NCBI RefSeq assembly: GCF_964355755.1
Contig: NC_092675.1
Coordinates: 2,390,312 to 2,454,311, forward strand
DNA from: Antedon mediterranea
Lineage: Eukaryota > Echinodermata > Crinoidea > Comatulida > Antedonidae
Reading direction: 5' to 3'
DNA length: 64,000 nucleotides
Shown here: positions 1 to 64,000 of the stretch, in pieces
How positions within the stretch are numbered: position 1 is the stretch's first letter
Layout: every line of letters starts with the position of its first letter
Notes under the pieces: generated by a model
Seen by the model: the letters and a program-made list of their open reading frames with translations, nothing else
Told to the model about the DNA's origin: nothing
The model's database searches: none
Position numbers and translations under genes: made by a program

Positions 1-42
1 CTTGGATTTACGTCATCGATGTAATTTTAAAATGTATATAAT

Positions 43-3000
43 TCAGAAATTTTCATAGTGGTGTACAAATCCGGCAGTTCCGTACTTATTCAACTCAGAG
101 CAAGCTGTCTCTACATTGTGAGTCATACCAGGAGGACCACAGCTAAAAACACCAAATCGTTTTACCTGTAAAATAAAATAAATTAGGAAAAATAAAACAA
201 AAAAGGGAGGGAAAATACTGTGTTAATTGACTTTTTAAAAGGTAAAATTTACTTATAAACATATTTTAAAACACATTTTGAACTATTTAAAAGTAAATGT
301 TAAGTTAGTTATGTACGTAAACAAATAATTATGTAAACAGATAAGAAAATAATTATGTAAACCGATGAAAAAATGTATTTAATATACATATAAATGTGTA
401 AAAATTAACAAAATTAACAATGTTAAGAGAAAGAAAAATAAATGGGGAAAAAGTAGAACGAACGCACGTAAGATAAATAAATAGACGAATATTATGTAGC
501 GAAGGTTTAGGTGAATAAAAGCATTCTGTTGTCATTTATGGAACATGAATTTTACTAAATTCTGTTTATTCTTTAAACTATACACCTTAACATTTGGTTT
601 ATTGAAGAAAAAAAATGATCCTGGAAATTAAAAAAAAGATTACTGTATTGGAATAAGTTGTTACTTATTAGATAAATACATTGTTAAAATATTTGTGAAG
701 ATTTCCGGTAATTAAAACTGGTTTAGAGTTTAAACCTCATAATAATTGTGACATCTCCTGACTTAATACTACTTAACAGAATTAAGATAAAACAGTTTTC
801 ACATCCTTATTAATTAAAATGTAATTTACTGGACAACAATTAAAAATCAAGATGTTTTTAAAGGCCAAAATTAGTACCTAATTAGTACTCTAAAACACTC
901 AAGGGTTACGGAAGTGGTCATTACTTAACTTTTCTAACAAAACGTAACAGAATTAGAAGAATTAATCCAGGATTCTGTAGATTCGGTGGTGTATTTCATG
1001 TATTTCATGTTTGTTTTTTTATTTGTTGACCACCAACACACGGTGTAAGATCGATGTTTCAATGTAAAAGTGTTTGTCTACATTCCAATCTAGTGTTATA
1101 CACCCACTTATGTTATCTCCGTATAATTATGTCCTTGCTATTACTATATATCTCATCTGTGTTCAGATTTATACATTTGACTGTCCTGCATAATGATTAT
1201 TTCTGACATTGATATTTGAAATTAAGCAACATCTTAAAGTGAAGTACTATAATAGGGAGCTTTCGATGCTACCACCGACGTCAAGCTAATTTATTGTGCG
1301 CATGCGAGGATGAGTTTCTCTCGCTCTCCAACCCGACTAAAGTTTGCTGGTTTCTAGGTCCGGCGACCTGATCTATAGTTAGGTCACTCGAAAATCGATT
1401 GTCGCAAATCGAAAGTTCCTTAATAATAAAAACATCATTTTACATTTGCGTTTAAAAAAAAAAAAAATGATAAATAACTACTCACGTCTGGATGATGTTT
1501 CTGAACAGAATTCAGGAAAGAAGTGAAATGAGGCCGACCAAAATGTGTTATAGACCGTAGACCAGTAAACAACGAGTGGTTTGAAATCTTTTGGAAATGA
1601 CGCTCGCAGATGTACTAAACAGAAACAAAATTCAAAAATTAAATTAATCAAATCAAATTAGAAATAAAATCTGATCAGAGTTATCAGAAATATCAAAAAC
1701 ACAATGAAAAAGGTAAAATATATGATACAGGTTTTTTGGGGTTTTTTTTCATTGACATTTGCATTGGCTTCACAGATGTTTGACTATTCGTTGTATCATT
1801 CTTAATTAGAGAAATTGATTGTTGTGAACGATGAGCTACAAATATTAAACTGATCATTTTCGTAACATGTTGTAAACACGAACTTCATTTGTAATACAAA
1901 TAGCACATTCCTATGTAATTCTAATTGATTCTTCTTTCGATTTATATACTATTTACCTTATGAAAAATACTTTACTAAAAATAGATGAGAGTTGATTGTG
2001 GTGCAAAAGAAATGAGGTTCAAGTATCAAAGTTTGTAACAAAGGTTCATATTTTATAATGAACCAAAGAAAATGTTAAACCCGGAGCTACCCTTTAAGGA
2101 ATTTATTTAAATCAAAAGATATTTAATTAGGTAAACGTACCAACATTGTTGTTCTCAAATCAAATTTTTGATAAAACTGTGTGATGAACAAGTGTACACA
2201 GACTAAGCCTGTCTTGTCATTGTCTTCCACCTCTCGAATTATATCCGTCAACCATTCAAAATGCTTTTGGGTTCTTGTCACCCATATAAAGTATACCTTT
2301 AAATTGGAATAAAGAAATTCGTATATTATATTAAAATAGATTTTTAGTCGCGTGCAACGTGACTCTACAGCTCACTATGTCGGTCGGTTGGTCGGATGGT
2401 CGGTAGGTAAACACTAACTCAAATTTTAGCACGCGACTGCAGCCATGTATATGGCCTGTTTTATTAGATTTGAATACCCAAAATGAATTCATTCTTGGAC
2501 TGACACAGAAAAACAAAAAGGTCGCTATTGTTAATGTATAGGATAATAATAGTAATCAATTATACAAACCTTCTTGCAGCTAATTCTAGAGTTGCTATTT
2601 GTTTTACTGATAATGTCTTTAAGAATGGAAGCATAAGGAGTGACGCCAATACCTCCTCCGATCAGTACAGCAACATCAAACTGATACCAGTCTTGATGCC
2701 CCTCACCAAATGGCCCATCTAAACAAATCTAGAAAGGAAATAGTTTGTTACAAAAATATCGGTTATTTAGAAAAGAAGAAGTAAAAAGAGATATTTCTGA
2801 TTTCATGATATATTCTGTAGTATGTTCCATCTGTAACTGCTCTTAGCTGTCAAATTCTGAGCGTTTCCTTTTTGAATGGCCTAGCATTCGACATTAATCA
2901 AAAAACAACGTAGCAAATAAATTGAAAAAGTTAAGCTTTATAACAGTAGTACGTGTTTTATAAAACAATTAATGAATATTTTGATAATATTTTCATGAGT

Positions 3001-6000
3001 TCAATGATGGCGTTTAATCTAACAAGGTACATTCAACGAATACAAAACATTCATTATTTTCATTTCAAAAATTAACATTTGATTGGTACTTACTTTAGGA
3101 TAGCTAAGACCCTTTAAATTAATTGGATCAAAAAGGTGGTACAGTTTGGTGGTCCATGGACCAACAGCCCGGACATGTACTGTCAAGGTATCCTCGTGAG
3201 GAGCTGATGTTAGGGTAAATGGATGATATTCGGTGTTGCCCATTCCTGGACAAGACAAGCGAACCCATTGTCCAGATTTGTATTCAAAGTGACTTGGTCG
3301 TTGGAATTCTAGAAATGTTACATCTGAAATCAAATATAAATGTGGTTAATAAAGTAATATAATTCCGTAGAGAAATTTCGTTAAGAAAAACAGAAAAATC
3401 CCTTTCATTTATAATCAGTTTTGCTGTTTTTGTATGTGAAGAAACACTATCAAGTTTGCGGTGGACATGTGATTCATAAAATGGAAGTTGGGAATGTCTC
3501 GACAAGCGAAAGGATGAATCATTCCGCACCTTTTATTCTATTATGAGGTTGGCCTAACATTTTAGTGATACAAACAAGGAATAAAATATAAATAAGTACA
3601 AAGAGACAAAGAAGTGTTCCTTATTTTATCTTTTACTTTGTGGTTTATAATGTAAATATTTCTTGATGAATATAATTTCCTTTAAAAACATAAAAATAAT
3701 TTCTACACTAACTTGATGGTAACAATTCGGCTCTCTTTACGATTAGTGTTACTTTCTTTTTGCTGACACTGACTAGCTTGTCAAAAATAAAGACGACGGC
3801 TGGACCGACAAAGAACAGGTGAAAAAATGGTCTTTGAACAAGTTGACCGGTTCCGTGCAACATCATCAAAATGTATAAAATGATATACAGATTGTGGGTG
3901 ATCCAAAACAAGTTAAAGGAATTCTTTCGCGCGTACTGCGAAGAAAATATGAATATGATGGCGGTGACGATGACTAGGAGAACGCCAGTAAATCCTATAA
4001 TGAACAAAGGGTTAATTATTATTATCATTAGGCCTACGTATATTCATTATTATGTTTATCTGAGGCAGATTATGAAGCGACGAAGATATTGTGTTGTTGC
4101 AGGAACAAATCATTTGACATATAATAATATAGTATATAACAGTAGGCATCTTTTAGTAACAAGTAGCCCTACCGAAACACTAGAAAAATTATTATTTATC
4201 GATGATCATATATAAACAGTATAATGCAGATTAAAACTTACCAGTTATTGTGTTATATAGCCAGTACTGAAACTTGGGAAGCTCGTGCGATCTATGAAAA
4301 TAGTCTCTAAATAGGCATAGCAAGTCGTCGGCTGGCTGAGTTGATATATGATAGAAGTTTAATGCATGACCAATACAATGTATTACTAAATTGAAGAAAA
4401 AGTATTTTTATATTATATATTGTAAGCGTGGAAAGGAATAGATTGCAAGAAAAACGTTTGATTTTTTTTTTAATATGGTGTATTTGCTCCTAAACAGTAA
4501 CATTGTTTTACAGATACAATTATACACTTACTTGTAAAAAACAAAGCTGAAAATGCAACTATCTTGTGGAAAGCCAATGCAGAATCAAAAGGTATGAATC
4601 TGTTTAGAAAAGTCTGTCTAAGCTTGGTGAGTAGATTACGACACATGGTTAGTAAGATTATTGAAAATGTGAACAACATTGCACTTGCAGCGCCTCTTGT
4701 TATCGATACACCGTAGCCTGCTATCTGCCTCAGTCCTGCGTGTTCTCTTTCGATGGTAAAGTCTAAAAAAAAAACATTTATTTATTAGTCAAAACCTCCA
4801 GTCCTTGTTTGTAGTTTTTTATTGTTTTTCTGTACACACATTTACAATTTACAACTGAAGAACAAGATTACACTAGTACAAAAAATACGAGCGTGCAAAA
4901 GGAGGCCAAATTAAGTTTGGAGAGGTGAAAAACATTTTGGCTATTTACATTGCCACTTTGGAATTATAGATATAACACTTGACGTTGAGGTTACTTTGAA
5001 ACAGTGAAAGCTATTACTTACAATAGGCTCGTTCTGCAAATATGCCAAATAGTACCAAGAAATAGAGAACTAGGTGAAAAATGCGAAGACGATTGTTTTC
5101 AATGAATCTCGTGGTTGCCAGAATACGTCGCTCGAACGATGTTCGAGAGTATTTCGCATTTACAGTTTTAACGTAACGTAGATCTTTCAATGTACGTCTG
5201 TATTTATTCTCCTTCTTCCCTTCTATTTGCCTGTGAAACAATTCGATTATTTGGTTATTATGAATCGTTAAAGTTAGGGCGAAAGTCTAATCGAACCATC
5301 TAGTAGCTTCCCTCCTTATAAGCAGAATATTAGAAGAGACATGTCGTGAGGAGAATGTACAATTAAAACGTTTTGGAAGATGTGGAATTGTGGCATTAAT
5401 GGTAAGATGGTGAATGAACGGATACTTACTTGTATGCTCGTATTAGGGTTTCAGCTCTTCGCAGTGACCCTCCTTTTGTGGCAGGATAGGCAGGAATAAC
5501 CTTTTCTTCCCTATAATTTCCTCCTAATCATAGAAATAAACAAATATTAACACTGTACATTAAAATGATAAAACATTAATATTCAACAATCTGGGTACAG
5601 TGTCCCAGATGAAATACGGAAGCTCAAATAGCATTCACTCTTATTTAAGTATACTTAATTTAAATTTACAAAAGACAAAATATTAATACATTGTTAATAT
5701 ATATAATGCAATAAATACATATTTAAATCTAATCTTAAATTGTAAGTAAATACAATCTTTAAAAAATAAATAAGGGAATAGAGATTAATGTTTATTTTCT
5801 TCTTAAAGTTATAAATAACTGATCTTCTCTATGTTAAAAACAATGCGTACATTATTTTAATAAAACAAAATACTTAAAAGTTGTTACCTGCAACACCAAT
5901 ATAGACTCTATCGAAATGTTTCTTATGTTCGCCCATCAGTTTTAAAAAGTTTCGGAAGTTTAAATTATCTTTTTCCTTGAATCCTGCCTTTTCAAACATT

Positions 6001-6063
6001 GAATCAATTAGTTCTTCAACACTATCTTGTTCAATTGTACCACTCATTCCTTCCAACATTGAC
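43..6063 (-). other. DUOX: Duox A exons 22-32: third EF-like helix pair, NOX heme core, FAD and NADPH domains
   Basis: Exons 5888-6063, 5430-5523, 5022-5230, 4532-4762, 4242-4385, 3713-3994, 3094-3323, 2570-2728, 2141-2296, 1486-1614 and 43-165. Two His pairs have the NOX spacing: FHK to IIH (14 residues) and THN to LHG (13 residues). FAD-domain HPFTLTSAP and NADPH-domain GGGIGVTP and CGPPGM are intact, and the protein ends HHYENF, the usual aromatic end of NOX enzymes. The stop is a TGA at 43-45. Everything needed for transmembrane electron transfer is present. Confidence 0.95.
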
Positions 6064-9000
6064 CTATTGGTACAAGTAACATCAATATTATTAGTATAAT
6101 GAAATAAAGGGTCAAGATCGGATACACAGATTAAAGTGAATAAAGAGAAAAAGTGCATACATAAAATAATGCAATACAAGGTATGACAACGGTTGAAAAT
6201 CATATAATTGGATCCATAAGAAAACTCTTATAATACAATCTGATTCAATTCTGGTATGTTTGCGAGTAGAGAAAAATCAGTGTACAAAACGCTCCAAAAT
6301 ATTGTTTGTAGTGTGTTTCGAAACCTCTATAAAACTGTGTTCGTACACCTGCATCAATCTTTATTTAATATATAAGTACAAATCTTACTTGAGCATTGCT
6401 TTAAATTCTTCTCTGGAAAGTGTTCCTGTCCGACCAATGTCATACACATCAAACATTAGCCTTAACTTGTCCTCTGGTGAGCCTTAAGAATGACAATATG
6501 ATAATTTATGAAGTTTCCCAACAACAACTATGTTAAAAACTTAAATCTACATTTCTTAATTTTAGATTAAAATAAATACAAAACATTCTCACCTTTAGCA
6601 AATATGATTAACATATCTAACAAATCCCTAAATGAAATAGTTCCAAAGTTTTCTTTGTCCACAACTTCAAACATTTGCTCAACAAACAATGACTTTGGTT
6701 GCATCGATAGCGCCTCTGCAAATTCCTGTTTTGTAAGCCTACAACCCAATACTTCCTGCGCAATTTCTGCGCTCCAGCAAACTGTATCCATATCTGATGG
6801 GTCTAAATCTTGTGATAACGCCTAAAGACAAAATATTTCATAAGATAGTGTATGTGCTTGCAACAGATAAATCAAGCGAATGTCGGCTGTAATAAAATCT
6901 TTCTCTCTTGTGGTTTGGCAGACTCTTCCATGAGTTCATTATGAATGAATGCGCTGCTTGCACAGCATTTATTATCAAATATATATACATATTTAAAATG
7001 TATTGTTTGTACACAGATAAGCTCTTAAAATTAAATATAAAAAACATCAAAAAATACGATAATGAAAAAACACATCAAAATGTACAAAGAGCATACATGC
7101 AAAAAAAATTGTCAAGAGTTCATTATCAGGCATTCATCTTTGAAGTAATTGTTGAGTACTTACATGAGCAAATGCTGTTCTAAAGAATCGTTCTAGTGTC
7201 TTCTGTCTTTGTTGTTTTGTTATGGATCCAAATAACATCATATCATGTGTCAGTTCCTTAGTTTTTATCATGATTTTTAAACTACCAAGAAATCCTTCCA
7301 TATCGCCTATAAATTTCTGTCTTGAAACCCGACTTGAAAACATCAGTACCTTACAATAAATAATCAGTAAAAATATCTAATAAACAAATACAATACTTGT
7401 ATAGTCAAATATAGATTATTATTATAACAACATAATAACTGAGAAAGACCTCTTACTGACCATGAGGAAAAATGAATGAACCAGGCCATGGTATGGAGAA
7501 GCCCTCCAGCACCACTACTTAATTTGATTTTTTTAAACCAATAGAATAATTTAGTTACTTACCAGGTCGTATTCTTTTTCCATCTTCACTCTAAAATATC
7601 TGCAACCTTGGTCGACGGTTATATAAAAACTAAGTTTTTTCGTGTTGTTTAAGTTAATAACGTGACGTTTTTCATTGAAATCTTTTCCGTAAACAGTGAT
7701 TGCTTTAGCACCAAGAGCAACGATGACTGATATACATGGTGCATCAAATCCACGCCATTCTTTAACTGTAAGAAAATGTAAAAACTAAATAATATTTTCT
7801 AATTAAAAGATACAAGTCCACTTTAATTTGTCATGATTGTTAATGGTTATTTTATTTATAATGCGATTTCTACACAGTCTCGGCTATCGCACATTCATTT
7901 GTCTACAAAGGCAGGACCATCGGCGGCAGAGGCATCAGTGGCAGGGAATGAAATGGCACCAGAACAAAGAGTAAACTTACTACTCTCTTATTTTTATTAG
8001 ATTAGACTTGCTATACCATCAGGATTATGTTCGAGGAAAACCACGAACCATAGTCTATAAATGACTATACACTATCGAATTATGAGATAGTTTTGTCCAT
8101 AACATATAGAATCGTTTATATAATGTGACAAATAAATAAATGAGCTTTCAAGTAAATGAAAAAAATCTTTTGAAATGTTAAAGGATAAAGATTATATATA
8201 TAGCCTATATAAAGTATATATTTACCTCCAGTGTACGTTAGAATGTTGCTGATATGTTCCATGCTTTGTTGAACTGCTCTTCGTTTCTGCTCTTTCATCT
8301 TCCACCATCTTGTTGCTTTGCTTAATATTATAAGCAGTAAGACACACGCTAGTAAATTGAATAGTGCCGTTAGTTGTATAATTATGATCATTTCTACTTC
8401 ATTTACTACATGTAGCTTCATTCACATGTATTCAATAAATTGAAAATAAAGATATCAGAAAGCAAAGAAATTGTATCGACTTGATACGGAAGTGTTTCCT
8501 TAAAAAGCTAGTCAATCAGATTTGTGATTTGTAGAATTGAAAGAGTTTCGCTATGTGAAGATACTTTTTACCATGAGAAGAATAGTAACCGTACTAATAT
8601 AACTTACCGAATATCCAAAGTAGGATAGCACCAAATGAAACCAGATATGCTATTTCACTGCCCGTAAAGTAGTCAAATGTATGTATCTTGGTACATTCCT
8701 CCATTGATGTTGAGTTGATAATAAGAAGGTCCATTGCTTCTCCGACATCATAACACGGATCACCTGCAATGTGTATAGAATACATTAAGTCATTCATTGG
8801 TTTTAGAAGACCATACCGGAAACTGCAATATAACCACAACCTTGTGAAATTCACTTGAAAAGAAGGTTTATATTTACCTTTATTGTAATGGAAAACATCA
8901 TACTGGATATCATCATTTGCAATGTCCGTCGCAGCTACAATAACATCTTTTAAAAATGTATTTCTTATTGTGGTAATGTTATGTCTTGTAAAAAGCCTGA

Positions 9001-12000
9001 AAATGAAACATGGTAATATTGAATTCCTACTAAGAAGTATGAATGGTCAGCATTGTACTTATTCATGTCAATCTGTCAAATATGGGACTCCATGTACAAC
9101 CAGAGGTGTATTAAAAAATGTTTTTGTCTCAAACGACAATATATAACGTACCCATTATTGATATTTTCGAACCAGAATCTATCCCCATCTCTTATCCTTA
9201 GAAACTGATCGAGTATAACATGATGAAACAGTTCTCCAGGACCATCACTTGTAGTCTCCAGTAAACCTCCTACCCATACATCTATGTTATCAATGTTTCC
9301 AGAAATATTTTTCAGACGTCTTATAATCTGAAAGAAAAAGTCTAATCATTATTGCAGTCATTCCTTAGCTTTCTCTGAAAGGGCAATAAGTAACATAATA
9401 TAGTGTATGTCTAGTATCATGTGTAAATTCTGTAATGGTGTCACACATGTATCACATGTGGCGCCGGTGTCATGTTAAGGTTAGTTATAGGATTGTGATA
9501 CAGTAGTCACATGTAATCCATGTGACATTTATTACAGGGTATGGTATTGAATAATTATAGATACAGTACAGAGAATCGACTAAAGTATAAAATATATAGT
9601 TGTGGAATTATAGGCCAACCAACAGTGTTGATGTTTTGTTTATTTACTCTTTCGTGTCTTAATTACCATAGGGGTCAGAGCTGTTGGATATGCACTTGAA
9701 ATATTTCCATTGACCCAGACAACTGCCTCGGCAAACTATTTACTTACATTTTTGTCTATGGCTGATTTGCTGTTATTGCTGACATTGTTAATATCTTCAA
9801 AGGATTCTTTTCTTCCAAGTCCTAGATAATCTCGAATGGTATTGTAATCTGGAAGTCCATGATCGCGTCCTCTTTGAATGTTCAGAGCCATTAAATCTCG
9901 TCTTGAAAACTCCAAAGGCCCAAACACCATTCCTTTAAACATAAACTTAGTTTTAGCATAGAGAAATAGTTCAGATGTCGCCATAATGATTTTCGATGCC
10001 GATAGGGAATATTATTTTGGCATGATCATCTTGTTTTTGAATATTTTGTTTTATAGGCGCATCAATATATTTAAAATTAAATCTCTCAAGGGTTCACAAT
10101 CGGTGAAATGAATTATGTATTATATTTCCTTTAAATAATAGGTATACAGATACATTACTGTACTTTACACCGAAAGAAAACAAGATATATTGTTTCCAGT
10201 CCGGTTACCTCTATTAGTGCGTTGGTATAGTATATATACCATATTATTATCATTATGGTATACGCATTCAGTTGACTAAAAGTGAATAATACATTGTATA
10301 TTAAAACCATTCATCCGTATGTTCATCAGCTTTGAAGTAATGGAACCGATAATATTTTTTTAGAAATAACAGCTGAATTTTGTTTGATTTAATAGAGTTA
10401 AATTGTTTGCTCAGTGAGAATATTTACCTCGTAGGTCTTCTGTTATAATGTTGTCTTCTCTTTCTGTGATCTGGGATGCCATTCCTAGTAAGATTGGTTC
10501 AATGTCATGTTCTAGAATTGGTACCTTTTAATCAAATTTGAAAAAAAATTGTTTTATACCTTGCATAATGATATACTGTACTGTATTATCGTCAAGATGA
10601 TGTTATGCACTATACTACTTTATAAGTTCCATAATCAATCATATTTCAATGATATCATAATGATGGTACCAACCTGAGGATTCCAGTACGAATTACAAGT
10701 TCTGATTCCGTGGTGACCTGATTTAGCGTCTTTGTTTGGGTGATAACTTGAATGAACTGTTGTTTTTATATATTCACATTGCGTTGTTCTGTATCAAATA
10801 AGAACAGCATAATAATATTTATTTCATATAGTATTAACAAGGTATTGGAGAGAAATCATAATTACTTTTCTTTGAATAATCAGTTCAGCCAATAATGTTT
10901 TAAAATATTGAAATACATTGCACGTAATAAATGTAATAAATGAAATCAATGAATATAATAAATATTATATTGTATAGTGCCATACAATAGAACTAACATT
11001 TGTTATTGGTCAACCTCTATTTTTTGTTGTTAAAAACTGTTTCTAAAGAAATGTCTGCATAATTTTACTTAAATCCAAGTTTAATTCCTACGGCCATAAA
11101 CTGGATTATAAAATAAATATACAGAAAAAAAACATAGGCTTATTTTGTTCTTGAAAATAACGGTACCTTTATAAGCATTCCTGTCATAGTTTATCCGTGC
11201 TATAGTAGAAGTTCCAGATCAAAGAAAAGATCAGTTGAAAAACCTTTTATAATCCTATTAATAAGTCAAACGTTCAGAAATATTTAACATACCTGCGTAT
11301 AACACCTGGTGGGACTAATGTATGACCGAATCGCATCGCAGCTGATTGAAAAACGTGTGAAATGCCCGGATGTACGTGTTGATTATAACCTACAATATAG
11401 ATAAATATATTAATATAAATAATAATAATATCCTGGATTTATATAGCGCCTAATGTTGTGAAACCTCTAAGTGCTGAACATTATTACCCTCATTTTCCTA
11501 TTGAAACATACTCCCGTAATGCAACATTGGTGTAAATAATAATAAATTGATGTTGGATGATTGTTAACAAAGTACCTAATTAGTTACCTAATTAGTACCT
11601 AATCATTGATAAATTCATTCTGACTGAAGATGTAAAATAGACACTTACTAACGTAGGCCTGTATAGTTGGATATATCTACAATGTCACTATAAATATGGT
11701 GGTAATAATAGCACAACAATATTTGATATGGTCTTACCTGAATAACTTGGAGTTTCTTGGAGGTTTAAAAGGGCAGGTAACCATTCATACAAGACAATAT
11801 TCTAAGTAAAAAATAGTGGTTTTTAAAATAAATGAAATTGAGATATCTGGCCATTGTGGAGGGTCATTTAAATTGTCTTCAGGCATAACATTTTTTATAC
11901 AAATAATTGTGGTTAAAAAGTGCAGCATTGTTAGATGCTGGGTGTTTTGGAAATAAAAGAAAAAAGTAGTTTTGTAAAACAAATTAGTAAAACTACATTT

Positions 12001-15000
12001 AACATTTAATAACATATTAGATTTCTGTAAAATAAATATAAATTTACTTGGTAGATAGCTATTGTCCATTTTCGAGCTTCGTTATAAATCTTTTCATCAT
12101 TCCAACCTGGTTGCCTTGCAGCAAAATAATCAGCCCAGTAGTTGTGATAACGAAATAGGAGAATACCAAACGTAAGAAGGAATGGGTTTTCGTTGCCACG
12201 AGGATTTCCCAACTCTGAGAAAAGTAATTCAAGTAATCAGAAAACTTGTTATTGTTTAGGATGTAATTGGTTTAGTAGTAGAGCTTGGTGGTTAAGAGCT
12301 TGGTGGTTAAGAGCTTGCCTCTCAAATTCAAAGAAGTTCAATCCTGACATATAGTAGTGTCAGAGTTGTAACTCTTCTACTACACTCCCTAAGCCTCAAA
12401 TGAGACTTAAGTTTATAAGCACGATCAATTATAGTTTATTAAACCTTTTGGCCAGTTTCTTGCTGTAAATGCGTATAACATAAAATAATATATAAATAAA
12501 CAATTGTTGGTGAACATTCAAAGAATTGAATACTTACTGAAAAACCGTTCAGCGTTTCTTAAGGTATGGTTGTGAGCCTCGGCAGGAGGAGGAGGGTTTG
12601 CCATTGGAAGTCCTATATCATTTTCATGAGGATAGTTACCACGATGGCTTCGGCTCAATCTGCCACCATGGAACTCTCGTAGTGCATCAGCCCAAGCCTT
12701 TGAAGTTCCGTAGATTAATCCTCCATCTAAGTAAGGGGTCACCTCATTTAACTAAAATAAGAAACAAAATGATATATGATAATGCATGAACATATGAATA
12801 TCATGATAACAGATAGTGTAAATTGTAATAATTGTAAGATAAAAATTCTGTGTCGATCTATATTGTGTTATTTGTTTAAATTTACACCATGTGATCAACA
12901 AGCAAGACAGTAATCTGATTGTACCCTGGATTCTATAGTAATCCCAGGTTGGGACAACGACTGTGGAAAAAAACAAATATTTCTTTCCTGCTCCATGCTT
13001 TATTTCTTTCCTCCCTCCATTATTATATACTCCACGGTTTTAGTACAACTTGGAATTACTACTACCGTACAATCCGAGACAACATGAAGACATTCTAAAG
13101 TTTTACCTTAGGCCTAATTCCTTTGTCAAGAAATCACGTGATTTAGTACGCATCCTACTTTACTTGTTGTTTTGCCATACAAACCTTTTGTTTGGCCTAC
13201 TCACCTGTTGTCGAGGACTATTTGGAGAGTATCCCGTGTTCATATCATATCTTGTTCTTAAAAATGGCATCTGGAAGTCTTTAGGAGCGTTGGGTATATG
13301 TCCTTCTGGAAGAGGAATATTGAAATACTCTGGTGGGCAGCCTGGTCTCTGAGCATCCAAAATTTCCTCTACAACCTGTTGACCTGCAAAAAGTAAATTA
13401 AAATGTTTACAATAATGCCATAAAAGGCTGAAATAAAAACATTCTTCTATAATTAAATTACTAATACTAATTTAATTTAGATATGTTAACTATGATATTA
13501 ATTATTACAATTATATAAATGACACTTTGCTGGACTGAATGTCATTAAAATGATTTATAAAATGTATTTTATGTTTGACTATAATTCGGAAGTTTATTTA
13601 AATGACACTTGGCTGACCTGGAACTTCGTTGAAACCTTTGCATTATATAATAAATACACAATTCACGGGCCGAACAATAAAAATGTATAATAATTATATT
13701 TTTTTACTTAAAACTTCAGCTTTTGCATATTCTTAGAAAATACCTAAAGTTTAAATCTATTCATATTTGTTACAGTCCAATAAATACTTTCAATTCATTT
13801 TCACACAACATCAACAAATTAAGCATATTTTATCACAGATAACCTTTAGAGCTAATTATAATATCACTGGGACAAAATATTTACCAAAGAACGTCATTAA
13901 AACAGTCCGATTAAGAAAGGAACGGTGCCCCGTTTCTCCCTTCATAATAGCCTCACTAAGTTCCAACGGAGAAGCTCTATTGTGTCCAGACGGTTTGTAG
14001 GAACCATCGGAGTAAGCTGGTGGGACGAGTCTACGGAGTGGCATATCTGTGGTAAAATAAACATAACATTACAAAAAAACATGCATTCTGAAGAAAGTCA
14101 CAAGTACTTAATTTAAATAGAATTGAGCCTTTGGAATATGTCGTAGATTTGAATATGAAAAGAACAATAAGAAGTTTGTAAAAAGAAGCATTAGCCTTTG
14201 AACTTATAGAAAGTTACTTTTGTTACTACAGTCTGGGTAGGCCTACTATTGTATGTCTTGAGCGGTCGCGGTTTTTATGGAATCTTTGTACTGCTTATTT
14301 ATGTTATTCCGATATTATTATATTACACTATCTATCACAGCTTACCTGCAGCACCCCAGTTAGGGTTTGTGGGATTGTTGTACCAGCCGTCATATCCTGG
14401 ATATTCTGTAAAGAGAATCATCAATTATATTGGATAGGCTATTATAATATTTTTGTGGTGGTGATGATGATCTATATTCATAGTATGGTGGTTTGGTAGT
14501 TTTTGGTATGGTTGGTAGTTTTTGGTATGGTTGGTAATTTTGTTGGGATTGATTATGAAGATGAAGTTAGATGAATACCATACTGTATTTACTGATCTGT
14601 CATAGGCGGATTCGAGAAGGTAGAATGGAAACCCGGCCGACCCACCTAATTCAGAAGATGCAATACAAATGAATATAAGTTCATCACTACATTTTACAAT
14701 TTATAGGGTCCACATCACTGTGGTAAGTGTGTCAATAATGATAGAGAAAAGTCCACATCACTGTGGTAACTGTGTCAATAATGATAGAGAAAATATCAAA
14801 TATGCATCATACCTGTATTAAAGTTTTCCTGTTTTGGTTTTGGATGTGAACCTATGGAATTTGTATAGAAAAAAGGATAATGCCATTTATCACTGATGCC
14901 ATCGGGCAAGAGATTATACAAATGACGATTATAGAAATCACGATGGGATATTTTATCACGTGGAAGATCTACAATATACATAACTATACTAATGGATCAT

Positions 15001-17332
15001 ATTATGTATCATTATGTAACTATGTTTTAATTTATACAGTTAAATAGGTATCTGGTAGACTGGCAACAGTCTTCCACATAGAATCTGCTGTCAGCCACAG
15101 AATCGGATGGTTTTAATGCGTATAAATATTTGTTTATGCTTTGTGTAGGCTACTTACACTTGATTTCATCCGAGCCATCACTACAATCCTCATTCCCATC
15201 ACATTTCCACATCCAGGGTATGCAGTCTTGTTCATTCACACATTGGAACTGATATTTATTACATATATCTGTATTAGAAAGTATAATTATATATTATGAC
15301 AGCAGTTACATAAAATAACAGATGGCAGGGTATATATATAAATATAAAGTACTATTGATCAAAATCAATAGACCGACATCGAACAGTATTAGATATTTTT
15401 GCGACGGCTTCAATTGGAATTATATTATAAACCATTCATTAATTTATTTTGAAAATAATATATACAAGAATACCGAACTTTTGAGTTAAAATAACTGCAG
15501 TGAGGCAGTTTGCCTATTCATGTCTCACTATAGTTATTTTAACATCTCTTTTTGTTTTTTTAAAACAGGAAGCCGTAAAACTAGACAGCATTTCTAAAGA
15601 GGTAGAATATGCACCGACCTGTACGGCGAACAGCTATGGCTGACTGAATGATATAAAAACTATAGAGGAACAATAACACACACACACAAGCAATACGATT
15701 AATAAAATAATTCGAAATAGGCTACTTAAGATTCGCTGAAAAGTGTGAATTAGTGAAGCGGGTGTACAGTATAATACAGTCCGTAAAAAGAAGTCATTGT
15801 ATGCTTTCCGAACACCGTCATAATAATGTTACAAATTATATTCATCTTTAGGCAAATTCTGAAATTTGGGTAAATGCAGAAGCTATCACAATGTAGACAT
15901 ACGCCTGTGACCATAATTCAGGTTTTTTCAATTCTTCGTTAACAAAGAAGATTATCGTACAATTGCAAACAAGAACTAGTACTCATATTATTGTAAACGC
16001 AACAATAAGATCTTTGACATTCTTTGGAATTTCATGTAACTATAATAATAGTGTATCATTGGAAGGCTATTGCCGTAATTTAAATAGGCCAAGTGCACTT
16101 TATTTTATCTTCCACAATTAGTATATCACACATTGTGGCAAGAAAGCTGTATTCAAATACTGTACAAAAACAATTTAATAATGTAGGGTAACTTTGTATG
16201 TTTTATATAAATAAAAGCATTATTTATCTCAAACTTGAACCTTCAACTATTAGGATCAAAATAACCATAAATAAGGTTGTTGAAATACATTATATTTTAA
16301 GAAAAAGAGAAAAAAAAAATCACTTATAATTCAATTGTTAGAAATATGTAGTACAATAGGCTACTAACAGCATAAAACTCATTTTTATGTTGCATATACA
16401 ACTAATCCGTCTGTCCCAACAGACATTGTAAAATTTAAAGAACATCTGTGGAATGGGACAGCTGTGTTTGTGAAAGATGTTGATGTTGTTTTTTACTCAA
16501 CAAATAAAACTATGACGACAAATCGACGACATTATTATGCATTACAACTACCGGTGATTACAACAACATTATTATAAAATATATTATTGATAAAATGACA
16601 TCATTCGAACTAGGTTATTGGTGACTGCCCAATTTTTGTTCATATAGTTCACAATCGGTGGAGAAATTTTCTGATGACAAATCACTTTCTTCGGACACAT
16701 AAGCACTATATGACATATGCATGACCTCTTTATACATACATATACCTTTTGTTATAATATTTCCATTGTACACTAGGTAGCCTATGTGGTTACATCAATC
16801 CCATTATGTTAACATATAATGATATAATGCAGTCACTATTTAAAAAAGCAATGAATTTCTTTAAATTAGACCTAATAATATTAAAAGACAATATGGAGGT
16901 GACCAAATTTTACAATATTTAGGCTTTTATGAAGAATGTTGTCTTGTTCCCAAGACTATACCAGCAGAAAAGAAATAGTCAATACATTGAGGGGTTATAA
17001 AAAGGAATACTTTCGAAAGCCTAATTTAATAATTTAAAAATCTAATTTTACATTTGATATCGGCGGCCATCGCTGTACCTGAAACCAACCATAAAATTGT
17101 AAGTATAGGCCTACAGTATTGATTTCTTATTATCATTGTGCTACAATATGTTATCATTTAGCGGCTAACCACGGCTGAATAATTAATGAACTATAACTAT
17201 CTTGGTGTTATTTAACATAGTCAAGTTAATGTTATATTTATATGTTATTTACTAACCTTGCGTTACTGCATATGTTGGGTTCCATAGTAGGCCTATACAT
17301 AGAATTATGACTAGGTCTCTATTATATAACAT
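43..17332 (-). CDS. DUOX: Dual oxidase paralogue A (LDLa-containing Duox), 32 coding exons
   Basis: NADPH-dependent, H2O2-producing transmembrane oxidase. All 32 exons join in frame (4902 nt, about 1633 residues; vertebrate DUOX is about 1550) and start with a signal peptide at the ATG ending at 17332. Order: signal peptide (1-22), LDLa (26-62), linker to 114, peroxidase homology domain (115 to about 690), membrane helix (about 695-720), EF-hand pair (937-948, 973-984), NOX heme core (His 1215/1229 and 1308/1321), FAD motif HPFT (about 1402), NADPH motif GGGIGVTP (about 1469), CGPPGM (about 1602) and C-terminal HHYENF. All introns are GT-AG. The exon sizes match paralogue B closely across the catalytic part. 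It lies about 4 kb downstream of paralogue B, same strand, so tandem duplication is likely. The 3' UTR runs off the window. Identity is secure; exact N-terminal exon use is inferred. Confidence 0.95.
6389..6821 (-). other. DUOX: Duox A exons 20-21: EF-hand pair, both loops degenerate
   Basis: Exons 6593-6821 and 6389-6482. The first loop reads [12 protein letters not shown] and the second [12 protein letters not shown]. In a canonical 12-residue loop, positions 1, 3, 5 and 12 coordinate Ca2+. Here loop 1 has Glu at 3, Phe at 5 and Asp at 12, and loop 2 has Gly at 3. Paralogue B is canonical at all of these. The surrounding helices ([22 protein letters not shown]) are well conserved, so this is a real EF-hand pair with weakened metal ligands. 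Confidence 0.88.
7164..8763 (-). other. DUOX: Duox A exons 16-19: first membrane helix and cytosolic region before the EF-hands
   Basis: Exons 8608-8763, 8226-8348, 7563-7765 and 7164-7349. The first ends the peroxidase domain ([26 protein letters not shown]) and starts a hydrophobic segment ([14 protein letters not shown]) that continues into the second exon ([10 protein letters not shown]) and stops at basic residues ([14 protein letters not shown]). The rest is the cytosolic PH-like region of Duox, ending in [13 protein letters not shown]. The two Cys after the peroxidase domain match the positions that bond to DUOXA in vertebrates, as I recall that work. Confidence 0.88.
11420..11530. repeat. 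Dispersed repeat fragment with TTTATATAGCGCC
   Basis: AATAATAATAATATCC then TTTATATAGCGCC and GTGCTGAACATTATTACCCT resembles the segment at 62175-62260 (AATAATAATAATAATAAC, TTTTTATAGCGC, GAGTGCTCAAGGCG). This type of sequence is common in invertebrate genomes. Located in a Duox A intron. Confidence 0.55.
12277..12440 (+). mobile_element. tRNA-derived SINE-like repeat in Duox A intron
   Basis: AGCTTGGTGGTTAAGAGC resembles the A-box side of a tRNA, and GTTCAATCC about 40 bp later the B box, with tRNA-like text between (TTGCCTCTCAAATTC). A 15-bp piece (GAGCTTGGTGGTTAA) is duplicated at the start. Too damaged to be a functional tRNA. Confidence 0.6.
14708..14793. repeat. 43-bp direct duplication in Duox A intron
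   Basis: Two nearly identical 43-bp units beginning GTCCACATCACTGTGGTAA, at 14708 and 14751. Each unit has a small palindrome (CCACATCACTGTGG). Confidence 0.9.
14813..14968 (-). other. DUOX: Duox A exon 3: unrecognised linker
   Basis: A 156-nt symmetric phase 1-1 exon encoding 52 residues rich in His, Tyr, Asn and Lys (for example [18 protein letters not shown] and HPKPKQENF). It has no cysteine and no recognised domain, and paralogue B has nothing similar. It joins the LDLa module to the peroxidase domain. Splice sites are good (gtag acceptor, gtatga donor) and the frame is open throughout. Confidence 0.7.
15158..15268 (-). other. DUOX: Duox A exon 2: LDL-receptor class A module
   Basis: A 111-nt symmetric (phase 1-1) exon encodes one LDLa module. 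The hallmark [15 protein letters not shown] and SDGSDE motifs are all visible, including the acidic residues that bind Ca2+ in this family. Five cysteines are inside the exon. The sixth would fall exactly at the splice donor (T|gtaagt), and the next exon I recognise completes that codon as Tyr, not Cys. LDLa modules usually bind proteins or lipoproteins outside the cell. Paralogue B has no equivalent exon. Confidence 0.88.
15269..17256 (-). other. Duox A intron 1 (2 kb)
   Basis: Separates the signal-peptide exon from the LDLa exon. I see no further exon-like segment. It holds a foldback near 15485-15543 (GTTAAAATAACT against AGTTATTTTAAC) and a (AC)n run near 15678. Confidence 0.6.
17257..17332 (-). 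other. DUOX: Duox A exon 1: signal peptide
   Basis: A 76-nt exon encodes 25 residues with a hydrophobic core ([10 protein letters not shown]) and a small-residue cleavage context (TYA, then VTQ). It ends in phase 1 at a gttagt donor. The phase agrees with the LDLa exon that follows. No other upstream ATG with a signal sequence was seen. This start places the N-terminal domains outside the cell, as expected for Duox. Confidence 0.82.
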
Positions 17333-17477
17333 TCCACAACTTCAATATCACAATTTTCAAGAAAGACTGCAATACAGCACCAACATCTACCGTTCTAAAA
17401 CACTCAGGCTACCATCATGATGATAGATCATTGGTGGTTTGCAAATGTTGTGACTGGTACGGACCAGGTAATGGCGA

Positions 17478-17487
17478 CTTTATAAAG
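17478..17487 (-). promoter_or_regulatory. Possible TATA element of Duox A
   Basis: CTTTATAAAG lies about 150 bp upstream of the signal-peptide ATG. It reads as a TATA-like box on both strands. Position is plausible for a short 5' UTR, but no initiator or transcript evidence is available. Confidence 0.3.
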
Positions 17488-17938
17488 TACAATGAGTCAG
17501 TTATTCCATTCAGGGCTAGGCCTATGTTTACTGAACACTAGTCTCCAGTCATGCAACAGTTGTTCTTTTATTTTGGTTGGTATTTCACGCCTTTCAAAAG
17601 CATCGAACCATATTAAAACGTTTCATTGTCATTCGGTAATTTTCATAGGCGTTATAAAGCAGAGCTTTGAACGTTCCTATTTCATACTTGAATTAAGAGC
17701 AAACCTGGTATCTTTTTATGTCACCTGCGCGTGTATATGGCACAGATTATAGGCATATTACCAGCTGCCATGAACCAGTAACACACAATGATATCTTGCT
17801 TGTTTTTTTAGTTTATTTTCAATTTAAAATATATACAAGTAGTTATATTTATTACACATTCTTCAATCATTATTTTTTTAAGAATATGTTTTGTAAAGTT
17901 TTTTGAAAATTGTACCACATCTCCTGCTTTGAATGAAG

Positions 17939-18054
17939 AATCTGCACTTGTGTTATTTCCAATCTGCACTTGTGGGATTTCCAATCTGCACCTGTGGGAT
18001 TTCCAATCTGCACTTGTGTTATTTCCAATCTTCATTTGTGTTATTTCTAATCTC
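17939..18054. repeat. 22-bp tandem repeat, about 5 copies
   Basis: Units start at 17939, 17961, 17983 and 18005 with a strict 22-bp spacing and the core AATCTGCACTTGTG. The last unit is diverged. Reading frames through it on either strand are periodic artefacts. Confidence 0.9.
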
Positions 18055-18106
18055 TCGCGTATATTCCTTCAGCTGATGGAAAGACGAAGTAGCAAACCTG
18101 TTTCGA

Positions 18107-18405
18107 GTTAAAGATGTATTGTCCCCCTTAACAAAAATAATTCTTAACAAAATTTTTTGTTGAATATGCTATTTTAAAGTAACAGTTAATATCCACTTTG
18201 ACCAAAATTGTATCGAAAAAAAATGTATTTACCAGAAAAACTGTAATTTTAAGCAAAAAATTGTCAAATTGTAAAGGAAAACATTTTCTTTTCGTTTTTT
18301 TTTCTATGGAAGTGGAACTTTATTAAAACTACAAAATAAAATGTTCAATGTCTGATTTAATTAATCTTCATTTTTCATGTTTTTGGGGGACAATACATCT
18401 TTAAC
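18107..18405. mobile_element. MITE with TTAA ends and 16-bp perfect terminal inverted repeats
   Basis: The left end reads TTAA then AGATGTATTGTCCCCC; the right end is the exact inverse followed by TTAA. TTAA target duplication is typical of piggyBac-type elements, although it could also be part of the inverted repeat. The 289-bp interior is AT-rich and has no transposase frame, so it is non-autonomous. Confidence 0.82.
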
Positions 18406-19899
18406 GCCGTCACAAACCCGTAACAACCCTCGTAACACTTGTCCTCAATCTACTGACCTTTAGGATTATGCTGACCTTTAGGATTGTTGTATACGAATTA
18501 TTGTAATAATTAATCCATATCGGATTATCCTCTTGATCTTCTACCTTAATCGTAATCCAATTAATATTCCATTCTTGATATAAACAAACATGTTTGTAGC
18601 GGCTGGGTTACGCAAACAACTTATTTCCCATGGGTTACGCATGGAGGTATCCATGGGTTACGCTACTCAACATAATTGAATGCTTATTACGCGCGCATTA
18701 CTAGTAGTATGCTTCTGTTTTGCTAGACTATAAATAATAATAATTTATTTGGTGTTTACACTTTTACAACAGTGGCACTCGACCAAAGGTGCATCCATAA
18801 GAAATATACACAAAAAACATGATATAGTAAACAACAATTACAGTAAAATGTCGATGTAGGTCAACATGTCAAAACAATTCGACTACAGTAACTACAATGC
18901 AATGCCGTTGATAATTATCACTACAGCAACTGCAAGAAATAAGAATAGAAATAGAATAAGTTAGGAACTGTACAATATAAAATGAATTGGGCAACAACAA
19001 TGTAGACCAACAATGTGGCTATATGCACAGCAGCTGTGTTTATAACATTTTATTACATCAAATAAATACCATCATCAAAATTAATGATCACCTAATGTTT
19101 CGGAGTCTCAAAACAAACGTAGGCCCCAACTATAATAAACTGAATTGACTGGTCGACAAACACATAAATTAAACGCATCATCACAATAATTGTTTGGTGT
19201 CGCCGAAGCTTCCATTTATTTGTTGTATTGGCTACACCCAGCACGAACCTCAATTGTCGACTGACTCGCACAACAACCTGTGCAATGTTTATATATAGTT
19301 AATTTGCATAAAGGTGTAACAAAGAACAATACAGTATGCTCTACTGCACAGATGTATTCACCTTCTGAACACCTAATTAAACTAATAATTACTAAAATTA
19401 TAGCATATTTTTCTATATTTTTTTGTTATAATCTCGGTTTTATTGTATCGTCCTAGTTGACACGGGCTGGTCAAGCACATCAGAAGATGACAGTTCTATC
19501 ACTTTTTCTTTTCCGCTACTCCCCTGTTATACTTATGGTTTTTTTTGTTATGAAGAAAGATTGAAAATAAATAAAATAATACACGGTGATTTAAATTTCT
19601 ATACCAGCAAACTTTAGTTTTCAAACTCGAGCAAGTAACAGTTTGGTAACACAAGTTTTCCAAAGTTATTGTAGACTTAGACCGTTCCGCAACCTATGGG
19701 TCGCGACCCAATGTTTGATCGCGAAATTGTTTCCGATACTGAAACTTTTTATCAATTATACACCGATCTATATGCGAAATGTTCTCAGTTTTGTGGAATC
19801 TACAACACTGATTAGTTTACATTTTACATCTACAGTTTTTCCCTATGCCATTCACCATATTTTTTACGTGCGAGAGTACCATTTCCAGTCAGGGGTGTC

Positions 19900-19973
19900 A
19901 TTTTGCCACAGGCCCCACCATGGGTAATTTGTGCATTTTTGATGTACTAGCAACAGGCTGCAGGTGGCAAAAT
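19900..19973. repeat. Short inverted repeat (10-bp arms)
   Basis: ATTTTGCCAC at 19900-19909 pairs with GTGGCAAAAT at 19964-19973. Flanking bases partly extend the pairing (CAGGCC, AGGCTG). It may be a fragment of a MITE. Confidence 0.5.
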
Positions 19974-21282
19974 GCCTATGGCTCCATTAAAAGCGACAAA
20001 TTTTGCAAACAAAGGTGCGACATAACATTGAATAAAGAACAGGTGATAGTAAAAATCGGAAACAATGCACATTACAATAGCAGTACGTTTAAACTTCTGA
20101 CAAATCTTTATTGAAATCCAGGTGATATCCTGTGTACCTCTATATAAAAATAGAAAAGCTATTTGTTGAAGTATTCAACATTTCTAACAAAACTCAAATT
20201 ACAATGTAAAATGGGTGGTCTATAATATCAATCGAAAGTCATTTAATGACGTCGATTAGATTTAGAGACATGCGCATACCTAGTGCGCGCACATGGTTTG
20301 ACGAATTTGGACTATAAGTTGTTGGGCACTGTCATTTCTAACCGGCGGAGCCTATATAAGTGTAAATATGATTGTGTGTCTTATGGAAATCAAACATAAT
20401 ATGGCAAGGAAATATATAAGTTGAATTGTTATGCAAGGTGAATCTGTAGTTTACTTATTGTACTGGAGAAGTCTTACTAGTAATAGGCTTAGTAAAATGC
20501 AATAATGTATTAGAATGATTAAATTAATACATTTGTAATTATTTACAATTCCTTAAAACCAAAGTTTACACAATAATATATATTGAACAAGTTTGGAACA
20601 AGTAGCCTATACATAATATGCTATATCCATCATTACACTATTACGATGTCTGTTATTACGTCATGTTTCCAGATATTTATTTTCTCTTGCTAAGTATAAC
20701 CTCTGCCGACCAATCACATTTAACCAATATAGAAATTTCTATATATATACAGTCTTAAAGATTCAATCGTGCATTGTTATTCTTAACTACACGCCAATGA
20801 ATAGCTACATGTTAGAAATGGTATATTTACATTACATTTTTCTTAACAAAAACTACAAAAATATATAAATTTATTTATAAATGTTTTCTATTAAGTTCCT
20901 ATTTATTATAAAATTCGTTATTTTAGATCTCCAAAATGTTTTTTTTAAATGCAATGGTGTGATACGTCTCTTAATTAATTACAAAGTACATTTATGTTTG
21001 AAGAGACATTGTAGTTTTCAGTCATTATTCTAAATTATAACAGTCAAAACATTTTTTAGAAATAAAGATATTTTAAATTGTCAACACATACAAACGTTCA
21101 ATGAAAGCAATCTATATAAATAAAGACAATATAAAAGGAATGTTTATCGTCTTTGTACACTTAAAGAACCCAAAACTTGTATCTAGAATTAACATTTTAA
21201 ATTCACATTTAGATACAATATCCAAACATTGATCATTTGGAAAAGTCGCTTAACTTCAACTTTCACCCAAAACACGATACAA

Positions 21283-21288
21283 TTTATT
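21283..21288 (-). terminator. Candidate poly(A) signal of Duox B
   Basis: AATAAA on the minus strand 46 nt after the Duox B stop codon. Other AATAAA words occur further downstream in this AT-rich sequence, so the site used is uncertain. Confidence 0.35.
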
Positions 21289-21333
21289 TATGGTAATGTA
21301 TATTCAATGAATATACAACATTATAATTGAAAG

Positions 21334-24300
21334 TTAAAAGTTTTCGAAATGGTGAATAAATGCTGCGCCGTCAAATTTGTTCATTTCTACGCATGCGCTT
21401 TCAACACCATTGGTCATTCCTGGTGGTCCACAGCTAAACACGCCGATCTTGCTCACCTGTAAAAGAATATAGTCAAAAAGTTAATATTTTTTTCACATTT
21501 CCAAGTTTTCAGTTAATTCGAATTGTTTTCAGGAGCAGATAAAATGAAAAAGAACAGACATGCTAATTGTGAGAAAGAGCAAAGCGTTGCGAGAAGAGCA
21601 AAGAGTTGCGAGAAGAGCAAAGAGTTGCGAGAAGAGCAAAGAGTTGCGAGAAAGAGCAAAGCGTTGCGAGAAGAGCAAAGCGTTGCGAGAAAGAGCAAAG
21701 AGTTGCGAGAAAGAGCAAAGCGTTGCGAGAAAGAGCAAAGCGTTGCGAGAAAGAGCAAAGCGTTGCGAGAAAGAGCATAGAGTTGCGAGAAAGAGCAAAG
21801 CGTTGCGAGAAAGAGCAAAGCGTTGCGAGAAAGAGCAAAGAGTTGCGAGAAAGAGCAAAGAGTTGCGAGAAAGAGCAAAGAGTTGCGAGAAAGAGCAAAG
21901 AGTTGCGAGAAAGAGCAAAGAGTTGCGAGAAAGAGCAAAGAGTTGCGAGAAAGGGCAGAGAGTTGCCAGAAAACGGAAAAGAGTTGCCAGAAAACGGAAA
22001 AGAGTTGCGAGAAAGAGCAAAGAGTTGCGAGAAAGAGCAAAGAGTTGCGACTAGAGCAAAGTGCTAGTAGAACAAAGGATCATGGATAATGCACATTTAC
22101 GAGTAGTGTGAAAGTATATGACTAGTACTTACATCTGGATGCTCGTCTTGCAATGAATTAAAGAAGGAAGGTAGATCTGGACGACCGAAATGAGTAGTAG
22201 ATTGAAGTCCAGTGAATAGAGATCGATTGGCGATCTTCTGGAAATGTCTCTCGCAGATGTACTGTAAACAAAAAAAGAAAATTGACATAGGATGACGACA
22301 ACAATGAATGTTAAAACAATATATTCAGTATAAAAGAGCTTTTACAAAACAATTACAATTTTAAAAGTCATGTTTATAAATCTAATTTAAGATTTTTAAG
22401 TGTTTAAAATACTTACCAGCATAGTTGTTCGTAGATCGAATTTCTGGTAGAACTGTGTAATAAAGATATGGGTGCTAACCAAATCAGTTGTGTCCTTCTC
22501 CTCGACCTCTCTGATGATGTCACACAGCCACTCATAATGCTTTTGGGTTCGAGTTACCCAGATAAAGTAAACCTATGAAGAAAGGAAATAAGTGAGAACA
22601 AAAACTAGGCCACTGCACATATCTATATTTGAGCAGAACTACAATGTGTATTCTCGCTGACAGAGGCTCATGTCATAGCATCTAACTCCTGATATTAACT
22701 TAACCTAATCTCTCGCTATACTGCATATGATAAAATGAGAAGACTTGATACTGCACGATGTTTAACGTCTATAGACGTGATACAGCGCGTGTATTGGTAG
22801 CTTTCCAACTATCCTTTATAATCTTTGGTTCTTACCTTTTTACAAGGGAATCTGGTGTTACTGCTAGCTTTGTTCACAATATCTTTCAAGATTGATGCAA
22901 ATGGAGTGACACCAATTCCACCTCCTACAAGTACAGCAACCTCAAACTGATACCAATCTTGATGGCCCTCACCATATGGTCCGTCAATGTACAACTATAG
23001 ATAAAAACAAAACATTTGATTATTTTTGTAGATCAAACAATTAGGCCTACGATTTATAACCTGTTATGTATGTTTAATTCATATAACTAAGACATAATGT
23101 GTCATTGTTACGTAATTCAATTTATATCTAGGTTTGACAACATTTTAGACATACCTTGGGGTATGGATGTTCACGGACAGTATTTGGATCATAGGTATGT
23201 CGGATGTTAGTTGTCCATGGTCCAACAGCTCGGATGTGGAGACTTAGATGGTCCTCATGTGGAGCAGACGTCAAGGTAAATGGATGGTATTCACCACTGC
23301 CTAGAGTCTTGCATGCAACACGTACCCACTGTCCTGATTTGTACTCGAAAGAAGTTGGTCGTTTGAACGTCAACGCTGTAACATCTACGAATAATGAAGA
23401 AATTGTTATGAAACAGAAGTAAAAATTGTTTCGTGTACCGCTACACCTGTATTAGGAACTGGACGATTTTATACATCCAACAAAACTGTTTGTACCTATC
23501 TGTATGCAAGGATACCTGTAGGCCTACCAAGACTAGATATAACGAGCCTTTGTTCTGAATGATACGTACCAGACGGTAACAGTTCTGCTTTGAAGACGGC
23601 AATCTCTGCTTTCTTTCGGCTGATGCTAACCAACTTATCAAGTGTAAACAAGATGGCGGGACCAAGGAAGAAGAACCAGAAGAATGGAGGCTGCACCAAT
23701 CGACCACTTCCGTGTAGAACCATCAATATGTAGAATATAACGTACATATTATGAGTCAGCCAAAACAGGTTGAAGACATTTCGACGAGCATATTGGGTTG
23801 CAAACACGTACATGACACAAGCCAGGAGTACCAACAGAACGCCAGTAAAACCTGGAAATAAAAAATTAAATTTCACTTTCTGCATTTTCTTTAAATCGGA
23901 ACAAAACGCAAACAATGTATCGTTCAAATCTATATTGCTCTTATTTGTATAACTACCCGGTTGTATTGCGTACAGTGCGCATACACGGTAGACTATCTTG
24001 ACAAATTGTAATTAGGCGGTAAAACCTACCAGTAATAGTCTGCCAGCACCAGTAGTGAAACTTTGGAAGTACATGCGACCTGTGGAAGAAATCTCTAAAC
24101 AGGCAGGTAAGATCGTTTGGAGGTTGACTGGCGATGTGATAGAAATTGATTCCATGACCAATTGTGTGCATCACTAAAAAATATAAACAATAAAATATTA
24201 ATAATCAAACGTGATTTTGTATAAATCTCAGACAACTTAATGGCTTGGCTACTTTACGACGCGGTACTAGACTACATGCAGTCTAATAAAAACATAAGTA

Positions 24301-25656
24301 TTACACCGTGGAACAGTGGCCTACATTGATTAGACCTACAATACTAAAGATATTTATTTTATTTTTGCAATTGATTGAAGTTTTATAACAGAAAGAAGAA
24401 AATGTATTAAAATTGGTGGATGTATAATCCAGCTTGGTACCCACTTAAACGCAACTCAAGGGCGTGCGCGCAACACAATTGAGTTGGCCAATCACAATAG
24501 ACAATTCAAATACCTTGTGATTGGTCAAATTCCTTGTTTTGCGCTTAAGTATTGGCGTTGCGTCCAGGTGGAACTAAGATCCGAGACCGAAGCAACTTAC
24601 CGGAAAAGAACAGTGCGTAAAGCGCAATTATCTTGTGCATTGCCAACGCTGAATCGAACGGAATGAATCGGTGCAAAAACGTCTCTCTGAGCCTTGTAAT
24701 CAAGTTACGGCACATGGTGACAAGTAGGGACGAAAAGGTAAACATCATTGCACTTGCAGCTCCACGAGTCACAGTGACACCATAACCAGCAATACGACGC
24801 AATCCAGCAAATTCACGTTCAATCGAATAATCTATGAGGGAAATTGCAACATTTATAATAAAACCATTGACTCACACAATATAGTATAGTACTGTTTTAT
24901 ACATAGGCCTACAACTGCTATCAAAATAATGTTAATTATACTTACAGTAGGCTCGTTCGGCAAAGACTGCAGCTAGGACCAATGTGTATAGAACCAACCA
25001 GAAGATCTTCAGTCTTTCGTTTTCAATGAAGCGCTTCAATTGTCCAAATACCTTTTCAGAATCGGTCTTAGGGTAGGCTGCTTGTACAGTCTCAATCTGT
25101 ACTGAGCGAGTCTGTCGACGTTGGATTCCTCCCTTAACGCCACCTCCCTTATTGCCGCTACCCTCTCCTTGTCCTTTATTACTGTAATTAGATAAGTCGA
25201 TAAAGTGTAGTTGATATAACAAATTGTGAGTAAAATCCATTGTGTTTTGTATTAATATCTGAAGGCACAATAGCGGCGAACGTATTATGATGTGGATTTA
25301 GAAATATTTTGAGAAAAGAGACGCATTAAAATCGTATGTGGTATGTCTACTATGTTATTACTTACGCATAGGCTCTGATGATCGTTTTCTTAGCTCGAGA
25401 TGGTGCGTTGCCACGGTGAATAACAGTTCCACGAGGGGCATGGGTTTTGGTCTCTTGTTGAACGGGTGCCGCTTCTTGACCCTGAATTTGTAAAGAGGCG
25501 TTACTGAGTTCTTCTTTATGTTCACCCATCAATTGATTGAAATCCTCCAGGCTAAGCTCATTCTTACTCTCAAATCCCGCGGAGCTGAACATAGTCTGCA
25601 CTACTTGTTCCAATTGGCTTGGCTCCAGGTCAGCACTCACTACTTCCATCATAGAC
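21334..25656 (-). other. DUOX: Duox B: third EF-like region, Gly-rich loop, NOX core, FAD and NADPH domains
   Basis: Exons 25366-25656, 24946-25181, 24601-24831, 24030-24173, 23570-23851, 23155-23384, 22836-22994, 22417-22572, 22133-22261 and 21334-21456. The first exon equals two exons of paralogue A fused. The cytosolic loop contains [16 protein letters not shown], a flexible Gly-rich insert absent from paralogue A. Heme His pairs keep the 14 and 13 residue spacing (MHK/VMH; THN/LHG). [17 protein letters not shown] and CGPPGM are intact; the stop is TAA at 21334-21336. Confidence 0.95.
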
Positions 25657-28600
25657 CTGGTGAGAAATAATCTATGCTTAGCAACATTTACACTACCGTA
25701 TCTTTACATAGGATGTTCACGAACGTCATTGCCTCTAATGTTGAGTAAACATTTAGGTAATTCTGTTAAACAATAATAATCAATACAAACTATACATTAC
25801 TTCAACATTTTCTTGAACTCTTCTCTCGTTAACATTCCAGAGTGGTCGACATCGTACATGTTAAACATCAACTCTAACTTGTCATCGGGATTTCCTTTAA
25901 AACAAATTATTTTTAACTACATTAATAAGGAAAAGAATTGTAGGCCTATTGATAACGATACACAATACAGTATTTCTTGACTGCTTACACAATCATAATC
26001 ATAATCACAATCATAATCATCGATGTAAAATGTTATTGAAGATGTAATGTAGGATTTGGCTTTCACAGGATGTAACACAAAATTCCTCGATTGTGTTAGA
26101 ACCAAAACGTTCGTTCTTTCAAAGTAGAAATCAAATGTATACAGTACTAAATTTCTACATTAGTTCACATAAGTCCGCATAAAAAGAACGAACAATATAT
26201 TTACCTCGAGCAAATATCACAATAATATCAAGGAACTCTCTGAAAGATACGGTGCCACTGTTATCTTTATCCACTAGATCAAACATCTGATCGACGAAAA
26301 CCGAATCGGATTTCATTGAGAGTGCTTCGGCAAATTCTTGTTTGGTCAGTTCACAGGTCAAAACGTCCTTGGCAATTTCTGATTTGAATTCGGTTATGTC
26401 GTCAGGATCAACATCAAGTTTGAAAGCCTGTGCAAAAGCAACTCGAAAGAAGCGTTCTAGTGTCTTTTGCCGTTGAACTTTAGTGTTGGCCATTCGCAAC
26501 ATTTCAGCCTGGTGAACTTCACGACGTTCGCGGCCTACACCGATAGCAGGGTCAGTCAAGAAGGACTCTATGTCGCTTATAAACGCATTCCTTTCCTCTT
26601 CAGTATCAAATTTCATAACCTGATAAATACAAAACAAAATATTACTAGAAGAAATTGTCTTTTTGTCGCTTTAATTTGGTTACTTCCAATCATATACCAT
26701 AGTATATTGTCTAAACGGTTTGAGCATTTCGAACCAGAGGGATCTGTGGATGTGTGTCTAGTATACTCGACGAATGCACAATTTCAATAAAGAGTACGGT
26801 ACTTACAAGATCATACTCCTTTTCTATAACAATAGTCATCATCTTTCGGCGCTGATCTGGACACACCAATAGGGTAATCTTTTGATGGATAGCGAGATCA
26901 ATTGTTCGATAGGTCTTGTTTCCGCGATCATTTAGAACAGTTATAGATTTTCCTGGCCCAAGTCGTACGGCAATAGGACGCTCGGATTGTCCGTCTCCAC
27001 ACCATTCCCTCGCTGGAATAGAAAAAGGTATGATTTATATGCAATTCCTTACAAATATATACCTACTAATTAAACAGTTAAAATTGCTGCTTTTCATATC
27101 TGTGTATAGGAACTACTTATCATTGTGCGCGCATGCGGCAACATTGGGATGTACTTCCGCATTCGATTCTTCGATTCAACTTTTATGGGAGGTTTCGTAA
27201 ATCGAATAATCTCTCAGAAAATCCCAGTACAAGTGTCTGCAAGGGCCCAGTTACATGTTCTCAATTCACCCACTGCTTATTGAGGTCGTCAACTATACTT
27301 ACTCGAATAAAGTCTTGTCGTTTCCTTAGCAGATTTTCTACTCTTTCTACGCTGTGCTTTACGTGATTCGTTAATCATTTTTCTTCGGTTACGCGAAAGA
27401 ACGTACAGAAGTACAACACACCCTACAAAATATAACGGTAACAATTAATAGAACTACAGTAATCGTAAAATCTGTAGCAATCCGAGATCAGAATTTGACT
27501 GAACTATGGCTGGTTACATTAATATACAAATATCGACTCGAATTTACAATCTCCAGATTACTAGCATGACATTCATGACTGCACTGATCAATAACTGTTA
27601 TGGTGGTTAGTGATTTTTTTAAAGATTTCTTTTCCGTATTAGAAACGGCCATCGGATACGGTGATGTTGTATACCAATGGGCACATTCACATTAATAATC
27701 TTACATAAGTAAATACCTTCCATATGTATTGATCTAAGTGAAGTATTTATTATTTATGAACAGAAGATTATCACTGTATTTTTATCAAAACATCAAGGCT
27801 TTAACTCTAGTATTTTTGTTCTTTCGCCATTCAAATTTCCACAAAAAAAATCAAGCATTGCAAGTAAAATAACAAAAAAATGCTTACCAATGGCCCATAC
27901 ACCGGCTGCTAAAAATGTTAGTACAAACGACACTTCACTTCCTTTGAAATAATCAAACGTGTAGGGATCGGTACAATTGTCCAATTCATGCTCAGATATC
28001 GTCAGATTGAATGCTTCTACGGCTTCATCATAACATTTTTCACCTACAAAAAATATCGTAAATGAAACTTAATATTTACAAGAAAAGTGATCCGGTTATA
28101 AACCCATATTGACGGCGCTAAACGTAGCAGCCATCATACAAGTTTCTTGGAAATTTGTTTTTTTCTTCACTACTTATCGACGATTTGTACAGTAAAATCT
28201 ATTGCTGGTTAATCTCCCAATATTCTAGACTCAAATGCCTTGATTTTCTGCATTTCGTTTACTTGTTTCAGTTAATTTACAAGTGGGTAATTTCATGACT
28301 GTATTGACTATTATGTCTGGTCCAGATTTCTACATTCTTAAATAAGGCTTCAGAATACCTTCATAGAAATGGAATGGATCCTTTTGAATGTCGCCTTCAT
28401 TGATATCCGTGGCAAGTATCAATACATCGTGTATTGTAATATTCCATATGATTTCTTGTTCTTCTTTAGTGAATGGACTGTGAATAAAATTGTGGCCAAC
28501 GGTAAGGATAACAAGCAGACTATTCAGAAGTATTTTACAACCTTTTCTGCAGAAGCTCATTTGTGCAAAGATAATGTTTGGAAAGTCTTTGGTTACAGAC

Positions 28601-31600
28601 AAATGAAACCAATCATTTCAGCTCTCTACGCACCACAAACAAAATAGAAAATACGACAAGCTGGAAATTGCATACAAACATATAATTTTAATACAATTCT
28701 ATTAATTAATGACAGCTATAACTTACCCTCCAACGTCATTTTCAAACCAAAATCTGTCACCATCACGAATTCTGCGAAATTGATCAAGGATTACTGTACG
28801 GAACAATTCTCCAGGTCCATTTTTAGTCGTTTCAAGAAGACCACCGGGCCAAATATCAACTTTGTTGATATCGCCATTATAGACATTAGCCAAGTTCTCG
28901 GTAAGTATCTAGAACATATAAGGGTAATTGTTGAAACTATATTAACTGTGTCACGAAATAGACATTCGTTTTTTTTCAATCGTTTTAGTTGGCAAATTTA
29001 GGCCTGCTTCCTATTCAGACGATATGTTATTTTGAAACAATTCCAAAATAAAAAATAAATCATCTTACCGAACATGGAATTGCTGCCTCCTGAGTATTGT
29101 TGCAATAAGGATTAATTTCTTCGAATGTTTTTCTGGCTTTCAATCCGTACGCTCTTCTAGCAGTGTTGTAATCAGGCAGACCATGATCACGGCCACGCTG
29201 GATATTAATTGCCATCAGATCACGACGAGAGAAGTCCAATCTACCAAATACGTTACCTAAAAGATCAATAAAAATAGCATCAAATCATTCAAACGTATGA
29301 CATCATCGTGTCCATATGGTCACAATTTTGTCACACAAAGTTTGATGTGTGAACGCGGATTAATATAAAAATTGTCTAAGCACACGTGTGAGGGAACTGT
29401 TAGTGTGTGTCAGTATTGTACTTGCCTCTTAAATCTTCTAAAATGATGTTATCTTCTCGTTCACAGTGCTGTGAAGCCATGCCCATGAGGTAGCTTTCCA
29501 TACCAGTTTCTCTTATAGGAAGCTGTAAAAAAAAAGAATATAAAATAAATAAGAAATAGAGTAGAACCTATCTGCTGTGATACCTGTCACGGGCATCCGT
29601 GAAACGAACGTTTGGTCCTAAAGGTGTCCCCTTAATAGGGGTTCCACTGTATTCCTTCAAAACAGGGTTACTGTGATAATATCTTTTTTTCTTTTTCAAT
29701 GTAATATAATGGATACCATAGAACTGATAAAGTAGGAGTGTGATTTTCGGATTTTGAAAACAACGTAGATATGGTGTAAAAGTTAACACATCGTCAAATG
29801 TGTATTCTGCATTATGAAATTATTTTTAAGATTTGAGTAAATACAACGTGATCATAATGCTCCTATTACACACATGTGATGCTGTACCAAGGAATGTGTT
29901 TATGAACAGTATAGGCTACATTAAACGTACCTGTGGATTCCAAAAGGAGTTGCAGGTTCTTGTGCCAATCCTACCGATTGGCTTGTACTTCTCCGGTGTA
30001 AAACTAGAATCCTTTGTCGTTCTAAAGAAATCACAATCCTTATCTCTGTTGGAAAAAAAAACATTCGTGTTTCACACTTACCAGATATGTATATACTTTT
30101 CAATATGCATTACTTTATATACAGATCATTTCAAATTCTAAATTATTAATTTACATTTAAAAACAACATTGTCAAAGCTCTACCATTCATAGTTAAATAG
30201 AAGAATAATAGTTGAAACGCTTTTACGGTTCTTTGTGACGCATGTACCTACAAAGGCAACTCTTACCTTCTCGCAACTCCTGGTACAACAAGAGTATGGC
30301 CAAATCTCATTGCAGCGGACTGGAAAATGTGACTAACTTGTGGGTGAATATAAGGCTTATAACCTATGAAAGAAAGAAGAAGAAAACTGTTATGTTATAC
30401 AATATATACAAATGTAATTTATTATGTAATAGTAATGTAATAATTATTCCATAAGCATGCACACTTGTATCTATTATTATTTTTATGGAAAATACAATAA
30501 ATGTGAATGAATAGGTATATTAGCCTACCATCATATGCGTTCTCCTCCATTTCAGCCTCGTCCATGTTAAGGAATGCTGGAAGCCATTCATACCATACCA
30601 ATTTCTGTGAAATTATTAGTTATACATTAATGTGTGAACAAAAGAATTCATTAAATTTATTAGAAAATCTAAAATTAAACACAAAAAAGTAGTCAAGCCA
30701 AGAAAATGGCTATTAGTTGTATGTTACATTGAACTGCATCATCCTAAGCATGCACAATATTCTATATAATGTTTGCGCAAACATTATTTGGGCGAGGTGA
30801 ATATAAAACTATTATTAGGTTATATTTGGCATACCTGATATGTTCCGATTACCCACTTTCTTGCTTCATTGAAAATCATTTCATCATTCATTTTACCCGT
30901 TGTGTCTTCACGTTTAATTCTATCCGCCCAATAATTATGCCAACGAAACCACAAAATACCAAACGATAGTAGATATGGATTCTCGTCACCTCTTGGATTT
31001 CCAAGCTCTATATTAGAAAAATTGATTTGTATAGAAATTGGTATTTTAATATCATTTTAATCACTTAAAAAAAAATATCACTAATCATGCATTCGGTTAT
31101 GCCTGCACCATGCCACCAAGAGAAGCACGTCAACTACGCGTTATTTCCTTTCTTTTGATTGGTCAATAGTTTTTTTAGAAATGTTTGTACTGGCCAAGAC
31201 AATGCACTAAAATGAAGGCAATTGCACTTGCAATAATACTTACTGAAGAAACGCGTTACATCACGAAGAGTATGCTGGTCTGATTCTGCTGGTGGAGGAG
31301 GGTTTGCCATGGGAAGTCCAATTATGTTTTCCGAAGGAAACTGAGGTTCACCTCGATCCTCATTCGAAGCAAGTTTCCCATCTTTGAACGATCTTAGAGC
31401 ATCTGCCCAAGCTTTGGTGGTACCGTAAACTAAACCTCCGTCTATCCATGGGGTGATTTCATTCAACTGTATAAGTTAATATCACTAGTTAGTTAGTATT
31501 TCTAAAAACATTGGGGTATCTGGGCCTAAACGTACAGTCCCAATTCTACTATAACGGACCACTCTGGGTAACAATACGTTTGATATAAAGCACAGGCATT

Positions 31601-34600
31601 TACCTGTTCTCTTGGTACGCTTGGATTGAAACCTGTATTCATATCATAACGTGATCTAAGAAATGGCATTTCATCCAGAGGAATGTATTTTCTGTAACGA
31701 TGACCTGATGGAATTTTAATATTAAAATATTCTGGTGGACATCCGGCTCTTTGAGCATCAAGGATTTCTTCTACAACTTGCTGACCTGAAAGATGAACGG
31801 AATACAAATATTTTTTTCCCCAAAAGAATGAACGTAAACACAATGCAATTGTGTGTGATTGATCAACTGTCATGTTTTACGCAATTGTGTTGGTCCAAGT
31901 GGAAACCAAGCTTTAATACTTCCAACTTCTGAACCAATCTCTATACTGTATCTCAACATAAGGAATTATATGTTGATCAATAGGCAAACTCTGTAATACA
32001 GTATCACATGTGGAGCTTCAATTTGTTTCGATACCTACAAATATAGACAGTACTGTATCATTGTGTATTAAAATAATTTAACTATACCAAAGAATGTCAT
32101 GAAAGCTGTTCTCTTGAGTAATGATCCACTGCCAGTTTCTCCTTTCATGGTAGCATCGCTGATGTCAAATGGGTTTGGCCTATCTGCTCCCGATGGATTG
32201 TATACACCATCAACATAAGCTGGAGGTACTCTTCTCGTCAGAGCCATTTCTAAAAACAAACATAAAACATTTAATTCACACGATCAAATACAAGAGCCAT
32301 CTTTATCATCAAATGTGATGTGCCCATATATGGAAACGATGACGTCAAATCACTACCATATTTAGGCATATCACACTTTTTTTTGTCAAACTATTTTGAT
32401 AATGTCACTAGAGTTTAAAACATTTACAAAAAATACCTGCGCCGCCCCAATCCGGATGAGCTAAGTTGTTGTACCAGCCATCGTAACCTTCGTACTCCGC
32501 AATATACTCTTCCTCCTCCGAATCATATCCATGGTCATCTTCGCCATCTAAAACAAAAATGTATTAAAATATGATAATTATATCAAATATATTATTAGTA
32601 TTGTGATGAAAGTTACTAAAGTCATCAAGAGTGAAATTCACTCTTTCTTGATTAAACTAAACACTCCATTACGCATTGTGTTTATATACACGATGTGCAG
32701 ACGTTCCCTTGTACAAAAATTAAGATGATTAAATCAATAATATAAGAAATCAACAGATAAATAAGATTATATAAGTATTCAATACGCAAAGCTATATTTA
32801 GCCTAACGCATCGGCTTTTTATTCTCCAGACTCTATGATAGATAATACATTGTTATAAACGCATGATTTTTTATTTCCATTTTCACCAAAACGAAAGATA
32901 GATATTATTTCCATTCCAGTAGTGTATTACATTATTTTTATAAGCATATGAATATGAACTGACATACATCCATAAGTATATAGGGCACATTTTAAGGTTA
33001 GCGGAAAGAAAGACGGTAAACACCAATATTAAAAGAGAATGTTTCGTTAAACAGGCAGTACCCAAAAGAAAATTAGCCATTATGAACTTAGCAACACAAT
33101 GAAAGAATGGACAACGCTACGAAACATATTCTCTTTGCATATACATACATTATTATTAGCAATACACATACATTTAAGCATGAAATATGAATGCTTTTTA
33201 TACATTATCATCTTATATTATACATATATTATATTATCATCGCCCAGCAAAACTCCGGAGTTTGCCAACACACACGTACAGACAAAACACAGATATGGGG
33301 CCTAAAGTCATGCAGCGTTTGCCCACACACCCATACAGACAAAACACAGGTATGGGGCCTAAACTCATGCAGCGTTTGCCCACACACGTACAGACAAAAC
33401 ACTGGTGTGATGCCTAAACTCTAGAGTTTTGCATTTTGACAACAATATATAATACTGTAGGCCTACAGTAGATAAAACTGTGGAAAAAATGAAAAGCGAA
33501 GCTTTAACAAACAGATTTATGAATAATATACCATGGACAAAATATTTTCCATAAATATATCAAGTAAAGTGACATCCTCTAAACTTCAATACGTATGTGA
33601 TGCTATGTATAATTGATGTAAAGATGAAAATAAAGTGATACATTCATTGATTATCTTTCTTCATCGTTGGAGTTAGTATATTAATGTACATTATTATCTT
33701 CAATACATTAGTATGATAAATATATATATTCTCTTTATTAAAAAAATATTGACCAATTTACATCTGTGGCAAAATTGCATTAAAAAAATTGTAAAAAAAA
33801 ACATTAAAAAGTGCAAGAATCAAAACAGCATTAAAGGGAAAAAATCTGGTAAAAAACACATACAAAGTTAAAAAGGCAAGAAATTTGTCGGAAGTTGGCA
33901 TGGAGGGTAAAAAATTAGTGTGTTATAAATTAATTTAGTATAAGTATACCTTCTTTTGGGTTATTAATATCCTTTTTTTAAACACAATTACGAATAGGTA
34001 ATAAATAATGCAAAAATTTGGTGTAAAACATTAGCAAATTGGATTATACTTAGTTATATTATTATACAGTATATTCATGTTCGAACCTGCGACTCGTTGT
34101 TTGCAGAGCAAAGCAAGTTTAACTTCACAATAGTACTGGCTGGATTACCAAATAAAAACCAATGTGTATGCGTACCGGATTTGTATACAATGTGTTAAGC
34201 ATGTAGCGGTACGGTATGCTTTTAACTGAGTTTTACTAAAAAAGCAAGGATCATGAAATGATTGGATGAAAAAGCAAGCGTCCTAGAAGCATGGATGAGA
34301 ATATTACCTCCTTGTTTTGTTGTTATTTCTGTTTGTTTTGTAGTAGACCTACTTTCAGTAGTAACGACTCCACTTTTAGTGGTGACGTCACCTTGAGTGG
34401 TGGCGTCACTTTGAGTAGTGACGTCATTTCGAGTAGTGACGTTACTTTGAGTAGACTGAGCCGATGTCGTTGCAGGTGGTGTTGCTATACAACAAACATT
34501 TTAAAACCAAACTATTATCATTGTTGAGTGTATCATAAACTCTTTTATTCTATGCCTATCTAAAGATAACAAGCTCACATCTTTCACAATGACGGAAGGA

Positions 34601-36354
34601 TCATTATAAGTTATATCCTTAATAACTGTGAACCGTAAACAGGCAAACAAATTATTTTGTTGATTGTTTTGCCAACTTATGGCAAAGCTCCATTATCATC
34701 TCAATTATTTAGTAAGATCGAATTTTATAATATCAAAAAGCTGTAAATACAACCAATTTGTTGGTTTTTAAGACAAACAGCATCCTTAAGCAAAGCAATG
34801 CTTGTTTCTATGTGATATAATACCTGTGCTTCCTTGTACTACCGTAGTATAACTATCTGTGGTACCGGTTTTGGTCGTCGGATCTTGTAACGTTTGTGCA
34901 TTGCTCAACACTATATAATAAAGGTGACGTATAGATGAACCATGGTTCATTTGTTAGTAGAGACCTACACTAAAGCTAGTTCTTTGTATATAATTACATG
35001 GGCTTCCGTTGATCATTGCAGTATTAATTTGTGCTACTGTACATACACGTTTAGTTAAATGTTAAGTGCAAGGCGGACATTCGCCCTGGTATAAAGTTAC
35101 ATTGCTGTAGGGTACCGACATCAATGTAAACGTAGCGTAATACTGGACCATTGAGAATCAAAGTTGACCCGCGCATGAACACGTGACCATGCGTTTTATC
35201 AATTTGTAAGCGCGCACGTTAAAGTACACCGTATGTTATACTTCTCTCCGAAAGTATGGCAAGCTGTTCTATCCACTTTTTAACATCTGAATTTAAATTA
35301 AGTGGAAAAAATCCCACTTAATTTAGGACTATAAGGTAATAAAACAACATATTCCACAATGCAAAAAAAAATCTATAAAAAACTTTAGTCTTTACGCATC
35401 CATGAGCGAGGGCGCTATATAGGCTATCTATTATCAAAAGCAGTAGGAAGTAGGGCCAGTAATACAGTAGACGAAATTAATTTCCGTTTCACTCGTTCTG
35501 ACGTATGATCACGTACTTAGATATCACTCTAATCTAAATGATCAAACCGAACCCTTCTATCTGCAATGAGAGTTAAGGCACCTTATATGAGTTCCGACCT
35601 AAATGAGTCTACTATTGGTTTTGATACGGCATAATTTTATTTCAATCAAATCCACAAAATAATTATGAACATAGGACGTCTACCTAGATACCGTTGCAAT
35701 ACATGCATGCATATATACTTTCAGTTTTACAAACTGTATTGTATGGGCCTACTTCGTTTACATTATTATGCATGTATTATACATATATAAAATAATTATT
35801 AACATTAACAATATATAATTTTTACATTTATACAATTTCCAAATCCAAGTAAAATATACATTGAGAAAGTAAAAGTAATAATGAAACTGGCGATTCTATT
35901 TTTAAATACCCAACTCATCCTACATTAACCCCTCTCCCCTCCCTTACCTCATCTCCCTCTCAAATTCCCTCTACCGCATATATGTATAGTATGGTTTTCA
36001 TTTCGTATAACCTCATCCTCTGTATTACGCAAAAAAATGTTATTGTAATATACCACTATATCCTATACAATTGTAGAGTACCAGGAAATACGGTAAAACT
36101 ATCTTTTAACTGACTTCATTGCCGAAAGTCATAACAGTAGAGCAACAGGGGTCACATTCCTCCCAAGAATTAAATTAACCGTGCACACACACCGTTTGTA
36201 AAGCTAATTCCAATGATCTTTAAAATACCTGCAACTCACTCACAATGCATGACCCGTTTATTTGTCTTACTCTACAAGAATAAAATCAGTTTAACTTACG
36301 TGAACACGTCACTAAGAAGCCGAAGAACACTATGTGTTTGATGTACAACCTCAT
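21334..36354 (-). CDS. DUOX: Dual oxidase paralogue B (mucin-stalk Duox), 30 coding exons
   Basis: Second complete Duox, the one head-to-head with DuoxA. The 30 exons join in frame (5016 nt, about 1671 residues). Order: signal peptide (1-23), Thr/Ser-rich stalk (about 24-106), acidic stretch [14 protein letters not shown], peroxidase homology domain (from about 128), membrane helix (in exons 27888-28043 and 27303-27422), two canonical EF-hands (959-970, 995-1006), NOX core (His 1253/1267 and 1346/1359), HPFT (about 1440), GGGIGVTP (about 1507), CGPPGM (about 1640), ending HHFENF. One intron starts with GC instead of GT. Two introns of paralogue A are missing. With canonical EF-hands and the head-to-head DuoxA neighbour, this copy looks closer to the ancestral, Ca2+-regulated form. 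Confidence 0.95.
21570..22055. repeat. 20-bp minisatellite inside the last intron of Duox B
   Basis: About 24 units of GCGAGAAAGAGCAAAGAGTT with 19-bp and GCGTT variants, purine-rich on the plus strand. It fills most of the intron between the exons 22133-22261 and 21334-21456. The unit contains no stop in any of several frames, which produces long apparent reading frames on both strands that are not genes. Confidence 0.95.
25801..26619 (-). other. DUOX: Duox B: canonical EF-hand pair
   Basis: Exons 26205-26619 and 25801-25894. The 415-nt exon corresponds to two exons of paralogue A fused (186 + 229 nt). Loops read [12 protein letters not shown] and [12 protein letters not shown], with Asp, Asp/Asn, Ser and Glu at the Ca2+-ligand positions. 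This matches the Ca2+-activated behaviour of the Duox family and contrasts with the altered loops in paralogue A. Confidence 0.92.
26807..28043 (-). other. DUOX: Duox B: end of peroxidase domain, first membrane helix, cytosolic region
   Basis: Exons 27888-28043, 27303-27422 and 26807-27012. The first ends the outer domain with [12 protein letters not shown] and [13 protein letters not shown], again two Cys, then a hydrophobic helix ([22 protein letters not shown] across the junction of two exons, in two pieces) stopped by RNRRK. A very basic segment ([13 protein letters not shown]) follows, then the PH-like region ending IEKEYDL, the same ending as in paralogue A. Confidence 0.88.
28359..32547 (-). 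other. DUOX: Duox B: acidic lead and peroxidase homology domain
   Basis: Exons 32437-32547, 32088-32249, 31604-31785, 31244-31466, 30835-31007, 30529-30604, 30267-30363, 29931-30045, 29426-29522, 29069-29256, 28727-28908 and 28359-28477. The first exon carries the acidic run and then [14 protein letters not shown]. Shared motifs include [68 protein letters not shown] and GDRFWFEN. As in paralogue A, proximal His (RFGHT) and RGDE are kept while the distal His is replaced in FGQQVVEE. Sizes of nine of the twelve exons differ from paralogue A by at most 6 nt. Confidence 0.9.
32285..32410. mobile_element. MITE family 1, copy in Duox B intron (degraded)
   Basis: Shares AATGTGATGTGCCCATATAT and CACTACCATATTTAGGCATA with copies at 40245, 45000 and 56721. 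Terminal inverted repeats are poorly kept here. Confidence 0.65.
33255..33425. repeat. 57-bp tandem repeat, 3 copies, flanked by an inverted repeat
   Basis: Three units containing CACACGTACAGACAAAACAC or close variants and GCAGCGTTTGCC lie in a Duox B intron. The array is bracketed by CAAAACTC (about 33248) and GAGTTTTG (about 33424), which are inverse of each other and could form a hairpin. Confidence 0.8.
34308..34910 (-). other. DUOX: Duox B exons 2-3: Thr/Ser-rich mucin-like stalk
   Basis: Exons 34824-34910 (29 codons) and 34308-34484 (59 codons), both symmetric phase 1-1. The second contains imperfect six-residue repeats ([18 protein letters not shown] and so on) encoded by an 18-bp DNA repeat. 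The segment is about one third Thr with Ser, Pro and Gln and no Cys, suggesting a dense O-glycosylated extracellular stalk. It sits where paralogue A has its LDLa module. Confidence 0.8.
36300..36354 (-). other. DUOX: Duox B exon 1: signal peptide
   Basis: A 55-nt exon ending in phase 1 at a gtaagt donor. Joined to the next exon it reads [18 protein letters not shown], a classic hydrophobic core with a good cleavage site before Gln. This fixes the start codon and places the divergent DuoxA start 1.4 kb away. Confidence 0.85.
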
Positions 36355-37751
36355 TGCTGAGGAGTAGTTAGTCCGTGTTCCCCTTTAAAATCTAAACGTC
36401 GACACTGCTTGTTTTGCAATACGTTCAGCGACCAAGCTAGAATAATTGTGATCAGTGAAATAATACTGAAAGCCCAGCCCAAGTCAATGCAAATGAGCAG
36501 CGAATACAGTGACGATAGATTGTTCTGATTCTTAATACTCAGTGGCTAACAACAATAGTTTAACTTTTTAGTTCCGCATAACTCCACTGCTATTCAATAC
36601 CACCTATATAAAACACTACGTGTTCAAACAATGTTCATCCGCCAAGTATAATCTAGTCCGCGAGATAACGATATAGGACATTACATCACAGGACTTTATT
36701 AATTGATGATACAATGGAAAATTAATAATAAATTATATCAACATAAATAAAAATTATATTTTGTATATTCTAGATGACAAGACAATTAATCAATCCGTAA
36801 TTCCATAGGTCACTTTAAAACAAATAATTTAAAAAACGAGCACTGATAGCAGTTACATTTGCATAATAGTTAATGATGTAAAGTTTTTTTGCAAACAATT
36901 TCTAGGCACGAAGAAGTGTGCATCCTACAATCAGGTAGTTGCTCCCAGGTGATCTTACTATTTATTATTACGGTGACGTTAGACGTTTGAAACCCTCCTG
37001 TCACTAGACAATTTTTAATTTCCAGTTACACTGGATGGATTACACGACCCTTACAATTATTTTTCATTAATTGAATAATAATATACTCTAATAATGACAA
37101 TAAACAAATGAAATCGATAATCGAAAATAATCTAGTATGCATAATTACTAATTTAAAGGAATCATCAATTGTACAATCAACATTACGTTACTAGATTTTG
37201 GTTTTGACAGAACAGCAAATAATGATATTACTGGGATAAAAAACTGGATATTTAACCATGGTAATATTGCAAGACATAGAAGAATGCAGTAATAACAATT
37301 ATCATTTTGAATCATTCAGTATTGGGACAATAGGAACCAGTCAGTACGCCCTTTGGAGATAAGGAAATACTGTAGATGAATTTGCAATTTCTTAAATCCA
37401 AAAAACAAGACCCCAGATTCTCCAATCGAGTCTGTAAAATATCAATACGCTAGCATCCTGTTGCATAGGCGTGTTCATGACCGATCATTTCTATAGTCAA
37501 TTCAACCATGAATATTTTGAATGGAGAATTTTGATACGCTTTGTCATCGGATTTAGAGCAACAATTCGCTTCAGTTTCGAGTTGAACGCAACGTTTGCAT
37601 TGCTGATTTTACAAGTTGAGTCACAGAAGAGACAGGGAGGTGAAAAAAGCTATAGTGGTAGTCGAGTGTCATATACTAATAGAAAATCTATAACAGAAAT
37701 ATCGTAAGACATTGGGGAACGATTTAAGGTAAATCGTTATTTAGTATAACG
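36355..37751. promoter_or_regulatory. Divergent upstream region shared by Duox B and DuoxA
   Basis: The start codons are 1.4 kb apart and point away from each other, so this segment must hold both 5' UTRs and promoters unless a distant non-coding first exon exists. Visible words include an octamer ATGCAAAT at 36487-36494 and TATATAAAA near 36604 (plus orientation). No exon-like coding segment is seen. Vertebrate DUOX/DUOXA pairs also share a divergent promoter; that they are co-regulated here is inference. Confidence 0.65.
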
Positions 37752-40700
37752 ATGGCAACTCCATATGCATGTGAGAGTGACGTTAGTGAATGCCTAGGCT
37801 ATGACAATGATGTTATAGGATTTGCAGTTTTGAGAAACAAACCTGCTCCGACGGCTTATGCAGCCAATCCTACCCCTGTTCGAGTTGATGTTTTGGAAGT
37901 AGGATTAATCTTTGCGGCAGTTCTCCTTTTCGTATCATACCTCATCATTTTACCAGGAATCAGAGGATGGGAGGTAAGTTTAATAATATTTTTCTAATAT
38001 TATTTTTAGATCGTTTTAAAATTATACAATGAATGAAATCTACTATAAATAATTGAATATCGTATGTATCATTTTCTTTTTTATTCAACACGTGTTTATT
38101 TATTTACATAATAATATAATATTAGGCCTACATAAACCATTAATTGTTTTAAGCATATCTAAGCCTATTTTTAAGTAGTCGAAAAAGATTTATTGTACAA
38201 ATGAGTACTACTCTAGGCGTAAATGTTTTGACCATCTTAAGATTTGACCAATCGTCGGCATGCAACACCCAATGGCAACGCAACTTTAAGACTGTGGTAT
38301 AGTACTGTTATGGTACTGTTGCTCTATATAGTTGTATGGAATAAACAATTAAACTACCATTTAATAAAACATTGTAGGCGAGCTTTGGAAACATTAATTT
38401 TAAATTATGCGAACAGTAGGCATACTACTAGTTTTGAATAATGTATTATATTCTAGTAGTAGACAGCCCCTGGTTGTATCTTGGAATTCCATTTCTATAG
38501 GCCAAACTGATCATTTCTTTTCAACAATTGTACTGTATGTGGACAGACACTACTAACGACGTCATGTACATGTAACAATAGATGTGTTACCAATGTCGCT
38601 CTCATTAAAGTAATTCATTTAAAATAAAAACTTGCTTTCGAAACTCTATCTTTATGTTTTTACACAGATAATCTCTTTGTTCTGTAGGTGATTACGTCGT
38701 AATAGATTTAAAACAATGTAACAAACAATAAAACAATAAAGAGGTAAAAAAAACCAACAACAATGGAATTGACGTTTCTATACGGCTTAACTAATTCCAA
38801 TCTAAGCAACTTCATCTATCTCAACTCAGTGACGTCATATACAAAATATTATAGGACCTAAAACAAATACAATTATTTTGTTAAAAACTATGAACTATGA
38901 AAATACAACAAAACCAAAATATAAATAAATTATATATAGGGCCTAGGCATAGTGTGTTTACCTAATTAAAAGAACGAAAAACAATGTCATGAACACAGTA
39001 CAGATAACACATCAGTATAATATAGATATAGATAGATATTAATTAGTATCATGAAGGCAACCCAAATGTGAATTCACATTCGAAACCACCATTGGGCCGG
39101 CCGAAAAAAAAACCCACAAATTTAATTAATTATTCAGTCGTGTAATTGTTTGTTTACAGTAAAAAAATATAGATGAGTATGATAAATAAATTTATAATTA
39201 CTGGATGATTGAATGTGAATGTAGTTAAATTAATGTCAATTACAAACACATATTAATCTTTACCTCGCAAATCGGATTTTTACAATAAGGCAATACAGTA
39301 TTACAATATGGCCTATTCGTTGGTGACTAAAAATGTTTACGTGTACTTTTACTGCTGTATACTGTAGGCATATTGTTTATTTTACAGTTCTTCTTTCTTT
39401 ATTTGGTATTGATTTGCGATTACATTGTTAAAGAAAGCATTGTGGTTTGATCACATTTTAAGTTATATAAATAAATCATCCGTACCTCGCAAGTCATGTT
39501 TATACGAATAGGTCTAAAAGGCGGCCAAGAACACGGAAATGATTTTAAAAAAAAAACATCAAGTGGTGTGTAGTTACCTGATTTGACATGTCAGGGGAAG
39601 AGTGAAATTCAATCCTAATGGATTGACACACGTTCATGAACGGCTGTTTTTCAAGAATCTAAACTATGATTGAACCCTTGAGCTATGATTAAACAAGAAA
39701 TATTTCTTACAAAAAACGCCGCGTAACTTTTTGACTGGACAGTTGTAAGAACAGTCTTCATTAATCTAATATAATAGGTCGGCCAATCAAAACGCAAGTG
39801 AACAATTGGGACTTTACTTGTGATTTATGTCATTGGCCTGTCAGCACAGTCGTTTCTTTCTAGAATTAAACGCACAAATTTGTATTGGGAATAATGTATG
39901 TGGTTATTACTATCGCATTTAGGTATTGATAATAATAATAATATGGCTATTGAATATATAATTACTGTCTGTAGAATAACATTTATACATTTTCGGTTCG
40001 CGATGAAAAGTTATATGAATGGATTTGTAATAGGTATTTATAATAATAGTATATGGGTTGTATTATTGCTAAGCTATCACCAAATCGCGTTATAACATTA
40101 TTTCTCAGGGTTTTTTGCACCATTGATCAATACCAAACGCGTATCGGTATTATGGTTTTTAATGAATCATTACATTAATAAAAATACCCAATTAAATCAA
40201 TCGCGTCAGTCCAATTCCGACTTATGTTTCGATCACATAGTTCTGTGTCTACACTGTCCCAACTAGTTTAACAAAAAAAGTGTGATGTGCCCAAATATGG
40301 TAGTGATATGCCCGATTATCGTAGTGATATGACATCGTCATGTCTATATAATATGGGCACATCATATTTTATTTAGTTTGATAGTATAGACAGAGCTTAA
40401 GGATTATATTAAAAAAATGTTTTCTTACATTTTGAACGGAAGTATTTATTTGTTTATAAGCCCAATTTTCCAGTCTTAATTTTACATTTTGAAAAAAAGT
40501 ATTTATTTGTTTATAAGCCCAATTTTCCAGTCTTAATTTTACATTTTGAAAAAAAGTATTTTATTTGTTGATAAGCCCAACTGTGCAGTCTTATTTTACA
40601 TTTTGAACGAAAGTATTTATTTGTTGATAAGCCCAATTTTGCAGTCTTATTTTACATTTTAAACGAAAGTATTTATTTGTTGATAAGCCGAATTTTCCAG

Positions 40701-43700
40701 TTTAATAATAATGACCCCTTCCACAGTGCTTATACCATATACATTTTACATGATATTGACCGTGGGTTCTTTACGCCTCTGATGCATTTGTTTTTATTGT
40801 ACCTTTTTAATAAATTATTATATGTTTAGGCCTAATCACACCCAATTTAATGAAACGGTCAGATTCCGATTTCAATTGAACGAAAGTAGTACTGTATTTA
40901 TTATTCATTGATAAGCCAAGGGTCCCATGGCGTTAGCCGATATCTTGAGCATTTGACTCTTGTAACACAAATCATTCTTCAAAATCTAAAGAAAGAACCT
41001 CACACGTCTTTTTTGTGAGTGATACACTATGGATATGCCCACGGAAATAATATGTGGACATTGCAAACAATCATAGGCCTACAGTAACAAACATAACATG
41101 GCTAATAAGCATAACATTCAGACTTGCTTGTTTTCTAGTGGATTTTTATTTACTTTAGCATGTAGAATAAAACTAGTAACAGTGGCTATATTAATAATTA
41201 TACTGATTATCCTTGATGTTATCGCGTCTAATAATAAAATATTTTGTTGTTGATAAGCCCAATTTTTCAGCCTTGATTTTACATTTTGAACGAAAGTATT
41301 TATTTGTTGATAAGCCCAATTTTGCAGTCTTAATAATGACCCTTCCACAGTGCATTTTACATGATATTGACCGAGGGTTTTTACGCCTCTATAGGCACTG
41401 ATCAATACCATAATTAATGTACTTTTTTAAATGAATATTGAAATGTTTCAACACTCCCAGATTTCCTCATCTTTATCGTTTCAAAAATTAATTAAATAAT
41501 TTTCAGTGTATCACCGGGCGGTTTGGAATTTATTTCTATGCCTGTTGTGTTTATATATATAATATTAAGTATAATTATGAATTCACCAACACTTTCAGGC
41601 CCGGGGCCGAGTTGTAGACCAGACTTCCATGCACAGCCACATGTTAAGGAATATGAATCTCTTTATGATTTTAATATGGTTCGAAATGATATTACACAAC
41701 AACGATTAGACAGCAACTGTGCAAGAGTCAAACTAATAAAATCGGAATGATCAATTAATTGAACATTTACAGCATAAGGCCCATACACTAGGACGATAAC
41801 TATCGACGATAAATAGACAAATGTGCATTTTTAATACATAAACCAAAAGAAATATAAACAATTCCTTTGATGAAAATTATATTTTCACACGTCCAATCAA
41901 ATGACGTCATGATTAGTAAGACCAATAATATCGTGACAATACAGCGATTTTATTGTTTTTATTTATCATGACGTCATTTGATTGGAATTTGAAAAACATT
42001 ATTTTTATCAAAGACAGCATAAATGATTATCCTATAGGTCTAGAACGAAAACCTTTCTAATTTCTTTTGGTTTATGTAAAAAAAATGCATGCTATATATT
42101 TATCGTCTGTCGTTATCGTCATAGTGTAATTGGGCCTTTATACAAAAAAAATAAATTGATTACGAAGTTACATGTCATTTTCACCTATCACCAAAAAACT
42201 AACCTTTTCAAAACTAATTAATTGTTACGAAGCCAATTTATATTATATATTTCATTAAAACTGAACTTTACGGTAAATGAAGAGTAAGTATCAGTTAATA
42301 TGAATAATATAACTAGTAGGTCTATGAACTTGCGTCCAGACACAGAACTGTGACATTACTATCATAAATGTTGAAACCACTTATAAAACCTTTTTTTTAA
42401 AGAAAATATAATTGTGTTAGGAGAAGACTAATAAACAAATAGATAATGTTCAAACCTTTTTCTGGATTAATTAATGGAGCAGGCGTTCCTAATAATCTTC
42501 TGTAGACTGATTGTTCACCTTCTGACGATAATTGATTGGACCCCCCACGGCATCTGATAACCAACAAAAAATTTACGAGGACTGTTTCAATGATTTAATA
42601 TCTGACGGCGTATTATTATAACATTGGCCTAGATTGAAAGTCAAAGAAAGTCATTGTAAATACCTCCCTTTATGTTGACAGAGCCAAAATAAAGTTTTGA
42701 CCATTATCGAATGATTATTTGACAGTGACTTATTATAATACCGCCCTGGTTGACAGCAAAAACGAAGTTATTATTTATTGATCAAGATTTTACAGATTTC
42801 CGTCTACATCTCAATAATACTGTATTATCAGCAAAGGCTTTCATATAGACTCTCTTCTCCCAGACGTTTTTTGGGTCCAGCAGCTACCTATAAATTATAG
42901 TCGAGTTTCCAAATTCACAAAACTGTCAGCCTTAGATACTAAAGCTACCGCTATGAAACAGCTTATTAATGAATGTGTCCTCCTGGGACATAGCTGGCTA
43001 GAGCCGCGGCGCGAAAAAACATGAATATTGTAATGTCATATTATAATATTGAAAGGATTTGGCAAAAACTGGAAAATAAATGCACTTGTCTCTGTCTTTT
43101 GTTTTTAATAGCGTTTGTGGTCTTTTATCCGGGTCACAACCAGCATCTTCATTGGTACGGCTATAATGGGTAAGTTTACTTTAATTTAGTCGTGATTTAA
43201 TATAGCCAAAATTAACGACAATCTAGTTTACTGTACCATCAGGTGATTACCCTGATTGTACACAATTTCTATTCTTCCTATTTAGCCTACAGTATTTCTG
43301 TACAGATTATTTTGTGTGTATCGATTATCCCGGAAAAGTTCAATATAAATTACATATTTTTATTACAATTATAATTATGATACTCAATACCGGAAGTTGA
43401 TGAAAAATAAATATTAGTTTGTGTGCAGTTTAATAGGTCTATATATTCCACTGTGTAAACGTTACGATAGGCACCACCTTCATGACAATGTTAAAGTCAA
43501 CACTTTATTGATAAGGCCTAATAACTATATATACATGTTGCGTGTTTATGTGTATATTAAAGATCATTTAGGCATAATATAGATAACGATACTTCAAGTA
43601 ATGTTTGATTATTGCTCGAATTCCGACTATACCGGTATTCACAAGGATAATGATAGGAAGGGGAACTATGAGGTTTTTGATACCGGATATCATCATGGTA

Positions 43701-46700
43701 TATTCTCAATACTGTTCTATATTATGATAATTTCTATCGAGTACAGTATCATATTCACAGGCAATTTCGTAATACTGCACATATGTGTTTGCCATGTTAT
43801 GCCTGTATCATAAAAGTTAAGAATTTGCTTTTATATTAAAACAATAACTTCCATTTCTAGAATCCCTCGCATCTTGCCTCATTGTTAACATTTTTTGTTT
43901 TAAATAAATAAATACCGTACGTCGCCATTATCACTTTACAGAAATTAGAGGTAGTAGTGTATTTTAAAATGGATTTTATATTGAAGAAAATAAATAATAT
44001 TGATAGTCCCCGGTAAGATATAAATATAAACAGATTAGGCCTAATGAACTAATTTACTGTTTTGAAGAGCTGATCTGCGAAGTCGTGAAGGTGTAAATTC
44101 TTTAGGGCCTCTTCTTTGCAAAGTTTCTTTACTGTGAAAGTTAGTCATTAATTTGATGATGCTGTACTATAATATATGATATAACACTATGCTTCTACAG
44201 TATCGATCTATGGACAAGAGTGGGAGGTTGCTTCCCTACACAAAGTAGAGACAGCGTACAAGTCGTTCTTCCGGGAGGAAATACACGATGCCGAAATAGA
44301 AGTCAAAGTCGGTCTCAATGCTGTCAACATCACGCTTAAAAGTAAGAACTATGTTTCACTAGGCCTAAGAAAGTCAGTGAAAACTACAATATAGGCCTAA
44401 CAATATCGTAATTATAGGTAAAAAGACAAAAATGGACAAACTCAAGAGATATATGGTGACGTCACGTTTGTAAACATAATTGTGATTTCATATTTAACAT
44501 AAACTACAAGACTTCACAATATACGAGGCTCTATCACTTACAAGCCAGAAGTTAATTATTAATATTAGTATGTCTGTGAATAATTATTATTATATATTAC
44601 ACTTATTTTTCGAAATAGCGAATCCCATCCAACCGTTTATAGACGATGAACACGCAGAATTTCCTAATGAAATCATTAATTATAATGAGCGATTTCATTT
44701 CTACGGTAGCCAGAGACGTAATGGATTCGGGCCTTTTGGTAAGTGTAGCAAAGTGGTATATTTTAGTAGAAATTGTGAGAAAAACTTGTTTTGATTCCTG
44801 ATGCCCAGCAGATTAATATGTAAATGACCAACTGTTACCTCGTTATGAGTAATATGAAACTTGTTGCATAACGTAAAATTCTATATCGATATATAAAATC
44901 AAAACTAACCGAAGGCCTACGGTATTTTAACATATATTCATTATTTTATACTGAATAATAACGATAACGTAGATGTTAAACAATATGGATTCTCCAACCT
45001 TAAGCTCTGTCTACACTATCAAACAAGTTTGACAACAAAATGTGATGTGCCAAAATATGGTAGTGATATTCCCCAAATATAGTAGTGATATGTCCATATA
45101 TATGCACATCACATTTCTTTTGTCACATAAAGTTTGATAGTGTAGGCAGAGCATTAAACTCTCATATTTTAAATTCAGATTCTAACAGATGAAAGACTAG
45201 AGGAACTTAATTGCCCCTCAGATATATATCTATTCTTCAGCATAGGTGTGTAGTACTACTAATGACCCCCATTGAACCATCGTCACACCTTTCCCGACGA
45301 AGATTAAGGTATACCACAAACATATACCACAATTACATTCTTAAATAAGTGTTATTGTTATATGTTAATCCTACAGCTGGACGTATCAATCGTGAATTTC
45401 GTGCGGCTCAATGGCGCGGCATGCCTTTCCCCATATTGTGGATTGCTGAGTATTTTGTCCTAGATGGTGAGAAGATCCGTTGGGGAAGATCGTACCGCCA
45501 TGCTGGTTTCTATACCTATATTATGTTATGGTAAGACAACTTATTGGTACAGTATTAAACCGTAAAAACTAATATAAATTGTGGTTAATAATAATGCTAC
45601 ACCCAACCCCCCACATTTCCCCGTAAAACAAATGAAGGGAAATGCATTTTACACAGCGGCTAACTCATATTCAGAACAAATCCCTCAGGCCAATGAACAC
45701 TTTGTTACAAAAAGGCTGCCCCTTACTAGAGGTTCTATAGGCCTAATAATAATTAATTGGTACTCACTTTGTATCATTGGGACTCTTCAATTTCAAGGTG
45801 CGTCAAAACTATAGTTAATAAAAATTCTTACGTCAGCACAAAACAACAGTTAAACATAATACACAGGATCGACAGTAAGAATACACGAGTAGGCCTATTT
45901 TGAAGAAGCAGAGATCGCCTATTCCATACTTTACAGAGCGGCTAGCAGTATTATGAAAAATGTGGTTATTTTGTAGGACGGCGTTCCCATTGTGGCTCCT
46001 GTCAAACATCTTGTTCTTTATGGTTCTGCGATACGGAGCATATTTCCTAATGTTAACTGGAGGAAGCCTTCTAACTGGCAACATCCTATACAGTAGCATT
46101 CGGTATGGAAGTCAACCACTCAGAATACCTTTCGTTACAGAGGACAATCCCGCAGATGGACTTGAATTTCACAAGGGTCCACATTTCATGCTATGTCTTT
46201 TCACCGGTAAGGAGTAAACAATTATTAAAAATCACTAGATATCATAATATTGGGCTACAACACTCTAAAATAGCACACAACCATTGGTTTATTTGTATGT
46301 ATGTATTGAGCATTCTATGCCAATACTTAAGAATCAATGTTCATGAATTCTAGATTAAATAACGGATTAATTTTATATAATATTAATTCATAGGTTTGAT
46401 ATCATTCATTGGCGGAATAATTATTTTGATAATGGATATGAAATTCCCACAAGAAATTGCAACATTTTTCAACGTTGATGTTCTCCAAGATTTTGAAGAT
46501 ACTTACGCGGAAGATAAAGAAGCGTTCGAGAATAATGGCGTACAAGAACACGCCAATGTGCCGGTAAGATTTGCATTTCAGCTGCTATAAAACATTTTGG
46601 CACGCATAGCGTGTCATACCTATGCTTAATCTGGAATAACGAGCCAAGTCTATTATTAGTACTTCGTTCAAAACTTTAAGATGTAATTTAACGTATCTAA

Positions 46701-48483
46701 CCTGTATTATTTTACAACAAATATAATTCGATTAATTATTATTATATTATATACCTTTAACCTATTATGATTTTATAGCACTTTCAACAGAACGTTTAAT
46801 GTACTAATATATACGTTACTTTTAGTTACATAATTATTATTTACTTTGTTACTAAGTTTATGTTTTGATTTAGTTTCGTTATGATATTATTTGAACTGTT
46901 ATTTTTTATGTTTTTATGATTTACTTTATTTTTACTAACAAAAAAGGCTTTAAAATCATCTGGAATGTCTAATGCATTGGAAAATGGCGGAAAGGTGAAT
47001 ATGATTTTAAATAATAATAAAACGTGTTCATTATTCGCCAAATATTTGTTAAATATAGACCTATAATTGTACGAATGGTGTTGATATCTTTTAAGTGTTA
47101 TATATTATTATATCAATAACTGAGCAAGGTTAATCAGTAATAAATGTCTTTGCGGTCCTAAAGATATTCCAGATATTTCGTCGGTGGAAGCGTAGATGTC
47201 CTTTGTATTCGTAAGATCAAACTTATCTATTTGGATAATTTGTCGTGTGCTGTGGCTTTATACAATTGTTTATGTATGCAAAATAATACAGTAGAACTCC
47301 TACTTTGGGATAGGCCCTACTTTCAGGGGACATTTTCCAGTAAAACGAACGAGTGGAAATATAGGCCTACGTACGGGAAACTACGGTGACACTCCCTCAC
47401 TACTAAATAGGGTTCTGCTGTATTGGTAACTTGTTTGGTAATTTCTGTGATTGCGGTGGGTTGCAATATGGATGATGGGTATTGGAAATCAAACCTTGCT
47501 GTTTCATTATAGGCATATTTATTCAGATTTAGGCCTATACATTTTCTGACTCGTGAAAGCAGCACATCATGGCGAATTTACAATGTGTGTAGGCCTACTC
47601 TACAGGCTTTGGACATTTCTACATTTTCTCGCCTCGGGTTTTATAGCATTGATGAATTAGTTTCTATGGTTATAAGACTTTCACAATCACTTTCACAATA
47701 ATTGAACAAAGCTTTCATTTATGATTTCAAACAACTTGCATTTTAAGGGCAAATGTATTCATGATGCTATGATCATACATATAAGCTATAACCCCAATTA
47801 TTCCACAAAAGTTTCATTTTGAAAAATTCTCATCATCCGCTTTCATTCCGAAATAACCCTGTTGTGCAAATGATGCTTGTTTCAAATGTTTTAAGAACGA
47901 TGAAACAGATTAATAATTAATTTCAAACAAATTTATAACTATTATTTTGATCACTTTTTTTACTAGGACCGCCCGCGTTTCGAATCTAAGAGAAAATCCC
48001 GTTTTGCAAAATCCAAACGCAGACCACGAACCAGCTCTGCAGGTAGTCGACCTAGAACAGACGGAGTAGAGGAACAAGGAAACGGTACTGCAAGTCATCC
48101 AACATCTCCACCGTAAGTAGGCCTATATCGCTTTTCTAAGGGCGCCTTCGAACACAACAAATGGCCGTGCTAAGTCCTATAGTTTATACGACAAGTGTTT
48201 CAACAACTAGTTAATTGTGCGCGCGTAAAAGTCGTATTATTTTATAAGCAACATTCTTGGCGCCTGACCAACTCTTTATAACACATCATAAACAAATATT
48301 TAAGTACTTTAATGAACATAAAGCACAGTTTCTATCACCAATAGTTTAACAAATAATTACTACTGATCATGGTGATTATGTCTTGTTATCTTTAATTACA
48401 GGGAAAAAGTAGCATTAGAAGAAGGTGGAGTATCTATTGAGATGACAGACAAGGAAGCAGTGAAGGAAACTACTGAAGCGTGA
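37752..48483 (+). CDS. DUOXA: Dual oxidase maturation factor (DuoxA), 9 coding exons
   Basis: ER/plasma-membrane partner that lets Duox exit the ER and function. Exons 37752-37973, 43112-43169, 44201-44341, 44619-44738, 45377-45530, 45977-46206, 46394-46563, 47967-48112 and 48402-48483 join in frame (1323 nt, 440 residues; vertebrate DUOXA 320-343 in the main forms). Family landmarks: LIILPGIRGWE at the end of the first membrane helix, RLWSFIRVTTSIFIGTAIMG, VGLNAVNITLK with a conserved N-glycosylation site, NEIINYNERFHF, GRSYRHAGFYTYIMLW. Five hydrophobic helices are visible. The C-terminal tail is basic (RKSRFAKSKRRPR) then acidic, and longer than usual. The first intron is 5.1 kb. The extracellular N-terminus carries two Cys (residues 7 and 14), while the large loop has none. 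Confidence 0.93.
40245..40402. mobile_element. MITE family 1, copy in DuoxA intron 1
   Basis: Right end reads TTTGATAGTATAGACAGAGC followed by TTAA; left end is a diverged inverse (TCTGTGTCTACACTGTC). Interior has GTGATGTGCCCAAATATGG and an inverse match, giving a foldback structure. Confidence 0.8.
40425..40712. repeat. About 59-bp tandem repeat, 5 copies, DuoxA intron 1
   Basis: Repeated core GAAAGTATTTATTTGTT followed by GATAAGCCCAATTTT and CAGTCTTA. Units differ by a few bases. It is followed by a unique tail (TGACCCCTTCCACAGTGC) that reappears after the second array. Confidence 0.88.
41228..41420. repeat. Second, shorter copy of the 59-bp array and its tail
   Basis: Two units of the same repeat plus the same tail (CCTTCCACAGTGC, ACATGATATTGACCG, TTTTTACGCCTCT) and a flank containing GATCAATACCA that also occurs before the first array near 40122. 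This points to a local duplication or two copies of one dispersed element. Confidence 0.85.
41776..42138. mobile_element. Long foldback MITE in DuoxA intron 1
   Basis: Imperfect palindrome of about 360 bp. Outer arms: AAGGCCCATACACTAGGACG against the inverse of GTCATAGTGTAATTGGGCCT. Inner arms: CCAATCAAATGACGTCATGA against TCATGACGTCATTTGATTGG, which match almost perfectly. No coding frame. Confidence 0.82.
45000..45157. mobile_element. MITE family 1, best-preserved copy
   Basis: Left end TTAAGCTCTGTCTACACTAT; right end GATAGTGTAGGCAGAGC then ATTAA. Interior has two inverse copies of a GATGTGCC/GGCACATC-type word. Lies in a DuoxA intron between exons 44619-44738 and 45377-45530. Confidence 0.88.
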
Positions 48484-49300
48484 ATTAATATTAGTTCCCA
48501 CATTACTTAAGTCTTCCTAGTTGCTGTTTTAGAAACTTCGATTTTATATAATATAATTTTATTTTAGCCGTTTTAAACAAAAGATGTATGATGTTTTCTT
48601 GTATCCACATGCCATAAATCATTCCATTTAAATTCCTCGCTCGACATCCAAGTAAACTTTAGTGAACCGTAGATTACAGTCAACACAGACAATAGGCCTA
48701 ATGCTATTCAGAATACAGTACTGAAGATTTTATTGTCCTTTAAAGGCTCCTTTTAGGCGGTTCATTTTTTACCAAAAGTGCATGTAGATGCCTAACTCTC
48801 AATAATCCATGGGTATATTCTGAACAAAGTATTTTGCTTAAAATATTGAAATATTTTTAAAAACATTTTTAGAGAAGATTATACATAAATCAACATTGAA
48901 TACAAAAGAAGTCTATATGTATGTTAAGTAATGTAATACTAATAATCGGCTGTAAATAGGTGTTGATTTCGTGTTTGAAGAGTCTTTAACATGGCCGAGT
49001 GTACAATATTAGAAAAAAAACTTGACAAATTTGAGGCTTTCCTATCCTTGTCAACCAGGATTCATATAACGGGTGAAATGTTATTATACGAATGCTTGTA
49101 CCACAATGAGGCTGAAAGTATTATTATATCCAAATCTGAGATTTACCTTTACGGCTTAAACATCCTTGATCAGGAAAATGTATTGTTTTATCTTTCCTAG
49201 ATGAATAGACGTATTCAATCCTACCACAACTCCAAGAAATTGACTTCCTAAATCATCACAATCATTCAAGGTTTTAGTTCAATAAACCTGTAGCTTAATA
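48484..49300 (+). other. Probable DuoxA 3' UTR
   Basis: AT-rich sequence after the stop codon. The first AATAAA word is at 49281-49286, so a 3' UTR of about 0.8 kb is plausible. A 69-codon open frame at 48991-49200 lies within it and shows no domain. Confidence 0.45.
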
Positions 49301-50097
49301 ATCAAAATTGTAACCACAGCTTAAACAGTTTCCTTTCACGACAGTTAGTATTAGTAATAACTTTTTTTGCATAATATAATGTAATACTTTATTTTGATAT
49401 AAACTAGCTTAAGAGTTTTTTTTAACAAGTTATTTTCAGTGTTATATGTAAATGAATAAATATTTTACGATACAAAACTATGTGTTTCGACTTTTGTAAA
49501 TGTGTTCTTTGTAATAGTATTAATATCAATATGTTTAATCAGTGAATATTGAAGGATTTCAAATCGTTTCCTTAAGCAAAACAAAGCGTAACCTCAGTTG
49601 TATAAATAGAATATAGTCAATTTACTTTTCTTATAGCATTACAAAAAAAACAATTCATCGTTCTGCTGTATGCAAACACGCTTCACAATGGCGGTTTACT
49701 GGTAATACAAGAAAAAGACAAAGAATAAGTTATATAAAAGGTCGATCGGGGATTTTTCGGGGTTCTAAAAATTGTTATAAGAGTTGAATCAGTTCATGCG
49801 TCCGACTTACAAATCGTATTGTTTCATTTTCTTTTCTAAGAGATGTCGCCTTTGGGTTTTAGTAGATTTGGGACAGACTGTTAATTAACTCTCTGTGTGG
49901 TGTAAAGTTGGCAATTATTGCCGAATTTGAAAGCGATCGAAGCTGCAGTAATAATAGGGGCATTGATAGAGTATCGAACGATCTAGAAGGGTCATCTGCA
50001 GTTGAGGGACCCTAAGCTCTTCCAGCATAAATTATAAAATGAATAAATTACACTAAAAATAAATCTGTAATAGTGTAAATGGGGGAATGGATACTGG

Positions 50098-50310
50098 ACT
50101 GAATTACGAATAGGTGTGGACGACTGCATACCACCCTAGTGGTCCCTTCGTGTCGTCTGTCCACAACAAAAGGAGCTGCATGGACCAGTGCACCGGGGTA
50201 ACCCCCTACTCTTCCGAAAGACGTACTGGTCAGATATGTATACTGGTCCGAGAAGATTTGTTCTACCACCAGAACAACAATGGTCGAGGAGTGCCTTGAA
50301 CCTGCCTTAT
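50098..50310. repeat. Dispersed repeat fragment (ACCGGGGTAACCCCC type)
   Basis: GC-richer than its surroundings. The segment GCACCGGGGTAACCCCCTAC followed by CTTCCGAAAGACGTACTGG resembles a repeat seen widely in marine invertebrate genomes, from memory. Both strands have apparent frames through it, none convincing. Confidence 0.45.
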
Positions 50311-51019
50311 GCGCTGGACTCGACAAATTTAAGTCATAAAATGCGGTAACCAAATTGAACATGCGTTTAAAAATGTAAATTAGCAATCTAAATATTATAA
50401 CATTCAAACATTCTGCCCGAGATTTCTTAAAACTTCATTCGTATTGGACTTTATCTAGGTCAAGTTGGATCCAAAGAGTCTAGTGTGATTGAGTATTTAT
50501 ACTCGATATTTCAAAATTCTTTCAATAATAGTATATGATGTTCTTACTGTGGCTTCATTAAGCGGTTCATAATAATCTTAAGTGTAAGTTATTAGAAAAT
50601 CCTGGACTTAGAAACCAGGACCTCAAATAAATTGAACTCAAAACAAATGTCTTTTTACTTCCTTATATAGGCCTCCTACAACAATAGTTGGTGTAGTGGC
50701 GATTGAAAACAAACAGTGTTTCCTTGTCTTATCATTCTATCAATAGAATACCAGTACGTGCATATCCAATGTGTTGTATAATTATGTCTTTATTTAAATT
50801 GTTATGTAAAAATAATAATGGTCTCCGTGTCACTTCGTTTAAAATGTTAGGTTACCGTCAATATTGTATGCCTGGGATTACTTCTCCTTTAAATTTCAAT
50901 TTCACAGCCCAGCTCACTTTTGTTTGTTATTAAAAAACAATTGTAAGCGAAAGAACGAACTGCTATTTACAAAAACTAAATTGACAATACTGTACATTCT
51001 TAGACTGAAATCAATTTCG

Positions 51020-51130
51020 GTGGTCTAGAACTAGCTAGGAACGTGACCTAGAGATTGTGGGTTCGAGTCCCAACATAAAATTACTTGCAAGTATAGCCAT
51101 CCGGTGTAATTAAAAAATAAATTAGCCTGA
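51020..51130 (+). mobile_element. tRNA-derived SINE-like repeat
   Basis: Contains a perfect B-box-like GGGTTCGAGTCCC, preceded about 35 bp upstream by a tRNA-like arm and followed by an A-rich tail (GCCTGAAAAAAAAAAC near 51123). No intact tRNA fold was found. Confidence 0.55.
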
Positions 51131-54100
51131 AAAAAAAAACTAATTTATAGCTATAAAAATTAATTTCATTTACTTATAATATGCCTACAGTATTGTGACG
51201 ATATAAAATGTAACGCGAGTTACAATGATACGTATGATCAAACGTTGCGGGTGACAACGCGATCGATCAAACGAAAACGTACCACCGGTAGTGATAGATT
51301 AGTGCTAATTGTTATTAGTTGCGCAACATTACGATCGATTGGACATTGCAACACTGACAATGAAAAGGAAATACAAGTTATTGCAAACATGTATATTGTA
51401 TAATAAGCTAAGATGCGCACTCATAATGAATAAAATGTTTGCACTCGTGACGCAAACGATGTCAATTTGTACGTGTTTCTTTCCACGTACGACGGAAGAA
51501 TCTTTGAACCAAACGTTGATACTTGCATGCACGTGATATGGTCAAAGTGTGAAATTGAAAATGGCCAAATGTTGCCTTTTAAGCACTTCGCGCTTCAATT
51601 ACAACATAGGTGCAACAGGCCGAGGGAATTCAAGCTCAATGTGTGCTAACCAGAAGAGCCTTAGTAAGAATAGTGGACATGCCAAAAATATTAAGAGCGT
51701 TTAATACAATTCCAATATAAAAATAATTAATGTTTATTCATGTTTTAGAGTGTTTTTAGAGATTCAAAATACGGTTGTCGATAGTGTAGTCCCTTGAACT
51801 CGTAGGTGGCCCAAAGTTGGATACGGGCAATTCCAAATTAGCAAAGTCATGTTCATTATCTCTTCACAGCCATCTGCTTCCTGAAACAGTACTTTTCTTA
51901 AGCTAGGAACGGAACTTTTGACAGGGAAGTTATTCAATCTTATTATTAGCGTTACTGAAACATAGCTACCCGCCGACACTGTCAACGATAAGTTAACAAT
52001 GCACACAACAAGCAAGATTCACTCTTCCCTTATTCAACCCAAATTTCAGTGTTTCGTGGGCCCGGATTCAATATCCAACGACTCCCAGCTCAGTAGATAG
52101 GGGTTAAAAATTGAAAACGGGGCGTGAAAATTCACCACCTCATCAAAAGGACTAGGCTATAGAGGCTGCAGCGGGCCTTTACTAACATTATCTCCGTTCA
52201 AAAGCAGCTCCAATCCTAATTCCCTAATTGGGAAAGCATTCTTAAGGGTCAACTATAATCAAGAGTATTACTATTAACAAGATAATATTATATAGTTATA
52301 ATTATTGTTGACCGACTAACGAAACAAACTTATCATATACAATCGAATGTTGATCATTACGGACAATTATAAAAAAAAAAAACATATCTATCTTTACAAA
52401 TAATGATTATTGCGGTAGGTCTATGTTAATTGATTATTTGATAAGAATAGGTGTGTAACAGTAGGCCTACTTCCTACTTCGATTTATATACTCATTCATA
52501 GATAGATTGATGCACGTATGCAGGAGTAAATGACCGGTAACCGGTACTACTTTCTACACAGTCAAACCGGGAAAATAAAACTGCCAATTGTTGTAATTTC
52601 CGCGTGGGGATAGGCTACTCATGAAGGAATTAGTTCAGTACCAATTCCATCATTCCGCGATGTGTATACCAGTAGTACATCAGGAAATAGAATAAATAGA
52701 GATGGCATTATTATTGAGATTATTGAGAGATTTTAATTAACGAATGAATGGTACTGGAGCATAAAGGTCAAATCATCAACCTCACATTACGTCTTTTGTT
52801 GAATCAAACATATGAAAACCTAGATGCCTCCTATTTAGAAAAAGATAGTTTAATTGGGAAGGCGTAGGCCAATATCAGTCTCACGTGACGTCCTAGATCG
52901 AAATCTAGATAAACAATATGAAAGGCTCTGCCTATTTGTAAGATTCTAAAGTCTAACTACGATTTTGTGTAAATAAATATTGAATTATCTATTTAATTTC
53001 AACATACAATACCAACACTACATTGAAAAAACCACATGAGAAGGAAGTAGGTCTAAATAAGTACTGTGCATTATTTGACACACGTGTGTTGCGTCACATA
53101 ATTCACAAATATGGATCTAGCACGCATGTCGCGTTTATTATAATAAGTACAAAATGGAAAGGGGAACTTCTGTGAAAAATCCCTAATTTGTTTTCTACTC
53201 AAAGGAGACGCACTTCAAATGTTCAGCAAAACATCAATTGTATATTGTAGAAGTCCTCAAACACATAAAACGTATCCGGTACAGGCCGCAACATTTTCTT
53301 TTCGGAACGTTTAATTAGGCAGGAATGATGAATAACTTATGAGATTAATAATTAAGGTATAAAGCGCGCGTACGGGCCCTGTCATTTTATAATTATTTAT
53401 ATAATGTTTGAATATTTGAATCAAATCCTGTTGGATATTGAAAAAAAAACAAATAACAACATGACAACATGGGCATGTTTTCTCTTGTAAATAAAAAAAA
53501 CAAAAACAATAAAATCAAAACCAATTGTTAAAGATTTAGATAATTTGATAAACTGCGAAGTAGCTTTTATTTGTCCAACGAAACAAATCAAAACATACGG
53601 CATCCAGATCACTACCTCTAGAATATCGAACTTACGATGACTATAGGGTTAGCACAAAGAAGTAAGTACCGTACCGCACCAAGCAAGATGATAATGACTG
53701 TTTTATTATCTACTGCGAAATTAGTTTTGCGTCAGGGAGCTAAAAATCGTTTTGCGTTGGCGTTTTGTGTTCTCAAATGTACGGAGTTTAAATTAAACAG
53801 TCAGTGGAGGAAAAACATTTGACCAATTATTATTTTGTTCAAGTGTTCTCATCTACCAGGGCCACCGGTGCACCAACGTTGCCCGTTTTTAGTTATCTAC
53901 TTGCTGATCAAACGTCAGTGTAATTTATAATAATGTCCAAATTAAGGGCACCTTTTATTGTCATTACGTGTTTTTTTACAATGGAAATTATAAAACTACC
54001 TTTAAATAGTTTTGTGCATTTTTTGTCGTCACAATCAATTGTCATCGAGTTGATTCGAAGCCTATATCACATTTGTGCGTGTGTGTAAAGTTAAGTTAAC

Positions 54101-54639
54101 GATTTGATAATTACCAGTTGCTGAAACTATACAAGATAAAGCTAGAAAATAGTTTGCTGTATTTGTGTACAACCAATTAAATACATTTGGTAAACTAAAG
54201 GCTAAAAGGCTTACATGTACTTAAGTTGGTAACTAACAACAAATGAAAACTGTGACCTAAACATAGCATCCACATGAGTGTACCTTCATTATCCACTGTT
54301 TACGTCATACATAGAACGAATTAAAGAACGTTCGTCACACTGGATCCAAAAATACATTTTTAAAGAACTATAGATAAATGACAAAAGATGTTAGAATTGA
54401 CACATGATGATTGTTGCAGAAAAATGAAATCACGTTGAAATGATTAGTCCTACTTTGCAGAAGTGAACTAGTTTCTGTGATAATTATTTTGTGGTTTATT
54501 TATTTATCAACAATTCGAAAAACAGCCTAAGAGAATTGAAAACCATGGCCAATTGCCCAGAACAGAACTGGGAACATTTTGTTTTTGCATAGTTCTTGTT
54601 TTTTCAATCTAGACATTGTGGGTGTGGTATCCATCCTTC

Positions 54640-55228
54640 AAAAGAGAGTTCCTCCTCCAAGAGAAGAAGAACAGTTTCTCCTCCAAAAGACAAAAGAAAT
54701 GGAGAACAGTTCCTCCTCCTAAAGACAAAAGAAATGGAGAACAGTTCCTCCTCCTAAAGACAAAAGAAATAGAGAACAGTTCCTCCTCCAAAAGAGATAG
54801 AGAACAGTTCCTCCTCCAAAAGACAAAAGAAATAAAGAACAGTTCCTCCTCCTAAAGACAAAAGAAATGGAGAACAGTTCCTCCTTCAAAAGAGATGGAG
54901 AACAGTTCCTCCTTTAAAAGAGATGGAGAACAGTTCCTCCTCCAAAAGAAACAAAATTGAGAAAAGTTACTCCTCCAAACGAGATGGAGAACAGTTCCTC
55001 TTCCAAAAGAGATGGAGAACAGTTCCTCCTCCAAAAGAAATGGAGAACAGTTCCTCCTCCAAAAGAGATGGAGAACAGTTCCTCCTCCAAAAGAGCTGGA
55101 AAACAGTTTCTCTTCCAAAAGAGATGGAGAACAGTTACTCCTCCAAACGAGATGGAGAACAGTTCCTCTTCCAAAAGAGATGGAGAACAGTTCCTCCTCC
55201 AAAAGAAATGGAGAACAGTACTAGGTTA
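54640..55228. repeat. 28-bp minisatellite, roughly 20 units
   Basis: Units of GGAGAACAGTTCCTCCTCC plus AAAAGAGAT, with 35-bp variants carrying AAAGACAAAAGAAAT in the first third. The unit lacks stops in several frames on both strands, giving false open frames. Confidence 0.95.
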
Positions 55229-56414
55229 GAAACACAATTCACTGGTGGATAATAACAATTATCTCTACAAGAGGTGGTGGAGAGGTGGCCAAGATTATTT
55301 ACACAATACAGTTTAGGATCTATAGTTCACTGCATGATGTCTCACTATTGTTTTTGTCAACTAGTCCTATACATTCCCCCGACCTTGGTTGCTTATTCAG
55401 TTTTGTGTACTTTAACTATTCAAGCCTAGTGAGTCACCATTTCTTTAAAATCGTTGTATAACTCACCCTAAAAGATATTATTGAAATCTTGTATGGTCAG
55501 TGAGTGGATAAATTTTGCTGGGTAGTACAGAAAGTCAAACAAGGACCAAAAATAAAAGTTTAGGGGTGATTTAAAATTTTGCATAATCAATCTATTGTTT
55601 AACTCTGGACAGCATTTACAGTTTATTTATTTTCAGCATTATTTTCATTCATTTTCCTTTTTTTTCTCAATTCTGAATAGAGGTTAAAATTCACGCCTCC
55701 CTCCCTCTCTTCCATTGTTTAAAAAGTCCACTATTTTTCACCACAACTTTGGAGTGACTATAAACTTGTTTTGTTATTGTTGTTTATTAATTTGTATGGT
55801 GAGCATAATAGAAAATAGTGTGCATGTGGTAACAGCATCATTATCACAATTAAAAGCTTGGTTAAAATTAACTTTATGATTGCCTATTATGTCTGGCTTT
55901 CTGAAAAGTCTGCTATGTGTTTTTAACGAAAACAACATTGTGGAGCCTGTTGGACCTCATACAAAGTCTGGGTTTGAAAAGTTTGTTCCATTTTTCAGAG
56001 AGTTCAATATTGGTACCGTTAATTGCTGCATGACTATTATTATCAAACTAACCATTACATTGGGCTGTCAACTTAGAAAAACTCCCAGGTATGAAACCAC
56101 AAATTTTAAGTAACAGTTCCGCAATATCCTGTTAGGGAGTATACCACCTTCCTGAGTAAATGCCAAATACTTCCTTTTAGAAAGCTTCTTGCCTTTTACA
56201 CACCACCAGGTAATATGCAAGTCATCAATATGGTGGTTCCTTAATATTTTTTATTTCATTTATACAAATGCCGGCCTTAGTCTAACAAAGGTAGCCCGGG
56301 TTCCACTCCAGGGCTAAAAAAAAATTGTTTAAATTACTTGGGCAACATATGGCTAACTGGAAGACCTGTTTTCATAAAAGGCAAAAACAAAATGAATTGA
56401 ATATAATTTGATGG
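55229..56414. other. Non-coding sequence between minisatellite blocks
   Basis: No coding or RNA gene seen. A 77-codon open frame at 55880-56113 has no recognisable motif. Confidence 0.4.
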
Positions 56415-56495
56415 ATTCCTCCTCCAAAAGAGATGGCGAAAAGTTCCCCCCCTCCAAACAAGATGGCAAAAAGTTCTTCCGCCAAAAAATAAAAG
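56415..56495. repeat. Detached remnant of the 28-bp minisatellite
   Basis: Two to three diverged units (CCTCCTCCAAAAGAGATGGC, CCAAACAAGATGGCAAAAAG) 1.2 kb away from the main array, with ATAAAAGAAAGG at the end like the 35-bp variants. Confidence 0.8.
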
Positions 56496-56720
56496 AAAGG
56501 CACATATAACAATGGATATTACTGGTTTCTCTCTCCTTTATCATTTGTTGATGGTTGTTATGGAATCCAATGCATTTATATCATAGACAGTTTGTGTGAA
56601 ATAAAGTTAAATTGAATAACATTTTTTTTCTAATTCCCTGTTCTCAGATGTGAGTGTGTATTTCTATTGAGTAGAGTAGTATTCACTGTACCTGAGGGCC
56701 CAATCTAACATCATGCACCA

Positions 56721-56870
56721 TAGAGCTTTGTTTCACACTATCAAACTTTATGTGATGTGCCAATATAATGGACATGACGATTTCATATCACTACCATATT
56801 TAAGCATATCACTACCATATTTGGGCACATTTTTTGTCACACTTGATTTATAAAGCTTGAAGCTTTGTTT
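56721..56870. mobile_element. MITE family 1, fourth copy
   Basis: Left end AGAGCTTTGTTTCACACTAT, right end AAGCTTTGTTTCACC, interior TATGTGATGTGCCAATATAA and ATCACTACCATATTT repeated. The right end seems duplicated or rearranged. Confidence 0.7.
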
Positions 56871-58709
56871 CACCTCCTCCAATAATGGATGATGTATATT
56901 TTACAATATTGGACAAAAATTATGTAATTTGCAACGAGTGACCATACCAGAAGCTGTGATTAGTCACTTCAACCAAAAACATATATGTTTAGATAGTCAT
57001 CGCATCACGATACTGATGTCATTATTGACATATAATTAATAAAACAATGCAAACTCACCTATCAACAAAGCAAAGTCATTATCATTAAATATTAATAATA
57101 ACATCATCACTACTTTACAATAAGGCTATTGTTAAGAATATATACAAAGTAGCCACATATCATTACAAAATAGAAAAATTAAATTACCATACATTTTTTA
57201 GCATAGTCATTACTGTTTTGCACTGAATATATTTTAGGTTCCACTAAAACTTAAACATTCTTGACAGTTTGCTACCCTAGCAAAAATCATATGTTTAGTG
57301 CATATACATAGGTTGAAGTTCATTTTAAGAGAAAGAAAAAGGTAAAAAAAATGATCAATTCTTCAAAATAATAATAAATATATTAATAATATATTAATCC
57401 AAAAAGATGGAAAAGCAGTAGAATCCACAGTGTCAGTGTAAATGTAATACTTTAAAAATGTTGTATACTTGACACAAACACTGGCAAACAGCCTATAAGT
57501 ATATATAAATCATACTGTCAAATTATAGAAACAGTGCTCATATTCGGCACATGATCTCATAATTGCGTCAAGCATAGTTCATTGGTGAAAGTATATATAG
57601 GTATACTTTATCTATGTTGACTCCAAATGATATAAATTTTATTTCGTTGAGTTTATATTTTTAGGAAGATAACCTTCAATTTCCATTGAAACAACATTGG
57701 TAGTATGATAACCATTCAGTCAAAAGGAATTCTAACAACCATTTTGAAGATGTTACCTAACACCTATAGCTTAGTCTAGGTTCTAGTCGGAGACTTAACT
57801 GATATTAGTAAAAAGATAAATATTTTGGCACATATGGCATTTCATACGTATACTACTTGAGCTTGTAATTGAAAAGCCGACTGGTGGACTAATATAAAAA
57901 AAGACAGAATTACAGACTTGGGGCAAGTCTAGCTATTATGTGTTATGAATGCTAGTGACAGAGAGGATACAATATTTTAATGTAAGAAATAATCTGTGGA
58001 AAGTATTTGTATATTCTAAAAAAGAATGAAAGGGTAATGCCACTTTAAGAGTATCAATACAGACAAAATAATTCATTTGAAAACTTTTGAAAATGAACAA
58101 TAAAAATTCAGCAGTGATTCTGCTAAAATGTGATGACAGAGCGTAATATACTAGCCGGCTTTTTACTCAATGTATAAATAGACACTTATTTCAACTGTTT
58201 TGGCTGAAACGAGTCAACCAGTAAATCCGTATTCAAAAGGACACAGATTGAATGCCGTTCAGTGACAAAGATGTATATTATTCTCGGTAAATAAGCTTAA
58301 AATCTTTTACAGAGACGTCATCCATGCCTCTTCACAATACAGTAAATTCAGGATCTAATAAATTCCTGACAGAACTGAGTTATTAAATTAAATACCAAAG
58401 GTTGCTAACCAAAAAATTCAAGGCCACAAAACTTTAAAAATAATATAAATTTGATTGGTGTACTCATACTTTTTTTTAACAATATTAAAAACTGCTAGTG
58501 TGGGCTCACATTATTATTTTTAAAAAACCTAGTACTGTATCGCCAACTATACAGTTTGTTTTTAAGGTTTTATATTTAAAATAAATTGTATAGATATTAT
58601 GATTGTAAACCGTCAAGAAAAGAAGGTATTTACCATATACATATTGTTTATTTTAAATGCTGATTTTATCTGTAATTGGTGAAGGTTTAACTTAGGCAGT
58701 GTTCCACAA
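56871..58709. other. Non-coding AT-rich sequence
   Basis: No coding exon, RNA gene or recognisable repeat was seen on either strand. Confidence 0.4.
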
Positions 58710-59160
58710 AAGATTTTGTGAGAAAAAAGCAAGCCAAAACAAATCTCTACTCATATCAACACAAATTATCTTTATCAGAAAGTGAAATATTTAGGTTAAA
58801 TGGAAATGAAAGTGTTTTGTTTACATTATAAAACTTCACCAAAATATAAATAAATAAATAATAAAATAAATATGATGCATTAGATGATGTAAAAACCATA
58901 ATGGATAAAATAAAGCCCTAAGCAAGATTCAGATTATTCTGTGATCCTATAAATATGTCATACCATTGTTTGCATTTTGTATTTGGATGAAAATATAATC
59001 ATCCTAAATTGGATTTTGATTTTGTGAGAAAAAAGCAAAACAAATCAAATCTCTACTCAAATCAATACAAATTATCATTATCAGAAAGTGAAATAGGGAA
59101 ATGAAAGTGTATGTTTACATTATAAAACTTCACAAAAATATAAATAAATAACTGGAATAT
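58710..59160. repeat. Direct duplication, two copies about 305 bp apart
   Basis: TTTTGTGAGAAAAAAGCAA, ATCTCTACTCA, ATCAGAAAGTGAAATA and TACATTATAAAACTTCAC occur in the same order at 58717-58850 and 59025-59150. The segment between them (58870-58997) recurs at 61240-61400. Confidence 0.85.
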
Positions 59161-60684
59161 TTCTGCTTGTTTCTTTCTACAATAATTTATTTACAGTACT
59201 TATATTAATGTTTAAAAACTGATGCGAAAGACATAACATCTCTATTGTTTGTAAAAGAGGCTTGGAATACTTGGAATAACTACAAAATCACCATATTGTA
59301 TCCATATGTTTAAGGTACTAAACAACAATGGTGATACAGTACAGTGTAAAGGATGGTATGACAAGCCCTAATGAAAAGTCAGCTCCTGATAACCCTACCC
59401 TGTTTTAATAGCATTAATATTGTAGGCCTTGCATATGTCTGGTTTTTCTGAAAAGTTTAGTTGAACAAACAAGTTCAGTTGAATATATTTATCCTAAAAC
59501 TTAATAGTACTGGATGAATGACAATATTCATATCCGTAGTATTCAGAATGTGTTTTTAATGGTAAGAGAAGAAGTTGGTAGCATTTTGGGCTTTAACAAA
59601 AATCTAGTTTAATCATTTTGTTTGTTACCGTCTGTTTACATGTTGTCATTGGTGGTTGTCAATGTTGTTTTATTGGTCATGTTTATTTTGTGTAGTATCT
59701 TGTTCATCGATTTACTTGTTTGTAGTATCTTGTTCATTGATTTACTTGTTGTTGACAATTATATTTTTTCAAAGTAAACTGATGAAAGAAATTTAGTAAC
59801 AGATTAAAAAAATATAGATATATACAGATACATGTAGAACCCTTATTAAAAGGGGACACATTAGGTACCCAATGAATTTCCTGCCTGCTGTTTATAAACA
59901 TATATTTGTTTGTTTCACAGCAATATAATAGGTGTCTCACAAGAGGATCTATCTATATCATTTTGGTAATAAAATATTAAATACAGTAACTAATATTTAA
60001 AAAAAATACAAATATGCTACAAAGTAGGACGGTACTAAAAATAATGATTATAAAAGGTAAATATTTTATTTTAAGCCTAAACTTGAAGTGTTCATAGACT
60101 AAAACCAAAATGTAGTCAGTATAAGTAACTTAATCTAGATTAGTGTGTGAAGTAGTCACTTTCAGTGCACAAACAAGGCCTTAATCCTCCAACAATGACT
60201 TTAAAAAGGATGTTAACAAATGATTGAATAGTACACGGAAATAATGCAAACTCAACTGAAAAACAAAACACTTTTTGTTAGTTTGTAAATCACTATAACG
60301 ACATCAGATTTTAAGACTAAGGAAGTTGGCATGCAGTTACCTTAATTTAAGTCACAGTTATTAAAAAACTATAAATAATAAATATATAAATGCTATTTTA
60401 ATATAAATAGAAACTCTTAAATGAACTGATAGTGTAAAACATATCTTGTCACATCTGTTATTTTATTTGCATTTATATATTATATTTTATACAGGATTAC
60501 ACAATCAGGTAAAAGAAAACCTGTTTTGCATTGTGGTCCTGTCATAAATACAAAAAAAAAAGCAGGGGGGGGGGGGAGGGATAAGATCGATATGTAGCTT
60601 TGAATGAAGCAACTGTTGGGGAATATTACATTTCAGTTATAGTGTTACAGTGATGTGATACAAAACCATGTATTGTAATATACA
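59161..60684. other. Non-coding AT-rich sequence
   Basis: Includes the 30-bp duplication at 59691 and an A/G homopolymer stretch near 60550-60580. Nothing else recognised. Confidence 0.4.
59691..59750. repeat. 30-bp direct duplication
   Basis: Two adjacent 30-bp units starting TGTAGTATCTTGTTCAT, one base different. Confidence 0.9.
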
Positions 60685-60720
60685 CTGATGAAGGGCTAGT
60701 GTTGCCCGAAAGCTCTGCTA
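60685..60720 (+). other. Hammerhead-like core sequence in repeat DNA
   Basis: CTGATGA, then a GGGC/GCCC hairpin, then GAAA, then AGC-TCT-GCT, which could form a short stem III. An extra A precedes stem II and no stem I pairing is visible, so it is at best a decayed ribozyme of the type found in Penelope-like retroelements. Confidence 0.3.
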
Positions 60721-60954
60721 ACTTTTCTGGCTGTTTTACTTCTCGTTTTGATTTAGCTTTTCACTTTTATTTTGTATCTCCATTGAGATCCCGCCACTGA
60801 TACCCACAGCATTGTCATTTTTTCAGTAATTTGCCTTTGGATTTAGAGTAATATATATATACATACATATGTTAATACTATATAAATTTAAAATACATGT
60901 TGTATAGGAATATGTGAATGGGTGTGCGCATGTATAGATGTTTTAATACATAAA

Positions 60955-61156
60955 CAGGCCTTGTCTTTTGAAAATCATAGGTCTGCTACAAATTGCACTC
61001 CTCAATACATTCAGAGGTGCTGGAGGTGTGCTGTTTGTATTTTTATGTGTAAAAGTTTATCAAATTATGGCGTGTTGTAAATCGCACTCCTCAAGGGCAG
61101 TTTAGGAGTGTGTTAGGGGAGTGATCGCACTCACTCACCTTAAAAGACAAGGCCTG
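60955..61156. mobile_element. 202-bp MITE with 15-bp perfect inverted ends and CATAAA target duplication
   Basis: CAGGCCTTGTCTTTT at 60955-60969 and its exact inverse at 61142-61156. CATAAA directly precedes the left end (60949-60954) and directly follows the right end (61157-61162). Interior contains repeated GCACTCCTCAA words. Good end and flank evidence for an insertion. Confidence 0.88.
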
Positions 61157-61239
61157 CATAAATGTTTCTGCATACCTATACTGTAAATGGGTTGGTTATG
61201 CTTGTAGATCTAAATACTGTAGTTATGGTAGTTAGTTAA

Positions 61240-61400
61240 TATGATGCATTAGATGACGTAATAAATGTAAAAAGCACAATGGATGAAACAAAGCCCTAAT
61301 CAAGATTCAAAATAGAACTTGATGTAAATTACTTTGTGATCATATAAATATGTCGTACCATTGTTTGCATTTTGTATGAAAATAATCATCCTAAATTGGA
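61240..61400. repeat. Diverged copy of the segment at 58870-58997
   Basis: Shares ATGATGCATTAGATGA, AAAGCCCTAA, CAAGATTCA and ACCATTGTTTGCATTTTGTA in order. Local duplication with about 10-15 percent difference by eye. Confidence 0.8.
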
Positions 61401-62174
61401 AAAATTCGGATTAGGTCCTCTACAGACCCACGGCAGCCACAATACAGTGCCTACCATCAATGACAGACTGAGATGGAATGTTTCAAAAGATAAATGGGGT
61501 TCTTTCAAGTACAATAGAAGTCAAGTTTTAAGTTCTTATCTGAGAAGACTTGTTCTATCTACTAACTAACTACTGGTCAAGGGGAGCCTCAAACATGCTA
61601 CGGTTTGCAGTGGTCTGTCCATTCAACTCAACTATTATGAAAATATGGTTATATAAAAATGTTTATTTATTTATAGAATGTTATTTCCGTTTAAAAATAT
61701 ACATTTGTCAAAAACCCCCTGGTACAAGGAAGTAAATAAGCGTATATTGGTGACAATGCAAGTATTTTAAACTCAAACAAACAGCTTTTATACAATTTTT
61801 TTTATTAGGTTATTTTTTTGCATTGTTATTGTATGCTTTCTGTTCATTTTTTAAGTAGGCCTATATTTTAACAATTCTACTATTACACAATGTAACAATG
61901 ACATTTGAGAAATAAGTCATAAACTATGTAATTGGGAATTATATTAATGTTACAATGAAAATTTTTACCAACGCATTGGTAAAAATAATACAATTGGTAG
62001 AAATGCATTTCCGGACAACAACCCCCTGGACAATTACTCCTCCGACAACTACCCCTGGGATATTACCCCCTGGAAAACTACCGTCTAGGACAACTAACCC
62101 TGTATACATATAACCTACTCGAAAAATATTCTCGAATGTTGCCTATTCATGAACAAGTCGCAACAAGTCCTAAA

Positions 62175-62260
62175 CATAATAATAATAATAATAACAGGAT
62201 TTTTATAGCGCACATACCACTCAAGAGTGCTCAAGGCGTTTTAGGTGTAGTAAACTGGAG
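62175..62260. repeat. AAT microsatellite plus GTGCTCAAGGCG-type repeat
   Basis: (AAT)n then ATTTTTATAGCGC and GAGTGCTCAAGGCGTTTTAG. Same family as 11420-11530. Confidence 0.6.
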
Positions 62261-62320
62261 CGGTCCTAGTAAACACCACACGATACACAAAGGTTATGAT
62301 GCTAATACTTAGTACTCTAG

Positions 62321-62662
62321 AAGGGTGTATATAGAGGGTTAGGTTCAGTTAAAGATCTGGGTATTTTAGACGTTTTTAAGTTGTTTGAATTAAGTATAGT
62401 TAAGTTTGTTCATAACCAAATAAACGGCAAAACACCACATCAAACAATGGAATACTTTTATTTAATTACACATAATGCTAGTACCAGATTTAGTAATAGA
62501 TATAATTTTGCAATTCCGAAAGCTCGCACAGATGCTGGTAAATTTAGAATTTCTTTTAATGGAGCTCAACTTTGGAATAATTTACCCTTAGTTATAAAAT
62601 GTACCTCTTCTAGATTTAAATTCATAAATGAAGTTAAATGTTTACTTTTACAAAAATATTAA
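62321..62662 (+). pseudogene. Non-LTR retrotransposon, C-terminal end of reverse transcriptase ORF (remnant)
   Basis: An open stretch of about 113 codons ending in TAA. It reads LGILDVFKLFELSIVKFVHN, then STRFSNRYNFAIPKARTDAG, then FNGAQLWNNLPLVIK and a basic end. This order (helical segment, R-rich region with IPKxRT, then G..LWNNLP) is the usual C-terminus of LINE-type reverse transcriptases. The catalytic part is missing and an in-frame stop precedes it at 62318. A 3' UTR-like tail with TTGTA repeats and GAATAAAG follows to about 62880. Confidence 0.75.
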
Positions 62663-63677
62663 TGTTAGCCCTTGTTTACGTTATTTCTTTCATATATTTG
62701 ATGTTTCTTTCTTATTGAATTATTGTTGATAGATGAAAATGTATGCATTATGACTAATTTATTTTTTGTGACAGGAGTCAAATCTTGATTAGCGAAAGCT
62801 ATTTTTTGGCTCCTTTTCACACACACATACATATTGTATTGTATTGTACTATTTATGTATGATGATGTGAATAAAGTTAGTATACTGTATATATTAGTTA
62901 TATTTAGCATTGAGGTTGATTATTTAAAGTTATGTTGATTAGTGTACTAACATATTAGTATCTAGGGTTAGGCGCCTGTGGTACTATTAAGCATAGTGTT
63001 GTGTGATGTTAATAGTAGAACACCACTAGAGGTGAATCTATACGAAGTAAATTTTGCAGAAACGAAATATTATTTTAATGAATTTCTCTGATTCCACCAA
63101 TGTTTTCAGTGGAATGTATACTGTAACCATACTAGCTAACTGTGGAGTAATCAATATTATGATAACAAAAACAAACAATGAAGAATTATTATTATTATTA
63201 CACAACTATTCAAGCTCAAATAATTACATGCATGCACACAAAAGTTGGCTACAGTAATTCTATTGAGGTTAGCCTAGTCATAAAATAATATAGGCACTAG
63301 TTATGTGGCTTTTGATATAAATAAATAGTAGAGACAAACTGAAAGTGAAATGTGGCGAGAGAATACTTCTTTAAACAGTTAATATGTGAAAAGTATAAAT
63401 AAGAGAATGGAGATTTAGTTACAGGAGTATAGGAATAGTGTTAAACAAATGCTGCTTGCAGGTATCAGAGTAGGTTGAAATTAGGCTGGGGGGGGCTGGG
63501 TAGAAAACGTGTCCCAGCTCATGACCGCAATGTGGCTTTTGCTAGGCTATGAATGGATCGATCAAATAAACCATGACAAAAAAGTTATTGATTAAAATTA
63601 AGTATGAAGCAAAGTATTCGGCACAAATAAGTAAATATTTAAGCTTTTAACACTTATTAAACATGTCTATGGGCCTT

Positions 63678-63803
63678 AAGACCTATGGTGATCAAGCTTT
63701 TGCAGCTCCTAAATTGTGGATCAATCTTCCTGATCCTGTTAAAAATGCATCCTCTATCATAGTTTTCAAAAAACTCTTAAAAACCCATCTTTTTTCTTTG
63801 TAA
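63678..63803 (+). pseudogene. Second non-LTR retrotransposon C-terminal remnant
   Basis: 41 codons: AFAAPKLWINLPDPVKNASS then IIVFKKLLKTHLFSL and a stop. This APKLWxxLP...FKKxLKTHLF pattern is typical of the end of CR1/L2/Rex-like ORF2. The 3' tail (CTCTTTGAGACAATC, CACTATATAAAT) also matches that class. The sequence differs from the remnant at 62321, so it is another family. Confidence 0.8.
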
Positions 63804-64000
63804 TTTCTTTCTGTTTTTTCTCTCAGCTCTTTGAGACAATCTTCTGATTGTATAAGCACTATATAAATCGACAACATTACATTCTAGAAAATATGTATTC
63901 ATGAAAACTGGCAAAGTGTGATACCCTACGATATAAGACACATTGTCTGGAGTGGAATGATTTATCAGTATGTAAAATATAATGTTTATTATAATTTACT

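Follow-up and report, generated by a model that had tools for sequence, protein, structure and literature searches.

The window analyzed here is a stretch of 64,000 nucleotides from the crinoid Antedon mediterranea (RefSeq assembly GCF_964355755.1, contig NC_092675.1, positions 2,390,312 to 2,454,311 of the forward strand). Three dual oxidase genes, referred to as Duox-A, Duox-B and Duox-C, form a tandem array on one strand. Duox-C spans 36354 to approximately 21337, and a gene for the maturation factor DuoxA is found in divergent orientation about 1.4 kb away from it. The gene of principal interest is Duox-B, in which an exon resembling an LDL-receptor class A (LDLa) module is located between the signal peptide and the enzyme. 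Table 1 presents an overview of the features discussed.

Table 1. Features of the Duox-B locus, its tandem paralogues and the DuoxA gene (window positions unless stated).
Feature	Position	Strand	Remarks
Duox-B gene model	43..17332	-	32 exons, hand-placed; 1633 aa; single terminal stop
Duox-B signal-peptide exon	17257..17332	-	ends in phase 1; hydrophobic N-terminus, judged by eye
Duox-B LDLa exon	15158..15268	-	111 nt, phase 1-1; five cysteines after joining to linker; PF00057
Would-be sixth-cysteine codon TGT	15156..15158	-	split T/GT by the donor; read-through gives Cys-Lys-stop
LDLa exon splice donor	15152..15157	-	GTAAGT, from the sequence
Linker exon	14813..14968	-	52 codons, phase 1-1, no cysteine
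Duox-B first peroxidase exon	14346..14405	-	phase 1-1; start phase identical in both paralogues
Duox-B third peroxidase exon (p4)	13205..13383	-	direct LDLa join gives cysteine (T+GT), open, 1507 aa
Duox-A signal-peptide exon	C6:2384845-2384962 (contig of the window, outside the window)		joins first peroxidase exon directly, phase 1
Duox-C signal-peptide exon	36300..36354	-	ends in phase 1
Duox-C Thr/Ser-rich open stretch	34308..34484	-	candidate exon, 177 nt, phase 1-1 compatible, splice-like ends; downstream of the signal peptide, ahead of the first peroxidase exon
Duox-C first peroxidase exon	32437..32547	-	from the sequence, phase 1 start
DuoxA maturation-factor gene	37752..46211	+	PF10204 matches, including first exon

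All exons of the Duox-B model, 30 of which lie beyond the signal-peptide and LDLa exons, are in frame on the minus strand. In order, they encode a putative signal peptide, the LDLa module, a linker, an animal haem peroxidase domain, EF-hands, and a NOX core comprising a ferric reductase with FAD- and NAD-binding domains. By Pfam, the peroxidase domain is identified as PF03098 (E-value 2.7e-148, residues 116-655) and the NOX core as PF01794, PF08022 and PF08030. Between the two, at approximately residues 962-1033, the EF-hands match PF13405, PF13499 and PF00036 above cut-off. In the NOX core, the haem histidines are found at 1215/1229 (spacing 14) and 1308/1321 (spacing 13); the pairs given for DUOX1 in the accessible text of PMC7794343 are H1130/H1144 and H1225/H1238. 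Each of the first five introns, from that behind the signal-peptide exon, past the LDLa and linker exons, to that ahead of the third peroxidase exon, is in phase 1. Further downstream, the acceptors of exons p9, p15 and p20 score poorly, and certain internal boundaries of the model may therefore be off. By its peroxidase domain, EF-hands and NOX core, Duox-B is a dual oxidase, with the signal peptide judged by eye and the output of hydrogen peroxide putative.

The exon arrangement of Duox-B is both real and unusual. The first-pass annotation had proposed that the signal peptide is followed by an LDLa module and then by the peroxidase domain. Its coordinates, strand, frame and intron phases are all recovered in the gene model, but the linker of 52 amino acids precedes the peroxidase domain. 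The accompanying proposal, that the module is additional to the vertebrate and fly layout, agrees for human DUOX1 with the PDB sequence matches. The top matches of Duox-B are two DUOX1 chains, and the alignment with human DUOX1 (1378.6 bits) begins at residue 106; the LDLa module and most of the linker are therefore without a counterpart in the human enzyme. Human DUOX1 (PDB 7d3e) and Duox-B have in common the peroxidase domain, EF-hands, NOX core, haem-histidine spacing, PHD cysteines and a nearby DuoxA gene, whereas only Duox-B has an LDLa exon and a 52-residue linker between signal peptide and peroxidase. A second structure, PDB 6wxr, is presumably that of mouse DUOX1.

The LDLa assignment follows from a match of the N-terminal piece to PF00057, which scores 42.5 bits (E-value 7.7e-11) where the cut-off is 24.1. 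In the full protein of 1633 residues, the same family is matched at residues 28-60 with 37.5 bits, again against 24.1. LDLa modules possess a calcium cage with the motif W..D..D..DE, and these acidic residues are present in the translation of the exon. The PDB matches for this part include LRP2 and VLDLR modules, which resemble that of Duox-B in sequence, in cysteines 1 to 5 and in the acidic cage. While these receptors carry LDLa modules in arrays, Duox-B carries a single one on an enzyme and lacks the sixth cysteine after the join to the linker. When 84 kb were scanned for the motif on both strands, the exon was the sole LDLa-like frame, and a stricter pattern gave one real match and none in 60 triplet-block shuffles. 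The idea that the exon is a piece of a neighboring LDLa gene was rejected, as the motif scans found no second LDLa-like frame in the 84 kb and the last Duox-C match ends at about 21337. Among the 135 LDLa matches listed (150 of 360 candidates scored), only the Duox-B exon has a peroxidase match within 300 kb.

As an exon, the module is moderately supported by its splice-site and codon scores, with its use in transcripts being putative. Both of its splice sites score inside the span of the gene's own. Its acceptor outscores 19 of the 31 acceptors of Duox-B, and that of the linker outscores 6 of 31. The LDLa donor has T rather than G at position -1 and outscores only 4 of the 31 Duox-B donors. 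The codon score of the exon is 0.06, compared with -0.08 and -0.79 when the other two frames are read; 0.9% of intron stretches of 156 bases do as well, and the six other exons that were scored range from 0.19 to 0.62, all above it.

The critical detail lies at the end of the exon, which reads ATC AAG T ahead of the donor. Since the donor cuts the TGT codon after its first base, the join to the linker creates TAT, a tyrosine, and the sixth cysteine is lost. The view that Duox-B bears an LDLa module stands with respect to its profile match and its in-frame exon, but the joined product has five cysteines (28, 35, 41, 48 and 54) and a tyrosine in place of the sixth. Splicing directly to the first peroxidase exon was considered and dismissed, as T+AA makes a stop codon. 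Neither an alternative acceptor nor a cryptic exon supplies the cysteine: none of the 12 AG sites of intron 2 offers T+GT or T+GC, and a scan for cysteine-restoring cryptic exons in introns 2 and 3 returned none. Three predicted isoforms are open: 1633 amino acids with the LDLa exon included, 1596 with it skipped, and 1544 with the linker skipped as well. Some later joins do bring the cysteine back in a frame that is open through to the final stop, namely those to p4 (1507 aa), p8 (1299 aa), p14 (1036 aa) and p19 (737 aa), and the loss is therefore limited to the tested joins in which the peroxidase domain is complete. The join to p4 drops 126 residues, including the linker and about 74 residues from the beginning of the peroxidase domain, and its product therefore probably would not fold. 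Since all four joins cut into the enzyme, they are unlikely to give working oxidases.

For comparison, 60 of the 134 non-self LDLa matches among those listed were taken in rank order, a sample that omits matches located within long open frames as well as some further ones by no fixed rule. The position of the donor was taken into account for all 60, since the genomic codon alone would also pass the Duox-B exon. The sixth cysteine is encoded in 59 of these exons, the exception being L005. In 57 of the 59, a phase-1 GTR site is found downstream of the cysteine codon, and in 39 exons exactly one base separates the two; in the remaining two exons (L021 and L025), the cysteine is present with no such site downstream. 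A donor-like GTRAG spanning the codon, as in the Duox-B LDLa exon, occurs in none of the 59. In its phase 1-1 arrangement, the Duox-B exon is like many LDLa exons of this genome, but it is one codon shorter than their commonest form. Two of the control exons have informative ends: L060 closes with TGT T and L048 with TGC T, each followed by GTAAGT. The removal of one TGT unit from a form of this kind would yield the present end of the Duox-B exon.

Taking these features together, the most plausible reading, to which we assign a probability of about 0.55, is that a shuffled LDLa cassette is used as a five-cysteine appendage of Duox-B. A symmetrical phase 1-1 cassette would have been placed by exon shuffling in the phase-1 intron behind the signal-peptide exon. 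If the exon is spliced into transcripts, an LDLa-like module would sit on the extracellular N-terminus of an oxidase producing hydrogen peroxide. A change that leaves the end of the exon one codon shorter has removed the sixth cysteine and kept the frame; the end state is observed, and a deletion of three nucleotides is the presumed route. The product would be a module that retains the calcium-cage residues and has one unpaired cysteine, and transcripts that skip the exon would encode an ordinary Duox in frame. Its most likely role is that of an N-terminal appendage, acting either as a loosened LDLa or as the site of an intermolecular disulfide, in those transcripts that include the exon. Weighing against a cassette in use as a five-cysteine module are the lack of an LDLa module in both paralogues, the codon score below that of the six other exons, and the joins, such as that to p4, that could give six cysteines at the cost of part of the peroxidase domain.

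The odd cysteine deserves closer consideration. The disulfides of an LDLa module pair cysteines 1-3, 2-5 and 4-6, and with the sixth lost the free one is therefore presumably the fourth, residue 48. Outside of the module, the ectodomain of Duox-B has five cysteines up to the first membrane helix (204, 433, 460, 663 and 683). All five align with cysteines of human DUOX1, leaving the odd LDLa cysteine with no obvious partner among them. C204 corresponds to C118 of human DUOX1, whose partner is C1165 in the membrane domain according to the accessible text of PMC7794343. The same text places R50 and E41, two residues close to where the peroxidase domain begins, in contacts between the protomers of human DUOX1. 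The appended module may therefore be positioned near the two-fold contact of the dimer, and its unpaired cysteine may matter. One long shot is a redox handle, in which the freed cysteine at the outer end of the peroxide-producing dimer would form a disulfide with the second protomer, DuoxA or a matrix protein. The enzyme would then be locked in place by its own product, and splicing of the symmetrical exon would decide whether it is tethered.

A free cysteine usually damages the folding of a secreted domain, and this consideration favors skipping or decay of the LDLa exon. It is conceivable, although less likely than an appendage in use, that the exon is decaying or silent and is mostly skipped, with a working Duox-B that consists of the signal peptide joined to the peroxidase domain with or without the linker. 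The loss of the sixth cysteine at the linker join fits such a fate, as do the preserved frame of both skipped isoforms, the weak donor lacking G at position -1, and the example of Duox-A, in which the signal peptide is spliced straight onto the first peroxidase exon. However, the rest of the module is intact, with an open frame, five cysteines, the acidic cage, a 42.5-bit profile match and an ordinary acceptor. A long-silent exon should show more decay, and an appendage in use remains the reading that we prefer.

Two further accounts would restore the full set of six cysteines. The former treats the signal peptide and the LDLa exon as a separate short product that shares its promoter with Duox-B: if intron 2 were retained or polyadenylated, read-through past the donor would place a cysteine at the usual SDE-x-x-C position shortly before the stop, giving a secreted six-cysteine peptide of 64 residues that aligns to positions 3-37 of the 37 in the PF00057 profile. 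An ATTAAA motif is present within intron 2, but such motifs are expected to be frequent in AT-rich introns. Moreover, a T ahead of a GT donor always reads TGT, and the read-through cysteine therefore comes free wherever an exon ends in this way. A stop soon past the donor is also met in several further LDLa exons elsewhere in the genome, and GTAAGT is the commonest donor of such exons, which together make a short peptide unlikely. The latter account is that of the first-pass annotation, which had envisaged a calcium-binding ligand module tethering Duox to the matrix, a lipoprotein or a partner. The profile match, the cage residues, the resemblance to LRP2 and VLDLR modules and the open cysteine-restoring join to p4 are in keeping with a canonical six-cysteine domain. 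On the other side are the whole-peroxidase joins, which yield tyrosine or a stop, the truncation of the 1507-residue form, and the unsplit cysteine of nearly all control exons. The cage residues are present, but tethering through a canonical LDLa is weakly supported and in our estimate quite improbable. The split codon also makes it possible to ask, in clear molecular terms, if a module derived from LDLa can work with five cysteines.

Turning to the paralogues, no LDLa module was found in Duox-A or Duox-C, and the module is therefore not general to the Duox proteins of this genome. The three genes have in common their strand and a phase-1 junction that separates the signal peptide from the first peroxidase exon, but they differ in what the junction holds. 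The phase-1 intron may thus act as an insertion slot, with nothing in Duox-A, an LDLa module and linker in Duox-B, and a threonine-rich stretch in Duox-C. Three different contents at a single phase-1 junction are the pattern expected if exons were shuffled repeatedly into the same position. A tandem array with differences of this type would constitute a natural test of the gain of extracellular modules by an oxidase. The location of a peroxide-producing enzyme decides its oxidation targets. In the accessible main texts of three papers on NOX and Duox evolution (PMC1940245, PMC9524095 and PMC9421330), Duox is described as peroxidase, EF-hands and NOX, with no occurrence of the term LDL. Full-text literature searches, within a coverage that leaves out most subscription journals, showed no Duox-LDLa fusion among titles and abstract openings, and the architecture may have been reported elsewhere. 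A further search, on LDLa modules that lack a cysteine or leave one unpaired, listed no Duox case.

The linker that separates the LDLa module from the enzyme has no Pfam match. Its PDB matches to designed beta-propellers rest on one repeated motif, and with Pfam finding nothing they were discarded as evidence. A genome search with the linker and first peroxidase exon as the query found no copy of the linker elsewhere; of its three matches, one is the query linker and the others are the first peroxidase exon of Duox-B and that of Duox-C.

Among the 60 control LDLa exons drawn from the same genome, the sixth LDLa cysteine was missing from one only (1/60), designated L005. The donor of this exon apparently leaves a different phase, and L005 may therefore be broken.

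In Duox-C, one of the tandem dual oxidase paralogues, the position at which Duox-B carries its LDLa exon is occupied by a Thr/Ser-rich, mucin-like open stretch. Elsewhere in the same gene, a dense repeat is flanked on either side by Duox-C coding matches and, because of this placement, is probably intronic.

Coordinates and attributes of the features discussed
Feature	Location	Strand	Remarks
Control LDLa exon L005	G000:C6:10611650-10611980		
Duox-C Thr/Ser-rich, mucin-like open stretch	window 34308-34484	-	177 nt
Dense repeat	window 21513-22089		open in several frames, both strands
Duox-A first peroxidase exon (L002)	C6:2384251-2384307, outside window		translation EYPSYDGLGHSLHNMWGLR
Duox-B peroxidase-domain residues 187-196 and 419	exons within window 14046-11293		basis: alignment
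DuoxA gene	window 37752-46211	+	divergent neighbour of Duox-C
Duox-B linker	window 14813-14968	-	

Turning to the peroxidase domains, the DGWYNN motif is common to Duox-B, Duox-C and human DUOX1 and is missing from the first peroxidase exon of Duox-A. By alignment, the histidine of RFGHT is present in Duox-B and absent from human DUOX1, and VVEEI of Duox-B lies at the site where two other aligned peroxidases (LDHDL, IHNM) have a histidine.

Two cysteines are found in the N-terminal stretch encoded by the first exon of the maturation-factor gene DuoxA (MATPYACESDVSECL...), ahead of the start of the DuoxA profile match; the human DuoxA partner is not known to have cysteines in the corresponding stretch. 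Within the Duox-B linker, an 18-residue segment resembles one beta-propeller repeat of designed proteins, with a likeness of the same type to one PQQ-named chain.
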